NCBI RefSeq assembly: GCF_003194605.1
Contig: NZ_QHKY01000004.1
Span: 62,001 to 126,000 of the forward strand
Length of the DNA: 64,000 nucleotides
Reading direction: 5' to 3'
DNA from: Nocardioides gilvus
GTDB lineage: Bacteria > Actinomycetota > Actinomycetes > Propionibacteriales > Nocardioidaceae
In this document: positions 1-64,000 of the stretch, one piece after another
How the letters are laid out: the number at the start of each line of letters is the position of its first letter
Position numbering within the stretch: position 1 is the stretch's first letter
Program-made: the position numbers and the translations under genes
Notes under the pieces: model-generated
Seen by the model: the letters and a program-made list of their open reading frames with translations, nothing else
Database searches by the model: none
What the model was told of the DNA's origin: nothing

Positions 1-1135
1 CCTCGGCGCCCACCTGGCTCGCGATCGAGAGCAGTTGGGCCGTCCGATAGGCGTGCTTGCCCCCGAAGTAGGTGTCGGCCGGGGGGTCCGGGAGGGCTCT
101 CACGTCTGCCCGGACCTGGCTCGCCAGCTCCTCACGTTGCTTCGCGGAGATCTCTGACAGGTCAAGCTCGGCGCGCGGACGCAGTCGAGGCGCCGACCAC
201 TGCAGGGTCCGTCCCCCGCACATCTCCAACGCGCCGTAGACCGTGGGCCATGAGCCCAGGTCGCAGCGCCCGCGATCAGTGACCGTGTGGTGGGGGAGCA
301 GTCCGTGAGCTGTGGGGCCGTCGTCAACCGTTTCGTAGGTGAGCGACGTCGTGACCTCACGGGCCCCGACCTCGAAGGAGACGCTCGTGCCGGTGAGCGG
401 TGAGGCGTGGCGCCCCATCTCCTCCACTGCGCCGTCGGCAGGCACCGGGAAGAAGACCGCGCTGCCACCCCGGGAGACGGTGAGCTTCTTGCCCTGCAAC
501 CGGGCGTCACGAAGACGTACGCCCCACGTGCCGGTCGGCGTGCGCGCCGTGGCGAGCTCTCCCTCCCCGGTGAACGCCACGGACAGACCCAGGACCGTCT
601 CCTCGAGGGCCAGGTGGGTGACGTAGGGAGAACCCTGCGCCACGGTGGTGCTGACGAGGCGGGCCCCTGCGTCGTCGACCGTCTCGAGAGTCACCGAAGC
701 CACGTCGTACGCACTCATGCGCGTGCTTGCTGCGCCTTCGACCTCGACGACCAGGTCACTCGGGCTGCTGCTGACGATGTGGTCGGTGCTGGTCACCACT
801 TGAGGCAACCCGTAGTCGAACGTGCGGTCATCGGCGCGGAACGAGAGAGGAAGCGGGAACACCGGCTGGGGGGCCGGCGCGAAGACCAGACCGGAGAACC
901 ATCGGTTGGTGGGTGGGGTCAGCCCTGAGGCCAGCCGCATCGCGGGAAGGTCAGCCAGCTCGAGCTCGGGCAGCTGCTCGACGAGTGGTGCGAGGGTGGC
1001 GGCGGGCAACGCCGGCTCTGCGGCGGGCAGCGGCACCATGGCCTCCGGGTCCCGGGTGGCGTCCGGCCGGCCCACCACCGCGTACGCGGTCAGCGCCACC
1101 GCGGCCAGGCCGATGCCCACCACCCCCCACCGCAT
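1..1135 (-). CDS. GH81-type endo-beta-1,3-glucanase, N-terminal part (cut by window edge)
   Basis: The frame stays open from the ATG at 1135 to base 1, giving 378 visible residues and no stop. An N-terminal hydrophobic segment (about residues 4-21) looks like a signal peptide or membrane anchor. The body resembles the N-terminal beta-sandwich of glycoside hydrolase family 81: a PTNRWFSGLVF block near residue 76, a PLPLSF block, SPYVT near residue 170, and a GLLPHH segment further on. GH81 enzymes cleave beta-1,3-glucan chains internally. The catalytic (alpha/alpha)6 domain would lie beyond the edge. The start codon overlaps the stop of the HlyD-like gene (TGATG), so it is co-translated with the polysaccharide synthase operon. 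This suggests it trims or releases a beta-1,3-glucan made there. Family assignment is from recognised motifs only. Confidence 0.72.
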   Translation of the reverse strand, partial: MRWGVVGIGLAAVALTAYAVVGRPDATRDPEAMVPLPAAEPALPAATLAPLVEQLPELELADLPAMRLASGLTPPTNRWFSGLVFAPAPQPVFPLPLSFRADDRTFDYGLPQVVTSTDHIVSSSPSDLVVEVEGAASTRMSAYDVASVTLETVDDAGARLVSTTVAQGSPYVTHLALEETVLGLSVAFTGEGELATARTPTGTWGVRLRDARLQGKKLTVSRGGSAVFFPVPADGAVEEMGRHASPLTGTSVSFEVGAREVTTSLTYETVDDGPTAHGLLPHHTVTDRGRCDLGSWPTVYGALEMCGGRTLQWSAPRLRPRAELDLSEISAKQREELASQVRADVRALPDPPADTYFGGKHAYRTAQLLSIASQVGAE

Positions 1136-1872
1136 CAACGCACTCCGACGCGGTGCAACCACTGGAGGAAGGCGTCGGTGGGTCCGGCGAGGATGCCGTC
1201 GTCGTGCAGGGTGAGCGCCACCGTGACCGGAGCACCGGGTTGGGCAAACGCCGCGACCGCGTCGTCACGCAGCTCGGGCGCCTGGACGGAGACGGTGGCA
1301 TAGGCCAGTCCGTCGACGGTCTCGACGCTGACCGAACTGACCTCTCCTCGCAGGATCCGCCGGTTGGGGAGCTCCACGTCGGCGCGCCCACCGACGCGGA
1401 TGCGGACGTAGTCCACCGGATCGAGGCGGAACTGGGCCTTGACGAATTCGGTGTTCTCCTGGGCGATCACCGCCATCGTCACGCCGCCGGGGACGTAACC
1501 CCCCTGGCGGACCTCGAACTCCTGCAGCTTTCCGTCGGCGGAGGCGAGGTAGGTGACCAGACCGGTGTCCGTGTCGAGGTCGTAGGCCGGGGTCGACTGG
1601 GCCTCGAGACCGTTGTCCAGGTCCTTCTGGAGGGCGAAGGAGGAGATGGTGAAGAGTCTCTCGCCCCGTCGCACCTCGGTGTCCGGCTCCACGAACTGGT
1701 CGACCATGATGCCGCCGTAGTCGGAGCCCACCTGGTGCTCGGTGACCTGGACGGCGGCGTTCGTGCTGAAGACCTGGCGCTCCCGCTGGTTGAGGAGGAG
1801 GGTGAGCCCCGCCGTCACGACCAACACCAGGAGGAGGGCGGTCCACAACCGCAACCTGTTGCGCCACGTCAT
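1135..1872 (-). CDS. HlyD/Alg44-like membrane-anchored periplasmic polysaccharide export protein
   Basis: 245 aa starting at ATG 1872, which overlaps the stop of the synthase gene by 4 bases (ATGA). A single N-terminal membrane segment (about residues 9-27) is followed by a periplasmic part with the split barrel/lipoyl pattern of membrane fusion proteins: a first half-motif around GIMVDQFVEPDTEVRRG, an intervening region, and a second part ending in PNRRILRGEVSSVS. There is no PilZ domain, unlike the alginate protein Alg44. Such proteins pair with GT2 synthases to carry the nascent chain across the envelope. Its position between a GT2 synthase and a glucanase supports that role; it lacks specific catalytic residues, so the exact function is inferred. 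Confidence 0.7.
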   Translation of the reverse strand: MTWRNRLRLWTALLLVLVVTAGLTLLLNQRERQVFSTNAAVQVTEHQVGSDYGGIMVDQFVEPDTEVRRGERLFTISSFALQKDLDNGLEAQSTPAYDLDTDTGLVTYLASADGKLQEFEVRQGGYVPGGVTMAVIAQENTEFVKAQFRLDPVDYVRIRVGGRADVELPNRRILRGEVSSVSVETVDGLAYATVSVQAPELRDDAVAAFAQPGAPVTVALTLHDDGILAGPTDAFLQWLHRVGVR

Positions 1873-3518
1873 GCTGCGGCCTCGACGACAGAGGCGACCG
1901 CAACGGGCTGGACCGACCGCACACGCCTGCCCCGGCGGATGGTGCGCGCCTCACGCCAGGCCACGACGACGAAGGTGGTCAGGATGACGGTGTTGGTGAT
2001 GTTCCAGGCCGCGCCGAGGGTGACGGTCTCGTTCCGGTTGATCTGCCACACCGCGACGCCGGAGGTGAGCAGGAGGAAGAACCACGTCACCACCTGGGGA
2101 ATGATGAAGTTGAACGGCGACGAAGTGGCGTGCGCGGAACCGGTCACGTGCCACTTCTGCTCACGATGGGCTATGACGTTGAGGAGAGCTCGCAGGTAGA
2201 TGGGGAACGAGACCGCCGCCAGCATCAGGACCTCCCACCGGAAACTGCCCAGCGTGGCGAAGGCCAGCACGATCTGCATGACGTAGAAGCCGGCGTACAC
2301 CGCGAGCCACTGCGCGAAGCCCACGCTCACGTCCACCGGGTGCAGGTCGAGGTAGATCTCCAGCGGCGGCACGAAGAGCAACAGGCCGGGCGCGATCCCG
2401 GTCAGGTAGTGCGTGGCGGTGATGCCGTACATGATCCGTTGGTCCAGGGTGAGCCGCCGGCGTGGGGAGAAGGGGTTGTAGCGCAGGAGGATTTCGAAGC
2501 CACCCGTGGCCCAACGCAGCTGCTGCTTGGAGTACGCCTCGATCGTCTCCGGGGCGTCGCCCACCGCCAGCGACCGGGCCAGGTAGACACTGCGCCACCC
2601 CCGCTCGTGGAGCTTCACCGACGTCCACACGTCCTCGGACTTCGAATCGGCCCAGATCCCTCCGATCTCGGAGACTGCCGTCCTCCGGAACATCACGTTG
2701 GTCCCGACGCAGAAGGCCGCGTTGAAGTGGTTGCGGCCCGGTTGCACGAAACGGTAGAAGACGGTCTGCATGTAGCCGGCGCCGCGCGCGATCATCGTGT
2801 GCAGGTTTCCGTACGTCTGAGGGGTCTGCACGAAGGCGACGTTGTCGTCGGAGAAGAACGGCAGCACCTCCTCCAGGAAACTGGGACTCGGGACGAAGTC
2901 AGCGTCGAAGATGCAGAAGAAGTCTCCCTTCGCCTGGGTCAGGGCGTGGTTGATGTTGCCCGCCTTGGCCCCTCCGCCGCTGAGACGACGCAGGTAGCGA
3001 CAGTTGAGCTCCTGGGCCAGGGCACGCATCTCGTCGGAGTCCCCGTCGTCCAGCAGCCAGGTGCGGTGGCGACCACGGATGGCGAGCGCTGCCTCAACGG
3101 TGCGCCGCACGACGGGCACCGGCTCGCCGTAGACGGTCACGAAGACCTCCACGGTGACCTCGCCACCCGACAAGGAGAGTGGGCCCTCCAGTCCCGTTCG
3201 ACCGAAGAGGCGGTCCCGTGTGTCCCAGTAGTGGTAACCGCGCGGGTCTCTGCCGGCCGACAGCACGATCCACATGGCCAGCAGTGCGTGCGCGACCAGG
3301 ACGCCCTCGGCCGCCATCACCAGCAGCCACGGCAGCATGTCCCCGCGATTGCTCGGACTCAGCAGGAACGCCGCGTAGACCAGGACCCCCACGGTCGCCA
3401 GGACTGTCATGGCGATCAGGACCGGGGACTGCTGGTCGCGGGTGGCGCTGCGACGGTCATCTGGGCTGACCCGGGTCACGCGTGCAAAGTCATCGGTGTC
3501 CATGGAGCCCCCGCTCAT
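1869..3518 (-). CDS. Processive GT2 membrane glycosyltransferase (cellulose/curdlan synthase type)
   Basis: 549 aa from ATG 3518; a GGAG box 9 bases upstream supports this over the in-frame GTG at 3533 and ATG at 3503. Two membrane helices (about 33-52 and 64-86) precede a cytosolic GT-A domain with all processive GT2 marks: DDG at 157-159, DxD at 205-207 (DAD), a CVGTN segment near 270, the ED acceptor-base motif at 295-296 and QxxRW at 332-336. Several C-terminal membrane helices follow. There is no C-terminal PilZ domain, so direct cyclic di-GMP activation as in BcsA is not apparent. The enzyme would polymerise a nucleotide sugar and push the chain through the membrane. The linked GH81-type glucanase hints that the product is a beta-1,3-glucan rather than cellulose; hyaluronan- or poly-GlcNAc-type products cannot be excluded from sequence alone. 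Confidence 0.85.
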   Translation of the reverse strand: MSGGSMDTDDFARVTRVSPDDRRSATRDQQSPVLIAMTVLATVGVLVYAAFLLSPSNRGDMLPWLLVMAAEGVLVAHALLAMWIVLSAGRDPRGYHYWDTRDRLFGRTGLEGPLSLSGGEVTVEVFVTVYGEPVPVVRRTVEAALAIRGRHRTWLLDDGDSDEMRALAQELNCRYLRRLSGGGAKAGNINHALTQAKGDFFCIFDADFVPSPSFLEEVLPFFSDDNVAFVQTPQTYGNLHTMIARGAGYMQTVFYRFVQPGRNHFNAAFCVGTNVMFRRTAVSEIGGIWADSKSEDVWTSVKLHERGWRSVYLARSLAVGDAPETIEAYSKQQLRWATGGFEILLRYNPFSPRRRLTLDQRIMYGITATHYLTGIAPGLLLFVPPLEIYLDLHPVDVSVGFAQWLAVYAGFYVMQIVLAFATLGSFRWEVLMLAAVSFPIYLRALLNVIAHREQKWHVTGSAHATSSPFNFIIPQVVTWFFLLLTSGVAVWQINRNETVTLGAAWNITNTVILTTFVVVAWREARTIRRGRRVRSVQPVAVASVVEAAA

Positions 3519-3735
3519 GACGTGGATCTCCACGTCTGCTGAGACTCGACGCTAGGTAGCGTCGGCGACGGGGATGTTTCGACGTGTGTCCATCAGGTTG
3601 CGGGTCGGCAAAGGATCTGGCGTGCTGGGGCGGAGACGGTCGGGGATCATTCGTATCGGGTACGACGAGCAGGACGACGTGGACGAGAGTTCGACTCGAC
3701 GCACCTGTGCGTCACGTCGCAGCGAGGGGAGTCCC

Positions 3736-4422
3736 ATGTCAGAGATCAGGTTCGAGCGGGCCACCACCCAGTACGCCGGAGCGGAGACCGCGGCCGTCTC
3801 TGCGCTCGAGCTCCGGGTCGGCAGCGGTGAGTTGCTGGTGCTCTGTGGGGCCCCCAACGCAGGCAAGTCGACGGTCCTGCGGATCGTGGCCGGACTCGTG
3901 CCGATCAGCAGCGGTCGGGTGCTGATCGGGGGCGTCGACGTCTCCAACCCCTCGCCCAGCACGCCGCTGGTGAGCATGGTCTTCCAGAACTATGCGCTCT
4001 ATCCGCACCTCACGGTGGCCCAGAACATTGCCCTGCCGTTGACGCAGCGCGGGCTGGGCAGAGCGTTGATCGCCGATCAGGTCAAACGGGTTGCTGAGCC
4101 CCTGGGCCTGCTTGCCCACCTCGGTGGGCGGCCCGCACCACTGACCGCCGGCCAGCGGATCCGCGTCGCCCTGGCCCGCGCTCTGGTACGAGACCCCGCG
4201 GTGCTGCTCCTGGACGAACCCCTGGCCAACCTGCGACCGGAGATCCGCCACGAAGTGGCTGAGCTCCTCGTGGAGGCCCAGGCGCGGCACGGAGTGACCA
4301 CTCTCTACGCCACGGACGATCTCGAGGAGGCCATCGCGGTGGGCCACCGGGTGGCCCAGTTGGACCGGGGCGTACTCAAGCAGGTCAGGACGTCAGGGGA
4401 GTGGAGCAGTGCCTCGGCCTGA
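3736..4422 (+). CDS. Stand-alone degenerate MalK/UgpC-like ABC ATPase
   Basis: 228 aa from ATG 3736, chosen because GAGGGGAG lies just upstream; the open frame extends to 3574 without a better start. Walker A (GAPNAGKST), Q-loop (FQNYALYPHL) and Walker B (VLLLDEP) are intact and resemble sugar-importer ATPases. The signature is LTAGQ rather than LSGGQ, the D-loop aspartate is replaced (LANLRPE), and the switch histidine is replaced by aspartate (YATDDLEEA instead of a THD). The C-terminal regulatory domain of MalK is missing and no permease or binding-protein gene is adjacent. It may bind ATP but hydrolyse poorly, acting as a regulatory subunit, or it may be decaying. The convergent trkA ends 18 bases downstream. 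Confidence 0.8.
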   Translation: MSEIRFERATTQYAGAETAAVSALELRVGSGELLVLCGAPNAGKSTVLRIVAGLVPISSGRVLIGGVDVSNPSPSTPLVSMVFQNYALYPHLTVAQNIALPLTQRGLGRALIADQVKRVAEPLGLLAHLGGRPAPLTAGQRIRVALARALVRDPAVLLLDEPLANLRPEIRHEVAELLVEAQARHGVTTLYATDDLEEAIAVGHRVAQLDRGVLKQVRTSGEWSSASA

Positions 4423-4439
4423 GGTTTCGGCACCCACGA

Positions 4440-5093
4440 TCAGGTGAGTTCGCTGAACCGTTCCACCTTGTCCTTGGGGCCGGAGACGATCACGATGTCG
4501 CCGCTCTGAACGACGGTGGTCTCGGTGGCGTGGGTGAAGTCTTCGGCAGTGCGTTTGATGCCCACGATGGTGACACCGAACTTGGTGCGCACCCCGGAGG
4601 AAGCCAGGGGGACCCCGAGGATGCATGCCGGTGGGGTCGTCTTGACGATGGCGTACCCGTCGTCGAACTCGATGTAGTCGAGCATCCGTCCGCGCACGAG
4701 ATGGGCGACCCGCTTGCCCATGTCGTGCTCGGGGCGCACCACGTGGTGGACCCCGATCTGACTGAGAATGCGGGCGTGGGAGTGACTGATCGCCTTGGCC
4801 CACACGTTCGGGACACCGAGGTTGAGCACGACCGATGCCGACAGCAGACTGGCCTCGAGATCGTTGCCGACACCGATGACGGCGCGGTCGAACTCGTTGA
4901 CGGAGAGTTGGCGCATGGCCTCCTCGTTGGTGGAGTCGGCTTCGACGACATGGGTGAGACGTCCGGCGAGGGCCTGGACGATCTTGCGATCACTGTCGAC
5001 GCCGAGCACCTCGGTGCCCTCGTTGACCAGCTCCAGCGCCAGCGACCGGCCGAAGCGGCCCAGTCCGATGACGACGACTCCGTTGGTGTGCAT
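4440..5093 (-). CDS. trkA: Trk/Ktr potassium uptake regulatory subunit (RCK-N/RCK-C)
   Basis: 217 aa starting at ATG 5093, four bases after the trkH stop. The N-terminal Rossmann fold carries the nucleotide-binding GLGRFGRSLALEL glycine motif, followed by the acidic strand end VLGVDSD. The C-terminal part (about residues 140-217) is an RCK_C/TrkA-C domain ending in DIVIVSGPKDKVERF. A single RCK unit of this length is the KtrA/TrkA peripheral subunit that forms a ring under the TrkH channel and gates it in response to ATP/ADP or NAD(H). Its direct linkage to trkH supports the pair being a K+ (possibly Na+-coupled) uptake system. Confidence 0.93.
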   Translation of the reverse strand: MHTNGVVVIGLGRFGRSLALELVNEGTEVLGVDSDRKIVQALAGRLTHVVEADSTNEEAMRQLSVNEFDRAVIGVGNDLEASLLSASVVLNLGVPNVWAKAISHSHARILSQIGVHHVVRPEHDMGKRVAHLVRGRMLDYIEFDDGYAIVKTTPPACILGVPLASSGVRTKFGVTIVGIKRTAEDFTHATETTVVQSGDIVIVSGPKDKVERFSELT

Positions 5094-5097
5094 GTGC

Positions 5098-6459
5098 CTA
5101 GCCAATGATCGGCCTTCCTTCCGGTAGTTCGTACAGACGCTGGCGCTCACGCATCGCGAGAGCGGAGACCAGGGTGATCGGGCCGAGGCGGCCCAGGAAC
5201 ATCAGTGCGGTGAGGACGAGGTGACCGCCGGCGGGAAGATCGGCGGTGATCCCGGTGGAGAGCCCCACGGTGGCGAAGGCGGAGACGACCTCGAAGAGGA
5301 CGTCATGGGTGGAAAGCGCGGTCATCTCCATCAGAGCGATCGTCGAGGTCGTCACTGCGCCGATGGACAACAGGACGATGGTGAGGGCTTGGCGCATGGC
5401 TCGATCGTCGATACGCCTGTCGAAGGCGACGACGTTGCGTTCGCCGCGGACCTCGGCGTAGATGACGAAGAAGAGCAGGAGAAAGGTCGTGACCTTGATG
5501 CCTCCGGCTGTGCCCGCGGAGCCGCCGCCGATGAACATCAGCACACTGGTGCCCAGGAGCGTGCTCTCGTTCATCTGTGCGTAGTCAAGCGAGTTGAAAC
5601 CGGCTGTCCGTGGCATCACCGCCTGGAAGAACCCGGCGAGGAGACGTCCGGGTGTGTCGAGCGACCCGAGCGTGGCTGGGTTGCTCCACTCATTGGCGAT
5701 GACGAAGAGGGTGCCGGTGCTGAGCAGGAAGGCGGTCATGGACAAGGTCATCTTGGTGTGCAGACTCCACGTGCGGGGCCGCCTGAACTCTTTGCGCAGC
5801 TCGAAGAGGACCGGAAATCCCACTCCTCCGATGATCACGGCCAGAGAGATCGGCAAGCAGATCCAGGGGTCGGAGACAAAACCCATCAAACTGTCGGAGT
5901 AGAGCGCGAAGCCAGCGTTGTTGAAGGCCGACACCGCATGGAACACCCCGTGGTAGAGCGCGGTCCGGAAGGGCTCGTCATAGGCGAGCCAGAAGCGCAG
6001 TGTCAGGCAGAGCGCGGTTGCCGCCTCGATGACCAGGCTGACCTTCACGACGCCCTTGACCACCGACCGTACGTCTCCCAGGCCGACAGCCTTGGTCTCG
6101 GCCGCAGCCGTGAGTCGGGTGCGCAGCCCCATCCGGCGCCACACCAACAACCCCAGGAGGGAGGCGAACGTCATGATTCCGAAGCCCCCGACCTGGATCA
6201 GGGCCATGATCACCGCCTCGCCGAAGCCGGACCAGTACGACGGGGTGTCAACGATCACGAGACCGGTGACGCACACCGCGCTCGTGGACGTGAAGAGGGC
6301 AGTGACGAAGGGCGCACCCCCCTCGCCGGAGCGCGAGACCGGCAACATCAGCAGCAGGGTGCCCAGGCCCGTGGTCGCAGCGAAGCCGAGGACCACTGCC
6401 TGGGCCGGATGCCGGATCACCCGCCAGGTTGAGGGCCTGAGTCGGGACGGGCTGACCAT
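5098..6459 (-). CDS. trkH: TrkH/KtrB-family potassium channel-transporter
   Basis: 453 aa from ATG 6459; the open frame extends upstream to 6546 but that extension is hydrophilic and unlike family members. The protein has the four-fold M1-P-M2 repeat with four selectivity-filter segments recognisable as CVTGL, NNAGF, RTAGFN and TVGLSTG. The length fits KtrB-like members. It should import K+ across the cytoplasmic membrane with the adjacent RCK subunit. It lies downstream of kdpE with about 170 bases between, and that gap contains a perfect tandem 11-bp repeat suitable for an OmpR-family regulator. This suggests control by the neighbouring KdpDE system. Confidence 0.93.
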   Translation of the reverse strand: MVSPSRLRPSTWRVIRHPAQAVVLGFAATTGLGTLLLMLPVSRSGEGGAPFVTALFTSTSAVCVTGLVIVDTPSYWSGFGEAVIMALIQVGGFGIMTFASLLGLLVWRRMGLRTRLTAAAETKAVGLGDVRSVVKGVVKVSLVIEAATALCLTLRFWLAYDEPFRTALYHGVFHAVSAFNNAGFALYSDSLMGFVSDPWICLPISLAVIIGGVGFPVLFELRKEFRRPRTWSLHTKMTLSMTAFLLSTGTLFVIANEWSNPATLGSLDTPGRLLAGFFQAVMPRTAGFNSLDYAQMNESTLLGTSVLMFIGGGSAGTAGGIKVTTFLLLFFVIYAEVRGERNVVAFDRRIDDRAMRQALTIVLLSIGAVTTSTIALMEMTALSTHDVLFEVVSAFATVGLSTGITADLPAGGHLVLTALMFLGRLGPITLVSALAMRERQRLYELPEGRPIIG

Positions 6460-6580
6460 GCTGGGCACGCAGGGACACTTTCGATCGGTGGGAGTCGGCG
6501 ACACGCGTGGCATCGTTGCGGGGCCGTGCGGGACGCCCCACTCCACTGTGCGCCACCGAGGGAACGCTTCGGGGCTGATC

Positions 6581-6602
6581 CGGCGTCAAGACGGCGTCAA
6601 GA
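6581..6602 (-). promoter_or_regulatory. Tandem 11-bp direct repeat, candidate KdpE box for trkH
   Basis: On the minus strand TCTTGACGCCG occurs twice head to tail with no gap. An 11-bp period is the classic spacing of OmpR/PhoB-family half sites, and KdpE belongs to that family. It lies 122 bases upstream of the chosen trkH start. A TTGACG within each copy could also serve as a -35 element. KdpE binding is inference. Confidence 0.5.
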
Positions 6603-6630
6603 TTGGTCGTGACGTGTCCTGGTGTGCGCT

Positions 6631-7293
6631 TCAGGGGACGAAGCGGTAGCCCATTCCAGGTTCGGTGACCAGGTGCCGGGGGCGGGAAGGGTCGACCTCG
6701 AGCTTCTTGCGCAGGGTGGCCATGTAGACGCGGAGGTAGTGGGTCTCCTTCTCGTACGCTGGCCCCCAGACTGCCTGGAGCAGTTCCTGCTGCCCGACGA
6801 GGCTGCCGGGCCGGGCGAGCAGGGTGTGGAGGACACGCCACTCGGTGGGGGTGAGACGGACCTCGTGCCCATCACGCCAGACCTGCTTCTCCGCGACGTC
6901 GATGCGCAGGAGGTCGCTCTCGAACACCGGGTGGACAGCCGGCACCCGCCGCACGGTCGCTCGGATCCGGGCCAGGAGTTCGTCGATGCCGACGGGCTTG
7001 GTGACGTAGTCGTCGGCCCCTGCGTCCAGGGCGGCGATCTTGTCCCGCGAGTCATGGCGTGCGGAGACGACGATGACGGGGAGTGCACTGGTGCGGCGAA
7101 GTCGGGTGAGCACCTCGACCCCGGTGAGATCGGGAAGCCCCAGGTCGAGCAGGATCAGATCGGCCCCGTGGACCCGGGCCAGCGCCTCCGTACCGCTGCC
7201 GGCGGTCACCACATCGTAGCCACGGGCGGTGAGATTCATCGACAGCGTGCGAACCATCGCGGGATCGTCGTCGACGACGAGCACGGTCGTCAT
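6631..7293 (-). CDS. kdpE: KdpE-like response regulator (OmpR family)
   Basis: 220 aa. The receiver domain has the acidic pocket (VVDDD at 6-10) and phospho-acceptor Asp50 (LILLD), a conserved threonine/serine region (VVSAR) and lysine (VTKP). The C-terminal winged helix (about 125-220) ends with the typical KdpE sequence LVTEPGMGYRF. It overlaps the kdpD stop region by four bases (ATGA), so both are made together. In other bacteria KdpE activates kdpFABC under K+ limitation. No kdpFABC is in this window; the closest downstream gene is trkH. Confidence 0.92.
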   Translation of the reverse strand: MTTVLVVDDDPAMVRTLSMNLTARGYDVVTAGSGTEALARVHGADLILLDLGLPDLTGVEVLTRLRRTSALPVIVVSARHDSRDKIAALDAGADDYVTKPVGIDELLARIRATVRRVPAVHPVFESDLLRIDVAEKQVWRDGHEVRLTPTEWRVLHTLLARPGSLVGQQELLQAVWGPAYEKETHYLRVYMATLRKKLEVDPSRPRHLVTEPGMGYRFVP

Positions 7294-9803
7294 GGCTGGA
7301 GCGCCTGACTGGCCGACGCGGCGTACGGGCGCCCCGTCGGCAGGTCGAGGACCATGGTGAGGCCGCCCCCGGGGGTGTCCTGGGCGGAGAGACGACCGCC
7401 CATGGCCTCCGTCAGGCCCCGCGCGACGGCCAGACCCAGACCGACGCCCTGGGAACCCGGGATGTCGTCCCCCCTCTGGAAGGGCAGGAACATCTGCTCC
7501 TTGAGGTCGTCCGGGACCCCGGGTCCGTGGTCAGCGACGGCGAGTCGGGCGCGCCCCGACACATGGCTGGTCAGCACGGTGACGGTGCTCATCGGGGGTG
7601 AATACCTCAGGGCGTTGTCGACCAGATTGGCGACCACGCGCTCCAGCAATCCGGCGTCCGCGCACACCGGCGGTAGGTCATCGTCGAACTCCAGGTTGAC
7701 GGTCTCGCCCAGTGGCAGCCGCGACAGCGTGCTCGAGACCACGTCGTCGAGTCCGACCTCGTGCGAGGTGGGAAGGACCACTCCGGCCTGGAGTCGGCTG
7801 AGGTCGAGCAGGTTGGCCAGGATGCCGTGCAACCGGTCGGTGGAGTCCTCGATGGTGGCCAACAGTTCCTTCACGTCGTCCTCGGACCACTCCACGTCGT
7901 CGTCCCTCAGCCCCGACACCGCGACCTTGATGCTGGACAGGGGAGTGCGCAGGTCGTGGGACAGGGCAGCCAGCAGGGCAGTGCGCACCCGGTTGCCCTC
8001 CCTGAGCCGCTCGACCTCCGCGGACTGGGCGCGCAACTGCTGGCGCTCGAGAGCAGCGCCCAGGTGGGTGGCGAAGGCGATCAACACGTTCGCGTGATGC
8101 ACCGGAAGGGGAGCGGAACCGCGGGCCGCCACCATGAGCGTGGGGGAGACCGACGCCGAATCGGTCGCCTCATCGGGTGTGTGCGGCGGATCCTCGCCCA
8201 CACTGCTCACCACCCCCCACCCCTCGTCGTCGCTGCGCAGCAGGGCCACGGCGGCGAAGTCGAACCGCTCCCTGAGCAGTTCCAGGAGGTGGCTGGGGTC
8301 GTCCTTGCCACGCATGAGCGCACGGTTGAGGGCGGTGAGGTCATCGGCTTCCTGCCGGGCACGGTCGGCCCTGGCCCGACGACGTACGGCGGTGTCGACC
8401 ACGGAGGCGACGGCGACCGCGACGACCAGGAAGAGCAGCAGGGAGATGACCCCCACCGGATCATCGATCGCCAGAGTGTGTTGGGGGGTGGTGAGGAACC
8501 AGTTGAGCGAGAGGCTGCCGGCGACCGCCCCAGCGACGGCCGGCCAGCGACCTCCGACCAGTGCGCAGCCCACCACGTTGGTCAGCAGGAGCATGGAGCC
8601 CACCGCCAGCTCTGCCGAGCCGGGGGACCCGCTGAGCGCGGCCGCGACCGACGGCGGGACGGTGGATGCGAGGAGGGCACCCCACCACACGCGCCGCGCC
8701 CCCAGGCTCCCGGTGCGTCGGCTGGTCGGCACCGTCCGCTCGCTCGGCTGACCGACGACCACCACGTTGATGTCCTTGGCGCCGGCGACCAGTTGGACAT
8801 CCGTCCCCGGGTGGAGCAGCGTGCGCCACCTGCCGTGGTGGGTGGCCCCGACGACCAGGTCAGTGGCGTCGGTACCGCGCGCCACCGTCAGGATGGTCTC
8901 CACGGCGTCATCGCCCACGGACTCGTGCCAGCGTCCTCCCAGGTCGTCGGTCATGGCTCGGAGGCGACCCAGGTGTGCGGAGGGCGCTTTGGGCCGGCGC
9001 TCGGCGACGTGCACGACGTGGAGCTCCCCGGACCCCCGGGACGAGATCCGAGCACCACGGCGGATCAGCGTCTCGCCACCGACCTCACCGCTGACCGCGA
9101 CGAGCACACGTGGCCGGGACTCCCGGTCGGGCGAGACGCCGTGCTGATGGCGGTAGGCCTCGAGATCTTCCTCCACCCGATCGGCGAGCCAGAGCAGGGC
9201 GAGTTCACGGAGCGCAACCAGGTTGCCGGTCCGGTGGAGCGGATGCAGGGACGCATCGATCTGCTCGGGCGGGTCCAGGGAACCGTGGGCCAGTCGGCGC
9301 AGCAGCGCCTCCGGGGTCATGTCCACCAGCTCGACCTGTTCCGCCCCGCGCACCACTGCATCGGGAACCGACGGGCCGCTCAGGTGGCCGGTGAGGGATT
9401 CGACGAGACCGGACAGGGACTCGAGATGGTGGATGTCGACGCAGGTCACGACATCGATACCGGCCTCGAGAACCTGTTGCACAGCTCGCCAACGGAGAGG
9501 GTGGGTGCCGGTCGGGTCGAGGTGGGACAGGTCGTCGACCAGTGCCACCTGCGGCGCACGTGCGAGGAGCCCGGCGACATCGAGTTCACGTCGCCCGGTG
9601 GTCGGGTCCACCAGGGCCGGGAGGGTCTCCAGCCTGGCCGCGAGCTCCAGGACGGTGGAACGACCCCTCGGTTCCGCGAGGCCGATCACGACGTCGGTGC
9701 CCCGACCGCGACGGCGCAGCCCTTCGCTGAGCATCGCGTGGGTCTTGCCGACTCCTGGGGCGACGCCCAGGTAGACGCGGAGACGGCCCGGGTCATGGTT
9801 CAC
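7290..9803 (-). CDS. kdpD: KdpD-like sensor histidine kinase for potassium status
   Basis: 837 aa with GTG start. Domain order: KdpD N-terminal domain with Walker A (GVAPGVGKT, 13-21), a universal-stress-protein-like domain (about 231-352), a transmembrane bundle (about 370-475), a GAF-like segment (about 495-590), HisKA with His616 in LSHDLRTPL, and an HATPase domain with N box (NLVDNALRYSP), G1 (DHGPGVP) and G2 (GVGLGLAVARG). All features of an active K+-sensing kinase are present; it is slightly shorter than the E. coli protein. It is co-transcribed with kdpE. A GACAAT -10-like box ends six bases before the GTG, suggesting a leaderless transcript. Confidence 0.93.
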   Translation of the reverse strand: MNHDPGRLRVYLGVAPGVGKTHAMLSEGLRRRGRGTDVVIGLAEPRGRSTVLELAARLETLPALVDPTTGRRELDVAGLLARAPQVALVDDLSHLDPTGTHPLRWRAVQQVLEAGIDVVTCVDIHHLESLSGLVESLTGHLSGPSVPDAVVRGAEQVELVDMTPEALLRRLAHGSLDPPEQIDASLHPLHRTGNLVALRELALLWLADRVEEDLEAYRHQHGVSPDRESRPRVLVAVSGEVGGETLIRRGARISSRGSGELHVVHVAERRPKAPSAHLGRLRAMTDDLGGRWHESVGDDAVETILTVARGTDATDLVVGATHHGRWRTLLHPGTDVQLVAGAKDINVVVVGQPSERTVPTSRRTGSLGARRVWWGALLASTVPPSVAAALSGSPGSAELAVGSMLLLTNVVGCALVGGRWPAVAGAVAGSLSLNWFLTTPQHTLAIDDPVGVISLLLFLVVAVAVASVVDTAVRRRARADRARQEADDLTALNRALMRGKDDPSHLLELLRERFDFAAVALLRSDDEGWGVVSSVGEDPPHTPDEATDSASVSPTLMVAARGSAPLPVHHANVLIAFATHLGAALERQQLRAQSAEVERLREGNRVRTALLAALSHDLRTPLSSIKVAVSGLRDDDVEWSEDDVKELLATIEDSTDRLHGILANLLDLSRLQAGVVLPTSHEVGLDDVVSSTLSRLPLGETVNLEFDDDLPPVCADAGLLERVVANLVDNALRYSPPMSTVTVLTSHVSGRARLAVADHGPGVPDDLKEQMFLPFQRGDDIPGSQGVGLGLAVARGLTEAMGGRLSAQDTPGGGLTMVLDLPTGRPYAASASQALQP

Positions 9804-9809
9804 CCAACC

Positions 9810-9815
9810 ATTGTC
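9810..9815 (-). promoter_or_regulatory. Candidate -10 box of leaderless kdpD promoter
   Basis: GACAAT on the minus strand is separated from the GTG start of kdpD by exactly six bases, the spacing seen before several other genes in this window. No clear -35 element is visible. Confidence 0.35.
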
Positions 9816-9840
9816 AGGCCTGCGGGGCGTCGGAAGCGGT

Positions 9841-9862
9841 TCTTGATGCTTCCTTGACGGCA
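9841..9862 (+). promoter_or_regulatory. Tandem 11-bp imperfect repeat, candidate KdpE box
   Basis: CTTGATG (9842-9848) and CTTGACG (9853-9859) are offset by 11 bases, giving TTCTTGATGCT followed by TCCTTGACGGC. This matches the perfect repeat TCTTGACGCCG upstream of trkH in motif and period. It sits between divergent kdpD and the small membrane protein gene, 46 bases before the latter. Confidence 0.45.
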
Positions 9863-9907
9863 GAACCCATTCCCCGCTCGGGTCCGCGGGTTGACGATGG
9901 GGACGTC

Positions 9908-10093
9908 ATGAACATCCTCCTCGTCGCCGGATCACTGCTCGTGGGTTTGGGCTGCTTCAGCCTCCTCACCGCAGTCTTCCGCGACATGACCCATCGGTGG
10001 ACCTTCGGGGTGTACGAGGTGTGGGTGTTGCCGCTCACGGGTCTGGCACTACTTCTGCTGGGAGGACTGCTGCTGTCGTGGTCCCAGCCGTAG
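9908..10093 (+). CDS. Small membrane protein of unknown function next to kdpD
   Basis: 61 aa from ATG 9908, preceded by GGGGA at suitable distance; the frame opens earlier at 9854 but that extension is hydrophilic. Two hydrophobic helices (about residues 2-22 and 37-57) are joined by a polar loop carrying an RDMTHRW segment. I do not recognise a family. It is transcribed divergently from kdpD and preceded by a tandem repeat like the one upstream of trkH, so it may belong to the same K+ stress regulon, as KdpF- or KdpE-controlled small membrane proteins do elsewhere. Its 3' end lies seven bases from the convergent exporter gene. Confidence 0.7.
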   Translation: MNILLVAGSLLVGLGCFSLLTAVFRDMTHRWTFGVYEVWVLPLTGLALLLLGGLLLSWSQP

Positions 10094-10100
10094 AGCCCGA

Positions 10101-11540
10101 TCAGTGCTCAGAGTGCGCAGGGGTCGAGCCCCGGACGAAGAGCGCCACCACGACGGCGACAGCCGAGATGACTCCGCCGTAGAGCAGCGCCGCATGGACG
10201 CCCGCAGCGGTGGCGTCGAGCGCCGACGAGCCAGTCGCGATGTCGGCCACGGACCGTCGGGTCATCACCGTGACGAAGAGGGCGGTCCCCGCAGCCCCGG
10301 CAACCTGCTGCAGTGTGGACACGGTGGCGCTGCCATGGGAGTAGAGGTGATGCGGCAGGGAGCCCAGCGCCGAGGTGAGGAGCGGGGTGAACATGAGTGC
10401 CAGCCCCACGCTCATGCCCACGTAGATCGCAATGACTGTCCCTTGGCCCGTGCTCGTGTCGAACATCGACATGGACCACAGGGCGACCGAGGTGATCGCC
10501 GCGCCGGGGGCAACGAGTGGCCGAGGACCGTACTGGTCGAAGAGACGACCGACGAAGGGCGCGAGCAACCCCATGGCCAGACCGCCGGGGAGCAGGACGA
10601 GCCCCGTCTCCAGGGTGCTCAGTCCGAGCACCGTCTGGAGGTAGATCGGCAGCAGGATCAGGGTGCCGAAGAGTGCCATCATGCTGACCGCGACCAGGAT
10701 CACCGCGATCGTGAAGGTGCGGTGGGCGAAGGTGCGCAGGTCGAGCAGCGCGCGCTCGCGCAGGGCGAGTTGACGCAGCACGAACGCGACCAGTGCGAAG
10801 GCACCGATCACCAACGGCACCCAGGGGGAGACGGGGGTCTCGCCAGCGGCTGCCTCCCCGATGCTGCTGAGCCCGTAGATCAGGCCGCCGAAGGCGAGAG
10901 CCGACAGAACCACCGACGCGATGTCGATCGGGATGTTGACCGGCTCGGTGACGTTGCGGACCCAAGCCGTGCCGAGCGCCAGCGAGAGCACGGCGATCGG
11001 GAGCACGAGCCAGAACATCCACCGCCAGTGGAGCTGGTCGAGCACGATGCCGGAGATCGTCGGTCCGATGGCCGGGGCCACCGAGATCACGATCGAGACC
11101 GTGCCCATCATCCGGCCGCGGCGCTCGGCCGGCACCAGGTTGAGGATCGTGGTGATCAGCAGCGGCATCATCAGTGCCGTGCCGACGGCTTGGACGACGC
11201 GTGCAGCCACCAGGACGGCGAACGTCGGCGCGAGCGCAGCCAGCAGGGTGCCGGCGGTGAAGGAGATCATCGCCGCCATGAAGACCCGGCGCAACGGATA
11301 ACGGGTGAGCAGGAAGCCAGTGATCGGGATGACCACGGCCATCGTGAGCAGGAACGCGGTCGTGAGCCACTGCGCGGTGGTCGCCAGCACGTTGAACTCG
11401 CGCATGAGCTCGGGCAGGGCGACGCTCATGATCGTCTCGTTGAGGATCACCACAAACGCTGAGCCGACGAGCAGTGCGATCAGACGCCCGGTGCGCTCGG
11501 TGCTCGCAGTGGTGGGTGCCGGTGGGGCGGTGATGGTCAC
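10101..11540 (-). CDS. DHA2-family MFS multidrug exporter
   Basis: 479 aa from a GTG at 11540 with AGGAG four bases upstream. About 14 hydrophobic segments. The DHA2/EmrB-QacA marks are visible: LNETIMSVALPEL in helix 1, AQWLTTAFLL in helix 2, RYPLRRVFM in the 2-3 loop, and motif C GPTISGIVLDQL in helix 5. These proton antiporters export lipophilic drugs. No TetR- or MarR-type regulator gene is adjacent, so regulation is not visible from context. Substrate cannot be told from sequence. Confidence 0.9.
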   Translation of the reverse strand: MTITAPPAPTTASTERTGRLIALLVGSAFVVILNETIMSVALPELMREFNVLATTAQWLTTAFLLTMAVVIPITGFLLTRYPLRRVFMAAMISFTAGTLLAALAPTFAVLVAARVVQAVGTALMMPLLITTILNLVPAERRGRMMGTVSIVISVAPAIGPTISGIVLDQLHWRWMFWLVLPIAVLSLALGTAWVRNVTEPVNIPIDIASVVLSALAFGGLIYGLSSIGEAAAGETPVSPWVPLVIGAFALVAFVLRQLALRERALLDLRTFAHRTFTIAVILVAVSMMALFGTLILLPIYLQTVLGLSTLETGLVLLPGGLAMGLLAPFVGRLFDQYGPRPLVAPGAAITSVALWSMSMFDTSTGQGTVIAIYVGMSVGLALMFTPLLTSALGSLPHHLYSHGSATVSTLQQVAGAAGTALFVTVMTRRSVADIATGSSALDATAAGVHAALLYGGVISAVAVVVALFVRGSTPAHSEH

Positions 11541-11674
11541 GTTGCTCCTGCATGCGGATGGATCGGGTGGGTGGCAGGACTGCCAACGCGGCAGCGGGCG
11601 CCTTTGTTCCGGCAGGCGGGCCCTCTCTTGGTGTGGTTGGGTGGGTGGTCCCAGGTGTCGAGTCGAGGAGGGTC

Positions 11675-13039
11675 ATGTCGCGACGTGTTGATGAACGTCG
11701 GTTCACCTCCGCGCTGCGAGAAGTTGCCGACCGCACACCGTCAGATCGCAACCGGGTGGTTGACCTCGTACGCGTCGCCGCCCTGTCGTTCATCGTGGTG
11801 GGCCACTGGCTCAAGCAGGGCCTGTACCTGGACGAGGCGGGAGAGCTGCACCGGTCCGGCCTGCTCGGGCAGTCCGAGTGGACCCATCCGCTCACCTGGG
11901 TCTTCCAGGTCATGCCGCTGATCTTCGCGGTCGGGGGCTTCGCCAACGCCATGTCGTGGCGCCGCGCCTCGGCGGGCCAGGAAACGTACGGAACCTGGCT
12001 GCGCCACCGCACTCGTCGCCTCACCACCCCCCTGCTTCCGCTTCTGGCCCTGTGGGCCCTGGCTCCGGTGGTGGCTCCCGCTGTGGGGCTGGGCGACGAC
12101 TGGCTGCACGCCGCGTCCAAGACCTCGCTCGTCGCGACCTGGTTCCTGGCCACCTATCTCGTGGTCGTGGCACTGGTGCCCTTGACCCACGCTGCGTGGC
12201 GCAGGTGGGGATGGATGTCCATCGTGGGCGGTGGCGTCCTCGCGGCGGTCTTCGATCTCGTGTCGCTGACCACTGATCTGGGCTTCGTCGGGTACCTGAA
12301 CGTCCTCGTCGTGTGGGTGACACTGCACCAGTGTGGCTACGCCTGGCTGGATCGGAGAGGCCCCTCGCACGGCGGCTGGGGGCTCCTCTTCTGTGGTCTG
12401 TTCCTGATGGCTCTCGTCCTGCTCGTGTGGCAGGGCCCGTACGGCGTCTCGATGGTCGGGGTCGACGGTCACGGCGTGAACAACACCGTCCCCCCGCGGG
12501 TCACGATCCTGCTCCTGGGGTGCGCCCAACTGGCGGGGGTGATGGCCCTCGAGCCCTGGCTGCGTCGTCTGGCCCGGTCGCCCGTGGTCTGGGCGCTCAT
12601 CGTGCTGGTCGAGTTGCGAGCCATGACCCTCTATCTCTGGCACCTGACGGCTCTATCGCTCCTGTCCGCCGTGTCCATCTGGCTGGGCGGGTGGGGTCTG
12701 CGCGCCCAACCGTCCTCGCACGAGTGGTGGCTGTTGAGGCCCGGATGGTTGCTCGCCCTGATGGTGACGACCGCGTTGCTGGTGTGGCTCTTCGGCCGTT
12801 TCGAGAACCCACGGCTGGAGAAGATCACCGTGCGTTCCTGGAGCCCCACCCTGGAGATTGCCGTGGTGGTGATCTGTCTGGCGCAGCTCGGGTTGTACGG
12901 CGTCGGATGGCAGAGCGGCGGGAACGGAGGTGCTGTGGCGGCACTCTGCTTCGTGTGCCTGCTGGGCCTGCGATGGTGGGAGCGGAGCCCCGGGTCGTGG
13001 ACCGCTGCTACGGCAGGACGACGGCGCGCGGAGCGCTGA
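11675..13039 (+). CDS. Membrane acyltransferase 3 family protein
   Basis: 454 aa from ATG 11675, selected because GAGGAGGG lies directly upstream. About ten membrane helices. The N-terminal segment RNRVVDLVRVAALSFIVVGHW has the conserved Arg and His of the acyltransferase 3 (OatA/NodX/ExoZ) family. Such proteins transfer acetyl or other acyl groups from cytosolic acyl-CoA to cell-wall glycans, exopolysaccharides or secondary metabolites. No C-terminal SGNH domain is present. The 3' end overlaps the convergent phosphatase gene by 32 bases. Target unknown. Confidence 0.8.
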   Translation: MSRRVDERRFTSALREVADRTPSDRNRVVDLVRVAALSFIVVGHWLKQGLYLDEAGELHRSGLLGQSEWTHPLTWVFQVMPLIFAVGGFANAMSWRRASAGQETYGTWLRHRTRRLTTPLLPLLALWALAPVVAPAVGLGDDWLHAASKTSLVATWFLATYLVVVALVPLTHAAWRRWGWMSIVGGGVLAAVFDLVSLTTDLGFVGYLNVLVVWVTLHQCGYAWLDRRGPSHGGWGLLFCGLFLMALVLLVWQGPYGVSMVGVDGHGVNNTVPPRVTILLLGCAQLAGVMALEPWLRRLARSPVVWALIVLVELRAMTLYLWHLTALSLLSAVSIWLGGWGLRAQPSSHEWWLLRPGWLLALMVTTALLVWLFGRFENPRLEKITVRSWSPTLEIAVVVICLAQLGLYGVGWQSGGNGGAVAALCFVCLLGLRWWERSPGSWTAATAGRRRAER

Positions 13040-14831
13040 GGTCGTCGGCCCCCGTGGAGACCAAACTGGTCGTCGCCCCTGTGTGGCGGAGCATCAGCAC
13101 AGCCAGGTCGTCGGGGAGCTGCTGGCCGTGGAACTCTCTCACCGCCTCGGTCAGCATGCCAGCCAACTGCTCGATCGGCAGGTGGCCGTGCTGCTGCAGG
13201 AGTTGGGCCACTCTCTCGGTGCCGAACATCTCGTTGCCCCTACGGGCCTCGACCAGACCGTCGGTGAACGCGCACAGGAGCTCACCGGCAGCCAGCTCCG
13301 TGGTGGTGTCGCTCAGGAGCGGGTCGTCGAAGAGCGCGAGCGCGGTGCCGATGCTGCCGACCTCCTCGACCACGCCGGTGTGACGCAGGACCAGAGGCGG
13401 GTGGTGTCCGGCGAGGGCGAGGGTCACCGTGGTCCCGTTCTCCGAGGGGCGCAGGTGTCCGTAGACCAGGGTGCAGTGCCGTTCGGGGTCGGTCTGCGGC
13501 AGTAGTTTGTCGTTGACCTCGCGCAGGGTCTCTGCGGGGCTGCGTCGCGCGGAGCCGAGGGCGCGCAGGGCGTACCGGGTGGCGGCGCTCACCGCCGCGG
13601 CCTCTGCCCCCTTGCCGCTCACGTCGCCGATGACCCACGCCCACGTCTCGGCGTCCAGGCCGAAGACGTCGAGGAAGTCGCCCCCGATCTCGCTCCCGTC
13701 ACCGGCGGGTTCGTACTGACTCGCCAGTTCGTTGCCCTCGATCGAGGGGAGGGTGCTCGGAGCCAGGCTGGCCTGGAGGGAGGCAGCGATCCGAGACTTC
13801 TCGGCGAGCACCTGACGCAGTCGCTCCTGGTCGCGGACACGCTGGGTGACTTCACGCAGCACCACCAACTCGCCAGCAGTGCGGCCGGTGCGGTCCGCGA
13901 GCACCTGCCGGGACACGTCGAAGATCCGGCGGTCCTTGGATCCGGGACCGTCGAGGGTGAGCTCCGCGGGGCCGTCGTCGACCTGCGCAGCCTCGGGCAG
14001 TACGTCTTCCAGCCTTCGGCCGAGCAGACCCACGCGACCCACGCTGAACAACGCGACGGCAGCAGGATTGACGTCGACGATTCGGCCGAAGGGGGCCAGG
14101 ACGAAGACCGCGTCCAACATGCTGTCGAGCACGGCACCGCGGGCCAGGGGAGTGAGGTCGACCAGACGCTCGTGGAAAAGTCCCCACACCAGCAGTCCTC
14201 CCGTCACGGTGAAGGCGAAGGGGGTGAGGTCAAGGCGGGTGAACACGCCCACTTGGAGGTTGTGCAGGATGTTGGCGGCCCAGGGGAGCAGTGCGGATGC
14301 GAGCAGGACGAAAGCCAGACGGCGGTAGGTCCGGGCGAGACGGACCATACTGATCACGAACATCGTGGTGGCGATCACGAGCAGCAGGTTGTTGTACACC
14401 ATGACAACCCAGAAGGCAGGTCCGGACTCGACGATGGGCAGAGCCTCGTTGGAGGCCGGGTACGAACGCACCCACTCGCGCGTGGCGGGGTGTGCCAGGA
14501 GGGACAGGGTGATGATCGGTGCCACGCTCAGGAGCAGGAGAAGTCGCCGGGTGACACGGTTGCCATGTCCTGTGTACTGGAGCGCAAAGACCAGCCACGT
14601 CGGCACGAGGGTGGTGATGCCCACGTACTTCAGCGCTCCCCAGCGGGCTTTGTCCGTGACGTCGTCGACCGTCAGCTCCACCGCGTAGGTCAGACCCCAC
14701 CACGCGACCGAGACCAGCAAGAGGGCGAGACTCCAACCCATGCGCGACTCGCGACGCCAGGCGACGTAGCTGGCCAACCCGGCCAGGGCCAACCCGGCGG
14801 CGGCCATGAGAGCGGCGAACGTTGTCAGCAA
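13008..14831 (-). CDS. 7TM-sensor, PAS and SpoIIE-type PP2C phosphatase
   Basis: 607 aa from a TTG at 14831 preceded by GGGAGGA nine bases away. The N-terminal 220 residues form about seven membrane helices like the 7TM sensor domain of histidine kinases. A PAS domain (about 230-345) follows, then a SpoIIE/PP2C phosphatase domain (about 370-590) with metal-binding aspartates in GGDFLDVF, IGDVSGKG, AFTDGLVEA and LPDDLAVLM. Proteins of this build dephosphorylate anti-sigma antagonists in partner switching that frees stress sigma factors. No anti-sigma genes are adjacent, but the next gene on the same strand is a csbD stress gene. Confidence 0.87.
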   Translation of the reverse strand: MLTTFAALMAAAGLALAGLASYVAWRRESRMGWSLALLLVSVAWWGLTYAVELTVDDVTDKARWGALKYVGITTLVPTWLVFALQYTGHGNRVTRRLLLLLSVAPIITLSLLAHPATREWVRSYPASNEALPIVESGPAFWVVMVYNNLLLVIATTMFVISMVRLARTYRRLAFVLLASALLPWAANILHNLQVGVFTRLDLTPFAFTVTGGLLVWGLFHERLVDLTPLARGAVLDSMLDAVFVLAPFGRIVDVNPAAVALFSVGRVGLLGRRLEDVLPEAAQVDDGPAELTLDGPGSKDRRIFDVSRQVLADRTGRTAGELVVLREVTQRVRDQERLRQVLAEKSRIAASLQASLAPSTLPSIEGNELASQYEPAGDGSEIGGDFLDVFGLDAETWAWVIGDVSGKGAEAAAVSAATRYALRALGSARRSPAETLREVNDKLLPQTDPERHCTLVYGHLRPSENGTTVTLALAGHHPPLVLRHTGVVEEVGSIGTALALFDDPLLSDTTTELAAGELLCAFTDGLVEARRGNEMFGTERVAQLLQQHGHLPIEQLAGMLTEAVREFHGQQLPDDLAVLMLRHTGATTSLVSTGADDLSAPRAVVLP

Positions 14832-14971
14832 GGCGGCCGTCCTCCCGAGTCAGATCCCCAGCGTGATCCACACGGCGTGGTGATCACCACACTATCCAAC
14901 GCAGAGCGTCGGTGGCCTGAGTTCGAACAATTGACGAGTGCGGTGCTGAGCAGTGCTCCGGACATGACGAA

Positions 14972-14998
14972 GCCGCGAGGAGCGCTGCTCCTCGCGGC
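14972..14998 (-). terminator. Rho-independent-type hairpin after csbD
   Basis: Perfect 12-bp stem GCCGCGAGGAGC paired with GCTCCTCGCGGC around a 3-base loop, located just past the csbD stop. It lacks a long U tract, as is common in high-GC actinobacteria. Confidence 0.75.
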
Positions 14999-15013
14999 CT
15001 GTCAGTCAGACGA

Positions 15014-15202
15014 TCAGAGGTCGCCGAGCTTCTGCGAAACCTTGTCCTTGGCGTCCTGGACCTTGTCCTTGACACCGGCCTTGGTCTGGTCGGCCTTCCC
15101 CTCGTTCTTCAAGGAGTCGTCATCAGTCGCAGCGCCGACGGCTTCCTTGCCGCGTCCGGTCAGATCTTCCGTCTTGTTCTCGATCCGGTCGTTCAGTCCC
15201 AT
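15014..15202 (-). CDS. csbD: CsbD-like general stress protein
   Basis: 62 aa from ATG 15202 with an AGGAAAC ribosome binding site. The small, highly charged, Lys/Asp-rich protein with segments NKTEDLTGRGKEAVG and KADQTKAGVKDKVQDAKDKV is typical of the CsbD family. These predicted helical hydrophilic proteins are induced by SigB-type stress sigma factors; their molecular function is unknown. A sigma-B/F-like promoter lies about 40 bases upstream and a strong hairpin follows the stop, so it is a single-gene unit. Confidence 0.92.
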   Translation of the reverse strand: MGLNDRIENKTEDLTGRGKEAVGAATDDDSLKNEGKADQTKAGVKDKVQDAKDKVSQKLGDL

Positions 15203-15240
15203 GTTTCCTCCTAGGAGTGTGCGTTGCGGACGAGACCCAC

Positions 15241-15266
15241 CTACCCACTGGTGGGACGGCCTACAC
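15241..15266 (-). promoter_or_regulatory. Sigma-B/F-like promoter of csbD
   Basis: On the minus strand GTGT, a 16-base spacer and GGGTAG resemble the actinobacterial general stress consensus GTTT-N14-17-GGGTA. Transcription would start about 30 bases before the csbD ATG. One mismatch in the -35 element. Confidence 0.45.
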
Positions 15267-15326
15267 ATTCCCTCCCGGTCTTTCCGGTGCAAGGTCGTGG
15301 CCGTGACCGCCTCAGGGGTCGCGCGT

Positions 15327-15332
15327 TAGCGT
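15327..15332 (+). promoter_or_regulatory. Candidate -10 box of leaderless adh promoter
   Basis: TAGCGT followed by six bases and then the ATG at 15339. No Shine-Dalgarno sequence is present before this start, consistent with a leaderless mRNA. Confidence 0.4.
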
Positions 15333-15338
15333 GAGCCC

Positions 15339-16388
15339 ATGACGACGACAACGCCCGCCCTGGTGGCGGACACTGCAGGTGCCCCCTTCGTCCAGCGTCT
15401 CGTGGAGCGTCGGGAGGTGGGGGCGAACGACGTGGCGATCGACGTGAAGTTCGCCGGCATCTGCCACAGCGACATTCACCAGGTGCGGGAGGAGTGGGGC
15501 TCGGCGATCTTCCCGATGGTGCCCGGCCACGAAGTGGCTGGGATCGTCTCGGCGGTGGGCGCTGACGTGACCGCGTTCAAGGTGGGCGACCGGGTCGGTG
15601 TGGGTTGCATGGTCGACAGTTGTGGTGAGTGCGAGTTCTGCCTCGACGGCTTCGAGCAGCACTGCACCCGCGGCGCCGTGATGACGTACAACGGTCTCGG
15701 GTACGACGGAGAGCCGACGCTGGGCGGGTACTCACAGTCATTGGTCGTCTCCGAGCGCTTCGCCTGCCCGATCCCCGAAGGCATCTCCTTGGCGGAGGCT
15801 GCCCCGTTGCTCTGCGCCGGCATCACGACCTACTCGCCGCTGCGTCGCTGGGGCGTGGGTCCGGGATCGAAGGTTGCCGTGATCGGGATGGGCGGTCTGG
15901 GCCACATGGGTGTGAAGATCGCCCACGCCATGGGTGCCGAGGTCACGGTGCTCTCACGCAGCCTCGCCAAGGCCGACGACTCCCGCGCGCTCGGCGCGAC
16001 CGACCACCTGGCGACCTCTGACAAGGACGCCCTGAAGGCCAGGTCCAGCTACTTCGACGTCATCCTCAACACGGTGAGCGCCGACCTGGACATGGGGACG
16101 TACCTGCGCCTGGTGAAGCCGCGGGGAGTCTTCGTCAGTGTGGGTCTGCCTACCGAGCCCTACTCGGTGCGTCCGGGTGCCTTGATCGGCACCAGCAAGG
16201 TCATGGCCGGCTCCAACATCGGTGGCATCCCCGAAACCGTCGAGATGCTCCAGTTCTGTGCCGACCACGGCTTCGGCGCGACCGTCGAGACGATCAACGC
16301 CGACGAGGTCGATGCGGCGTACGAGAAGGTGGTGGCCGGCGAGGTTCGCTACCGGTACGTCATCGACGTCTCCACCATCTCGGCCTGA
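15339..16388 (+). CDS. Zinc-dependent NAD(P) alcohol dehydrogenase (YahK/CAD type)
   Basis: 349 aa. Medium-chain dehydrogenase with catalytic zinc ligands in GICHSD and PGHEVAG, four structural zinc cysteines in the DSCGECEFCLDG...C region, and a Rossmann motif IGMGGLGHMGVK. The YNGLGYDGEPTLGGY segment is typical of the cinnamyl-alcohol/aldehyde reductase group (YahK, AdhC), which mostly reduces aldehydes with NADPH. A likely terminator hairpin follows. Not in an operon, so the physiological substrate cannot be inferred. Confidence 0.9.
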   Translation: MTTTTPALVADTAGAPFVQRLVERREVGANDVAIDVKFAGICHSDIHQVREEWGSAIFPMVPGHEVAGIVSAVGADVTAFKVGDRVGVGCMVDSCGECEFCLDGFEQHCTRGAVMTYNGLGYDGEPTLGGYSQSLVVSERFACPIPEGISLAEAAPLLCAGITTYSPLRRWGVGPGSKVAVIGMGGLGHMGVKIAHAMGAEVTVLSRSLAKADDSRALGATDHLATSDKDALKARSSYFDVILNTVSADLDMGTYLRLVKPRGVFVSVGLPTEPYSVRPGALIGTSKVMAGSNIGGIPETVEMLQFCADHGFGATVETINADEVDAAYEKVVAGEVRYRYVIDVSTISA

Positions 16389-16400
16389 CGTACGCCCGGC

Positions 16401-16421
16401 CGACTCACGAGGAGTGAGTCG
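16401..16421 (+). terminator. Hairpin after alcohol dehydrogenase gene
   Basis: CGACTCAC and GTGAGTCG form an 8-bp perfect stem with a 5-base loop, 13 bases after the stop codon. No U tract. Confidence 0.5.
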
Positions 16422-16446
16422 CCCTCGTTCGGGGTACGTCGCCTCC

Positions 16447-17115
16447 ATGGATGTCTCTCGCCAGTTGACCCAGGCCGCCCACCCGCTCGTCGCCGGGGTC
16501 ACCCGCGCCGGGGGGTGGGCGCTGGCGCTGGCGACCGCCGGCGTGGCAGCGGCGCGTCCCGCACGAAAGCCGCTGCATCCGCGCGGCCAGGTCTGGGAAG
16601 GCGTTCTCACCCGCCACGGCTCGGGTGACCAGCCCACCGGAGTCGGCTGGTTGGACGAGCCGGGCAGGGACGACGCCACCGTCCGGATCTCGGCCGCGAT
16701 CGGACTCCCCACGGCACTTCCTGACATCCACGGGTTGGCGATCAGGCTGCAGCAACCGGAGGGCGAAGCCGACATCCTCCTGGCCACGACGGGCACTGCG
16801 CCAGGGCTGCGTCACGTACTGCGATTCACCCGATCACCCACCACCAACGCCCACACGACGCTGCTGCCCTACCGCAGTCCGGTGGGGCCCCTGCTCTTCG
16901 CGGCGACTCCGAGGGGCGAGCGCCGGTTCGACCTCGCCCACGCGATCGGCTCGGGACCGTGGCAGGTGTTCGCCCACCTGGACCTGGTCCGGCGTGTCGA
17001 GGCCGAGATCTCCTACGACCCGCTGCTCAACCCTCCCGAAGGACTCGAGAACTACCCGTGGGTGAGCCGACTGCGGGCGCCGGCCTACAGGACGGCTCGT
17101 CGGAGCCGAGGATGA
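16447..17115 (+). CDS. Conserved actinobacterial protein of unknown function, possible catalase-like fold
   Basis: 222 aa from ATG 16447; the open frame begins earlier inside the adh gene but has no support there. An N-terminal moderately hydrophobic stretch (about 22-36) is followed by a soluble domain. The segment PDIHGLAIRLQQPEGEADILL recalls the heme-side beta strand of catalases (the RGFA-x-KFY region), but I cannot point to a heme-ligating tyrosine. Homologues are sometimes labelled phosphodiesterase without evidence. Function left open. Convergent with prfC, 21 bases away. Confidence 0.6.
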   Translation: MDVSRQLTQAAHPLVAGVTRAGGWALALATAGVAAARPARKPLHPRGQVWEGVLTRHGSGDQPTGVGWLDEPGRDDATVRISAAIGLPTALPDIHGLAIRLQQPEGEADILLATTGTAPGLRHVLRFTRSPTTNAHTTLLPYRSPVGPLLFAATPRGERRFDLAHAIGSGPWQVFAHLDLVRRVEAEISYDPLLNPPEGLENYPWVSRLRAPAYRTARRSRG

Positions 17116-17125
17116 GGCCGGGAGC

Positions 17126-17143
17126 CGTCTGAGCGATCAGACG
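17126..17143. terminator. Small hairpin between convergent genes
   Basis: CGTCTGA and TCAGACG form a 7-bp stem with loop GCGA. It overlaps the prfC stop codon and could terminate both converging units. Confidence 0.4.
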
Positions 17144-18702
17144 CCGCCGGCGGGCAGCGCCTCGAGCATGATCTCCGGGTTGTCGCGCGCCGTGACGTTC
17201 GCTCGCCACTGGTCGACGAAGAGCGCGAGGTGGGATCCGTCGCTGCGCTGCAACACCTCGACCCCTCGTACGCCGGCCAGGGCGGTGGCGCCGGTCGCGT
17301 CCGTACGGCGGGCGACCTTGTAGTCGAGACGACTCAGCCGGATGGGGGAGTTGAACTCGTTGGCCATCCGGTCCTCGACCACCTCGAACTGCATCGGCCC
17401 CACTGCTGCCAGCACCGGGCTCTGGTCGCCGCGCAGGTCGGAGCGCAGGACCTGGACCACACCTTCCTGGTCAAGTTGCTCGATGCCGCGGCGGAACTGC
17501 TTGTAACGACCGATGTCGCGCGCGGAGGCGGCCATGAAGTGCTCGGGAGCGAAAGACGGGACCGGGGGGAACTCGATCGGATCACCGACGTAGACGGTGT
17601 CGCCCACCCGCAGCGCCTGGGCGTTGACGAAGCCGATGATGTCGCCCGGCTCGGCGTACTCCACCGAAGTCGTCTCCCGGCCGAAGACCGCCTGGGCGAA
17701 CTTCGTGGCGAAGGGTCGTCCCGATCCGGCGTGGGTGACCACCATGCCGCGCTCGAAGGTGCCCGAGACGACTCGGGCGTAGGCGAGACGGTCACGGTGG
17801 GCGTTGTTCATGCCCGACTGCACCTTGAACACGAAGGCGCTGAAGTCGTCCTGGGGTTCGCGCACAGAGCCGTCGACCCCCAGCGTCGGGCTGGGACCCG
17901 GGGCCAGCTCGAGCAGCAGGTCCAGCAGCTGTGCGACGCCGAAGTTCTGCAGAGCCGAGGCGAACATCACCGGAGTGGTCTCTCCAGCGAGGAAGCGGTC
18001 CTGGTCGTGGTCTGCGCCGTCGAGGGAGAGCAACTCGTGCTCCTCGACCGCGTCTGCCCACACCTGGGCGTCGTTCTCGTCGACCTCGTCGGGCGCGAGA
18101 CGCTGCTCCGGCGCCCGAGTTGCGCCACCGGCGGTACGGGTGTACTTGATGAAGTCCCCGCTGCGCCGGTCCAGGACGCCCCGGAAGTCGCCGGCCTCGC
18201 CCACGGGCCAGGTCAACGGCGTCGGGCGGAGCTTGATCTCCTTCTCGATGAGATCCATCAGTTCGAGAGCAGAGAGGCCCGGGCGGTCCCACTTGTTGAT
18301 CACCGTGATGACCGGGATCCCGCGCAGAGCGCAGACCTTGAAGAGTTTGAGCGTCTGCGGCTCCAGGCCTTTACCGGCATCGACGAGCATGACGGCGGAG
18401 TCGACGGCGGAGAGGACCCGGTAGGTGTCCTCGGAGAAGTCACTGTGGCCGGGAGTGTCAACCAGGTTGATCACGTGGTCGTGGTAGACGAACTGGAGGG
18501 CGGCAGAGGTGATTGAGATCCCTCGGGCCTTCTCCATCGCCATCCAGTCGGAGACGGTGGCCCGACGGTCACCCTTGCCGTGCACCGCGCCAGCCTCGGT
18601 GATCACTCGCGCGTGGAGCGCGAGGGCCTCGGTGGTGGTGGACTTACCGGCATCCGGGTGACTGATGACGGCGAACGTACGGCGGGGACGAGTGTCGGAC
18701 AC
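17137..18702 (-). CDS. prfC: Peptide chain release factor 3
   Basis: 521 aa, close to the usual 525-530. Start is GTG 18702; the longer open frame upstream is unlikely because the family begins about ten residues before the P-loop. GTPase motifs: G1 HPDAGKST, switch I region KARGISITS, G3 DTPGHSDFSEDTYR, G4 NKWD. Domains II and III follow. RF3 is the GTPase that recycles RF1/RF2 from the ribosome after termination. No Shine-Dalgarno sequence is obvious. Stand-alone gene. Confidence 0.95.
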   Translation of the reverse strand: MSDTRPRRTFAVISHPDAGKSTTTEALALHARVITEAGAVHGKGDRRATVSDWMAMEKARGISITSAALQFVYHDHVINLVDTPGHSDFSEDTYRVLSAVDSAVMLVDAGKGLEPQTLKLFKVCALRGIPVITVINKWDRPGLSALELMDLIEKEIKLRPTPLTWPVGEAGDFRGVLDRRSGDFIKYTRTAGGATRAPEQRLAPDEVDENDAQVWADAVEEHELLSLDGADHDQDRFLAGETTPVMFASALQNFGVAQLLDLLLELAPGPSPTLGVDGSVREPQDDFSAFVFKVQSGMNNAHRDRLAYARVVSGTFERGMVVTHAGSGRPFATKFAQAVFGRETTSVEYAEPGDIIGFVNAQALRVGDTVYVGDPIEFPPVPSFAPEHFMAASARDIGRYKQFRRGIEQLDQEGVVQVLRSDLRGDQSPVLAAVGPMQFEVVEDRMANEFNSPIRLSRLDYKVARRTDATGATALAGVRGVEVLQRSDGSHLALFVDQWRANVTARDNPEIMLEALPAGGV

Positions 18703-18754
18703 GCCCGCGACTTTACGTGGAGAGGCTCCCTCCCCACGATTCCGACGAGTCGCT

Positions 18755-19906
18755 TCAGCCGTCGCACAGGCCGGTGGCCCGGCTCGAGCCCTGTGCAGGG
18801 TTGCTTTCGCGGGAGGGATGCGCGGTGTCGCCCGGCGTGGGTTCGCGCCGTCCGGGTGGGCGCTGTGCGCTGATGCTGTCGCTCTCGAACCGCGCACCGA
18901 GGGGGCGGTCGTGACGAATCCGGTCCCACAGGTCGGCGGCGTCGGGGGCCCACTGCAGTCGGTTCGGGTTCGGTGGGTAGTCCTCGATCGGCACCGTGAT
19001 GAAGCGGATGTCATCGAGCCCGGTCTCCCGGAATTCAAGCGCCAGGCTGACCAGGGAGGACAGACTGGCCAGCCCTTCGTCGAGGTGGAGTGAAGCAGTG
19101 GCCGCGGAGAGGAAGCCGTAGAGCTGGTCCGGCCTCGTGAGTGTGCCGGACGAGAAGACCTTGTTGATCAGCGAAGCGATGAAGGCCTGGTTGCGTTTCA
19201 TCCTCCCGAGGTCACCGGTGACCGAGAGTTGGTAACGCTCCCGCACGTAGTCCAGGGCCAGATCGCCCTTCAGGACCTGGGTGCCGGCACTCAGGAAGAT
19301 GTCGTGCTCCGGGTCATTGACCTCGGTGGGGATGCACACCTCGACGCCACCGACCGCATCCACCATGTCCACGAAGCCGTTGAAGTCGACGAGCACGGTG
19401 TGGTGGATCCGTACGTCGGTGAGGGACTCGACCATCTGGACCATGCAACTGGCGCCACCGACAGTCAGCGCCTCGTTGAACATGGCGGGAGACCGGGCCG
19501 GCTGAGCGGGCCCGTCATCGCGCACACACTCAGGTCGGGCCACCATCGCATCGCGCGGAAGGCTGATGCCGTAGGCGTCCTTGCGATCACCGGACACGTG
19601 CAACAGCATCGTCATGTCCGCCCCGAGGCTGCCGGCCTCTTCGTCGATCGCGTTCGCGCCGCTGCGGTCGTCCGAGCCGATCACGAGGATGTTGAGCGGA
19701 CCGGACGCGCCGGAGGCGCTGGGCTCGTCGGGACGCTCCACTCCTTCCGGGACCGACGGGAGGGTGGAGAGGTTGCGATCGAGGCGGTTGTAGAGAACTG
19801 CCACCGACACGCCGGTGACGAGGGCGAGCACCAGTTGCGAGATGACGATGACGCGCAGGACCGTTCGGCGAGACTCGGAGGACGCCGGACCTGGGATCTG
19901 GGGCAC
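18755..19906 (-). CDS. LytR-CpsA-Psr family cell-wall glycopolymer ligase
   Basis: 383 aa from a GTG with AGGA upstream. One N-terminal membrane helix (about 15-38) anchors an extracytoplasmic LCP domain (about 70-270). Conserved parts are LVIGSDDRSG, the acidic/Arg motif SLPRDAMV, and the Arg-rich DYVRERYQL...GDLGRMKRNQ that binds the polyprenyl pyrophosphate. LCP enzymes move teichoic acid, arabinogalactan or capsule chains from lipid carrier to peptidoglycan. The C-terminal 50 residues are Pro/Arg-rich and disordered. It lies upstream of prfC with 52 bases between and probably has its own promoter. Confidence 0.92.
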   Translation of the reverse strand: MPQIPGPASSESRRTVLRVIVISQLVLALVTGVSVAVLYNRLDRNLSTLPSVPEGVERPDEPSASGASGPLNILVIGSDDRSGANAIDEEAGSLGADMTMLLHVSGDRKDAYGISLPRDAMVARPECVRDDGPAQPARSPAMFNEALTVGGASCMVQMVESLTDVRIHHTVLVDFNGFVDMVDAVGGVEVCIPTEVNDPEHDIFLSAGTQVLKGDLALDYVRERYQLSVTGDLGRMKRNQAFIASLINKVFSSGTLTRPDQLYGFLSAATASLHLDEGLASLSSLVSLALEFRETGLDDIRFITVPIEDYPPNPNRLQWAPDAADLWDRIRHDRPLGARFESDSISAQRPPGRREPTPGDTAHPSRESNPAQGSSRATGLCDG

Positions 19907-19963
19907 GGCGGAGATCCTCGCACGCCGTGGCGCACGAGACGTCCCGACTGCCCAGGCCGGGCC

Positions 19964-21523
19964 TCAGTCGGTGGGTGGTTGCTCCTCGTCGCCGGTGACC
20001 GGCGCCATCAGGTGCTCGAGCTCGTTCTGCAACGTCGTCCCCAACTCGCCCCATCCGCGGTGGTAGCCGTAGACGTCCCGCAACGAGGCGGTCGAGCGGG
20101 TGCCGTCGGCCAGGTCGATGTCGTCGGGCGAGATCAGGCTGGGGTGCACCACACCTACGGCTTCGGAGACCTTCAACAGGTCACGGCGCAGGGCGAGGAT
20201 GTAGTTGGCCGCGCGCTCGGACTTGAGCGTGGGGTCGAGTCCGCGGGCCAACCGGGCGTTCTGGGTGGCGACCCCCGTGGGACAACGGTCGGTGTGACAC
20301 TTCTGGGCCTGGATGCACCCGATGGCGAGCATCGCCTCGCGACCGACGTTGACCATGTCCACCCCCAGTGCGAAGGCGATCACGGCGTTCTCCGGGAGAC
20401 CCAGCTTGCCGGCCCCGATGAAGGTCACGTCGTCGGCGAGTCCCGCCGCTGCGAATCTCTTGTAGACCTCGGTGAAGCCGATCCGGAACGGGTAGGCCAC
20501 GGAATCGGCGAAGACCAGGGGAGCGGCGCCCGTGCCGCCTTCACCACCATCGATCGTGACGAAGTCGACCCCGCGATCACCCGAAGCCATCTGCTCGACC
20601 AGCTCGTCCCAGAAGCCCAGGTCGCCGACCGCCGACTTGATGCCGACGGGCAGACCGGTCTCGGCCGCCAGCAGCTCCACGAAGTCGAGCATGGAGTCGA
20701 CGTCACCGAAGACCTCGTGCCGGCTGGGCGAGGCGCAGTCCTGTCCGACGGGGATGCCACGGATCTCAGCGATCTCGTGAGTCACCTTTGCTGCAGGCAG
20801 CATCCCGCCGAGTCCGGGTTTGGCTCCTTGCGACAGTTTGATCTCCAGGGCGCGCACCGGGGCGGAACTGACCAGTGTCTTGAGGCGCTCGAGGTCGAAG
20901 TGGCCCTCCTCGTCCCGGCACCCGAAGTAGGAGGTGCCGATCTGGAAGATCAGGTCACCTCCGTTGCGGTGGTAGGGGGAGAGCGCGCCTTCGCCGGTGT
21001 TCTGCAGGACACCGGTCGCGGCGGCGCCACGGTTGAGCGCCTCGACGGCTGCGCTGGAGAGGGAGCCGAAGCTCATGGCCGAGATGTTGACGACCGACCC
21101 GGGACGGAAGGCGTGCCGACGCCCCCGGGCGGCCCCGAGGACCTTCGCAGAGGGCAGGGGCACACCCTCCTGGGAGTGACGACCGGTCGCGGCACCGGAT
21201 CCGGCGAAGGTGCGGTGCTTGATCACGGGCTGTCCCGTGACGTTCTCGACGTCGTTGTCGGTGCCGAAACCGAAGTAGGAGTTCTCGCCCTTCGAGGAGG
21301 CGTACACCCAACTTCGCTGGTCACGACTGAAGGGTCTCTCCTCGTCGTTGGAGGTCACGATGTACTGCCGCAACTCGGGACCGAAGCGTTCCACCACGAA
21401 CCTCAGGTGGCCCACGATCGGGAAGTTGCGGACGATCGCGTGCTGGCGCTGGACCAGGTCGTGGACGGTCACGACACCGAGTGCGGCACCCCCTGCAGCG
21501 GCAATTCGTGCCCACGGTTTCAT
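19964..21523 (-). CDS. FMN-binding glutamate-synthase-like oxidoreductase (stand-alone GltB central domain)
   Basis: 519 aa from ATG 21523 (GGAG nine bases upstream; an in-frame GTG lies 18 bases earlier). A hydrophobic N-terminal helix (about 6-18) is followed by the GltB FMN/TIM-barrel domain: AMSFGSLS, KLSQGAKPG, TIDGGEGGTGAAP, and a cysteine cluster CIQAQKCHTDRCPTG that would bind an iron-sulfur cluster. It lacks the glutaminase and C-terminal beta-helix domains of true glutamate synthase. Homologues are widespread membrane-associated proteins whose substrate is not settled. It is downstream of a PepSY lipoprotein gene on the same strand, separated by a hairpin. Confidence 0.87.
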   Translation of the reverse strand: MKPWARIAAAGGAALGVVTVHDLVQRQHAIVRNFPIVGHLRFVVERFGPELRQYIVTSNDEERPFSRDQRSWVYASSKGENSYFGFGTDNDVENVTGQPVIKHRTFAGSGAATGRHSQEGVPLPSAKVLGAARGRRHAFRPGSVVNISAMSFGSLSSAAVEALNRGAAATGVLQNTGEGALSPYHRNGGDLIFQIGTSYFGCRDEEGHFDLERLKTLVSSAPVRALEIKLSQGAKPGLGGMLPAAKVTHEIAEIRGIPVGQDCASPSRHEVFGDVDSMLDFVELLAAETGLPVGIKSAVGDLGFWDELVEQMASGDRGVDFVTIDGGEGGTGAAPLVFADSVAYPFRIGFTEVYKRFAAAGLADDVTFIGAGKLGLPENAVIAFALGVDMVNVGREAMLAIGCIQAQKCHTDRCPTGVATQNARLARGLDPTLKSERAANYILALRRDLLKVSEAVGVVHPSLISPDDIDLADGTRSTASLRDVYGYHRGWGELGTTLQNELEHLMAPVTGDEEQPPTD

Positions 21524-21566
21524 GGTGCTGGTCTCCTTCACTGGGTCAGACGGGTGACACCCGGGA

Positions 21567-21586
21567 GCCGCTCGACGACGAGCGGC
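21567..21586 (-). terminator. Hairpin after PepSY lipoprotein gene
   Basis: GCCGCTCG and CGAGCGGC form a perfect 8-bp stem around a 4-base loop in the short gap between the lipoprotein stop and the FMN oxidoreductase start. Confidence 0.5.
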
Positions 21587-21598
21587 ACCCCGGTGGCG

Positions 21599-22189
21599 TC
21601 AGTCGTCCTGCTCCTGCTTCAGGAGCTCGCCATTGGCGGCGTCGATCTGCACGTCGGTCTCCACGCCGCCCGCCTCGACCACGACGTCCCAGACGACCTT
21701 GCCGCCCTCGCGATCGATGTCCAGGTCGGTCACGGTGCTGTCGGTCACTGCCGCCTGCGCGGCTTCCATCGCCTCTTGGGCTGTGAATGCGGGAGCCCCG
21801 TCGCGGGCCTCGGCGGGCACGTTCTCCGTGCGCTGCTCGATGACGTCGCCGGAGGTGGCATCCACCCAGACCTCAGTGCCGCTGCCGTCGGTGCCACGGA
21901 CGAGGACCTCCCAGCGGAGGGAATCCTCGCGGTCGATGGAGAGCACGTCGCCCGGCACCTCCTCGAGCGCGGCGTCGTGGGCGTCGACGGCGCTCACACC
22001 CGGCGCTGCCGATGGGTCACCGCTCGGAGAGGCCCCCTGCGGGGTCTCGGTGGGCGGCGTCCCGGTGGGGGACGGGGTCCCGTTGGTCGTGTTGGTCTGA
22101 TCGCCGGCGTCATCGCTGCAGCCGCTGACGAGTAGAGCCACAGCAGCCACCGACGCCAAGGACCGGGCAGTGCGGGACGTGAGTTTCAT
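21599..22189 (-). CDS. PepSY-domain lipoprotein
   Basis: 196 aa from ATG 22189 with GGAG upstream. Type II signal peptide with lipobox LVSGC (lipidated Cys24), then a Thr/Pro/Gly-rich linker (about 28-70) and two tandem PepSY domains. Each has the Ala-rich helix and the strand pattern WEVLVRGTDGSGTEVWVDATSG and its counterpart VWDVVVEAGGVETDVQIDAANG. PepSY modules are thought to inhibit proteases or bind ligands at the cell surface. Function not known precisely. It is divergent from putA; their shared upstream region is about 140 bases. Confidence 0.88.
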   Translation of the reverse strand: MKLTSRTARSLASVAAVALLVSGCSDDAGDQTNTTNGTPSPTGTPPTETPQGASPSGDPSAAPGVSAVDAHDAALEEVPGDVLSIDREDSLRWEVLVRGTDGSGTEVWVDATSGDVIEQRTENVPAEARDGAPAFTAQEAMEAAQAAVTDSTVTDLDIDREGGKVVWDVVVEAGGVETDVQIDAANGELLKQEQDD

Positions 22190-22330
22190 GAGAGCTCCGT
22201 TCGTGTGGGTGATCAGTTCTGACCCTGCTCATCGAGGACCCGGTCACCGACCGTGCCGGGAGGGTTCTCAACCGCCCCCACACGTCGCATACTCGGTGGA
22301 CCCGTCCCCTCTGATCGGAGGGCCTCTGTC

Positions 22331-25300
22331 ATGGATACCCCCAAACCGCTGCGGCCAACCACTGACTCGAGCGCAATCGAAGCTGAGGTCGACGACCTGG
22401 TGCGTGCCTGGCTCCTGGCTGCCGAGGATCACCCGGAGGGCCGGGCGCCTCGTCGCCTCGCAGACATCTTGCGCGACCCCGCCGGGCTCAGCTTCGTGGT
22501 CGCCTTCGTGGACACGGTGATCCGACCCCAGGATCCGGGGGTCGCGGCCACCAATCTCCTGCGTCTGTCGAGGAGCGTCCCGCAATCCCTCCCGCTCCAC
22601 CAGCGGGTCGCGCTGAGGGCGGGTGGCCAGGCAGGGCGGGGCATGCCGCGACTGGTCATTCCAGTCGTACGTCTCGCTCTGAGGCGGATGGTCGGACACT
22701 TGGTCGTGGACGCCCGAGACACCCGGTTCACGCGGGTGACCAGGCAGTTGCGTCAGGACGGCGTACGGCTGAACGTGAACCTCCTGGGTGAAGCGGTCCT
22801 CGGGCACGAGGAGGCCGCCCGGCGACTGGAGGGCACACGCCGGTTGTTGGCGCGCGACGACGTGGACCACGTGTCGATCAAGGTCTCGTCGGTGAGCGGT
22901 CCCCATTCACCGTGGGCGCACGACGAGGTGGTGGCCGAGGTCGTCACGGCTCTCACCCCACTCTTCGAGTCGGCGGCAGTGGGTCCGCTCAAACGGATCA
23001 CGCTCGACATGGAGGAGTACCGGGACCTCGAACTCACCTTTGACGTCTTCACCACCCTGCTGGAGCTGCCCGCACTGAAGCACCTCACGGCCGGGATCGT
23101 GCTGCAGGCCTACCTGCCCGACTCCCTGGAGGTGCTGGCCCGGCTCCAGGAGTGGGCGGCCCGACGGCGCCTGGACGGCGGCGCGCCGATCAAGGTGCGT
23201 CTGGTCAAGGGAGCCAACCTCCCGATGGAACGGGTCGACGCCGCGCTGCACGACTGGCCTCTTGCGGTCTGGGGGAGCAAGCAGGAGACCGACACCCATT
23301 ACAAGCGGCTGCTGGACCACGCGTTGCGCCCGGAACACGTCGAGAACGTCCGGATCGGGGTCGCCGGGCACAACCTCTTCGACGTCGCGTACGCCTGGCT
23401 CCTGGCGGGGCGTCGAGGCGTCCGGGAGGCGATCGAGTTCGAGATGCTCCTGGGCATGGCCCCCGGGCAGGCGGAGGCTGTCCGGCGTACGGTCGGAGGC
23501 CTCCTGCTCTACACGCCCGTCGTGCACCCCCGGGAGTTCGACGTGGCCATCTCCTACCTGGTGCGCAGGTTGGAGGAGGGCGCGGGGGCGGAGAACTTCA
23601 TGTCGTCGGTCTTCGAGCTCGCCAGCGACCAGCAGGCGTACGACCGTGAGTTCGCTCGTTTCAAGGCCTCCCTGGCGGGACTCGACACCGAGTCGTCGGG
23701 GCCGAGACGCACCCAGGACAGAGCCCACGACCCTGCCCCCGAGCCGATGGTCAGATTTCGCAACGTCGCCGACACCGACCCGTCCCTGGCGGGCAACCGC
23801 CGCTGGGCGGCGGCCGTGCTCTCGCGCGCGGAGAGGTCACGGGTGGGCGAGGAGACGACGGTCCGCGCGAGCATCGACTCCCGTGCCTCGCTCGAGCGGG
23901 TCATCGTCGACGCGACTGCGGGGGCGGTCGGTTGGGCAGGACGCACGGCCGCGCAGCGAGCGGCGGTGTTGCGCCAGGCCGGCGTGGAGCTCGAGTGCCG
24001 ACGGGCGGAGCTCCTCGAGGTGATGGCTCACGAGTGCGGCAAGACCCTGGACCAGTCGGACCCCGAGGTCTCCGAGGCGATCGACTTCGCCAACTTCTAC
24101 GCGCTCTCCGCCGAGGAACTGGAGCGCGTCGACGGCGCCGTGCCCGTGCCCGTCGAGGTCACCGTGGTGACGCCGCCCTGGAATTTTCCCGTCGCCATCC
24201 CGGCCGGTTCGACCCTGGCGGCTCTGGCGACGGGAAGCGCGGTGGTGCTGAAGCCCGCAGGCGCTGCTCGCAGGTGTGGAGCCGTGCTGGCTGAGGCGCT
24301 GTGGGCAGCCGGTGTGCCCCGTGACGTCCTGCAGCTCGTCAACGTGAGCGAGTCCGACCTCGGCAGCACCCTGGTGGGTGACCCACGTGTCGGTCGGGTC
24401 GTGCTCACCGGGGCGTACGAGACCGCGGAGCTCTTTGCGGGATTCCGGGACGACCTGGTCCTCCTCGCGGAGACCAGTGGCAAGAACGCCATCGTGGTCA
24501 CCCCGCACGCCGACCTGGACCTGGCCGTGCGCGACGTCGTGCGTTCTGCCTTCGGCCATGCGGGCCAGAAGTGCTCGGCCGCCTCACTGGTCATCCTCGT
24601 CGGGTCGGTTGCGACGTCGCGACGGTTTCTCCAGCAGTTGGTCGACGCTGTCACGTCGCTGCGGGTGGGGCCTGCGTGGGACGTCCAGACCGAGATGGGC
24701 CCCTTGATCGGGCCGGCCGGGGGGAAACTGCTCCGCGCTCTCACCACGCTCGAGCCGGGTGAGCGGTGGATGGTGGAGCCCCGCCGTCTCGATGACGAGG
24801 GCCGGCTCTGGAGCCCCGGGGTGAAGGAAGGCGTGACGGGAGGCTCCGTGACCCATCTGGTCGAGTTCTTCGGACCAGTGCTCGGAGTGATGACCGCAGA
24901 GACGTTGGACGAGGCGATCGGTCTCCAGAACCAGGTCGAGTACGGCCTGACGGCTGGCCTGCACTCGCTGGATCCGGACGAGATCCGTCGCTGGATCGAG
25001 TCGGTCGAGGCCGGCAACCTCTACGTCAACCGTGCGACCACCGGAGCCGTGGTCCGGCGCCAGCCGTTCGGCGGGTGGAAGAAGTCCGGGGTCGGGCCGG
25101 GCTTCAAGGCAGGGGGACGCAACCATCTCTTCGGCCTCGTCGACTGGGAGTCGCGACCGGCGGAGCAGAGTGCGCCGTTGAGCCGGACGTCCCGCACGAT
25201 CCTCGCCCTGGGCGAGAGCCTGGGACTCGCTGGCGCGGATCTCGAGTTCCTGCGCCGCTCGCTGGGCAGCGACGCCCAGGCATGGTCAGGCGAGTTCACG

Positions 25301-25768
25301 GTGCCCACCGACGAGTCCGGGTTGGGTGTCGAGCGCAACGTGTTCCGGTACCTGCCTGCGCCCACGGTCGTACGTGCCGCAGCCGGGACCCATCCGGCGC
25401 ACCTGCTGCGGGTCGTCTCGGCGGGGGTGACGGCGGGTGCCGTTGCGCGGGTCAGCGTCGCGCCCGAGACCTCGCCGGCCCTGGTCGCAGGGGTGGCTGA
25501 CCTGGCGGAGGTCACGGTGGAGTCGGACGAGGAGTGGCGCGTCAGCCTCGACCGCGACGGTGCGCGGCGCGTACGTCTGTTGGGCGCGGACCGCTCGCTG
25601 CTCGCGCAGGGTGGGACTCCACGTCCTGACCTCGTCGTGCACGACCACGCGGTGGTCGAGTCCGGACGGGTGGAGTTGCTCCCCTTCGTGCTGGAGCAGT
25701 CGATCAGCCTGACCGCGCACCGGTTCGGAACGCCGGTGGAGGTGGCCGGATGGCTGCGGTGTCGGTGA
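22331..25768 (+). CDS. putA: Bifunctional proline dehydrogenase / delta-1-pyrroline-5-carboxylate dehydrogenase
   Basis: 1145 aa from ATG 22331, preceded by GGAGGG eight bases upstream. The N-terminal half is the FAD-dependent proline dehydrogenase barrel (DHVSIKVSS, KVRLVKGANLPME, RIGVAGHN, EFEMLLGM). The second half is an aldehyde dehydrogenase fold with the NAD-binding segment TPPWNFPVAIPAG, general base Glu in LLAETSGKN and catalytic Cys in GQKCSAAS. No N-terminal ribbon-helix-helix domain, so it is not an autorepressor. It oxidises proline to glutamate. The 3' end overlaps the convergent ornithine cyclodeaminase gene by 65 bases, and the two enzymes form a linear ornithine-proline-glutamate path. 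Confidence 0.96.
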   Translation: MDTPKPLRPTTDSSAIEAEVDDLVRAWLLAAEDHPEGRAPRRLADILRDPAGLSFVVAFVDTVIRPQDPGVAATNLLRLSRSVPQSLPLHQRVALRAGGQAGRGMPRLVIPVVRLALRRMVGHLVVDARDTRFTRVTRQLRQDGVRLNVNLLGEAVLGHEEAARRLEGTRRLLARDDVDHVSIKVSSVSGPHSPWAHDEVVAEVVTALTPLFESAAVGPLKRITLDMEEYRDLELTFDVFTTLLELPALKHLTAGIVLQAYLPDSLEVLARLQEWAARRRLDGGAPIKVRLVKGANLPMERVDAALHDWPLAVWGSKQETDTHYKRLLDHALRPEHVENVRIGVAGHNLFDVAYAWLLAGRRGVREAIEFEMLLGMAPGQAEAVRRTVGGLLLYTPVVHPREFDVAISYLVRRLEEGAGAENFMSSVFELASDQQAYDREFARFKASLAGLDTESSGPRRTQDRAHDPAPEPMVRFRNVADTDPSLAGNRRWAAAVLSRAERSRVGEETTVRASIDSRASLERVIVDATAGAVGWAGRTAAQRAAVLRQAGVELECRRAELLEVMAHECGKTLDQSDPEVSEAIDFANFYALSAEELERVDGAVPVPVEVTVVTPPWNFPVAIPAGSTLAALATGSAVVLKPAGAARRCGAVLAEALWAAGVPRDVLQLVNVSESDLGSTLVGDPRVGRVVLTGAYETAELFAGFRDDLVLLAETSGKNAIVVTPHADLDLAVRDVVRSAFGHAGQKCSAASLVILVGSVATSRRFLQQLVDAVTSLRVGPAWDVQTEMGPLIGPAGGKLLRALTTLEPGERWMVEPRRLDDEGRLWSPGVKEGVTGGSVTHLVEFFGPVLGVMTAETLDEAIGLQNQVEYGLTAGLHSLDPDEIRRWIESVEAGNLYVNRATTGAVVRRQPFGGWKKSGVGPGFKAGGRNHLFGLVDWESRPAEQSAPLSRTSRTILALGESLGLAGADLEFLRRSLGSDAQAWSGEFTVPTDESGLGVERNVFRYLPAPTVVRAAAGTHPAHLLRVVSAGVTAGAVARVSVAPETSPALVAGVADLAEVTVESDEEWRVSLDRDGARRVRLLGADRSLLAQGGTPRPDLVVHDHAVVESGRVELLPFVLEQSISLTAHRFGTPVEVAGWLRCR

Positions 25769-26777
25769 GGAGGCTGTACAGGTCCTTGGGGTCGACCGGT
25801 TCGGCGATCAGGTCGAGGTGGGTGACCCAGGCGGTGCCCGACACGGCAGCGCGTGCATGACGAAGGACCGAGAAGTCCTCGATCGCGAAACCGACTGAGT
25901 CGAAGACGGTGATCTGCTCGGCCGACGTGCGGCCGGGGTCCGACCCGACCACCACTTCCCACAGCTCGGTGCAAGCGAAGTCAGCGGGCATCTGTTGGAT
26001 CTCTCCCTCGATGCGGGTCTGTTCGGTGTGCTCGACGAAGACCTTGGACCGCACGAGGAGGGCGGCCTCCAGTTCGGTCTTGCCCGGGCAGTCCCCGCCG
26101 ATGGCGTTGACGTGCACGCCCGACTCCACCATGGCCGAGGTCAGCACGGTGGCGTTGGTCTTGTCGGCCGTGCAGGTCGTGATCACCTGAGCCCCCGCGA
26201 CTGCCTCCTCGGCATCGGCGGCGACATGGACGTCGAATCCCAGGGCGGTGGCGTTCCGCACGAACTTGGCCACCGTGTGAGGGTCGGTGTCGTGGACGCG
26301 CAACGAGTTGATGCCGAGCTCGGTCCGGAAGGCGAGGGCCTGGAACTCAGCCTGTGAGCCGGTGCCGATCATGGCCATCACGTGGCTCCGCGGGGGTGCC
26401 AGGAAGCGCGCCGCGAGTGCTGAGGTGGCGGCGGTGCGCAGGGCCGTGAGCAACGTCATCTCGGCCATGAACACCGGATAGCCGCTGCTCACATCGGCCA
26501 GTACACCGAAGGCGGTCACCGTCTGGAGGCCGTGGCCCGGATTGGAGGGATGGCCGTTGACGTACTTGAACGAATAGGTCAGCCCGTCACTGGTCGGCAT
26601 CAGTTCGATCACTCCCGTGGGGGAGTGGGACGCGGCACGGGGCGATCGCTCGAACGACTCCCAGCGACGGAAGTCGCTCTCCAAGGTCCCGATGAGACTG
26701 GTGATGAGTTCCTGGGCGCCGGTCTCGTTGATCCAACGAACAGCGCCGGTGACGTCGAGGAGAGGGACTGTCGGCAT
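25704..26777 (-). CDS. Ornithine cyclodeaminase family enzyme
   Basis: 357 aa from ATG 26777 with a strong AGGAGG box; the open frame continues upstream to 26834 without support. It has the NAD-binding Rossmann motif GTGSQAEFQALAF, an N-terminal substrate segment with DGLTYSFKYVNGHPSN, and the mu-crystallin-like acidic region (VNAIGGDCPGKTELE). The larger size and these segments match the ornithine cyclodeaminase type used in arginine/ornithine breakdown, which converts ornithine to proline and ammonia. The convergent putA then oxidises proline, so the pairing supports ornithine catabolism. The C-terminal residues lie antisense to the putA end. Confidence 0.9.
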   Translation of the reverse strand: MPTVPLLDVTGAVRWINETGAQELITSLIGTLESDFRRWESFERSPRAASHSPTGVIELMPTSDGLTYSFKYVNGHPSNPGHGLQTVTAFGVLADVSSGYPVFMAEMTLLTALRTAATSALAARFLAPPRSHVMAMIGTGSQAEFQALAFRTELGINSLRVHDTDPHTVAKFVRNATALGFDVHVAADAEEAVAGAQVITTCTADKTNATVLTSAMVESGVHVNAIGGDCPGKTELEAALLVRSKVFVEHTEQTRIEGEIQQMPADFACTELWEVVVGSDPGRTSAEQITVFDSVGFAIEDFSVLRHARAAVSGTAWVTHLDLIAEPVDPKDLYSLLTDTAAIRPPPPAFRTGARSG

Positions 26778-26893
26778 GGGACCTCCTGTGCGGAGCGGAG
26801 GGCCAACGGTAGGTACAGGGACCGGCAATGGCAATGGCTGCAGGTCTCAGTGTCATCACGGAGACAGCGGGTGCTCGCGAGGTGGGCCTTCCT

Positions 26894-26899
26894 TACAGT
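26894..26899 (+). promoter_or_regulatory. Candidate -10 box of leaderless upstream ORF
   Basis: TACAGT is followed by exactly six bases and then ATG 26906, matching the leaderless pattern seen before adh, pgsA, pdxS, relA and rarA. Confidence 0.4.
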
Positions 26900-26905
26900 C
26901 ATCGC

Positions 26906-26977
26906 ATGAATCCTCCCGCCGCGGTTGCGGTCGACCTGCCGTGCCAGGTCTCGCTCGGCACGGGTGTCGCACGGTGA
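26906..26977 (+). CDS. 23-codon upstream ORF coupled to the esterase gene
   Basis: Open frame of 23 codons beginning MNPPAAVAVD and ending GVAR. Its TGA stop overlaps the esterase GTG start as GTGA, the arrangement used for translational coupling. No Shine-Dalgarno sequence, but a TACAGT box six bases before the ATG suggests leaderless initiation. It may be a leader peptide that tunes esterase translation. A role as a product peptide has no support. Translation is inferred. Confidence 0.45.
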   Translation: MNPPAAVAVDLPCQVSLGTGVAR

Positions 26978-28185
26978 CCCGCCATCCGGAGCCCTCGACA
27001 CGACGCCCTCCCAAGGTGCCGCGCCCCGATCCGGTGCCCCGGGTGCCCGGACCGCTGGACGAGCTGTCGACGACTGAGGCGCTGCGCTGGTGGCAGGGCG
27101 CCGGGACGATGCCGCACGTGCGTGCGGAGCCCGAGGGGCAGGCCGTCTACACCTTCTGCTGGCAGGACGGGGAGGCCGAACGGGTCCTCCTCTGGGCCAA
27201 CCGTCTCACTGACGAGACGGATCTCCCTGCGACCATGATGACCAGGGTGGTGGACACGGATCTCTGGCACGCCTCCTTCCGGCTGCCGACCGACTGGCGC
27301 GCGTCGTACTGCTTCCTCGCCGACCGTCCGGGGGAGGAGTCCTCGTGGTGGGGTGAGCGCGACCAGTCCGCCCTGCGGCGAGCCCTGGACCGGGGCGAGG
27401 TCGACCCCCGCAACCCGGTCTGGAGTCACAACCGCGCCGGCGTCCGACAGTCGGTGGCCGAAGGGCCGGACGCCGCCTCTCAACCGTGGCGTGAGCGGCG
27501 CGCCGACGTGGACCGCGGGACCGTGACGCGACATCAGGTGGCCGGCCGCGACGTGTGGCTCCACGACCCGGCCGGGCACGCCGTGACCGAGGAGTTGGCG
27601 CTCCTGGTCGTCCTGGACGGAGAGGTCTGGTTGGACCAGCAGGACCTGCCCACGACCCTCGACAACCTCTGGAGCGACGCAGCAGCCCCGGTCCACCGGA
27701 CCGTCTTCGTCTCCTCCGGCGGTGTCGACCGACGATGGTCCGAGTTGGGCATGGGTGACGCGGGCGTCGCGCTCGTGGTGGAGGAGGTGCTGCCCTGGGT
27801 GCGCACAGCGCGCGCGGTCCTGCCCGGACCGGGTGCGGTGACCGTCAGTGGACAGAGCCTCGGAGGTCTCGCTGCGCTGCGGTGCGGGCTGCTCGCTCCC
27901 GGGTCCGTCGGACGTGTGGCCAGCCAGTCAGCCTCGACGTGGCAGGACGACCTGGCGTCGGCGATCGAGGCGTACGCCACCGACCCTCCGTCCGAGCCCC
28001 TGCGGATCCACCTGTCACACGGGGAGCACGAGTGGGTGCTGGTGCCGGGCCACGACGGTCTCGCCAGTCGGCTGGAGGCTGCTGGTGTCCGGGTGGAGCG
28101 CGCGTTCCACTGCGGCGGACATGACTATGCGTGGTGGTGTGGAGCGCTCCCTGACGCCCTGGTGTGGTTGTCCCGATCCTCTTGA
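26974..28185 (+). CDS. Fes-like enterochelin/ferric-siderophore esterase family hydrolase
   Basis: 403 aa from GTG 26974. An N-terminal Fes-type beta domain (about 45-180; segments VYTFCWQDG, DLWHASFRLP, YCFLADRPG) precedes an alpha/beta hydrolase domain with nucleophile serine in SGQSLGGLAALRCG and a C-terminal histidine in HCGGHDYAWW. This organisation matches enterobactin esterase Fes/IroD, which hydrolyse ester bonds of ferric catecholate siderophores in the cytosol to release iron. No siderophore synthesis or transport genes are adjacent and no IdeR/DmdR-type iron box is evident, so the natural substrate is uncertain. Translation appears coupled to a 23-codon upstream ORF. Confidence 0.85.
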   Translation: MTRHPEPSTRRPPKVPRPDPVPRVPGPLDELSTTEALRWWQGAGTMPHVRAEPEGQAVYTFCWQDGEAERVLLWANRLTDETDLPATMMTRVVDTDLWHASFRLPTDWRASYCFLADRPGEESSWWGERDQSALRRALDRGEVDPRNPVWSHNRAGVRQSVAEGPDAASQPWRERRADVDRGTVTRHQVAGRDVWLHDPAGHAVTEELALLVVLDGEVWLDQQDLPTTLDNLWSDAAAPVHRTVFVSSGGVDRRWSELGMGDAGVALVVEEVLPWVRTARAVLPGPGAVTVSGQSLGGLAALRCGLLAPGSVGRVASQSASTWQDDLASAIEAYATDPPSEPLRIHLSHGEHEWVLVPGHDGLASRLEAAGVRVERAFHCGGHDYAWWCGALPDALVWLSRSS

Positions 28186-28210
28186 CCTCTAAACATCAGA
28201 CATTTAGAGT
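28182..28210 (+). promoter_or_regulatory. Promoter with overlapping operator-like inverted repeat for the catabolic operon
   Basis: TTGACC (28182-28187), a 17-base spacer and TAGAGT (28205-28210) form a near-consensus housekeeping promoter. Across it lies a perfect inverted repeat CTCTAAA (28187-28193), nine bases, TTTAGAG (28203-28209). The AT-rich palindrome in a GC-rich setting, covering spacer and -10, suggests a repressor of the TetR or GntR type. No regulator gene is adjacent. Confidence 0.65.
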
Positions 28211-28246
28211 GGAGCCCACCTAGCGCGGCAGACAGAGGAGTGGACA

Positions 28247-28783
28247 GTGGGCATCAAGGCAGGTTGGCAAGGGCGGTTCTTCGAGGACTTCGAGGTCGGG
28301 GACATCTACCAGCACCCATTGGGTCGCACCATCTCCGAGTACGACAACACCCAGTTCACGTTGATGACGATGAACACCAACCAGATGCACTTCAACTCCG
28401 AGTACTCGGCGAAGTCGGAGTTCGGCAAGCCCCTGGTCGTCTCCACGCTGACGGTCGCCATCGCCGTCGGTCAGAGCGTCACCGACCTCACCCAGAACGC
28501 CTTCGCGAACCTGGGCTGGGACGACATCAAGATGACCCACCCGGTCTTCGCCGGCGACACGCTCTACAGCGAGTCGGTCGTGCTGGAGAAGCGTGAGTCG
28601 GCCAAGCGTCCCCACGCCGGCATCGTGACCGTCAAGACCCGGACCCTCAACCAGGACGGTGACGAGGTCTGCTCCTTCAAGCGCATGTTCTACGTCTACA
28701 AGACGGGGGCACAGCAGCTCGAGGGTCTCTTCCCCGAGGGCAAGCGCTCGTTGTTGTCCGGCACCGACCTCGACGAGGACTGA
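28247..28783 (+). CDS. MaoC-family hydratase, itaconyl-/mesaconyl-CoA hydratase type
   Basis: 178 aa from a GTG with AGGAG six bases upstream. The hot-dog fold carries a hydratase pattern with DNTQFT/NTNQMHFN in place of the usual D-x4-H region and an FGKPLVVSTLTVAIAVGQSV helix. The closest known type I recognise is the actinobacterial hydratase that pairs with citramalyl-CoA lyase (Rv2499c-like), and half of the larger mesaconyl-CoA hydratase Mch. It would add water to an unsaturated branched dicarboxyl-CoA. First gene of an eleven-gene operon whose last gene encodes a CitE-type lyase, which fits such a hydration/cleavage pair. Confidence 0.78.
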   Translation: MGIKAGWQGRFFEDFEVGDIYQHPLGRTISEYDNTQFTLMTMNTNQMHFNSEYSAKSEFGKPLVVSTLTVAIAVGQSVTDLTQNAFANLGWDDIKMTHPVFAGDTLYSESVVLEKRESAKRPHAGIVTVKTRTLNQDGDEVCSFKRMFYVYKTGAQQLEGLFPEGKRSLLSGTDLDED

Positions 28784-28790
28784 GACCATC

Positions 28791-29825
28791 ATGCGGATCA
28801 CCTTTGCCCCGTGGGGCGAGACCCTCGCCGAGCTGGCTGACGTCTCCCGCCGTGCCGAGGAGGCCGGTGCCGAGGTCATCTGGCTCCAGGAGCTCCACCG
28901 GAGTGCCAGCATCAGTGCAGCAGCCGTGGCTCAGGCCACCACCACTGCCCAGGTCGGTACCGCCATCCAGCTTGCGTTCACGCGCAGCCCGATGATCACC
29001 GCCCTGGAGGCGCTCGACCTGGACGAGCTGGCTGACGGCCGGTTCATCCTGGGGCTCGGCACGGGCGTGCAACGCCTTGTCGAGGACTGGCACAACGCCC
29101 GCTGGGGCAAGCCGATCGGCCACATGCGCGAGACCGTACGCAACGTCCGTCACTTCATGGCCAATGCGACACGTGGTGAGGCGATGGAGCTCGACGGAGA
29201 GTACGAGCCGATGCGGATCCGTGGCTACGAGCGTCCCTACCCTGTGCGCCGGACCGAGATCCCTGTCTATCTGGCGGCGATGGGCCCCGCGATGACTCGT
29301 CTGGCCGGTCGTATCGGTGACGGTTGGATCAGCCACGAGCTCTGCTCGCCCCGTTACATGTCCGAGCGGATCCTGCCCGAGATCGAGGCGGGTATCGCCG
29401 CAGTCGAGGGCAAGGAGCGCAAGGACGTCGAGTTGGTCGTCTCTGCCTGCTGTTCGGTCGACGCCGATCCGCGCGCTGCCTTCGAACGGGTGCGCAGCCA
29501 CGTGGGCTTCTACGCCAGCGTGCGCACCTACGCCGACTTCTTCGAGTTCCATGGCCTCGGGGAGGCCCAGCAGCGGGTCGTCGAGGCGTTCCGAGCGGGC
29601 ACCGGTGCCGACTACCTCGGTGACGTCGTCACCCCGGAGATGGCCGACGCCATCACTCTCAACGGGGACCGTGACCGGGTGATCGAGCAGATCCGCGCCT
29701 ACGAGGGCATTGCCGACGCGGTGAAGCTCTCTGCTCCTACACATGGCCTCGCCCCTCAGCAGGTGCGCAAGGGCCAGGACGAGGTCATTGACCTCATCGC
29801 GACTATCACCGGAGGACGCAAGTGA
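28791..29825 (+). CDS. LLM-class flavin (probably F420) dependent oxidoreductase
   Basis: 344 aa from ATG 28791, seven bases after the hydratase stop. TIM-barrel luciferase-like fold with EVIWLQELHR, TAIQLAFTRSP, GRFILGLGTGVQ and PVYLAAMGPAMTRLAGRIGDGW, features of the F420-binding subgroup related to methylene-H4MPT reductase. It could dehydrogenate an alcohol or reduce an enoyl/keto intermediate; a monooxygenase role is less likely without a separate flavin reductase. The stop overlaps the next GTG start (GTGA), indicating coupled translation. Confidence 0.82.
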   Translation: MRITFAPWGETLAELADVSRRAEEAGAEVIWLQELHRSASISAAAVAQATTTAQVGTAIQLAFTRSPMITALEALDLDELADGRFILGLGTGVQRLVEDWHNARWGKPIGHMRETVRNVRHFMANATRGEAMELDGEYEPMRIRGYERPYPVRRTEIPVYLAAMGPAMTRLAGRIGDGWISHELCSPRYMSERILPEIEAGIAAVEGKERKDVELVVSACCSVDADPRAAFERVRSHVGFYASVRTYADFFEFHGLGEAQQRVVEAFRAGTGADYLGDVVTPEMADAITLNGDRDRVIEQIRAYEGIADAVKLSAPTHGLAPQQVRKGQDEVIDLIATITGGRK

Positions 29826-31042
29826 ACGCCCGCAAGCCGCTCGAGGACATCCGCATCATCTCGCTCGAGCAGTACGGCGCAGGTCCCTTCGGGTCCGTGC
29901 ACCTGGCCGATCTCGGGGCCGAGGTCATCAAGATCGAGGACCCGAGCGTGGGTGGCGACGTCGGCCGCTACGTGCCGCCCTACTTCGAGGGTGAGGACTC
30001 CCTCTTCTTCGAGACGTTCAACCGGAACAAGAAGTCGATCTCCATCGACATCAAGACGCCGGCGGGCCGCGAGGTCTTCGAGGACCTGGTCCGCAACGCC
30101 GACGCCGTCTACTCCAACCTGCGCGGTGACGTGCCGGAGAAGATCGGCATCACCTACGACCAGCTCAAGCACCTCAACCCCAAGATCGTGTGCTGCTCGT
30201 TGACCGGCTTCGGCATGACCGGGCCGCGGATGAAGGAGCCCGGCTACGACTACGTCCTGCAGGGCCTGGCCGGCTGGATGGAGCTCACCGGTGAGCCCGA
30301 CGGCCCGCCGACCAAGTCGGGCCTCTCGCTGGTCGACTTCTCCGGTGGCTACGTCGCGGCCCTGTCGTTGATGTCGGGCCTGCACGCGGCGAAGCGCGAC
30401 GGCGTCGGGATGGACTGCGACGTCTCGCTCTACGACACCGCGATGTCGATGCTGACCTACCCGGCGACCTGGCACCTCAACGCCGGCTACCAGCCGCAAC
30501 GGATCTCGCACTCCGCCCACCCCTCGCTGGTGCCCTTCCAGGCCTTCGAGGCCTCGGACGGTTGGTTCATCGTGGGATGCGCCAAGGAGAAGTTCTGGGT
30601 GCGCCTGGCCGAGGTCATCGGCCGTCCGGAGTGGGCCCAGGAGGGCTCGCCGTTCGAGACCTTCTCCGGTCGCAACGAGCGCCGTGAGGAGTTGATCGCC
30701 GAGCTGGACGCGATCTTCGCGACCAAGACGGTCGATCACTGGCTCAGCCTCTGCTACCCGGCCTCCATCCCGTGCGGCCCGATCAACGACGTGGAGGCGG
30801 CGCTCAAGGACGAGCACCTGAGCGCTCGCAACATGCTCGTCGAGACCGAGCACCCGCACTACGGCACGGTGACCCAGCTGGCCTCTCCGGTGCGCGTCGG
30901 TGCGGAGCTGCCGACGTACGTCCGTGCCCCCAGGCGCAACGAGCACTTCGACGAGGTGCTCGACCAGGTGGCCGGGTACGACGCCGACAAGGTCGCCGCG
31001 CTCAAGGCAGCTGGGGCGTTCGGCAAGGTCCAGGACGCCTGA
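29822..31042 (+). CDS. Class III (CaiB/BaiF) CoA-transferase
   Basis: 406 aa. Family III features: N-terminal LEQYGAGPFGSVHLADLGAEVIKIED, FETFNRNKKSISIDIKTPAGREVFEDLV, and the active-site aspartate in GYDYVLQGLAGWM. These enzymes move CoA between carboxylic acids through an aspartyl-CoA thioester. In this operon it would activate the pathway acid by taking CoA from a product thioester such as succinyl-CoA, or shift CoA between two carboxyl groups as in mesaconyl-CoA C1-C4 transfer. Start overlaps the upstream stop (GTGA) and its stop overlaps the next start (TGATG). Confidence 0.9.
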   Translation: MNARKPLEDIRIISLEQYGAGPFGSVHLADLGAEVIKIEDPSVGGDVGRYVPPYFEGEDSLFFETFNRNKKSISIDIKTPAGREVFEDLVRNADAVYSNLRGDVPEKIGITYDQLKHLNPKIVCCSLTGFGMTGPRMKEPGYDYVLQGLAGWMELTGEPDGPPTKSGLSLVDFSGGYVAALSLMSGLHAAKRDGVGMDCDVSLYDTAMSMLTYPATWHLNAGYQPQRISHSAHPSLVPFQAFEASDGWFIVGCAKEKFWVRLAEVIGRPEWAQEGSPFETFSGRNERREELIAELDAIFATKTVDHWLSLCYPASIPCGPINDVEAALKDEHLSARNMLVETEHPHYGTVTQLASPVRVGAELPTYVRAPRRNEHFDEVLDQVAGYDADKVAALKAAGAFGKVQDA

Positions 31043-32451
31043 TGATCGCCTCGCAGCTCGCTGCGTGGGCGGTCGGAACGCTCGACGTCCCCGACGAGGT
31101 CGTGCACGCCGCCACCCGGCACCTCCTCGACGGTCTCGGCAACGCGGTGGCCGGAGCGCGCGCGGGTGCTGCTCACCCGGCCGTCTCGGTGGCGCTGGGT
31201 CTCGGTGGTCCGGCGGAGTCCACCGTCCTGGGGTCGAGGTCCAGGATCTCCGCCCCGGCGGCCGGACTGGCCAACGGGACACTGGTGCACGCCCTCGACT
31301 TCGACGACACCCACGCCGGTGGCCTGGTGCACTCGACGTCCGTCGTGCTCCCGGCAGCCTTCGCGGTGGGGGAGCAGGTCGGCGCCACCGGCCGTCAGAT
31401 CTTCGAGGCGGCCGTCGTCGGCTACGAGGTGGCCTGCCGGGTCGCGGCCGCCGCACCCAACGGTTTCCACTCCCAGGGCCTGCACGCCACGATGGTGGCC
31501 GGGGTCTTCTCCTCAGCAGCGGTCGCGGCGCGCCTGATGGGGCTCAGCCCCGAGCAGGCGACCAACGCGTTGGGCATCGCCGGGAGCCAGGCCGGTGGCC
31601 TCCTGGCCTTCCTGGCCACGGGGGCGAGCACCAAGCAGTTGCACCCCGGGTTCGCGTCCCAGTCGGGGATCATCGCTGCCCGCCTGGCCCAGGCGGGCGC
31701 GACCGGACCTGACTCCGTCTTCGACGGACCGCACGGCGTGTACGACGCCCTCGCCCCGGCTGCGATGGCTGCCGGCAGGGTGGACGCCTCGTCGATCCTG
31801 CGCGACCTCGGCTCGGCCTCCGCCCAGGACTGGCAGACGACCCGGATCGGGATCAAGCCGTGGCCGACCTGCCAGTTGGCGCACGCCACCATGGCAGCAG
31901 CGCAGGTGGCCCTGGCCGAGGCAGGTGCCGAGGTCGCCGACATCGTGGCCCTCCACGCCCAGGTGCACCCGGACTCGGCCGCGGTCGTCTGCGCCACCGA
32001 CCGTGACCTCACCCGTCCGGTGAGTGCCTACGCGGCGAAGTTCTCGCTGCCGTGGAGCGTCGCGGCGATCCTGGTGGACGGCGTCGTCGGCGTCGACACC
32101 TACGGTGGTACCCATCTCGGGCGAGCTGAGATCAGCGACCTCGCGGCCAGGATCACCTGGGACGTCACCCCCTACGACGTGGTGGCGGCCGACGCACCCG
32201 GCGACGTGGTCCTCACGTTGGCCGACGGCTCGAAGGTCACCGGTCACGTCGACCGCAGCCCCGGCGGCGGAAGCAATCCGCTCTCCGACGATGGGCTCTT
32301 CGCCAAGTTCTCCGGCAACGTCGGGCCGCTCGCGCCCGACCTGGCCGCGGCAGTACGTAACCTTCCGGAGGCAGCAGACCTCACCGTTGTCCTGACCCTG
32401 GCCGCGCAGGCGGCTGGTCACCCCGTCTCTCTCGAGGAGTCCATCGCATGA
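31042..32451 (+). CDS. MmgE/PrpD family protein (2-methylcitrate dehydratase / cis-aconitate decarboxylase-like)
   Basis: 469 aa from ATG 31042. MmgE/PrpD fold with HALDFDDTHAGGLVHSTSVVLPAAFAVGE near residue 90 and SQAGGLLAFLATGASTKQLHPGFASQSG near residue 185, both typical. Members dehydrate 2-methylcitrate, decarboxylate cis-aconitate to itaconate, or act on other hydroxy- or tricarboxylic acids. In an operon with an itaconyl/mesaconyl-CoA-type hydratase, a CoA-transferase and a CitE-type lyase, an isomerising, dehydrating or decarboxylating step feeding a branched dicarboxylic acid is plausible. The exact reaction cannot be read from sequence. Its stop overlaps the next ATG by four bases. 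Confidence 0.85.
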   Translation: MIASQLAAWAVGTLDVPDEVVHAATRHLLDGLGNAVAGARAGAAHPAVSVALGLGGPAESTVLGSRSRISAPAAGLANGTLVHALDFDDTHAGGLVHSTSVVLPAAFAVGEQVGATGRQIFEAAVVGYEVACRVAAAAPNGFHSQGLHATMVAGVFSSAAVAARLMGLSPEQATNALGIAGSQAGGLLAFLATGASTKQLHPGFASQSGIIAARLAQAGATGPDSVFDGPHGVYDALAPAAMAAGRVDASSILRDLGSASAQDWQTTRIGIKPWPTCQLAHATMAAAQVALAEAGAEVADIVALHAQVHPDSAAVVCATDRDLTRPVSAYAAKFSLPWSVAAILVDGVVGVDTYGGTHLGRAEISDLAARITWDVTPYDVVAADAPGDVVLTLADGSKVTGHVDRSPGGGSNPLSDDGLFAKFSGNVGPLAPDLAAAVRNLPEAADLTVVLTLAAQAAGHPVSLEESIA

Positions 32452-33686
32452 CCCTGTCCGCCATCAAGCCTGCCGAGTTCCCGTGGTTCCCCTACGAAGG
32501 TTTCACCTTCTGCCTCGGACTCACCGAGGGCGACCACGCCTGGACCTCCGGCCACACCTCCGCCCGTCAGGACGAGTCGCTGGGCAAGATGACCGTCAAC
32601 GGCACGATGACCGAGCAGGCGGAGATCGCGTACGCCAAGACCCTCGCGATCCTCGAGGCAGCCGGTTTCACGGCCGACGACGTCACGCGAGTCACCGAGA
32701 ACGTCACCCGCGCGGGCATGCACGCATACGAGGAGCAGGCGGCCGTGCGCCAGCGGATCTACGGTGACCGCCCCACCGTACGGACCGTCGCCGTCGAGCG
32801 TCTGGTGCGGCGCAACGCCTGGCTCGAGGTCGAGCTGCACGCCACCAAGGGTGGAGGTGAGACCCTGCTCGCCACTTCGGCGGCGCCCAGGGCAGGCACC
32901 TTCCGGCAGTCAGCGATCACCGAGGGCGCCGACGGTGTCGTCTACCTGCCCACCGTGGTCCCGATGGACGAGAACGGTGAGGTCGTCTTCCCCGGTGACT
33001 TCGTCGCCCAGTACCGCTACATCCTGGAGAAGGCCCAGGAGATGCTGGAGTCGGTGGGCCTGACGTTGGGCCACGCCGTCACCACGTTCGACTACTCCAC
33101 TCCCGACACCCGCGACGTCTACCGCAAGACCCACCGGGTGCGCATGGAGCTGTTGGGTCAGAACCCCGGCAACGTGTTCCCCGGCGCGGGCGGGATCCTG
33201 ATGAGCGAGTTGCATGCCCCCGGCGTCATGGTCGCGATGGACGTCACCGCGTCGCGGCACCCGCTGGAGCTGGTCAACCCGGGATGGAAGCGTTACGACA
33301 CCCTGTCCTACTCGCCGGGCATCAAGGCCGGTCGGATGCTCTTCATGTCCGGCTTCGCGGCCCTCGACATGGAGTCCCAGAAGGCGCTGCACGACGGCGA
33401 CCTGGGGAAGCAGGCCGAGGTCACGTACGGCGCGATCATGCACCTTCTCGAGTCCGAGGGGCTGGACGCGACCGACCTGCTCGAGACCACCGAGTACTGC
33501 GTCGAGTCGTACGTCGGTGGCTACCGTGCTGTTGCCGAGGTGCGTGAGCGTCTTCTCTCGGCACCGTGGCCCGCTTCGACCGGTGCACTGTGCCAGGGCC
33601 TGCTCCGTCCGGAGTTCGGTCTCGAGGTGTTCCCGACGGCGCTCTACCCCGAGGACCACCCGCGGATCACCGGTGAGGGCAACTGA
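32448..33686 (+). CDS. Protein of three tandem RidA-like domains
   Basis: 412 aa from ATG 32448 (ATGA overlap). Three consecutive RidA/YjgF/UK114-type units can be traced: about 15-132, 148-268 and 278-400. Each has the core AWTSG / VVYLPT / MLFMSGFA strand, the AxxxxxILEAAG / LEKAQEMLESVG / MHLLESEG helix and the terminal strand. RidA proteins are usually single ~130-residue chains that trimerise; here a trimer appears encoded in one polypeptide. The substrate-carboxylate arginine is kept in domain 1 (Arg112 in TVRTVAVERL) but replaced in domains 2 and 3 (FPGAGGILMSE and ASTGALCQG). It may hydrolyse an enamine/imine or act as a binding protein in the pathway. Confidence 0.82.
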   Translation: MTLSAIKPAEFPWFPYEGFTFCLGLTEGDHAWTSGHTSARQDESLGKMTVNGTMTEQAEIAYAKTLAILEAAGFTADDVTRVTENVTRAGMHAYEEQAAVRQRIYGDRPTVRTVAVERLVRRNAWLEVELHATKGGGETLLATSAAPRAGTFRQSAITEGADGVVYLPTVVPMDENGEVVFPGDFVAQYRYILEKAQEMLESVGLTLGHAVTTFDYSTPDTRDVYRKTHRVRMELLGQNPGNVFPGAGGILMSELHAPGVMVAMDVTASRHPLELVNPGWKRYDTLSYSPGIKAGRMLFMSGFAALDMESQKALHDGDLGKQAEVTYGAIMHLLESEGLDATDLLETTEYCVESYVGGYRAVAEVRERLLSAPWPASTGALCQGLLRPEFGLEVFPTALYPEDHPRITGEGN

Positions 33687-33687
33687 G

Positions 33688-34206
33688 ATGTCCCTGCTGA
33701 CCCCCGAGATCGCTGCACTGGAGGGCACCCAGCGCGTCTACACCGCGCCGGAGCCCTTCGGTGGCGCGGCAGGCCGGTACTTCGGGCTCGCCGTCGGCGA
33801 CCACAACCCGTTGTACTCCGACCCGGAGTACGCCCGTGCCCAGGGCCTGGACGGCGTCACCGCGCCGTTGACGCTGGTCTGCGAGACCAACCAGTACGCC
33901 GACCTGCCGATGGACCCCGAGGGGTACGCCGGGCACACCTGGCAGTTGGACGTGCCGGGCACCCGTCAGGTGCGCGGTGGCAACTCCTACACGTTCCACC
34001 GCCGCCTGCGGCCCAGCGACGTCGTGACGGCCACCTGGGCGATCGACCAGGTCACGTCCAAGACCAACCGGTCCGGCCACGAGATGCTCGTGATCGCTTC
34101 GAGCGCCACCTACACCAACCAGGACGGCGACCTGCTGGCCGAGAACGCGGAGACCATCATCTTCGTCGCCCTCGAGCCGGCCGTCGCGGCGGGGGAGAAG
34201 GCATGA
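33688..34206 (+). CDS. FAS1-like / MaoC N-terminal dehydratase domain subunit
   Basis: 172 aa from ATG 33688, two bases after the previous stop. Single hot-dog domain of the MaoC N-terminal (FAS1_DH) type, with FGLAVGDHNPLYSDPEYARAQGLDGVTAPLTL. Such domains lack part of the catalytic set and pair with a MaoC subunit, as HadA/HadC with HadB or ChsH2 with ChsH1. The next gene encodes exactly such a partner and overlaps by four bases, so a heterodimeric enoyl-CoA hydratase is predicted. Confidence 0.83.
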   Translation: MSLLTPEIAALEGTQRVYTAPEPFGGAAGRYFGLAVGDHNPLYSDPEYARAQGLDGVTAPLTLVCETNQYADLPMDPEGYAGHTWQLDVPGTRQVRGGNSYTFHRRLRPSDVVTATWAIDQVTSKTNRSGHEMLVIASSATYTNQDGDLLAENAETIIFVALEPAVAAGEKA

Positions 34207-34682
34207 GCACCTGGACCGAGTCCTACCCGACCGAGTTCGCAGACCATGCCGCCATCACGGTGGGGGACCAGGTGCCGCCGCTCGAGCGGACGATCGGCCT
34301 CACCGACATGGTGGCCTATGCCGGCGCGACGTGGGACTGGCACAAGCTGCACTACGACGCGGAGTACGTGGCGGAGAAGAAGCTGCCCGGTGCGATCGTC
34401 GACGGACAGGTCTACGGTGCGCTCCTGGTGGAGATGCTCCAGGACTGGCTCGGACCGCAGTCGTTCGTCAGCAAGCTCGACTTCAGCTTCCGCAACCTGG
34501 TCTTCGCTGGCGAGACGCTGCGCTGCACCGGCGAGGTGGTCGAGGTCGCTGAAGGGTCCATCCGCGTGACCATGCAGGTCGTCGTGGTGGACGAGGACGG
34601 CAACGACGGGCGAGCCGCCGCTGCGCCCTGCTCCGCGGTCGTCCTGCTCGGCACATCGGACGGACCGGGGGCCCAGAAATGA
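34203..34682 (+). CDS. MaoC-like enoyl-CoA hydratase subunit
   Basis: 159 aa. Hot-dog hydratase with YAGATWDWHKLHYDAEYVAEKKLPGAIVDGQVYGALLVEML; the Asp and His of the D-x4-H hydratase motif are seen in DWHKLHYD. Likely the catalytic partner of the preceding FAS1-like subunit, resembling HadB or ChsH1. It would hydrate an alpha,beta-unsaturated acyl-CoA to the beta-hydroxy form that the next two gene products could cleave. ATGA overlaps at both ends show tight co-translation. Confidence 0.86.
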   Translation: MSTWTESYPTEFADHAAITVGDQVPPLERTIGLTDMVAYAGATWDWHKLHYDAEYVAEKKLPGAIVDGQVYGALLVEMLQDWLGPQSFVSKLDFSFRNLVFAGETLRCTGEVVEVAEGSIRVTMQVVVVDEDGNDGRAAAAPCSAVVLLGTSDGPGAQK

Positions 34683-35848
34683 GTGCCGCAGTGAGCTCAG
34701 CAGCGCAGCGCGTCGCCATCGTGGGGGCCGCCGAGTGTGACCTCGGAGTGACCGACAAGTCGATCCTCACCCTGCAGAGCCAGGCCGTCACCCGGGCCCT
34801 GGCCGACGCCGGCCTCACGTTGGCCGAGGTCGACGGCATAGCGACCAACAACATCTCACGGTTCTCCGCGACCCAGCTGGCCGACTACCTCGGTGTCGTC
34901 CCCACCTGGACCGACTCGACGTTCTCCGGCGGCAGTGCCTTCGAGATGTACCTGGCTCGCGCCACCCAGGCCATTCAGGCCAGGCAGGCCTCGGTCGTGG
35001 TGATTTCGTTCGCCTCCAACCAACGCTCGGCCCGCTCCCGCAAGCTGGGCGGCGTCCACGAGCCCTGGATCCCCGAGGCCCAGTTCGAGGAGCCGTACGA
35101 CATGCTCTACCCGCTGTCGTACTACGCGATGGCGGCCCAGCGTTACCTGCACCGCTACGGCGGGACCCGCGAGCAACTGGCGGAGGTCGCGATCGCCGCT
35201 CGGGAGTGGGCGCTGCTCAACCCGAAGGCGTTCCGCTACGGCAAGGGATCGCTCAGCGTCTCCGACGTCGTCGACTCGACGATGATCTCCTCGCCCCTGA
35301 CGGCTGGTGACTGCTGCCTGGTCACCGACGGTGGCGGCGCTGTCGTGGTGACCTCGATGGAGCGGGCCCGCGACCTGGCCAAGAAGCCCGTCGAGGTGCT
35401 CGGTTACGGCGAACGCACGACCAACACGTCGTTCACCGCCGTGGCCGACCTCAGCGTGCCCGGCGCCCGCGGCGCCGTGCAGGACGCGTACGCCCGCGCC
35501 GGGATCACGGCCGCAGACGTCGACGTCGTCGAGGTGTACGACTCGTTCACCATCACCGCCGCCCTCAGCCTGGAGGCTCTCGGCTTCTGTGCAGAGGGTG
35601 AAGCGCTCTCCTACATCCAGGACGGACGGATCCGACCTGGGGGAGAGCTGCCCTTCAACACCAACGGAGGGGGACTGTCGTACTGCCACCCCGGCCAGTA
35701 CGGAATCCTCCTGATGGTGGAGGCCGTACGTCAGTTGCGCGGCGAGGGCGGTGCGCGTCAGGTCAAGGACGCCGAGATCGCCGTCGCGCACGGCACCGGC
35801 GGCATCCTGTCCACGCACGCGACCGTGGTACTGGGAGTGGACCGATGA
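34679..35848 (+). CDS. Thiolase-fold protein of the SCPx/Ltp2 type, predicted retro-aldolase
   Basis: 389 aa from ATG 34679. Thiolase fold, but the acyl-accepting cysteine region reads STFSGGSAFEM (80-90), so the nucleophilic Cys is absent, and the usual HDCF-type His motif is VYDSF with Tyr287. The C-terminal NGGGLSYCHPGQYG and HGTGG motifs remain. Loss of the thiolase cysteine plus immediate linkage to a DUF35 gene is the hallmark of Ltp2-type aldolases, which cleave tertiary beta-hydroxyacyl-CoA esters in steroid side-chain degradation. A retro-aldol cleavage releasing a ketone or aldehyde and a short acyl-CoA is therefore proposed. A non-catalytic acyltransferase role is the main alternative. 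Confidence 0.82.
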   Translation: MSAAVSSAAQRVAIVGAAECDLGVTDKSILTLQSQAVTRALADAGLTLAEVDGIATNNISRFSATQLADYLGVVPTWTDSTFSGGSAFEMYLARATQAIQARQASVVVISFASNQRSARSRKLGGVHEPWIPEAQFEEPYDMLYPLSYYAMAAQRYLHRYGGTREQLAEVAIAAREWALLNPKAFRYGKGSLSVSDVVDSTMISSPLTAGDCCLVTDGGGAVVVTSMERARDLAKKPVEVLGYGERTTNTSFTAVADLSVPGARGAVQDAYARAGITAADVDVVEVYDSFTITAALSLEALGFCAEGEALSYIQDGRIRPGGELPFNTNGGGLSYCHPGQYGILLMVEAVRQLRGEGGARQVKDAEIAVAHGTGGILSTHATVVLGVDR

Positions 35849-36300
35849 ACGCTGGACCCATGAACGCAGAGACGGCAGGCACCGCCTGGGTGCCCGGCAC
35901 GGTCCCGGCGGCCGACGAGAACAGCGCGCCCTTCTGGGACGCGACCCGCGAGCGCCGGTTCACGGTCCAGTCCTGCACCGACTGCGGTGCGGTCCAGCAC
36001 CCGCCGAAGGCGCTCTGCACCAGTTGCGGCTCGATGGAGCACCTGACCCAGGTCGACGCCTCCGGCGCCGGGGTCGTGGACACCTTCACCGTGGTGCACC
36101 GGGCTCCGCGGCCGGAGCTCAGCGTGCCCTACACGGTCGCGCGGGTCCGGCTCGACGAAGGACCCGTCGTGCTGACCCGACTCGAGCCGGCAGAGCCGGG
36201 GGAGCGGGGTTGGCAGATCGGCGACGCCGTGACCCTCGACTGGGTCGACCTCAAGGACGGCCGCTCCCTCCCGTACCACCGGTCCGCAGCGACCCACTGA
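35845..36300 (+). CDS. DUF35 / Zn-ribbon OB-fold acyl-CoA-binding protein
   Basis: 151 aa from ATG 35845 (ATGA overlap); a second ATG lies 15 bases in. An N-terminal rubredoxin-like zinc ribbon with two CxxC pairs (SCTDCGAVQHPPKALCTSCG) is followed by an OB-fold domain (about 70-140). DUF35 proteins bind and stabilise thiolase-fold partners; in ChsH2 the same domain is fused to a MaoC unit and is required for Ltp2 aldolase activity. Here it directly follows the thiolase-fold gene, so complex formation is very likely. Confidence 0.9.
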   Translation: MNAGPMNAETAGTAWVPGTVPAADENSAPFWDATRERRFTVQSCTDCGAVQHPPKALCTSCGSMEHLTQVDASGAGVVDTFTVVHRAPRPELSVPYTVARVRLDEGPVVLTRLEPAEPGERGWQIGDAVTLDWVDLKDGRSLPYHRSAATH

Positions 36301-36334
36301 CACCCACACTCCAGCCCCCCAGAGGAGAACACTC

Positions 36335-37495
36335 ATGGACTTCAAGTTCGACGACGACCAGCGCGAGTTCAAGGCGCTGCTGCGCCAGTTCGTGGACAAC
36401 GAGATCATCCCCGTCGCCCGCGAGTGGGAGCAGGCGGGGCGCTATCCGACCGAGATCGTCGACGGCATGAAGGACATGGGGCTCTTCGGCATCACCGTGC
36501 CGGAGGAGTACGGCGGCCTCGACCTCGACCCCGTCGCCTTCGCGCTGGTCTTCGAAGAGATCGCTCGCGGCTGGATGGGCATCGCCGGCATCCTCGGATC
36601 GCACTCCCTGGCGTGCCGTCTGATCTCCATGCACGGCACGGAGGAGCAGAAGAACAAGTACCTCCCGGACCTCGCCACCGGCAAGCGGCGCACTGGTATC
36701 GGCCTCACCGAGGCGGACGCTGGCACCGACCTGCAGGGCATCCGCACCACGGCCCGCCTGGACGGCGACCACTACGTGGTCAACGGCTCCAAGATGTGGA
36801 TCACCAACGCGCGGTACGCCGACCCGCTCCCGGTCCTGGTCAAGACGGACCCGACCGCCTCGCCGGCCCACAAGGGCATGAGCGTGCTGCTGATCGAAGC
36901 CGGCACTCCCGGTTTCGAGGTCACCAAGGACATCCCCAAGCTCGGCTACAAGGGCACGGAGTCCTGCGAGATCCTGCTCGACAACGTGCGCGTCCACAAG
37001 GACCAGCTCGTCGGTGCTGTCGAGGGCCGCGGCATGCAGCAGGTGCTCTCGGCGCTCGAGTGGGGACGAGTCAACATCGCTGCCCGTTCGGTCGGCATCG
37101 CCCAGCGTGCCTACGAGGAGGCGCTCTCCTACTCGCAGGAGCGCAAGGCGTTCGGCCAGGCCATCTCGGAGTTCCAGCTGATCCAGGCCAAGCTCGGTGA
37201 GCTCGGCACCCAGGTCCAGGCTGCACGACTGATGGCCTACTGGGCCGCGGACGCCGTACGCACCGGACGGGCCGACGGTGCCACCGGCATGGCCAAGATC
37301 TTCTGCTCCGAGGTGGCGTTGCAGTCGGCCATCGACTCGCTCAAGGTGCACGGAGGGTACGGCTACTCGACCGAGTTCGAGGTCGAGCGTCTCTACCGCG
37401 ACTCCATCTTGATGAGCATCGGTGAGGGCACCAATGACATCCTCCGCACCGTGGTGGCCAAGTCCCTGCTCAAGGGCGAGACGAAGGTAGGCTGA
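36335..37495 (+). CDS. Acyl-CoA dehydrogenase
   Basis: 386 aa from ATG 36335 with AGAGGAGAA upstream. Complete acyl-CoA dehydrogenase: GLTEADAGTD FAD-binding segment, MWITNA, RKAFGQ, and the catalytic glutamate in SIGEGTNDI. It would oxidise an acyl-CoA to the 2,3-enoyl-CoA using FAD, feeding electrons to ETF. In this operon it precedes the hydratases logically, supplying the unsaturated CoA ester. Similarity to short/branched-chain enzymes is suggested by length and active-site position but not proved. Confidence 0.93.
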   Translation: MDFKFDDDQREFKALLRQFVDNEIIPVAREWEQAGRYPTEIVDGMKDMGLFGITVPEEYGGLDLDPVAFALVFEEIARGWMGIAGILGSHSLACRLISMHGTEEQKNKYLPDLATGKRRTGIGLTEADAGTDLQGIRTTARLDGDHYVVNGSKMWITNARYADPLPVLVKTDPTASPAHKGMSVLLIEAGTPGFEVTKDIPKLGYKGTESCEILLDNVRVHKDQLVGAVEGRGMQQVLSALEWGRVNIAARSVGIAQRAYEEALSYSQERKAFGQAISEFQLIQAKLGELGTQVQAARLMAYWAADAVRTGRADGATGMAKIFCSEVALQSAIDSLKVHGGYGYSTEFEVERLYRDSILMSIGEGTNDILRTVVAKSLLKGETKVG

Positions 37496-37496
37496 C

Positions 37497-38321
37497 ATGC
37501 TCGCTCGTTCTGCTCTGTACGTCCCGGGCGATGCCCCGGACAAGTTGCGCAAGGCGCTCGACCGCGGTGCCGACGAGTTGATCGTCGACCTCGAGGACGC
37601 TGTGTCGCCGGACAACAAGGCGCTGGCCCGCGACATCGTCTTCTCGTGGCTCGAAGGGCTGCCCGAGACCGACGTGAAGGTGTGGGTCCGGATCAACGCC
37701 GGCGCGGACCGCGCGCTGGACGTGGCCGCGCTGGCCGAGTGCGAAACGCTCGAAGGCTTCGTGGTGGCCAAGACCGAGAGCGCCGCCGAACTGGTCGAGC
37801 TGGATGCCCAGCTCACGGCCGCAGGATCGCAGGCCAAGGTCGTGCCGCTGCTGGAGAGTGCCAACGCGGTCCTCTCCGCGCGCGAGATCGCCGCAGCACC
37901 GCGCGTCGAGCGACTCCAGGTCGGTGAGGCCGACCTGCGCGCGGACGTCGGCATCACGACCGGTGACGACGAGCGGGAGCTGCTCTACTCGCGCTCGCAC
38001 GTGGTCTTCGCCTCGTCGGCGGCGGGCATCTCGCCGCCCATCGCACCGGTCTCGACCGAGTTCCGCGACCTCGATGCCTACCGCGCCTCCACCGAGGCAC
38101 TGGCTCGGATGGGATTCGTGGGTCGCGCCTGCATTCACCCCGCCCAGGCGGTCATCGCCAACGAGGTCTTCACGCCCTCGGAGGAGCGGGTGGCCTGGGC
38201 GCGCGAGGTGCTGGCCGCGCTGGAGAGCGCAGGCTCGGGAGTTGCCGTTGATTCGCGCGGTCGAATGCTGGACGAGGCCGTGGCGCGTCAGGCGCGTCAG
38301 GTGCTGGCTCGGGTGCGCTGA
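37497..38321 (+). CDS. HpcH/HpaI/CitE-family lyase (citramalyl-/malyl-CoA lyase type)
   Basis: 274 aa from ATG 37497, one base after the dehydrogenase stop. CitE-like TIM barrel: LYVPGDAPDKLRKAL, DLEDAV (metal/substrate acid), VRIN, LLESANAV with the Mg-binding Glu, GEADLRADVG, and GRACIHPAQ. These lyases cleave malyl-CoA, beta-methylmalyl-CoA or citramalyl-CoA to a short acyl-CoA and an alpha-keto acid. Together with the first gene of the operon it recalls the actinobacterial citramalyl-CoA lyase plus itaconyl-CoA hydratase pair (Rv2498c/Rv2499c-like). Last gene of the operon. Confidence 0.88.
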   Translation: MLARSALYVPGDAPDKLRKALDRGADELIVDLEDAVSPDNKALARDIVFSWLEGLPETDVKVWVRINAGADRALDVAALAECETLEGFVVAKTESAAELVELDAQLTAAGSQAKVVPLLESANAVLSAREIAAAPRVERLQVGEADLRADVGITTGDDERELLYSRSHVVFASSAAGISPPIAPVSTEFRDLDAYRASTEALARMGFVGRACIHPAQAVIANEVFTPSEERVAWAREVLAALESAGSGVAVDSRGRMLDEAVARQARQVLARVR

Positions 38322-38331
38322 AAAAGTCGGA

Positions 38332-38367
38332 TTGACACCTCCAGATCCGGCGATAGATCGTATATCG
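38332..38367 (+). promoter_or_regulatory. Promoter-like region with AT-rich inverted repeat before the secreted protein gene
   Basis: TTGACA (38332-38337) is followed by an AT-rich stretch containing the inverted repeat CGATA-N7-TATCG (38351-38367). The best -10 candidates (around TAGATC or TATATC) do not have ideal spacing, so the promoter itself is tentative. The palindrome could be an operator. Confidence 0.4.
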
Positions 38368-38446
38368 TCTTACACGCGCCGTCAGCGGATGGTGCGTCAG
38401 TAGCGTCGCCCGAGCCCAACCGGTGACGCCTCCCAGGAGGAAACAC

Positions 38447-39262
38447 ATGCGCTTTCGCCACCTTGCCGGTATTGCCGCCGGCGCACTGACCGCAGGTCTG
38501 CTGACCGTCCCGGCCCTGACCGGCGCGGCGCACGCGGCGACGGCTCTGCCCGCAAAGTTCACCTGCGACGTGCCCGCGTTCGAAGCACAGATGGACTACA
38601 CCACCGACATCGCACTCACCCTCAAGCGCACGAGCGCGACCGGGGTCAGTGTCGTCGCCGAGCTGGGCGACATGCCCGGGATCGTGCCGGTCCCGATCGC
38701 ATCGATGGACCTGAAGGCCAAGCTCTCCCTGACGGTGGACGGAGCTGCCACGACCCTGACGGCTGCACACACGGCCAAGAACATGGCCTCCAAGGCGCCC
38801 ATTGATCTCCCCACATTCACCGGCGCGGGTGTGTCTTCCACGAGCACCGCCAACGTCACGGTCACCCGCCTCCAGGTCGACGCGGTGGCCATGGGCATCC
38901 CGGTCGCGGTCGTCTGTACCCCCGTCGGAGCCATCGCGGGCTCCGTGCCGGTGGAGGGCACCGTGGCCCCCGTCGCGAAGATCGGCTCCTCCACCAAGGT
39001 CAAGGTCAAGGTCAGCAAGAAGAAGGTCGCCACGGCCACGGTGACGGTGACGGGCAAGAAGGCCAAGCCCACCGGCAAGGTGACCGTGACGGTCAAGAAG
39101 GGCAAGAAGACGGTCAAGAAGGGCAAGCTCACCTTGAAGAGGGGCAAGGTCACCCTGAAGACCAAGAAGCTCAAGAAGGGCAAGTACAAGGCGATCGTGT
39201 CCTATGCGGGCTCGAAGACCTACAAGGCGTCGAAGAAGACGGTGACCTTCAAGGTCAAGTGA
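38447..39262 (+). CDS. Secreted lysine-rich Ig-like repeat protein
   Basis: 271 aa from ATG 38447 with AGGAGG upstream. A Sec signal peptide ends at AHAATA (about residue 30). Residues 31-170 form a Ser/Thr/Ala/Val-rich beta domain with two cysteines, probably a disulfide. The last 90 residues form an Ig-like domain of the bacterial Ig3 type, very rich in lysine (GKKAKPTGKVTVTVKKGKK and similar), giving a strongly basic surface. It may bind acidic cell-wall polymers. Own promoter region and a strong terminator make it a single-gene unit. Function unknown. Confidence 0.83.
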   Translation: MRFRHLAGIAAGALTAGLLTVPALTGAAHAATALPAKFTCDVPAFEAQMDYTTDIALTLKRTSATGVSVVAELGDMPGIVPVPIASMDLKAKLSLTVDGAATTLTAAHTAKNMASKAPIDLPTFTGAGVSSTSTANVTVTRLQVDAVAMGIPVAVVCTPVGAIAGSVPVEGTVAPVAKIGSSTKVKVKVSKKKVATATVTVTGKKAKPTGKVTVTVKKGKKTVKKGKLTLKRGKVTLKTKKLKKGKYKAIVSYAGSKTYKASKKTVTFKVK

Positions 39263-39308
39263 CCTCTGGTCACGGCATTCACCTCCCGAGGTGAGTTCAC
39301 CGCACCGC

Positions 39309-39340
39309 ACGGCCCCGGTGGGATCTCCCACCGGGGCCGT
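39309..39340 (+). terminator. Strong terminator hairpin
   Basis: ACGGCCCCGGTGGG and CCCACCGGGGCCGT form a perfect 14-bp stem with a 4-base loop, 46 bases after the secreted protein stop. It separates that gene from thrS. Confidence 0.85.
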
Positions 39341-39353
39341 ACTGCGTCCCCGA

Positions 39354-39359
39354 TAGCAT
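39354..39359 (+). promoter_or_regulatory. Candidate -10 box of thrS operon
   Basis: TAGCAT lies just past the upstream terminator and would give a leader of about 30 bases before the thrS GTG. No T-box-like structure fits in this short leader. Confidence 0.35.
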
Positions 39360-39397
39360 CAGCCAAGTCACATCCCCCCCAGCTCCCAGGAGTGCTC

Positions 39398-41386
39398 GTG
39401 TCCGAGATCAAGGTCGTCCGTCTCCACGCCGATTCGCGCGAGGAACGGACCACGGCCACGGGCAGCAAGGCCTGGGAATTGTTCGCCGACTCTCCCGACG
39501 TCATCGCGGTGCGAGTGGCCGGCGAGTTGAAGGACCTGTCGTACGTCCTCGGCGACGGCGACGAGGTCGAAGCCGTCGAGATGTCTTCGCCTGACGGGCG
39601 CGACATCCTCCGGCACTCCACGGCTCACGTCCTGGCCCAGGCCGTGCAACAGCTCTTCCCCCAGGCCAAGCTCGGCATCGGCCCGCCGATCACCGACGGC
39701 TTCTACTACGACTTCGACGTCGAGACTCCGTTCGTCCCGGAAGACCTGGTCAAGATCGAGTCCGCGATGCGCAAGATCATCAAGGAGAACCAGCGCTTCG
39801 AGCGACGGGTCACCACCGACGCCGACGCGCTCGTCGAGCTCGCCGACGAGCCGTACAAGGTGGAGCTGATCGGGCTGAAGGGATCGGGCGCTGAGGCTGC
39901 GGCCATGGGCGAGGGAGCCTCAGCCGAGGTCGGTGCCGGTGAGCTCACGATCTACGACAACATCAACCGCAAGGGCGAGGCGGCGTGGTCCGACCTGTGT
40001 CGTGGCCCGCACCTGCCGACCACCAAGCGGATCCCGGCGTTCAAGCTGATGCGTTCGGCGGCCGCCTATTGGCGCGGTGACGAGAAGAACAAGATGCTGC
40101 AGCGCATCTACGGCACCGCGTGGGAGACCAAGGAAGCGCTCGACGAGCACCTGCACCGTATCGAGGAGGCCGAGCGTCGCGACCACCGCAAGCTGGGCCG
40201 CGAGCTCGACCTGTTCAGCTTCCCCGACGAGCTCGGATCCGGCCTGCCGGTCTTCCACCCCCGGGGCGGTGTCCTGAAGCGGGTGATGGAGGACTACGTC
40301 CGCAACCGCCACATCGAAGAGGCCTTCGAGTACGTCGGCACCCCGCACATCTCCAAGGACGGCCTCTTCCACACCTCGGGCCACCTGCCGCACTACGCCG
40401 AGACGATGTTCCCGCCGATGGAGTTCGAAGGATCGAACTACCAGCTCAAGGCGATGAACTGCCCGATGCACAACCTGATCTACAAGAGCCGCGGGCGCTC
40501 CTACCGCGAGCTGCCGCTGCGGCTCTTCGAGTTCGGCTCCGTCTACCGCTACGAGAAGTCCGGCGTCATCCACGGTCTGACCCGCGTACGCGGCTTCGCC
40601 CAGGACGACTCGCACTCCTACTGCACGCCGGAGCAGGCGCCCGAAGAGGTCAAGCACCTGCTCAACTTCATGCTCAGCGTGCTGCGCGACTTCGGCCTGG
40701 ACGACTTCTACCTCGAGCTCTCCACCCGCGACGCCGACAGTGACAAGTTCATCGGCTCCGACGAACAGTGGGCAGCAGCGACCAAGGTGCTCGAGGACGT
40801 GGGGACCGAGACCGGCCTCGAGCTGGTGCCCGACCCGGGTGGCGCGGCCTTTTACGGCCCCAAGATCTCGGTGCAGGCCAAGGACGCGATCGGTCGCACC
40901 TGGCAGATGGGCACCGTCCAGTACGACTTCAACCAGCCGCACCGCTTCGAACTGGCCTACCAGGCGAATGACGGCTCCCGGCAGGAGCCGGTGATGATCC
41001 ACTCGGCGAAGTTCGGTTCCATCGAACGGTTCATCGGGGTGCTGGTCGAGCACTACGCCGGTGCCTTCCCGCCGTGGCTGGCGCCGGTCCAGGCCGTTGC
41101 CATCCCGATCGCCGAGCGGCACGACGACTACCTGAGGGAGATCGTCGCGCAGCTCAAGACAGCGGGTCTCCGTGCCGAGGTCGACCTGTCCGACGACCGG
41201 ATGCAGAAGAAGATCCGCAACGCCCAGCTGCAGAAGGTTCCCTTCATGTTGATCGCGGGTGACGACGACGTCGAGGCCGGGGCCGTCTCCTTCCGCTACC
41301 GGGACGGCCGCCAGGACAACGGAGTGCCGGTCGCCGAGGCGATCGCCCGGATCGCGTCCGCCGTCGAGAGTCGCGAGCAGGTCTGA
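39398..41386 (+). CDS. thrS: Threonyl-tRNA synthetase
   Basis: 662 aa. GTG 39398 is chosen over the in-frame GTG six bases earlier because AGGAG sits five bases before it. N-terminal TGS domain (to about 70), editing/second additional domain with [12 protein letters not shown], and a class II catalytic core with [24 protein letters not shown] (motif 2 region), zinc ligands Cys (MNCPMH) and downstream His residues, and motif 3 [19 protein letters not shown]-terminal anticodon-binding domain ends at IASAVES. The following genes are packed closely and likely co-transcribed. Confidence 0.97.
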
Positions 41387-41917
41387 ATGTCGATGGAGCA
41401 GCACGGCATCGGCGAGGAGGACAGTCTCCAGCGCCTCTGGACGCCCTACCGCATGGCGTACATCCGCAAGGAGGCCAAGGCGAAGCAGGAAGGCAGCCAG
41501 GACTGTCCCTTCTGCGTGATCCCCAGCCTCCAGGACGACGAAGGACTGGTCATCGCACGCGGGGAGCACTGCTTCGCCGTGCTCAACCTGCATCCCTACA
41601 ACCCCGGCCACCTGATGGTCATCCCGTACCGCCATGTCTCGGAGTTGGAGGACCTCACCCTCGACGAGTCGTCGGAGTTGATGGCGATGACCCAGGCCGC
41701 GGTGCGGACCATCAAGAAGGTGAGCGTGCCCAAGGGTCTCAACATCGGGCTGAACCTCGGCTCCGCGGCTGGTGGCTCACTCTCCTCCCACATCCACCAG
41801 CACGTGGTGCCGCGCTGGGTGGGGGACGCCAACTTCATCACGGTCACCGGGAACACCAAGGTCATCCCGGCCCTGCTCTCCGACACCCGTGCCCTCCTGG
41901 CCGAGGCGTGGCACTGA
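41387..41917 (+). CDS. HIT-family nucleotide hydrolase/phosphorylase (Ap4A phosphorylase type)
   Basis: 176 aa, ATG immediately after the thrS stop. Histidine-triad motif HIHQHVVPRW, a preceding LNLGSAAGGS loop, zinc-site-like CPFC and the LYPYNxGHLM-like segment NLHPYNPGHLMVIPYRH. Matches the actinobacterial Rv2613c-type Ap4A phosphorylase found at this place beside pgsA. It acts on dinucleoside polyphosphates. The 3' end overlaps the next gene by 10 bases. Confidence 0.92.
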   Translation: MSMEQHGIGEEDSLQRLWTPYRMAYIRKEAKAKQEGSQDCPFCVIPSLQDDEGLVIARGEHCFAVLNLHPYNPGHLMVIPYRHVSELEDLTLDESSELMAMTQAAVRTIKKVSVPKGLNIGLNLGSAAGGSLSSHIHQHVVPRWVGDANFITVTGNTKVIPALLSDTRALLAEAWH

Positions 41918-42702
41918 GCGGCGAGGCCTCGGTGAGCGTCTCTCTCGCGGCCGACCTCGCTCTCGCGGAGTCCTTGGTCCACGAAGCAGCAGACCTGGCG
42001 GCCCGCTGGTTCCGTCAGGGAGTGGACGGCGAGGCCAAGCTCGACGCCACGGACCTCGTCACCGTCGCGGACCGCTCCGCCGAGGAACACGTCCTCGAGG
42101 TGCTGGGGCAGTTGCGCCCCGCTGACGGCGTCATCGGGGAGGAGGGCGCGTTCCGTCCCGGGACCAGTGCTCGCCGCTGGGTGATCGACCCGGTGGACGG
42201 CACCTACAACTTCGTACGCGGTCTCGAGCGGTGGTGCTCTGCCCTCGCGCTCACCGACGGAGAAGAGCTGCAAGTCGGTGCCGTGCACGACGCCGTCCGT
42301 GGCACCGGATGGGTCGGATCTCCCGCGGTCGGCGCCTTCCGCGACGGCATCCGTCTCCCGCAGCTCGCTGACCGTGACCTGTCCACGGCCTGTGCCGCCA
42401 CCTATCTTCATCCCCCACACGTTGACGGTCCGGTCGGGGAGCGCTGGCGCCGCGTGCTGGCAGGGCTCGGCACGTACCGCTCCCTGGGATCAGGCAGCCT
42501 CGACGCGGTGGCGGTCGCCGAGGGCCGGATCGACCTCCTCTTCCAGCACTCCGTGCCCGACTGGGACCGGCTGCCGGGTGAGGCGATCATCCGCGCGGTC
42601 GGGGGAACGTCCCGAGTGGTGGAGGGCGCCGGAGTCTCCTGGTACGTCGCTGGCGCGCCCACTGCCGTCGCCCGGGCGAGCGATCTGCTCGCGGACCGGT
42701 AG
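41908..42702 (+). CDS. Inositol monophosphatase family phosphatase
   Basis: 264 aa from GTG 41908; GTG 41932 is an alternative. Mg-dependent FIG superfamily motifs: GEEG (metal-binding Glu), DPVDGTYNFVRG and the later PDWDRLPGEAIIRAVGG in place of the usual WDxAAG motif. Substrates of the family include inositol-1-phosphate and histidinol phosphate. Its position directly before the phosphatidylinositol-phosphate synthase gene suggests a role in inositol supply, but histidinol-phosphate phosphatase is also possible. Confidence 0.87.
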   Translation: MALSGEASVSVSLAADLALAESLVHEAADLAARWFRQGVDGEAKLDATDLVTVADRSAEEHVLEVLGQLRPADGVIGEEGAFRPGTSARRWVIDPVDGTYNFVRGLERWCSALALTDGEELQVGAVHDAVRGTGWVGSPAVGAFRDGIRLPQLADRDLSTACAATYLHPPHVDGPVGERWRRVLAGLGTYRSLGSGSLDAVAVAEGRIDLLFQHSVPDWDRLPGEAIIRAVGGTSRVVEGAGVSWYVAGAPTAVARASDLLADR

Positions 42703-42705
42703 CCT
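42700..42705 (+). promoter_or_regulatory. Candidate -10 box of leaderless pgsA promoter
   Basis: TAGCCT overlaps the upstream stop codon and is six bases from the GTG start at 42712. No Shine-Dalgarno sequence precedes that start. Confidence 0.35.
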
Positions 42706-42711
42706 GCCCAC

Positions 42712-43341
42712 GTGCTCGACCGATTCAAGAACTTCTGGCAGGGCGTCGTGCTGGCGCCGATCGTGAAACTCTTCCTCCGCCTCGGGATCAGTCCCGACGC
42801 GGTGACACTGGTGGGCACCATCGGGGTGGTGGCTGGCGCCCTGATCTTCTTCCCGCGAGGGGAGCTGCTGATCGGCGTGCTGTTCATCACCGCCTTCGTC
42901 TTCTCCGACCTGATCGACGGCCAGATGGCGCGGCTGTCGGGACGGACGTCCAAGTTCGGCGCCTTCTGGGACTCCACCCTCGACCGTTTCGGCGACGCCG
43001 CGATCTTCGCAGGCCTGGCGCTCCACTTCGCCGGGCCGGGAGACTCCTACGTCCTGCTCTGCCTCTCGCTGTACTGCCTCGTGATGGGGTCGGTGACGTC
43101 GTACGCGCGCGCCCGCGCCGAGTCTCTGGGCATGGACGCCAAGGGTGGCATCGCCGAGCGCGCCGACCGGTTGGTGCTGATCCTGGTGCTGACCGGGTTG
43201 TCGGAGATCCTCTCCCTGCCGGTGCTCGTCCCGATCGCCCTGTGGACCCTGGCTGTCGCGAGCACCTACACCGTCGTCTACCGCGTGCTGAAGGTGTACC
43301 GGCAGGCATCGGCGGAGGATGCCGGAGCGTCCACGCTCTGA
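42712..43341 (+). CDS. pgsA: Phosphatidylinositol phosphate synthase (CDP-alcohol phosphatidyltransferase)
   Basis: 209 aa from GTG 42712. Six membrane helices and the complete CDP-OH signature D-x2-D-G-x2-A-R-x8-G-x3-D-x3-D, visible from SDLIDGQMARLS to DSTLD. The location after thrS and the HIT gene matches the actinobacterial PIP synthase, which joins CDP-diacylglycerol to inositol-1-phosphate in the membrane, the first step to phosphatidylinositol and its mannosides. The expected downstream acyltransferase (patA) and mannosyltransferase (pimA) genes are absent here. Confidence 0.93.
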   Translation: MLDRFKNFWQGVVLAPIVKLFLRLGISPDAVTLVGTIGVVAGALIFFPRGELLIGVLFITAFVFSDLIDGQMARLSGRTSKFGAFWDSTLDRFGDAAIFAGLALHFAGPGDSYVLLCLSLYCLVMGSVTSYARARAESLGMDAKGGIAERADRLVLILVLTGLSEILSLPVLVPIALWTLAVASTYTVVYRVLKVYRQASAEDAGASTL

Positions 43342-43381
43342 ACGGGGGTCGCCCGTGTACGGGGAGCATCCCTCGGCCGCT

Positions 43382-43387
43382 TAGGCT
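43382..43387 (+). promoter_or_regulatory. Candidate -10 box of leaderless pdxS promoter
   Basis: TAGGCT followed by six bases and ATG 43394; no Shine-Dalgarno sequence. Confidence 0.4.
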
Positions 43388-43393
43388 GCGCCC

Positions 43394-44305
43394 ATGAGCG
43401 AGACCCACGAAACCTCTTCCCAGCCCGTCACCGGCACTGCGCGCGTCAAGCGCGGCATGGCCGAGATGCTCAAGGGCGGTGTGATCATGGACGTGGTCAC
43501 TGCCGAGCAGGCCAAGATCGCCGAGGACGCCGGCGCCGTCGCGGTGATGGCTCTCGAGCGGGTCCCCGCCGACATCCGGGCCCAGGGTGGCGTCTCGCGC
43601 ATGAGCGACCCGGACATGATCGACTCCATCATCGAGGCAGTCTCGATCCCGGTGATGGCCAAGGCCCGGATCGGCCACTTCGTCGAGGCCCAGGTGATCC
43701 AGAGCCTCGGCGTCGACTACATCGACGAGTCCGAGGTCCTCACCCCGGCCGACTACGCGAACCACATCGACAAGTGGAACTTCACCGTCCCGTTCGTCTG
43801 TGGCGCCACCAACCTGGGCGAGGCCCTGCGCCGGATCACCGAGGGCGCGGCGATGATCCGTTCCAAGGGCGAGGCCGGCACCGGTGACGTCTCCAACGCC
43901 GTCACCCACATGCGCACGATCCTGGGAGAGCTGCGTCGCCTCGGCTCCCTCTGCGAGGACGAGCTGTACGTGGCCGCGAAGGAGCTCCAGGCCCCGTACG
44001 ACCTCGTCAAGGAGGTCGCCGGGACCGGCAAACTGCCGGTGGTGCTCTTCACCGCTGGTGGCATCGCGACGCCTGCGGACGCGGCCATGATGATGCAGCT
44101 GGGTGCCGACGGTGTCTTCGTGGGGTCGGGCATCTTCAAGTCGGGCAACCCGGCCCAGCGCGCCGCCGCGATCGTGAAGGCGACCACGTTCTTCGACGAC
44201 GCAGACGTCGTGGCCGACGTGTCGCGCGGTCTGGGTGAGGCGATGGTCGGCATCAACGTCGACGAGCTCCCGCAGGCACACCGCCTGTCCGAGCGCGGCT
44301 GGTGA
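43394..44305 (+). CDS. pdxS: Pyridoxal 5'-phosphate synthase subunit PdxS
   Basis: 303 aa. TIM-barrel synthase with all hallmark stretches: [53 protein letters not shown] with the Schiff-base lysine region, and SKGEAGTG. Builds PLP from ribose 5-phosphate, glyceraldehyde 3-phosphate and ammonia delivered by PdxT. An unrelated small gene sits between pdxS and pdxT. Confidence 0.98.
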
Positions 44306-44333
44306 TCTGCCAGACCCACGGGGGATCCTGACG

Positions 44334-44879
44334 ATGGCACGCGCTTCGGTCGAGGACGACCTGCGTGACTTCGCCCGGTTGCAGGTGAGGGCCGGCCTCA
44401 ATGACCCCGACCAGCAGTTGGCCGAGGTCATCGAGGCCACTCGGGTCGAGATGCCGCACACGGACGCAGCGATCCTGGCCAGGGCCTGGCTCGCTGCGGC
44501 GCGGCAGGAGGTCGCGGCGCTGGCCGCCAGCTGGGATCCGGTCACGGACTTCGAACGTCTCCAGGCAGCCTTCGCGGAGTGTGACGAGCACGCCCTTCCG
44601 GTCCTCCAGGGTGTGCGCGGTGACGCCGAGGCGCGCGCCGGGTTGACCGCGGGCCAGGCCCCGCTGCGCGGTCTCATCTGGTTCGTGCCTGCCGATGTCT
44701 GGCACGCCATCGACCACGGCGTGCTGGAGATCCACCTGTGGCGCCCGGACGGGAGTGACGTGGCGCCCGGCGACCACCTGGCCACCTTGGTGACCGGCTG
44801 CTTCCAGCGTCACGGGCTCGCCGCACGCCAGATCGGCGACCGGATCCAGGTCTCGGTGCGGTGGGAGCGGCGTCCGTGA
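44334..44879 (+). CDS. Conserved hypothetical protein between pdxS and pdxT
   Basis: 181 aa from ATG 44334. Soluble, mixed alpha/beta, starting with an acidic helix EDDLRDFARLQVRAGLNDPDQQLAEVIEATRVEMP and ending in a basic beta part. It may belong to a family of uncharacterised actinobacterial proteins (DUF6891-like), which I cannot verify. No catalytic motif is evident. Its stop overlaps the pdxT GTG (GTGA), so it is translated with pdxT; a link to vitamin B6 metabolism is only suggested by position. Confidence 0.75.
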   Translation: MARASVEDDLRDFARLQVRAGLNDPDQQLAEVIEATRVEMPHTDAAILARAWLAAARQEVAALAASWDPVTDFERLQAAFAECDEHALPVLQGVRGDAEARAGLTAGQAPLRGLIWFVPADVWHAIDHGVLEIHLWRPDGSDVAPGDHLATLVTGCFQRHGLAARQIGDRIQVSVRWERRP

Positions 44880-45496
44880 GCACCTCAACCGGTGCCGGTG
44901 CGCGCCCCACCATCGGTGTCCTGGCGCTGCAGGGTGACGTACGCGAGCACGTCGCCTCCTTGCGCAGTCTCGACGTCGACGTCCTCACGGTGCGACGCCC
45001 CGAAGAGCTCGTCCGCTGTCAGGGGCTCGTGCTTCCTGGCGGGGAGTCCACCACGATCCACAAACTCGCGCGTGCGTTCGGCCTGTTCGACCCCCTGCGG
45101 GCCGCCATCGGGTCCGGACTCCCGGTCTTCGGGACCTGCGCCGGGATGATCCTCCTGGCCGATCGCGTCGAGGACGCCACGACGGACCAGGAGACCTTCG
45201 GAGGGTTGGACGTGACCGTGCGGCGCAACGCCTTTGGACGGCAGGTCGACTCCTTCGAGGAGGAGCTCCACGTGGCGGGCGTGGAGGGTCGCGTCAGGGC
45301 CGTCTTCATCCGCGCCCCGTGGGTCGAGGAGGCCGGGGCCGGCGTCGAGACCTTGGCGCGCGTGGAGGCAGGACCGGCCAGCGGTAGGATCGTCGCCGTC
45401 CGCCAGGGCTCCCTGATGGCGACCTCCTTCCATCCGGAGGTCGGTGGGGACTCTCGTGTGCACAGGTTGTTCCTCGACCTGGTGCGCCGGGCCTGA
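44876..45496 (+). CDS. pdxT: Pyridoxal 5'-phosphate synthase glutaminase subunit PdxT
   Basis: 206 aa from GTG 44876 (coupled by GTGA). Class I amidotransferase with [20 protein letters not shown] oxyanion segment, nucleophile Cys in [10 protein letters not shown], and the His/Glu pair in [11 protein letters not shown]. Provides ammonia to PdxS. All catalytic residues are present. Confidence 0.97.
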
Positions 45497-45534
45497 AACG
45501 GACCACTCGAAGGACCGATACGGAAGAGGGACCC

Positions 45535-46308
45535 ATGTCAGGCCACTCCAAGTGGGCGACCACGAAGCACAAGAAGGCCGCGATCGACGCCAAGCGCGGC
45601 AAGCTCTTCGCCAAGATGATCAAGAACATCGAGATCGCGGCGAAGATGGGCGGCCCCGACCCGTCCGGCAACCCGACGCTGGTCGACGCCATCCAGAAGG
45701 CGAAGAAGCAGTCGGTCCCCAACAAGAACATCGACTCCGCGGTCAAGCGTGGAGGCGGTCTCGAGGGATCAGGCGTCAACTACGAGACGATCATGTACGA
45801 GGTCTACGGTGCCGGTGGCGTCGGCATCCTCGTCGAGTGTCTGACCGACAACAAGAACCGTGCCGCGATGGAGGTCCGCACCGCGGTCTCCCGCAACGGC
45901 GGCACCATGGCCGACCCCGGCTCGGTCTCGCGCCTCTTCGGTCGCAAGGGAGTCGTGATCGTCTCCAAGGCCCAGGAGGGCAAGGAGGTGTCCGAGGACG
46001 ACGTCCTCGAAGCCACCCTCGACGCCGGTGCCGACGAGGTCAACGACCTCGGTGAGTCCTTCCAGGTCCTGTCCGAGGCCACGGATGTCGTCGCAGTGCG
46101 TACCGCGCTCCAGGAGACCGGGGTCGACTACGAGTCGGCCGAGGTCGAGTTCGTCGCGTCGATGGACATCCCGGTCGACGTCGACGCCGCCGGCAAGGTC
46201 TTCCGTCTGATCGACGCACTGGAGGACCTGGACGACGTCCAGAACGTCTTCTCCAACGTGGACGTGCCGGAGGACGTGCTGGCTGAGCTCGAGGCCCAGG
46301 AAGACTGA
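45535..46308 (+). CDS. YebC/PmpR family regulatory or translation-associated protein
   Basis: 257 aa from ATG 45535 with a purine-rich site upstream. Starts with [27 protein letters not shown] and contains the [16 protein letters not shown] core typical of YebC_I. The family acts as DNA-binding regulators in some bacteria and helps ribosomes translate difficult stretches in others. In Actinobacteria it usually lies immediately upstream of ruvC; here a phosphatase gene on the other strand intervenes. Confidence 0.96.
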
Positions 46309-46329
46309 GCCCGTCCCGCTCCCGCACCG

Positions 46330-46369
46330 ACGTCGACAGGCCCGAGGAGATCCTCGGGCCTGTCGACGT
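46330..46369. terminator. Bidirectional terminator, 19-bp perfect stem
   Basis: ACGTCGACAGGCCCGAGGA and its exact complement are separated by two bases, giving a long hairpin between the convergent yebC and phoX genes. It can serve both strands. Confidence 0.88.
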
Positions 46370-46388
46370 TCGCGGTCAGGAGTTGGGG

Positions 46389-48473
46389 TCAGGAGCGGCG
46401 CACCACGACCACGCCCGGTCGCGGGTGCGGGTGCGTGTGGGGCCAGGTGCTGGCGGGGGTCTCGTACGTCGCCCCGTCGACCTCGCCCGGGTGCTGCACG
46501 GCGACCAGGACGGCCTGCTGGTCCGCGGTGATGAACGGGCTGCAGGTCTCCGCGCCCAGGGGCACGGTGAGGAACTGCTCGACCTTGCCCCGCTCCGGTC
46601 CGGCGACCGGCACCCTGAACAGCCCGTCGTTGGAGCCGAGCACGTTGCCGTCGGTGGAGATCCAGAGGTTTCCGACGGAGTCGAAGGCGACGTTGTCAGG
46701 GCAACTGATCGGGCTCACCAACTGCTTCGGGAACCCGGCGAACCAAGTCTCGGGAGCGTGCGGATCCCCGCAGACCAGCATGAGGTTCCAGACGAAGTCG
46801 GGGCCCGTGTGGCCGCGGCGTCCGGGAGTCATCTCCAGGACGTAGCCGTTCCGGTTGCCCGACGCGCTGCGCAGCGGACCGTCGAGCCGGTCGCGCACCA
46901 TGGAGGTGGTCACCGGGTTGGCCTCGTCGGCGGGCATCGCTGACGTGCCGCGGTTCGAGTTGTTGGTGAGGGCTGCGTAGACCCGACCGTTGACCCGGTT
47001 CACCTCGACGTCCTCGGGGCGGTCCATCTTGGTGGGCGAGACCCGGTCCGCAGCCAGACGAGTGTCGATCAGCACGTCGGCCACGCTCATGCCACGGACG
47101 AAGGAACGTCGTTCGTCGGTCAGCGGGATCCAGGTGCCGGTGCCGTCGTACCGCCCGTCCGCGCTCCCGTCGCCCGTGAGACGGGCCACCGACAAGGTGC
47201 CAGCGCTGAGCAGGCCCAGGTTGCGACGACGTGCCCTGGCCGTGGGCCGGGGGTCGTAGGTGTCCCGCGAGACGAACCGGTAGAGGTAGTCGCCCCGCTC
47301 GTCGTCGCCCATGTAGGCGACCGCGTGGCCGCTCGGAGCGATGGTGACGTCGGCGCCCTCGTGCTTGAAGCGACCGAGCATCGTCTGCTTGCGCGGGGTC
47401 GAACGCGGGTCGCTGGGGTCGATCTCGACGATCCAACCGAAGCGGTAGGGCTCGTGGGGCTCGCGGGTGAGGTCGAAGCGGGGGTCGACGCGGTTCCAGC
47501 CACGCCCCACACCACTGATGCCGTAGCGGGCGTACGACGCGGCGTACTCGGGGTCCATGTCACCGGAGGCATCGAAGTACTGGTTGAAGTTCTCCTCCCC
47601 GCTGAGCACGGTGCCCCACGGAGTGACACCCCCGGCACAGTTGTTGAAGGTGCCCCGGACCCGACGCCCAGACGGGTCCTGGGACGTACGCAACCTCGGG
47701 TCCCCGGCTGCGGGGCCCGTGAGCTCGAAGATCGTCTGGTCGTGCAGACGGCGGTTGTACCGCGTGGCTCCGGCCTTCACCACACTCCACTGCCCTGGTT
47801 GACGTCCCTTCTGGACCTCGACGACCGACATGCCGTGGTTGGCGATGGCCACCTCGAGGACCTGCTCCGGAGTGTGGGTGCCGGCCGGGAACATCAACGG
47901 CTCGTTGGTGTACTCGTGGTTGGCGACCAGGAGAGCACGGTCCCGGCGGGCGGGGTGGTCGAGAAGAGCCACGAAGTCGTTGTTGTAGCCGAACTGGGTC
48001 CGGGCCGACGCCGCGCTCTGACGCCGCACGTCGAACCGAGGGGCGTGGCGGGTGACCGGGTCACCCCACGCGATCAGGAGTTCGCTGGTGAATCCGTCGG
48101 GGACCGTCACCCGGTCCTTCTTGTTGGGTTCCACCGGGGTGAAGTCCCACGTGCCTGCGCCACGCCGCCCGCGCCCGCGTCCGGTGGGTGCGGGGCGGCC
48201 GGGACCGGTCGCTGCAGCGGGGGAGAAGGGCGACAGGGCGAGTGCCCCCAGGGCTCCGGCGGTCAGCCCGCCCTGGAGCACCCGGCGCCGCGCCAGTGCG
48301 CGGGTGGCGACCTGGGCGAACTCCTCGTTCGCGGAGCGGTTGGGCACCGGCTTGTCGCAGGCGTTGCCGCACCGGAACTCGCAGGTCATGGCGCTGCGTG
48401 AGCCGTGGGGGCCGCGGGTCGGCACTCCCAACATCACGGGGGCGGGGTCGTGGCAGGTGGGTGTCGTGGTCAT
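46389..48473 (-). CDS. PhoX-family (DUF839) Tat-exported alkaline phosphatase
   Basis: 694 aa from ATG 48473 with AGGAG seven bases upstream; the open frame extends further without support. The N-terminus has the PhoX-type [14 protein letters not shown] segment and a twin-arginine signal (ARRRVLQGG followed by a hydrophobic stretch ending [10 protein letters not shown], about residues 60-90). The mature part is the DUF839 beta-propeller with [56 protein letters not shown]. PhoX enzymes are calcium/iron-dependent, releasing phosphate from organic esters outside the cell. It interrupts the usual yebC-ruvC adjacency on the opposite strand. Confidence 0.93.
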
Positions 48474-48677
48474 CTCGTGTCTCCTGGGGCGGGCGGTCTC
48501 GCTCTTGAGCCTGAGCATGGCGGTCTCCGTGCACCGCCGGGCGACCCCTCGGTGAACAGATCCCGAACGTGCCGGGGCCGCGTGTCGACGCACGCAGGGG
48601 TCAGTCGACCGGTTAGCGTTGCGTGCGAACAGGTGTTCGGACGCAGGTCACGTCGACACGCTCGGAAGGGGAACGGC

Positions 48678-49265
48678 ATGCGGGTGCTCGGCATCGATCC
48701 CGGCCTGACCCGGTGTGGTGTCGGTGTCGTCGATGGCTCCGTCGGTCGGCCCCTGACCATGGTGGACGTGGGCGTCATCCGGACGAGTTCCGACCTGGAG
48801 GTCGCCCTGCGTCTCGTCACCGTCGAGAAGGGCATCGATGCCTGGCTCGACGAGTACCGCCCTGACGCCGTGGCGGTGGAGCGGATCTTCGCTCGCTCCG
48901 ACTCCAGCACCATCATCGGCACCGCCCAGGCCAGCGGAATCGCCCTGGTCGCAGCCGCCCGCCGGGGCATCCCGGTCATGCTCCACACCCCCAGCGAGGT
49001 GAAGGCCGCCGTCTCCGGTAGCGGCCGGGCGGACAAGGCGCAGGTCGGCGCCATGGTGACCAGGATCCTGCGTCTCGACGCTCCGCCGAAGCCGGCTGAT
49101 GCTGCCGACGCGCTGGCACTCGCCATCACCCACATCTGGCGCAGCGCCGCCCAGCACCGCCTTCAGGCGGCCGCGGTGCCGGAGCTCAGCCCCGCGACGC
49201 GGCTCGCCGGCCGTACCGGTGCTCACCAGGTCACCACCAGCAGGATCCCGAGGAGCGTCAGTTGA
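48678..49265 (+). CDS. ruvC: Holliday junction endonuclease RuvC
   Basis: 195 aa from ATG 48678; the longer frame is rejected because the family begins with MRVLGIDPG. Catalytic acids Asp7 (GIDPGL), Glu in AVERIFA and Asp residues in [10 protein letters not shown]. Resolves four-way junctions moved by RuvAB. The C-terminal 25 residues exceed the core and look disordered. A TAGCGT box at 48614-48619 could be its -10 element. Overlaps ruvA by four bases. Confidence 0.97.
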
Positions 49266-49861
49266 TCGCGTACGTCCGTGGCCAGGTCACCGGCATCACC
49301 TTGAACTCGGCTGTCGTCGACGTGGCCGGGGTGGGGTTCCAGGTGATGTGTTCGCCCGGCACGCTCGCCACCCTGCGTGAGGGACACGAAGCAACAGTGC
49401 CGACCAGCATGGTCGTCCGGGAGGACTCCATGACCCTCTTCGGATTCGTCGACGAGGACGAGAAGTCGTGCTTCGAGCTCGTCCAGACGGCGTCGGGGGT
49501 CGGGCCCAAACTCGCCCAGGCCGTCCTCTCGGTGCTGTCCCCCGACGACCTGCGCCGGGCAATCACCAGCGACGACGTCAAGACCCTCACCAAGGTGCCG
49601 GGGATCGGGCACAAGGGCGCCCAGCGCATCATCCTCGAGCTCCGGGACCGCATCGGTGCACCGCGCGGCGCTGCCACCTCCCAGGCGGCTCGCGTGGCCC
49701 AGGCGCCGTGGCGGGACCAGGTGGTGCAGGGGCTCGTGGGGCTGGGGTGGTCCACCAAGGAGGCCGAGAAGGCCACCGACGCCGTTGCCGAGCACGCCCA
49801 GGGCACTCCCGACGTGGGTGCGCTGTTGCGAGCCGCCCTCCAGCACCTGAGCAGGGGCTGA
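49262..49861 (+). CDS. ruvA: Holliday junction branch-migration subunit RuvA
   Basis: 199 aa from a TTG that overlaps the ruvC stop (TTGA). OB-fold domain ([12 protein letters not shown]), two helix-hairpin-helix motifs ([16 protein letters not shown] and [19 protein letters not shown]), flexible linker and the C-terminal domain III that contacts RuvB. Length is typical. Confidence 0.97.
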
Positions 49862-49862
49862 G

Positions 49863-50960
49863 ATGGCCTTCAACGACGAGTACCGCGATGAGGCCGCGGA
49901 CGAGTTCACCGTCGCCGAGGAGGCGCACCTGCGTTCCCTGACCGCCGCCGAGGCCGAGGGGGACGAACGTGCCGTCGAGGCAGCGCTGCGGCCCCGGACG
50001 CTGGACGAGGTGGTGGGGCAGACACGCGTACGCGACCAACTGGGTCTGGTGCTGGAGGCCGCCCGGCGTCGCGGACGGGCCCCGGACCACGTACTGCTCT
50101 CCGGTCCGCCCGGGCTCGGCAAGACGACCCTGGCCATGATCATCGCCGGGGAGATGTCGACGCCCCTGCGCCTGACCAGCGGCCCCGCCATCACCCACGC
50201 GGGCGACCTGGCGGCGATCCTCAGCGGCGTCAACGAGGGCGACGTGCTCTTCGTCGACGAGATCCACCGGATGTCCCGTCCGGCCGAGGAGATGCTCTAC
50301 ATGGCGATGGAGGACTTCCGCGTCGACGTGATCATCGGCAAGGGTCCCGGGGCGACGGCCATCCCGCTCGAGATCCCGCCCTTCACCCTGGTCGGAGCCA
50401 CCACGCGGGCTGGTCTCCTGCCGGGCCCGCTGCGCGACAGGTTCGGCTTCACCGCCCACCTGGAGTACTACGAGCCTCACGAGTTGGACCTGATCGCGCG
50501 GCGCTCCGCCGGTCTGTTGGGCGTGGAGATGACGGACGAGGGTGCCGCAGAGATCGCGTCACGGTCACGAGGCACCCCTCGGATCGCCAATCGCCTGTTG
50601 CGCCGCGTCCGTGACTACGCACAGGTGCGGGCCGACGGCGTGCTCACCCACGAGGTGGCACGCGCCGCGCTCGAGCTGTACGAGGTGGACGAGCTCGGTC
50701 TCGATCGCCTGGACCGCGGCGTCCTCGACGTCCTGTGCCGCCGCTTCGGAGGCGGGCCCGTGGGCATCTCGACGCTGGCGGTCGCCGTGGGCGAGGAGCG
50801 GGAGACGGTGGAGGAGGTCGCGGAGCCGTTCCTGGTCCGCAACGGTTTCCTGGCGCGCACGCCTAGAGGGCGCATCGCCATGCCTGCAGCATGGAAGCAT
50901 CTCGGGCTCGTGGCGCCGCCGGACTCCTTCGGGGCGCAGCAGGCTCTCTTCGACGAATGA
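49863..50960 (+). CDS. ruvB: Holliday junction helicase RuvB
   Basis: 365 aa from ATG 49863. AAA+ ATPase: [12 protein letters not shown], Walker [10 protein letters not shown], Walker B FVDEIH, sensor 1 [18 protein letters not shown], sensor 2 [17 protein letters not shown], and the winged-helix C-terminus with [15 protein letters not shown] basic/acidic N-terminal extension of about 25 residues precedes the core. Drives branch migration with RuvA. Confidence 0.98.
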
Positions 50961-51009
50961 CGACCACGTAGACTCGCTCAGGTTGCCCGCCCCGAGTCAA
51001 GAGGTTGTC

Positions 51010-51303
51010 GTGAACGAAATTGCAGGCCTCTGGCCGTTCCTTGCCGTACTGGTCATCTTCTGGCTGATGATCATTCGCCCGGCCCAGCGCCAGCGCAAGC
51101 AGACCGCTGCGCTCCAGTCCAACCTCGCAGTGGGTGACCGGGTGATGCTGACCTCGGGGATCTTCGCCACCGTCGTGGAACTGCTCGACGACCGCGTGCG
51201 CGTCCAGGTCGCCGAAGGTGTCGTCATCGACGTGGTGCGCGCCGCGGTCGGTGCCGTCGAGAGCCCCCAGCCGCCCGTTGACGCAGACGACCCGGAGTCC
51301 TGA
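51010..51303 (+). CDS. yajC: Sec translocon accessory subunit YajC
   Basis: 97 aa from GTG 51010. One N-terminal membrane helix (about 5-23) followed by RPAQRQRKQTAALQSNLAVGDRVMLTSGIFATV, the typical YajC core, and an acidic tail. YajC belongs to the SecDF-YajC complex that helps protein export. A TAGACT -10-like box lies at 50969-50974. In related genomes secD and secF follow directly; here the next gene, apt, begins within eight bases. Confidence 0.95.
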   Translation: MNEIAGLWPFLAVLVIFWLMIIRPAQRQRKQTAALQSNLAVGDRVMLTSGIFATVVELLDDRVRVQVAEGVVIDVVRAAVGAVESPQPPVDADDPES

Positions 51304-51310
51304 GGTGTCG

Positions 51311-51856
51311 ATGATGCTGGAGACCGCCCGCGAGGCGATGGACCGTCTGATCGCCGACGTGCCCGACTATCCCCAGCCCGGAGTGGTCTTCAAGGACATC
51401 ACGCCGTTGCTGGCCGACCACACGGGGTTCGAGGCCGCGGTCAAGGCGCTCGCCAGTGCCGGCCGTGACGAGGCGGGTGAGGTCGTCGTCGACAAGGTGA
51501 TCGGCATGGAGGCCCGTGGGTTCATCCTGGCCGCACCCGTGGCCCTGAGCCTGGGCGCCGGCTTCATCCCGGTGCGCAAGCCCGGCAAACTCCCGCGCGA
51601 GTGCCACGTCGAGAGCTACACGCTCGAGTACGGCAACGCCACGTTGGAGATGCACAAGGACGCCGTCAGCCCGGGCGACCGGGTCCTGCTGGTCGACGAC
51701 GTACTGGCGACCGGCGGCACGATCGCCGCCACCCGACGACTCGTCGAGTCCAGCGGGGGAGTCGTCGTCGGCGCGGCCGTGCTCATGGAGCTTGGCTTCC
51801 TGTCGGGGCGCGATGTCTTCGCAGACCTGCCCTGCACGGCACTCCGGGTGATCTGA
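51311..51856 (+). CDS. apt: Adenine phosphoribosyltransferase
   Basis: 181 aa. ATG 51311 is favoured by GAGG five bases upstream; GTG 51305 and ATG 51314 are alternatives. Type I PRTase with FKDITPLL, RGFILAAPVA, the PRPP-binding motif VLLVDDVLATGGTI and KPGKLPREC. Salvages adenine to AMP. Sits between yajC and relA as in other Actinobacteria once secDF is set aside. Confidence 0.97.
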   Translation: MMLETAREAMDRLIADVPDYPQPGVVFKDITPLLADHTGFEAAVKALASAGRDEAGEVVVDKVIGMEARGFILAAPVALSLGAGFIPVRKPGKLPRECHVESYTLEYGNATLEMHKDAVSPGDRVLLVDDVLATGGTIAATRRLVESSGGVVVGAAVLMELGFLSGRDVFADLPCTALRVI

Positions 51857-51862
51857 CCCGAC

Positions 51863-51868
51863 TAGACT
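51863..51868 (+). promoter_or_regulatory. Candidate -10 box of leaderless relA promoter
   Basis: TAGACT followed by six bases and ATG 51875; no Shine-Dalgarno sequence. Confidence 0.4.
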
Positions 51869-51874
51869 GAGTGA

Positions 51875-54175
51875 ATGGTCGAGGACAATCGCGCAGTTCC
51901 CGAACGCGTACGCCCTTCCGACACCCCGGTGACGGCGAGGTCGATGCGCTCTCGACTCGCGCGCATCGGCACCAGGACCCAGTCCGGCAACCCCGTTCTG
52001 GAGCCGCTGTTCCGGGCCGTCCGCACCAACCACCCCAAGGCTGACCTGGCGCTGCTCGAGCGTGCGTACGTCACCGCCGAGCGGCTGCACGCCCCGCAGA
52101 AGCGCAAGAGCGGCGACCCCTACATCACCCATCCGCTCGCGGTCACCACCATTCTCGCCGAGATCGGAATGACCGAGCCGGTGCTGGTGGCAGCGCTGCT
52201 GCACGACACCGTCGAGGACACGCCCTACACGTTGGCGGAGCTGACCGCTGACTTCGGTGAGGAGGTCGCCCAGCTCGTCGACGGGGTGACCAAGCTCGAC
52301 AAGGTGAAGTACGGCGCCGCCGCGCAGTCCGAGACGATCCGCAAGATGATCGTGGCGATGTCCAAGGACATCCGGGTCCTGGTCATCAAGCTCGCCGACC
52401 GACTGCACAACATGCGTACGTTGCGTTACGTGCCGCAGGCGAGCCAGGAGCGCACCTCGCGAGAGACCCTGGACATCTACGCTCCGCTGGCGCACCGCCT
52501 GGGCATGAACACGCTCAAGTGGGAGCTGGAGGACCTGGCGTTCGCCACCCTGCACCCGAAGATCTATGACGAGATCGTCCGCCTCGTGGCCGAGCGGGCG
52601 CCGTCACGCGACCAGTTCCTGGCCCAGGTGATCTCCCAGGTCGAGCAGGACCTCAAGGACGCCAAGATCCGGGCCAAGGTCACCGGGCGTCCGAAGCACT
52701 ACTACTCGATCTACCAGAAGATGATCGTGGGCGGCCGCGACTTCTCCGAGATCTACGACCTGGTCGGCATCCGGGTCCTGGTCGACGACGACCGGGACTG
52801 CTACGCCGTCATGGGAGTGCTGCACGCCCGCTGGAATCCGGTCCTGGGACGGTTCAAGGACTACGTCGCCATGCCGAAGTTCAACATGTACCAGTCGCTG
52901 CACACGACCGTGATCGGCCCCACCGGCAAGCCGGTCGAGATGCAGATCCGGACCTTCGCGATGCACCGTCGCGCCGAGTACGGCGTGGCTGCGCACTGGA
53001 AGTACAAGGAGGACTCCCGGGTCGGGGCCGACACCGACAAGCCGGCCGAGAAGGACGACATGGCCTGGCTGCGCCAACTCATGGAGTGGCAGTCCGACGT
53101 CGAGGACCCGGGCGAGTTCCTCGACTCCCTGCGTTTCGAGATCAACCGCGCCGAGGTCTACGTCTTCACGCCCCGGGGCGACGTGATCGCGTTGCCGACG
53201 GGAGCCACCCCGGTCGACTTCGCCTATGCGGTGCACACCGACGTCGGTCACCACACCATCGGTGCCCGGGTCAACGGGCGTCTGGTGCCCCTTGAGTCGA
53301 CCCTGGAGAACGGCGACGTCGTGGAGGTCTTCACCTCGAAGGCCGCCACCGCAGCCCCGTCGCGTGACTGGCTCAACTTCGTCAAGTCGCAGCGGGCCCG
53401 CTCCAAGATCCGGCAGTGGTTCACCAAGGAACGCCGCGAGGAGGCCATCGAGCGGGGCCGCGACGAGATCGCCAAGATGATGCGGAAGGAGGGCCTTCCC
53501 CTCAAGCGACTGCTCTCCCACGAGTCCCTGACCCAGGCGGCCGAGCACTTCAAGATCGCCGACGTGACCGCGTTGTACGCCGCTGTGGGGGAGCACAACC
53601 TCTCCGCGCAGGCCGTGGTCAAGCGGGTCCTGGAGATCCACGGCGGCTCCGACGGTGCCGCCGAGGACATGGCCGAAGCCGTCACGATCACCGGTCGACG
53701 CACGCGGCAGAAGCATGCCGGACCAGCCGAGAGCGGCGTCATCGTCCAGGGCAGCAGCGACCTGTGGGTCAAGTTGGCCAAGTGTTGTACGCCGGTGCCC
53801 CCGGACACCATCCTCGGGTTCGTCACCAAGGGCGGTGGGGTCTCGGTGCACCGCAAGGACTGCACGAACGCCGCCAGCCTGGAGTCCCAGCAGGAGCGAC
53901 TCGTCGAGGTCGAGTGGGCGCCGACCCCGCAGAACACGTTCCTGGTCAACATCCAGGTCGAGGCGCTGGACCGGGCCCGTCTCCTCTCCGACATCACCAT
54001 GGCTCTGGCGGACACTCAGGTGAACATCCTCAGCGCGACGCTGCAAACCACCCGCGACCGGGTCGCCAAGAGCCGGTTCTCGTTCGAGATGGCCGACGCC
54101 ACGCACCTCGACAACGTGCTCAAGGGCGTACGCAGCGTCCCCGGTGTCTTCGACGCCTACAGGGTCACCCAGTAG
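51875..54175 (+). CDS. relA: Bifunctional (p)ppGpp synthetase/hydrolase Rel
   Basis: 766 aa from ATG 51875. Intact hydrolase HD motif (LLHDTVEDT), synthetase domain with [19 protein letters not shown] and EMQIRT, TGS domain ([28 protein letters not shown]), a zinc-finger-like segment with CCTPVPPD and a C-terminal ACT domain. Both activities are predicted active. It governs the stringent response. Upstream TAGACT-N6-ATG suggests a leaderless mRNA. The last 11 bases including the stop are tandemly duplicated. Confidence 0.98.
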
Positions 54176-54186
54176 TCACCCAGTAG
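54165..54186 (+). repeat. 11-bp tandem duplication across the relA stop
   Basis: TCACCCAGTAG occurs twice in a row: the first copy holds the last codons and stop of relA, the second lies directly after. A further GGGTGGTCGCTG pair occurs at 54190 and 54211 nearby. The CACCC arms can pair with the downstream GGGTG, so it may aid termination. Confidence 0.7.
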
Positions 54187-54249
54187 TCCGGGTGGTCGCT
54201 GAGTGATTGCTGGGTGGTCGCTGGATCGGGACGAGCCCCGCCACGCACG

Positions 54250-54280
54250 CCGCCCACCGGCCGTGAGGCGCGATGGGCGG
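54250..54280. terminator. Weak inverted repeat between convergent relA and DUF349 genes
   Basis: CCGCCCA and TGGGCGG form a 7-bp stem around a 17-base GC-rich loop. Termination role is only suggested by the convergent setting. Confidence 0.3.
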
Positions 54281-54301
54281 TGAGGGCGGACGTACGTCGG
54301 T

Positions 54302-55540
54302 TCAGCCGGAGAACTCCTGGGCGGCCTTGCGTGCCATGTCGAGGAAGGCCTGACGCGACTCCAGGTTCTCCTCGAGCTGCTTGACCTTCTTCTCGTTGCC
54401 CTTGTTGCGGGCCTCGTCCAGCTCGGCCCGGATCTCGTCGATCGCGGACTGCAACTTGCCGATCATGTCGTCGGCCCGGGCGGACTTCTCCGGGTCCGTA
54501 CGACGCCACTGGTCGTCCTCGACACCGCGGATGGCCTGCTCGACCTTGCGCATGCGTCCCTCAAGATCGCGGATCCGGTCGCGCGGGACCTTGCCGGCCT
54601 CGTCCCAACGGTCTGCGAGGGCCCGGAAGGCGGTCTTCGCGGCGTCGAGGTCGGTGACCGGCAGGAGCGCCTCGGCCTCGGCCAGGATCGCCTCCTTGAC
54701 CTCGGCGTTGCCCTCGAACTCAGCGTCGAGGGCGGCGTTGGCTGCGTCGCGGTTGCCGAAGAAGGTGTCCTGCGCTCCTCGGAAGCGCTTCCAGAGCTTG
54801 TCCTCCACGTCACGCGGCGCGGGGCCTGCGGCCTTCCAGTCGCGCATCAGGTCGCGGAACCGACCTGACGTACGCCCCCAGTCGGTGTCGTCGGCCAACG
54901 ACTCGGCCTCCGTCGTGAGCCGCTCCTTGATCACGCGCGCGGCGTCACGCTTCTCGTGCTCCTCGGAGAAGTGGGCCTTGCGCTGACGGGTGTAGGCCGT
55001 GCGTGCGCTGGAGAAGCGACGCCAGAGCGCGTCGTCGGTGGCCTTGTCGAGACGCGGCAGGGCCTTCCAAGCCTCGAGCAGGTCACGCAGTCGATTGGCG
55101 CCGTCGCGCCAGTTGGAGCTCTGGGACAGTTTCTCGGCCTCGGTGACGATATGCTCCTTGGCCGCCTTGGACTCGGCGTTGCGCTCGGCACGCTCAGCCT
55201 TGCGGGCTTCGCGCTGCAACGCGATCACGGGCCCCAGGGCGTCCAGCTTCGCCACCAGCGAGTCGAGGTCACCCACCGCGTTGGCCGTGGAGACCTGCTG
55301 GCGCACGGTCTTCACCGCAGCCGCCGCCTCCTCGGGGGTGACCTTGTTCGCGTTCACCCGGGTGCAGAGGAGCTGCACCTCGAACTCGAGGGCCTTGAAC
55401 CGTTCGGTGAAGAAGGCCAGCGCTTCCTCGGCGGTGCCTGCGGGGTACGACCCCACGGCCCTCTCCCCGGTTGCGGTCTTCACGAAAACGGTGCCGTCCT
55501 CGGCCACGTGGCCCCACTCGGACTGCTTATCAGCGCTCAT
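54302..55540 (-). CDS. DUF349 domain coiled-coil protein
   Basis: 412 aa from ATG 55540. Almost entirely helical and highly charged, with several repeated units of the DUF349 type, each with a conserved Trp/Arg pattern (WRDGANRLRDLLEAWKALPR, WGRTSGRFRDLMRDWKAAGPAPR, FRALADRWDEAGKVPRDR). The last 70 residues are a coiled coil. Function is unknown; the family is common near relA in Actinobacteria. Divergent from the metallo-hydrolase gene, with a perfect palindrome in the shared region. Confidence 0.9.
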   Translation of the reverse strand: MSADKQSEWGHVAEDGTVFVKTATGERAVGSYPAGTAEEALAFFTERFKALEFEVQLLCTRVNANKVTPEEAAAAVKTVRQQVSTANAVGDLDSLVAKLDALGPVIALQREARKAERAERNAESKAAKEHIVTEAEKLSQSSNWRDGANRLRDLLEAWKALPRLDKATDDALWRRFSSARTAYTRQRKAHFSEEHEKRDAARVIKERLTTEAESLADDTDWGRTSGRFRDLMRDWKAAGPAPRDVEDKLWKRFRGAQDTFFGNRDAANAALDAEFEGNAEVKEAILAEAEALLPVTDLDAAKTAFRALADRWDEAGKVPRDRIRDLEGRMRKVEQAIRGVEDDQWRRTDPEKSARADDMIGKLQSAIDEIRAELDEARNKGNEKKVKQLEENLESRQAFLDMARKAAQEFSG

Positions 55541-55579
55541 GGTCGCCCATGCTAGTCACTCCGGGTGCATGTCTCGGTA

Positions 55580-55594
55580 GGCTGACTGTCAGCC
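55580..55594. promoter_or_regulatory. Perfect 15-bp palindrome, candidate operator
   Basis: GGCTGAC-T-GTCAGCC lies between divergent DUF349 and MBL hydrolase genes and overlaps a TAGGCT -10-like box (55578-55583). The placement suits a repressor site. Confidence 0.4.
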
Positions 55595-55639
55595 AAACAC
55601 ATGCAGCTGCCATCCGCCGCCCGATCGAAGGTCGTTCTC

Positions 55640-56362
55640 GTGCTCATCGCCGGCTTCCCCGCAGGCCCCTGGGGAACCAATTGCTACGTCGTGTCCACCG
55701 GACCCGGCAACGAATGCGTTGTCATCGATCCGGGCAAGGACTCCGCCTCCGGTGTCGACCAGGTGGTCCGCGAACACCGGCTCAAGCCGGTCGCCGTCCT
55801 GGTGACCCACGGACACATCGACCACATGTGGTGTGTGGCGCCGGTGGCCGGCTCCTACGACGCCACGGCGTGGATCCACCCCAGCGACCGGCACCTGCTC
55901 ACCGACCCGATGGCCGGCATGTCGCGCGAGTCGACCCAGATGTTGCTCGGCGGCAACTACGAGTGGGCAGAGCCCGACGACGTACGCGAGCTCTCCGACT
56001 CGCAGACGCTCGAGATCGCCGGCATCGACTTCGCGGTCGACCACACCCCCGGCCACACCGAGGGATCGGTCACCTTCCGTTCCCCGTACGGCGCGCTCGC
56101 CGGCCAGCCCGAGATCTCCGAGGTGATGTTCTCCGGTGACCTGCTCTTCGCCGGGTCGATCGGGCGCACCGACCTTCCGGGTGGCGACCACGCCAAGATG
56201 CTCCAGAGCCTCAGCCAGAAGGTCCTCCCACTCGCGGACGACATCGTCGTGCTCCCCGGACACGGCGAGCAGACGTCGATCGGTCGCGAGCGCGCCACGA
56301 ACCCCTTCTTGGCGGACCTGGTCGACCAGGGCACTGCCGGACGCGTCACCCGAGGACTCTGA
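55640..56362 (+). CDS. Metallo-beta-lactamase fold hydrolase (glyoxalase II-like)
   Basis: 240 aa from GTG 55640, supported by GAAGG eight bases upstream and by the usual family start at the FPAGPWGTNCYVV segment; ATG 55601 is a possible alternative. Metal ligands THGHIDH, HTPGH, SGDLLF and PGHGEQT are all present, giving a two-metal hydrolase of the hydroxyacylglutathione hydrolase superfamily. Actinobacteria use mycothiol rather than glutathione, so the thioester substrate is unknown. It immediately precedes hisS. Confidence 0.9.
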   Translation: MLIAGFPAGPWGTNCYVVSTGPGNECVVIDPGKDSASGVDQVVREHRLKPVAVLVTHGHIDHMWCVAPVAGSYDATAWIHPSDRHLLTDPMAGMSRESTQMLLGGNYEWAEPDDVRELSDSQTLEIAGIDFAVDHTPGHTEGSVTFRSPYGALAGQPEISEVMFSGDLLFAGSIGRTDLPGGDHAKMLQSLSQKVLPLADDIVVLPGHGEQTSIGRERATNPFLADLVDQGTAGRVTRGL

Positions 56363-57718
56363 ATGAGCAAGCCACGCCCGCTGAGCGGGTTCCCCGAATT
56401 CCTGCCTGCCCAGCGCAGCGTCGAGGTCGAGGTCGTGCAGACCTTGGCCCGTACGTTCGAGCTGCACGGCTTCTCGGGCATCGAGACCAGGGCAGTTGAG
56501 CCGATGGACCAGTTGCTGCGCAAGGGGGACACCTCCAAGGAGGTCTACGTCCTCAAGCGGCTCCAGGACGTGGAGGCGGGCGCCGACGCCGGCATGGGGC
56601 TGCACTTCGACCTCACCGTGCCGTTCGCCCGGTACGTCCTGGAGAACGCCGGCAAGTTGGAGTTCCCCTTCCGCCGCTACCAGATCCAGAAGGTGTGGCG
56701 CGGCGAACGTCCCCAGGAGGGGCGCTTCCGGGAGTTCACCCAGGCCGACATCGACATCGTCGGCCGTGACGTCCTGCCCTTCCACCACGACGTCGAGGTC
56801 ACCCGGGTGATGCTCGAGGCGCTGTCGAAGCTGACCTTCCTGCCGGGTTTCCGGCTGCAGGTCAACAACCGCAAGCTGCTGCAGGGCTTCTACGCCGGGC
56901 TCGGGGTCACGGACGTCGACGAGGCCATGCGCCTGGTCGACAAGCTCGACAAGCTCCCCGCCGAGAAGGTGCGCGAACTCCTGCTCGACCAGGCCGGGCT
57001 GACCGAGGACCAGGCCGACAAGGTGCTGGGCCTGGCCGCCATCTGCACCGGCGACGACTCCTTTGTCGGGCAGGTCCGGGCCCTCGGCGTCGAGCACCCG
57101 CTGCTCGACGAAGGGCTGGGAGAGCTCGCCGACCTGGTGCGCGCCTGCCAGGACCTGGTGACCGAAAGCGTACGCATCGAGGCGGACCTCAAGATCGCTC
57201 GCGGCCTCGACTACTACACCGGCACGGTCTTCGAGACCCGCCTGGACGGCTTCGAGTCCCTGGGCTCCATCTGCTCGGGCGGTCGCTACGACGCCCTGGC
57301 CAGCGACGGGAAGTCCACGTACCCCGGCGTCGGCATCTCGCTCGGCGTCAGCAGGGTGCTCGTCCCGCTGCTCAACAAGGGCGTGCTCGACGCCGATCGC
57401 CAGGTGCCCAGCGCGGTGCTCGTGGCGTTGACCGACGAGGAGTCCCGGTCCTCGGCCACCGCCGTTGCCACCGCCCTGCGTGCCAACGGCATCCCGTGCG
57501 AGGTGGCCGCCACCGCGGCCAAGTTCGGCAAGCAGATCCGCTACGCCGAGCGTCGCGGGATCCCGTACGTCTGGTTCACCCAGGACGACGGCACCCACCA
57601 GGTCAAGGACATTCGTTCCGGAGAGCAGGTCACCGCAGATCCGGCGACCTGGATCCCACCCACCGAGGACCTGCGACCGCAGGTCATCTCGCACACCGCA
57701 TCTGAGGAGACCCAGTGA
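56363..57718 (+). CDS. hisS: Histidyl-tRNA synthetase
   Basis: 451 aa from ATG 56363, directly after the previous stop. Class II core with motif 2 ([25 protein letters not shown]), the HisA motif [13 protein letters not shown] and motif 3 ([12 protein letters not shown]). C-terminal anticodon domain from about residue 350. The sequence is longer than the typical 420 residues because of helical insertions in the catalytic domain. GTGA overlap couples it to aspS. Confidence 0.97.
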
Positions 57719-59508
57719 TCCGCACTCATGACGCCGGCGCCCTGCGCACCGAGCACGTCGGCCAGACCGTCATCCTTGCCGGTTGGGTGGCGCGTCGTCG
57801 GGACCACGGTGGCGTCGCCTTCCTGGACCTCCGCGAGTCGAGTGGCGTCGTGCAGGTCGTCGTGCGCGACGAGGAGGTCGCGCACAGCCTGCGCAACGAG
57901 TTCTGCCTCAAGATCACCGGCGAGGTGGTCGCGCGCACGTCGGACAACGTGAACCCGAACCTCGCCACCGGCGAGGTGGAGGTCGTGGCGAGTGAGATCG
58001 AGGTGCTGAACACCTCGGCGCCGCTGCCGTTCCCGATCGACGACGCCGCCGCGTCCAAGGGTGGCGAGGTCGGGGAGGAGACCCGACTCAAGTACCGCTA
58101 CCTCGACCTGCGTCGCTCCGAGCCGCAGCGCCTGCTGCGTCTGCGCTCCAAGGTGAACAAGGCGATGCGCGACGTGCTGGACCGCCATGACTTCGTCGAG
58201 GTCGAGACCCCGACCCTGACCCGATCCACGCCTGAAGGTGCCCGGGACTTCCTGGTCCCGGCCCGTCTGCACCCCGGCAGCTGGTACGCCCTGCCGCAGA
58301 GCCCCCAGCTCTTCAAGCAGCTCCTCATGGTCGGCGGCATGGAGCGCTACTACCAGATCGCGCGCTGCTACCGGGACGAGGACTTCCGCGCCGACCGCCA
58401 GCCTGAATTCACCCAGCTCGACATCGAGATGTCCTTCATCGACCAGGACGACGTGATCGCCCTGATGGAGGAGTTGCTGGTCGAGGTGTGGGCCCAGGCC
58501 GGCCACCAGATCCAGACGCCGATCCCGCGCATCACCTACGCCGACGCGATGGCTCGTTTCGGCTCCGACAAGCCCGACCTGCGGATGGGCCAGGAGCTCG
58601 TCGACTGCACCGAGTACTTCGCCGACACCACCTTCCGGGTCTTCCAGGCGCCGTACGTCGGTGCCGTGGTGATGCCGGGTGGGGCCAGCCAGCCGCGCCG
58701 TCAGTTCGACGCCTGGCAGGAGTGGGCCAAGCAGCGCGGCGCGAAGGGCCTCGCCTACGTGACGGTCTCTCCCGAGGGCGAGCTCGGTGGTCCGGTCGCG
58801 AAGAACCTCTCCGACGCGGAGAAGGAGGGGTTGGCTGCCCACACCGGCGCCAACCCGGGCGACTGCATCTTCTTCTCCTCAGGCACGCCGAAGGCGAGCC
58901 GTGCCCTGCTGGGTGCCGCTCGTCTGGAGATCGGTCGTCGCGGCGGCCTGATCGACGAGTCGACCTTCGCCTTCACCTGGGTCGTCGACGCACCCCTCTT
59001 CGAGCCGGCCGACGACGCCGTGGCCTCGGGTGACGTGGCCGTCGGCGCCGGCGCGTGGACCGCGGTGCACCACGCCTTCACCAGCCCCAAGCCGGAGTTC
59101 CTCGACGACCTGGAGGCGAACCCCGGCGCGGCGCTGGCCTACGCGTACGACATCGTTTGCAACGGTTCCGAGCTCGGTGGCGGTTCGATCCGGATCCACC
59201 GCGAGGACGTCCAGAAGCGGGTCTTCGACATCATGGGCATCTCGCCCGCCGAGGCCGACGAGAAGTTCGGCTTCCTGCTCGAGGCGTTCAAGTTCGGCGC
59301 CCCGCCGCACGGCGGCATCGCGCTCGGCCTCGACCGCGTGGTGGCGATCCTGGGCGGTGCCGACTCGATCCGCGACGTCATCGCCTTCCCGAAGTCGGGT
59401 GGCGGCTTCGACCCGCTGACCTCGGCACCGGCCGCGATCACCGAGCAGCAGCGCAAGGAAGCCGGAGTCGATGCCGTGCCGACCGAGGCAGTCGACGTCG
59501 ACGCCTAG
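57715..59508 (+). CDS. aspS: Aspartyl-tRNA synthetase
   Basis: 597 aa from GTG 57715. N-terminal OB-fold anticodon domain ([21 protein letters not shown]), class II motif 2 ([25 protein letters not shown]), bacterial GAD insertion domain in the middle, and motif 3 ([15 protein letters not shown]). Whether it is discriminating or also charges tRNA-Asn cannot be decided from this window. Confidence 0.97.
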
Positions 59509-59511
59509 GCT
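59506..59511 (+). promoter_or_regulatory. Candidate -10 box of leaderless rarA promoter
   Basis: TAGGCT, whose TAG is the aspS stop codon, lies six bases before the GTG start at 59518. Confidence 0.4.
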
Positions 59512-59517
59512 GCTCGA

Positions 59518-60900
59518 GTGAGCGACGTGGAAGGCCTCTTCGGCAACACACCGCAGCCGAGCGCGGGCTCGTTGGGGGTCAACACCCACTCCTCGGCACC
59601 CCTGGCGGTGCGGATGCGGCCGCGTACGTTGGACGAGCTGGTCGGTCAGCAGCAGCTGCGTGCGGGCGGGTCACCGCTGCGTCGACTCGTCGAGGGTGAC
59701 CAGTCGATGTCCTTGCTGCTGTGGGGCCCGCCCGGCACCGGCAAGACGACGATCGCCGCCATCGTCAGCCAGCAGACCGACCGGCGTTTCGTCGAGGTGT
59801 CCGCAGTCTCGGCAGGGGTCAAGGAAGTCCGGGCCGCGATCGACTCCGCGCGTTCGGAGCTGGCTCGCGGTGGCAAGGAGACGGTGCTCTTCGTCGACGA
59901 GGTGCACCGCTTCAGCAAGGCGCAGCAGGATGCTCTGTTGCCTGGGGTGGAGAACCGCTGGGTCACCCTGGTGGCCGCCACCACCGAGAATCCCTTCTTC
60001 TCGGTGATCTCCCCGCTGCTCTCGCGCAGCCTCCTGCTCAAGTTGGAGTCACTCACCGACGCCGACGTGGACGACGTCATCGGCGGGGCCCTGGTCGACG
60101 AGCGTGGCTACGCCGGCGGTGCCCACCTCGAGACAGATGCCCGCGAGCACCTCGTACGCCTGGCTGGCGGCGACGCACGTCGTGCCCTCACCTACCTCGA
60201 GGCCGCCGTCGGTGCCGCGACGTCGGTGGGGGAGCGCGACGACGACGGACGGGTGGTGGTCACCCTCGAGCTCGCCGAGACCGCGGTCGACCAGGCAGCC
60301 GTGCGCTACGACCGTCAGGGGGACCAGCACTACGACGTGACCAGCGCGTTCATCAAGTCCATCCGTGGCTCCGACGTGGACGCGGCCCTGCACTACTTCG
60401 CCCGCATGGTCGAGGCCGGGGAGGATCCTCGCTTCATCGCCCGCCGACTGGTCGTCCTGGCGAGTGAGGACATCGGCCTGGCGGATCCCACGGCGCTGAC
60501 CACCGCGGTGGCGGCTGCCCAGGCGGTCCAACTGATCGGGATGCCCGAGGCGCGGCTCAACCTGGCGCAGGCAGTGGTGGCGCTCGCTGTGGCTCCCAAG
60601 TCCAACGCCGTGTACATGGGCTACGAGGCCGCTGCCAAGGACGTGCGCGCCGGCAAGATCGGCACGGTGCCGCCTCACCTGCGTGACGCCCACTACGGAG
60701 GCGCCAAGAAGTTGGGCCACGGGGAGAAGTACCGCTACCCCCACGACGAGCCCCATGGTCTCTCCACCCAGCAGTACGCCCCCGACGTGGTCGGTGACGC
60801 CGCCTACTACGAGCCGACCAGTCGGGGCGCCGAGAACGCCGTCAGGGAGCGGTGGGAGCGGATTCGGAGCATCGTACGAGGGTCACGGAGCGGCAGGTAA
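59518..60900 (+). CDS. rarA: Replication-associated recombination protein RarA (MgsA)
   Basis: 460 aa from GTG 59518. AAA+ ATPase with [15 protein letters not shown], Walker [10 protein letters not shown], Walker B FVDEVHR, sensor 1 [10 protein letters not shown], arginine-rich sensor 2 [11 protein letters not shown], and a C-terminal MgsA tetramerisation domain ([31 protein letters not shown]). Acts at stalled replication forks. Confidence 0.96.
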
Positions 60901-60903
60901 GGT
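60898..60903 (+). promoter_or_regulatory. Candidate -10 box upstream of the 60911 gene
   Basis: TAAGGT overlaps the rarA stop and lies seven bases before the GTG at 60911; no Shine-Dalgarno sequence. Confidence 0.3.
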
Positions 60904-60910
60904 TCCGGCT

Positions 60911-61423
60911 GTGGATGACTGGAGCAGGGTGACGAGCGCTGACGCGACCGCGTCGGTGGCGGTGGCCGGCGTCCTCGTCCTCATGCTGGTACTCGTCTGG
61001 GTGCTGGTCGGCCAACGGCGTACGCGGCGTGAGCTGGCCCGATCACGCGAGATGCACGACGAGTTGTTGGCCCGCCTCGCGCTCCTCGAACGTCCTGCGA
61101 TCACCCAGGCCCCCGCCAGCACCGTGGAGTTCGTGATCACCGACGTCGGTGAGACGCCTGATGCCGGGGAGACGGGCGCCCGACGCGCAACCCCTGCCAC
61201 CAGGATCGAGGGCCGACTCTTCGCTGACATCGTCGCCCGCGAGACGGTGGTCAAGGCGGCGTCGTGGTCCCACGGACTCAGGCACGCCCTCTCCGCCGAG
61301 AACCGCAACCGACTCCGCTTCGAGATGACCCGTGAGACCAAGCGCTCCACCCGGCAGCGGAAGGCGGACGTGAAGGAAGCCCTGCGGCAGTACTACGCCC
61401 GGGAGCGAGGTGACGTCGCATGA
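60911..61423 (+). CDS. Small membrane-anchored hypothetical protein
   Basis: 170 aa from GTG 60911. One N-terminal membrane helix (about 16-36), then a charged helix RRELARSREMHDELLARLALLERP, a middle beta segment (VEFVITDVGETPD) and a basic C-terminal helical region. Not recognised. Translation is coupled to the next gene by an ATGA overlap. The pair lies between rarA and alaS in many related genomes, hinting at a housekeeping envelope role. Confidence 0.8.
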   Translation: MDDWSRVTSADATASVAVAGVLVLMLVLVWVLVGQRRTRRELARSREMHDELLARLALLERPAITQAPASTVEFVITDVGETPDAGETGARRATPATRIEGRLFADIVARETVVKAASWSHGLRHALSAENRNRLRFEMTRETKRSTRQRKADVKEALRQYYARERGDVA

Positions 61424-61737
61424 GCCGTGGACTCTGGTTCGTCGCGGGCGCCGGCGCCGGTGTCTACGCGATGTCGAAGGCGCGACGTCTGACCGACTCG
61501 GTCACCACCGAGGGCCTGCGCGCCCGGTGGCACGGTCTGACGCACGCCGCCCGGCTGCTGGGCGAGGACGTCCGGTCGGCGCAGGCCACACGCGAGGTTG
61601 AGCTCCGCGAGTCGTTCGGTCTCGCCGCACTCTCCGACACCCCTCAGCTCCAGGGCCCTCAGGCCCCCCAGGCGCCCCAGGCGCAGCCCGGACCGACCCT
61701 GGTCCCCCCGCTCGAAGACAGGAAGAACGACCACTGA
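61420..61737 (+). CDS. DUF6167-type small protein
   Basis: 105 aa from ATG 61420. N-terminal glycine-rich hydrophobic stretch GLWFVAGAGAGVYAMSKARRL, a central helix, and a Pro/Gln-rich tail with repeated QAP units (about 80-95). Matches the small unannotated proteins usually found upstream of alaS in Actinobacteria. Function unknown. Its stop overlaps the alaS start (TGATG). Confidence 0.8.
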   Translation: MSRGLWFVAGAGAGVYAMSKARRLTDSVTTEGLRARWHGLTHAARLLGEDVRSAQATREVELRESFGLAALSDTPQLQGPQAPQAPQAQPGPTLVPPLEDRKNDH

Positions 61738-64000
61738 TGGACACCGCCGAAATCCGCCGCCGCTTCATCGCGCACTTCGAGGCTGGTGGTCAGTGGGGTG
61801 CTCACACGCCCGTTCCTTCCGCGCCGTTGCTGCTCGACGACCCCAATCTCCTGTTCGTCAACGCCGGCATGGTGCCCTTCAAGCCCTTCTTCCTCGGCCA
61901 GGAGTCACCCGCCTACCCCCGAGCCACGAGCGTGCAGAAGTGCGTACGGACCCCGGACATCGAGGACGTCGGCAAGACGACGCGGCACGGCACGTTCTTC
62001 GAGATGTGCGGCAACTTCTCCTTCGGTGACTACTTCAAGGAGGGTGCCATCGACCTGGCCTGGTCGCTGCTGACCAAGTCGGTCGACGAGGGCGGTTTCG
62101 GGCTCGACGAGAGCCGCCTCTACCCGTCAGTGCTGGCGGGCGACGACGAGGCGGCCGAGCTCTGGATGAAGGTCACCGGTCTGCCCCGCGAGCGCATCAT
62201 CGGGTTGGGCCGCAAGGAGAACTACTGGTCCATGGGCGTGCCCGGCCCCGGCGGACCCTGCTCGGAGATCCTCTACGACCGTGGACAGGACCACGGCCCG
62301 GACTTCGACCCGGCGACGCTCGGCCCGGACATGCCGTTCGAGCTCGAGGACCGGCTCCTGGAGATCTGGAACCTGGTCTTCATGCAGGACGAGCTCAGCG
62401 CGGTGCGGTCCAAGGAGGACTTCGACGTCGCCGGTTCGCTGCCCAAGCGCAACATCGACACCGGCATGGGCCTGGAGCGGGTGGCGTTCCTGCTGCAGGG
62501 CAAGCAGAACATGTACGAGATCGACGTGATGTACCCCGTGATCGAGCGGGCCGAGCAGCTCACCGGTCGCCGCTACGGCGCCGACCCGACCGACGACGTA
62601 CGTTTCCGGGTCGTGGCCGACCACGTCCGCTCCTCGATGATGCTGATCGGCGACGGCGTCACACCCGGCAACGAGTCACGCGGGTACGTCCTGCGTCGCC
62701 TCCTGCGCCGGGCCGTCCGGTCGATGCGGCTGCTCGGTTTCGAGGACCGGGCGCTGCCCGAGCTGATGCCGATCAGCCGCGACAAGATGGGGGAGACCTA
62801 CGACTACCTCCACTCCGACTGGGAGCGGATCTCCCGCGTCGCCTACGCGGAGGAGGACGCGTTCCGCAAGACGCTGCAGTCCGGTACCCAGATCTTCGAC
62901 ACTGCCGCGGCAGAGGTGAAGTCCTCGGGCCAGCGCAGACTGAGCGGGGAGCAGGCCTTCGCCCTGCACGACACCTACGGTTTCCCGATCGACCTCACGC
63001 TCGAGATGGCGGCTGAGCAGGGGCTCGAGGTGGACGAGGGCGGCTTCCGCGGGTTGATGACCGAGCAGCGTCAGCGTGCCAAGGACGACGCCCGGGCCAA
63101 GAAGGGTCAGCACGCCGACGTGTCGGTCTACCGGGCGATCCTCGACGCCAACGGGCCCACCGAATGGCTGGCGTACGAGACCCTCGAGACCGAGTCCCGG
63201 CCCCTCGGGCTGCTGCGTGAGGGTGTCCAGGTCCCCGTGCTCTCCGCTGGTGAGATCGGTGAGCTGGTGCTCGACCGCACACCGTTCTACGCGGAGTCCG
63301 GCGGGCAGGCGGCTGACGCCGGACGCATCGTCTTCGACGGTGGCGCCCTGGAGGTCCTGGATGTCCAGCGGCCGGTGCGAGGCCTCGTCTCCCACCAGGT
63401 GCGGGTGCTCGAGGGGGAGTTGCCCGCCGACCTCTCGACCCTGCATGCCCGGGTCGACCCGGAGTGGCGGATCGGTGCCCGGCAGGCGCACTCCGGCACC
63501 CACGTGATCCACGCCGCCCTGCGCGAGGTGCTCGGTCCCACCGCGCTCCAGGCAGGTTCCTACAACCGTCCCGGCTACCTGCGACTCGACTTCGGCTGGA
63601 GCGCGGCCCTGCACCCCGACCAGGTCAAGGAGATCGAGGCGGTCTCCAACCAGGCACTGCGCGCCGACCTGGCCGTGAGTGCCCAGTACATGACGTTGCC
63701 GCAGGCCAAGGAGTGGGGCGCGATCGCGCTCTTCGGGGAGACCTACGACGACTCCCAGGTCCGGGTGGTGGAGATCGGCGGTCCTTGGTCGCGTGAGCTG
63801 TGTGGCGGCACGCACGTCGACCACTCCTCGCAGATCGGCACTCTCGTCGTGACCGGAGAGGCCTCGGTCGGGTCCGGCAACCGTCGCATCGAAGCGTTCA
63901 GTGGCGTGGAGGGGTTCAACTACCTCGCCCGCGAGCGCGATGTGGTCGCCGAGCTGACCGGGATGCTCAAGGCCCGTCCCGACGACGTCGTGGGGCGTGT
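61737..64000 (+). CDS. alaS: Alanyl-tRNA synthetase (3' end beyond window)
   Basis: 754 codons are visible from ATG 61737 to the window end with no stop; full-length proteins have about 880-900 residues. Class II core begins with TAEIRRRFIAHFEAGGQW, followed by NAGMVPFKPFFLGQE, SVQKCVRTPDIEDVG and TFFEMCGNFSFGDYFK. The editing domain has HSGTHVIHAALREVLG and the metal-binding CGGTHVDHSS. Most of the C-Ala domain lies outside the window. Confidence 0.97.
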   Translation, partial: MDTAEIRRRFIAHFEAGGQWGAHTPVPSAPLLLDDPNLLFVNAGMVPFKPFFLGQESPAYPRATSVQKCVRTPDIEDVGKTTRHGTFFEMCGNFSFGDYFKEGAIDLAWSLLTKSVDEGGFGLDESRLYPSVLAGDDEAAELWMKVTGLPRERIIGLGRKENYWSMGVPGPGGPCSEILYDRGQDHGPDFDPATLGPDMPFELEDRLLEIWNLVFMQDELSAVRSKEDFDVAGSLPKRNIDTGMGLERVAFLLQGKQNMYEIDVMYPVIERAEQLTGRRYGADPTDDVRFRVVADHVRSSMMLIGDGVTPGNESRGYVLRRLLRRAVRSMRLLGFEDRALPELMPISRDKMGETYDYLHSDWERISRVAYAEEDAFRKTLQSGTQIFDTAAAEVKSSGQRRLSGEQAFALHDTYGFPIDLTLEMAAEQGLEVDEGGFRGLMTEQRQRAKDDARAKKGQHADVSVYRAILDANGPTEWLAYETLETESRPLGLLREGVQVPVLSAGEIGELVLDRTPFYAESGGQAADAGRIVFDGGALEVLDVQRPVRGLVSHQVRVLEGELPADLSTLHARVDPEWRIGARQAHSGTHVIHAALREVLGPTALQAGSYNRPGYLRLDFGWSAALHPDQVKEIEAVSNQALRADLAVSAQYMTLPQAKEWGAIALFGETYDDSQVRVVEIGGPWSRELCGGTHVDHSSQIGTLVVTGEASVGSGNRRIEAFSGVEGFNYLARERDVVAELTGMLKARPDDVVGR

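Follow-up and report, generated by a model that had tools for sequence, protein, structure and literature searches.

A conserved eleven-gene CoA-ester operon of actinobacteria with an inferred link to the breakdown of bilin-type pigments

Several described systems share parts with the locus analyzed here. The itaconate/methylsuccinate cluster of pseudomonads and Cupriavidus (ich, mcd, mmgE, ict, ccl; PMC12290011) combines a MaoC hydratase, an acyl-CoA dehydrogenase, an MmgE/PrpD protein, a family III CoA-transferase and a CitE lyase, and degrades itaconate and methylsuccinate. In steroid side-chain degradation, the Ltp2-ChsH2 retro-aldolase pairs a thiolase fold lacking the catalytic Cys with a DUF35 partner, and acts together with a two-subunit MaoC hydratase (ChsH1/ChsH2) and an acyl-CoA dehydrogenase. 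The bbs operon for benzylsuccinate β-oxidation uses a family III CoA-transferase, an acyl-CoA dehydrogenase, a hydratase and a thiolase/DUF35 pair on a substituted succinate. In plants, chlorophyll breakdown involves pheophorbide a oxygenase (PaO) followed by red-chlorophyll-catabolite reductase (RCCR).

The locus lies in a window of 64,000 nucleotides of Nocardioides gilvus (contig NZ_QHKY01000004.1, positions 62,001 to 126,000). Eleven genes, named A to K here, occupy positions 28247-38321 of the window, and all are open reading frames on the forward strand (Table 1). Adjacent genes overlap by 4 bases at B/C, D/E, F/G, G/H and H/I and by 1 base at C/D, while the gaps are 1 base (E/F and J/K), 7 bases (A/B) and 34 bases (I/J). 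The starts of B, D and F were slightly corrected; the family scans used frames that begin 1–2 codons earlier. The observation made in the initial annotation, that these overlapping genes form one eleven-gene unit of the families named there, is confirmed. The label "F420-type" for B, however, is only the family name of the LLM models and does not establish the cofactor.

Table 1. Features of the operon and its downstream neighbor (window coordinates).
Position	Strand	Feature	Sequence and structure evidence
28247..28783	+	A: MaoC-type hydratase, related to itaconyl-CoA/mesaconyl-CoA hydratase (Ich/RipB, MC_hydratase)	Pfam MC_hydratase/MaoC, PF19315 E=2e-22; NCBIfam RipB_Ich 190 bits, below its 340-bit cut-off; best PDB match β-methylmalyl-CoA dehydratase 8hgn; N43 and H48 of the motif kept 19/19; 54% to the Rhodococcus plasmid gene
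28791..29825	+	B: LLM (luciferase-like) flavin/F420 oxidoreductase	Bac_luciferase PF00296 E=3.4e-57; TIGR03617 200 bits, under cut-off 278; nearest solved methylene-H4MPT reductase 1z69
29822..31042	+	C: family III CoA-transferase (succinate-glutarate/mesaconate type)	CoA_transf_3 PF02515 E=5e-122; NCBIfam 266 and 256 bits, below cut-offs; Asp172 (the catalytic Asp of the family) kept 19/19; 73% to Rhodococcus
31042..32451	+	D: MmgE/PrpD protein (relative of methylsuccinate isomerase, IDS epimerase, cis-aconitate decarboxylase)	MmgE_PrpD N+C, PF03972/PF19305; best solved relatives IDS epimerase 2hp3 and cis-aconitate decarboxylase; D90, H98, H149, K199, K273 kept 19/19; 49% to Rhodococcus
32448..33686	+	E: three fused RidA domains, predicted single-chain pseudotrimer	Ribonuc_L-PSP PF01042, three stretches; AlphaFold pLDDT 85, pTM 0.88; best whole-chain structural matches chorismatases 4bps/5ag3 (TM by query 0.48-0.53), then single RutC and RidA chains
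33688..34206	+	F: FAS1_DH/MaoC-like hydratase subunit, catalytic His position is Tyr (likely non-catalytic partner)	FAS1_DH_region PF13452 E=2.8e-16; Y45 in 18 of 19, H in 1
34203..34682	+	G: MaoC hydratase subunit with intact Asp/His motif	MaoC PF01575 E=1.7e-13; D45 and H50 kept 19/19
34679..35848	+	H: thiolase-fold protein without either catalytic Cys, probable retro-aldolase	Thiolase N/C, with Thiolase_C_1 E=8e-58; closest solved 4u4e, then 9myr and 6ok1 lipid-transfer types; Phe82 19/19; Glu in the column of the second Cys
35845..36300	+	I: DUF35 partner	zf-ChsH2 PF12172 and OB_ChsH2_C PF01796, over cut-off; next to H in the 18 family relatives and the 37 complete loci
36335..37495	+	J: acyl-CoA dehydrogenase	Acyl-CoA_dh N/M/C, PF00441/02770/02771; Glu364 (the catalytic Glu of the family) kept 19/19; 69% to the Rhodococcus gene; 21 further matches in the genome, best 46%
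37497..38321	+	K: CitE-family β-hydroxyacyl-CoA lyase (citramalyl-CoA-lyase-like)	Not among the ten proteins scanned with Pfam; placed by NCBIfam RipC_Ccl (189 bits, below cut-off 375) and citE; solved CitE relatives; E120 and D146 kept 17/17; 52% to Rhodococcus
38423..39262	+	Secreted protein, homologous to an LPXTG-type surface protein of the second (RCCR) cluster; membership of the operon uncertain	phmmer against the surface protein of the same genome E=2e-21, but with strong composition bias; blastp 31%, E=3e-11; no LPXTG here

The gene order is highly conserved. Genes A-J are collinear on one strand in 18 of 18 family relatives, in which K is on the same strand in 12, inverted in 4 and not found within the 20 kb fetched in 2. 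Unlinked genes in close relatives had been named beforehand as an outcome that would count against the operon, and the genes are linked. Among 51 named loci from the genome collection, 37 hold all of A-J and all 37 are collinear (K on the same strand in 30, inverted in 2, none in 5). Of the other 14, twelve are cut by contig ends, and two (L082 and L084) are full-length loci in which A was not found. More divergent copies from a search of the class are less regular: F-G stand before A in one genome (G469), B was not found in another (G443), and in a third (G486) A, B and J were not found and E has an in-frame stop.

The initial annotation inferred a CoA-ester catabolic operon for activation, oxidation, hydration and two different carbon-carbon cleavages, acting on an unknown substrate, in a combination that was not recognized as a described pathway. 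This interpretation is partly supported. The reading as one CoA-ester catabolic operon with these types of reaction is upheld, and no described pathway with the whole set was found in literature searches of an open-licence PMC library. However, a five-gene subset (A, C, D, J and K) is of a described kind, the second cleavage is probably retro-aldol rather than thiolytic, and the substrate is not wholly open.

The five-gene subset corresponds by family to the itaconate/methylsuccinate cluster, in one operon. It also occurs alone on plasmids of Rhodococcus rhodochrous, R. pyridinivorans and R. gordoniae, in the order regulator (GntR)-A-C-D-J-K, without B, E, F, G, H and I. The three regions opened lie beside hydantoinase/oxoprolinase and amidase genes, and in the one compared the five proteins are 49-73% identical to those of the window; we know of no description of the function of this plasmid module. 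The residues kept in D correspond to the dicarboxylate-binding and catalytic acid, His and Lys positions listed for the MmgE/PrpD family (PMC12290011), placed by eye. However, A and K do not reach the equivalog cut-offs for Ich and Ccl. The substrate is presumably larger than those of the pseudomonad cluster, which lacks the six genes inserted here.

The inserted genes encode the LLM oxidoreductase, the triple RidA protein, a two-subunit MaoC hydratase and the thiolase-fold/DUF35 pair. Seven thiolases of the genome, the strongest of 12 PF00108 matches (H itself being the weakest), were aligned with H, and all have Cys where H has Phe82. H/I thus resembles the Ltp2/ChsH2 type, with a Cys-less thiolase fold adjacent to a DUF35 protein, suggesting that H is probably a retro-aldolase. 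DUF35 is a separate small protein here, whereas in ChsH2 it is fused to a MaoC domain, and the gene context is not steroid-related. In contrast to the bbs operon, whose thiolysis needs the Cys that H lacks, no hydroxyacyl-CoA dehydrogenase pair is present among the eleven genes, while CitE and MmgE/PrpD are. In E, the canonical RidA arginine is not at its place in domains 2 and 3 (14 of 19 have an Arg further on in domain 2, column 254); in domain 1, where the assignment is uncertain, an Arg is one position off in the alignment and is kept in 13 of 19. The fold predicted for E is RidA/chorismatase-like.

A steroid- or terpenoid-type side-chain pathway was considered, since a Cys-less thiolase with DUF35 and a two-subunit MaoC hydratase is the C-C cleaving set of steroid side chains. 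In this view J, F/G and H/I would act like ChsE, ChsH and Ltp2, and HsaA/HsaB-like and SdmA-like enzymes of the second cluster described below would oxidize a sterol ring. The flavin reductase of that cluster hits HsaB (122 bits) and its Rieske protein a 4-methylsterol monooxygenase (93 bits), but both are far under cut-offs. No ketosteroid dehydrogenase or extradiol dioxygenase match was found among the second-cluster proteins scanned. CitE, family III CoA-transferase and MmgE/PrpD proteins act on short dicarboxylates, and RCCR, RidA and the C-N hydrolase do not fit. We regard this possibility as very unlikely.

The clue to the substrate lies outside the window. RCCR homologues occur in 17 of 197 genomes of the family, all within the 19 that have gene E (Fisher 1.2e-22). 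They belong to a second conserved cluster with two RCCR-type putative bilin reductases, a Rieske oxygenase, a two-component flavin monooxygenase, two aldehyde dehydrogenases, a C-N hydrolase and an arylmalonate-decarboxylase homologue. The two RCCR paralogues are kept in all 17 genomes. In the genome of the window they score 55.6 and 49.7 bits for PF06405, against a cut-off of 24.9, and 0 of 14 control genomes had a match. RCCR proteins pass the Pfam cut-off; one hits solved plant RCCR (E=7e-6), and another also hits bilin reductases, below the Pfam cut-off. The Rieske oxygenase gene is next-but-one to an RCCR homologue, reminiscent of the PaO and RCCR pair of plants, but its C-terminal domain is VanA-type rather than PaO-type, and many extra enzymes are present.

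E lies about 6-24 kb from RCCR in 12 of the 17 family genomes, and the two clusters are near each other in Nocardioides, Mumia and Micromonospora, although they are about 196 kb apart in the genome of the window. Accessory families recur near both clusters (a ligase, a cyclase with a second CoA-transferase/PrpD, a cupin and GntP). In 393 genomes of the class, RCCR was found in 14, E in 11 and both in 8 (Fisher 3.6e-11; by genus 8 and 9 of 137, 6 shared, 2.8e-7). The core of the second cluster recurs outside the family.

The association is not complete. Among 50 named genomes with E, the second-cluster monooxygenase is present in 26 and was not found in 24, and 25 show no RCCR, so the operon also serves without the second cluster or those assemblies are incomplete. 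Six of the 14 RCCR genomes of the class lack E at E≤1e-40, two of which (G299 and G575) have a full-looking second cluster, and in Nonomuraea corallina the fetched RCCR region lacks the other core genes. A control gene just upstream of the operon, an esterase found in 9 of 197 genomes, is also enriched with RCCR (6 of 9, Fisher 1.2e-5), with a Jaccard index of 0.30 compared to 0.89 for E. Relatedness therefore explains part of the co-occurrence, and the P-values assume independent genomes.

An alternative is that the operon degrades alkylsuccinates, itaconates or similar branched dicarboxylates of fungal, plant or hydrocarbon origin, and that the RCCR cluster co-occurs because both are carried by the same catabolically rich lineages. 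The five-gene set, the carriers without the monooxygenase and the enrichment of the control gene are consistent with it. However, all RCCR genomes of the family sample have E, with a Jaccard index well above that of the control, the two clusters are near each other in three genera, and RidA, LLM and the aldolase pair are not needed for simple alkylsuccinates. We consider this alternative possible but unlikely.

A somewhat less likely alternative is that the substrate is another five-membered N-heterocycle (a pyrrolidinone, imide, hydantoin-like or riboflavin-type fragment) that is not a tetrapyrrole product. The neighbors of the Rhodococcus modules are compatible with this, as are the recurring RidA, C-N hydrolase and cyclase-type hydrolase, and Nocardioides degrades lumichrome with a dedicated cluster (PMC12746152). 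On the other hand, RCCR and bilin-reductase homologues of known function act on tetrapyrroles (PMC10151467), and both paralogues are retained.

Our preferred interpretation, held with about even confidence, is that the operon is the lower, CoA-dependent half of a catabolic route for ring fragments of linear tetrapyrroles (bilins from chlorophyll or heme), with the second cluster as the upper half. In this view, the upper enzymes would reduce and cut the bilin to monopyrrolic lactams or imides, and ring opening and deamination (C-N hydrolase, RidA-type E and LLM B) would give methyl- and alkyl-substituted C4 dicarboxylates. D would epimerize these, C attach CoA, J desaturate, A hydrate, and K cleave the citramalyl-CoA-type product to pyruvate plus an acyl-CoA. 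F/G with the Cys-less H/I pair would form a second hydratase/retro-aldolase couple that removes the other side chain (propionate, ethyl or vinyl). The gene families, conserved order, active-site states, five-gene module, and co-occurrence and linkage with the RCCR cluster are established by sequence. The substrate class, each individual reaction (including any activity on itaconate or methylsuccinate, aldol cleavage of a 3-hydroxyacyl-CoA and ferredoxin-dependent bilin reduction) and the order of steps are inferred, without metabolite or growth data. The chemistry of the module is well supported, the pigment link rests on genomic inference, and the steps are proposals.

More tentatively, and at slightly less than even odds, Actinomycetota may carry a dedicated two-cluster pathway that takes up, reduces, cuts and mineralizes linear tetrapyrroles. 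The upper cluster, with sortase-anchored surface proteins, a branched-chain-type ABC importer, RCCR-type reductases, and Rieske and flavin oxygenases, would yield monopyrrole acids, which the operon would convert to pyruvate and acyl-CoA through a CoA pathway with two hydratase/C-C lyase couples.

If the preferred interpretation is right, this operon is a genetic handle on how bacteria mineralize such fragments, and it gives an actinobacterial context for homologues of the plant RCC reductase. Even if the substrate differs, it is a widely conserved pathway that extends the methylsuccinate module with a second cleavage couple.

The eleven genes lie on one strand of a 3.33-Mb high-GC actinobacterial genome, in the order A (MaoC hydratase), B (LLM oxidoreductase), C (family III CoA-transferase), D (MmgE/PrpD), E (triple RidA), F and G (hydratase subunits), H (thiolase-fold), I (DUF35), J (acyl-CoA dehydrogenase) and K (CitE lyase). 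Most junctions overlap by 1-4 bases, and the largest gap is 34 bases. The thrS gene follows after one secreted-protein gene. No GntR-type regulator stands beside the window copy, unlike 32 of the fetched loci. The genes upstream of the operon were identified by reading their translations. The locations of these and other features are collected in the table below.

Locations of the operon, the second cluster and other features
Sequence	Coordinates	Strand	Feature
Contig C4 of the window's genome (G000)	62001-126000		Window
Window	12001-14000		Strong AT skew (-0.23) in an otherwise more even profile
Window	22253-25768 and 25704-26834	+ and -	Upstream of the operon: proline dehydrogenase/P5C dehydrogenase fusion and ornithine-cyclodeaminase-like gene, then an esterase
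Window	28247-38321	+	Eleven-gene operon, A to K
Contig C4 of G000 (outside the window; regions L127-L129)	296751-324335		Second conserved cluster, with two RCC-reductase homologues
Contig C4 of G000	320480-321727		Flavin reductase of the second cluster, with a weak C-terminal HMGL-like extension
L045 (Nocardioides locus)	9495-10340	-	Shortened E, 281 residues
L201 (Rhodococcus plasmid region; also L204 and L205)	6885-18382		Five-gene module beside hydantoinase/oxoprolinase A and B and an amidase

To assess conservation, we searched 197 genomes of the same family with E as the query, and 19 matched at E<=1e-60. An alignment of E leaves out 5 of these 19 matches. In the 18 relatives that were fetched, A-J are all present, collinear and on one strand; K is on the same strand in 12, inverted in 4 and not found in 2. 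A scan of the genome collection with an E alignment (two peptide patterns) gave 51 named loci, all in Actinomycetota by title: Nocardioides, Mumia, Aeromicrobium, Micromonospora, Dactylosporangium, Actinomadura, Streptosporangium, Nonomuraea, Microtetraspora, Microbispora, Sphaerimonospora, Homoserinimonas, Streptomyces and MAGs, one of them titled Bifidobacterium breve. Of these loci, 37 hold all of A-J and all 37 are collinear. Of the remaining 14, twelve are cut by contig ends and two (L082 and L084) lack A. About seven genomes occur in both the family sample and the named set, so the two are not independent. More divergent copies, from a search of the class, are less regular: F-G stand before A in genome G469, B was not found in G443, and A, B and J were not found in G486, whose E carries an in-frame stop.

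The operon can be resolved into two parts. In NCBIfam, A is nearest itaconyl-CoA hydratase (190 bits), K is nearest the itaconate-pathway lyase (189 bits), and C is near the succinate-glutarate and mesaconate CoA-transferases (266 and 256 bits), all below the curated cut-offs. Among solved proteins, D is nearest IDS epimerase and cis-aconitate decarboxylase. Gonner et al. 2025 (PMC12290011) showed that the pseudomonad itaconate cluster holds these five kinds of protein (hydratase, acyl-CoA dehydrogenase, MmgE/PrpD, CoA-transferase and lyase), and that the dehydrogenase and MmgE/PrpD proteins are methylsuccinyl-CoA dehydrogenase and methylsuccinate isomerase. A plasmid search with D found Rhodococcus plasmids, and the three regions that we opened (L201, L204 and L205) carry regulator-A-C-D-J-K in this order. 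In the one compared, identities to the window are 54, 73, 49, 69 and 52%, and the regulator is 52% identical to that of a Nocardioides-type locus. The genes that flank the module on these plasmids suggest a lactam or imide substrate there. A plasmid search with E gave one weak match over 27% of the query. A Cupriavidus hit was without annotation, and a Variovorax hit had another context. By comparison with the Rhodococcus regions, the window operon is therefore this five-gene module with B inserted between A and C, and E-F-G-H-I between D and J. Plain itaconate degradation was set aside as a reading, given that A and K score far below the Ich and Ccl cut-offs and that six extra genes are present.

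Within the inserted block, H lacks the thiolase nucleophile. Phe82 occupies this position in 19 of 19 sequences, where the seven thiolases of the genome that we aligned to H (of 12 PF00108 matches) have Cys, and the second catalytic Cys is also missing. These active-site counts cover the window and the 18 family relatives; for K they cover 17 sequences, as two relatives lack it. A search of H against its own genome found only H itself. Thiolytic cleavage by H was rejected for want of the Cys; with a DUF35 partner, the Cys-less fold is the pattern of Ltp2-type retro-aldolases. A benzylsuccinate-type pathway was likewise set aside, since there is neither a hydroxyacyl-CoA dehydrogenase pair nor the Cys. 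G keeps the Asp/His hydratase motif and F does not (Tyr in 18 of 19), as expected of a two-subunit hydratase. Phytol or steroid degradation was not retained as the main reading, because the CoA-transferase, MmgE/PrpD and CitE proteins point to short dicarboxylates.

E is predicted to be a single-chain pseudotrimer (pLDDT 85, pTM 0.88), from an alignment that holds the window and 29 of the 51 loci. Its best whole-chain structural matches are chorismatases (TM by query about 0.5), followed by single RidA/RutC chains. The RidA arginine is lacking at its place in domains 2 and 3, so simple imine deamination is not assured. In several Nocardioides loci E is shortened. In L045 (the same genome as L091) the protein is without the first RidA domain, and only part of E is matched in one piece in L092, L094 and L095.

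A clue to the substrate came from the genes around the operon. Flanking-gene families were compared in 69 fetched loci (18 family loci and the 51 named loci, partly the same genomes). The counts do not cover six low-GC loci in which no genes were called (L078, L079 and L081-L084), or L080, in which one was called. A protein of the Pfam family RCC_reductase (RCCR) was found near the operon in 14 loci, and it is homologous to solved plant RCC reductase (E=7e-6). In the same 197 family genomes it occurs in 17 at E<=1e-20, each time as two paralogues, and all 17 are among the 19 with E (Fisher test, 1.2e-22). In 393 genomes of the class, RCCR occurs in 14, E in 11 and both in 8 (Fisher test, 3.6e-11); six of the 14 RCCR genomes thus lack E. 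Collapsed to genera, 6 have both, 3 E only, 2 RCCR only and 126 neither (p=2.8e-7). Outside the window's own family, 4 genomes have both, 2 E only and 6 RCCR only. The 14 control genomes searched have no RCCR. As a check on relatedness, we examined the gene just upstream of the operon (esterase), which occurs in 9 of the 197 genomes, 6 of them with RCCR (Fisher test, 1.2e-5; Jaccard 0.30, against 0.89 for E). Shared ancestry inflates the p-values, but the operon tracks RCCR far more closely.

In the window's genome, the two RCCR genes lie in a second conserved cluster about 196 kb from the operon. Pfam searches identified an ABM protein, RCCR1, an epimerase-type protein (family named in a relative), two LPXTG-type surface proteins (one of neocarzinostatin fold), genes of an ABC importer (one scanned in the copy of genome G168), a sortase, an arylmalonate-decarboxylase homologue, an SDR, unknown proteins, a Rieske oxygenase with VanA_C, a putative hydrolase (below cut-off), RCCR2, two aldehyde dehydrogenases, an acyl-CoA-dehydrogenase-like monooxygenase, a flavin reductase and a C-N hydrolase. 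By Pfam domain, the Rieske protein is not of the PaO type. The HMGL-like tail of the flavin reductase is below the cut-offs and would be an unusual fusion, if real. Several proteins match no Pfam family, and the unknown proteins gave no usable family even at E=10. The arylmalonate-decarboxylase homologue was first considered to be a maleate isomerase, an enzyme that follows a two-Cys rule. However, only the decarboxylase-type Cys is kept (14 of 14 sequences), and the first Cys position is not Cys.

The core of the second cluster recurs in Micromonospora, Actinomadura and genomes of two families coded f5 and f18 (which may be those same families), and partly, in a more divergent form, in a family coded f6. 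In Nonomuraea corallina, the fetched RCCR region lacks the other core genes. Of 50 genomes behind the named E loci (L047 was left out, being a second contig of the genome of L048), 25 have RCCR, 29 the decarboxylase homologue at E<=1e-40 and 26 the monooxygenase at E<=1e-60. About half of the named carriers thus lack the second cluster (24 of 50 by the monooxygenase), so the operon probably also serves substrates that arrive ready-made. In the family sample, E lies about 6-24 kb from an RCCR gene in 12 of 17 genomes, and at 203 kb to 1.35 Mb in the other five. Among the 26 named genomes with the monooxygenase, the operon and the cluster share a contig in 14, in 11 of these within about 30 kb, including three Micromonospora; in 12 the RCCR contig is another one. 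In this linkage count contigs were equated when equally long, and not every contig was covered. Five of the 14 are also in the family sample. Cultured carriers with both clusters include Nocardioides soli and Micromonospora sp. HK10. In G486, the second cluster, a second CoA-transferase/cyclase/PrpD set and the reduced operon share one contig within about 48 kb.

Other gene families occur near both regions. A second CoA-transferase and/or MmgE/PrpD (C' and D'; about 25-36% identity to C and D), where typed with a PF04199 cyclase between them, lies next to the operon in the loci L041-L043, L062, L071-L077, L080, L082-L084, L089, L090 and L093. Flanking-gene families seen near the operon (ligase c12, cyclase c16 with C' and D', cupin c32, GntP permease c40 and hydrolase c23) also occur near the second cluster.

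These observations suggest a possible mechanism. Hematinic acid and methyl, ethyl or vinyl maleimides are named as small products of chlorophyll and haem oxidation in PMC7318184, whose authors found hematinic acid, but no maleimides, in their own leaf samples. Opening such a ring gives a C4 dicarboxylate with a methyl on one inner carbon and a side chain on the other, the backbone that MmgE/PrpD enzymes share according to PMC12290011. In this view, D would epimerise the dicarboxylate, C would transfer CoA, J would dehydrogenate and A would hydrate the product, and K would carry out a citramalyl-CoA-type cleavage to pyruvate and an acyl-CoA. F/G with H/I would perform a second hydration and a retro-aldol cleavage on the other side chain, while B and E would act on the ring-derived lactam or enamine. 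Alternatively, within the same model, F/G and H/I may act first, and the decarboxylase homologue may then yield mesaconate or citraconate for C, A and K. What the sequences themselves establish is the combination of genes and its conservation; the substrate and every one of these reactions are inferred from sequence alone, and the order of steps and the roles of B, E and D are the least certain.

The initial annotation had described an eleven-gene CoA-ester catabolic operon, and this observation is confirmed: the combination is real and conserved. Its interpretation, in which the combination was not recognised as a described pathway, is partly supported. In searches of the open-licence literature, which did not extend to subscription journals or preprints and were consulted as listings apart from PMC12290011, PMC10151467, PMC7318184 and PMC12746152, we recognised no paper describing this operon or a bacterial RCCR-containing catabolic cluster, whereas five of the genes form a module of a described kind. 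Bacterial relatives of RCCR as such are already in print, as PMC10151467 notes RCCR-related sequences from Candidatus Schekmanbacteria; its main text contains neither "Actinobacteria" nor "Actinomycet". The operon extends the methylsuccinate/itaconate CoA module by six inserted genes, and it is probably the lower half of a new bacterial route for linear tetrapyrrole fragments.
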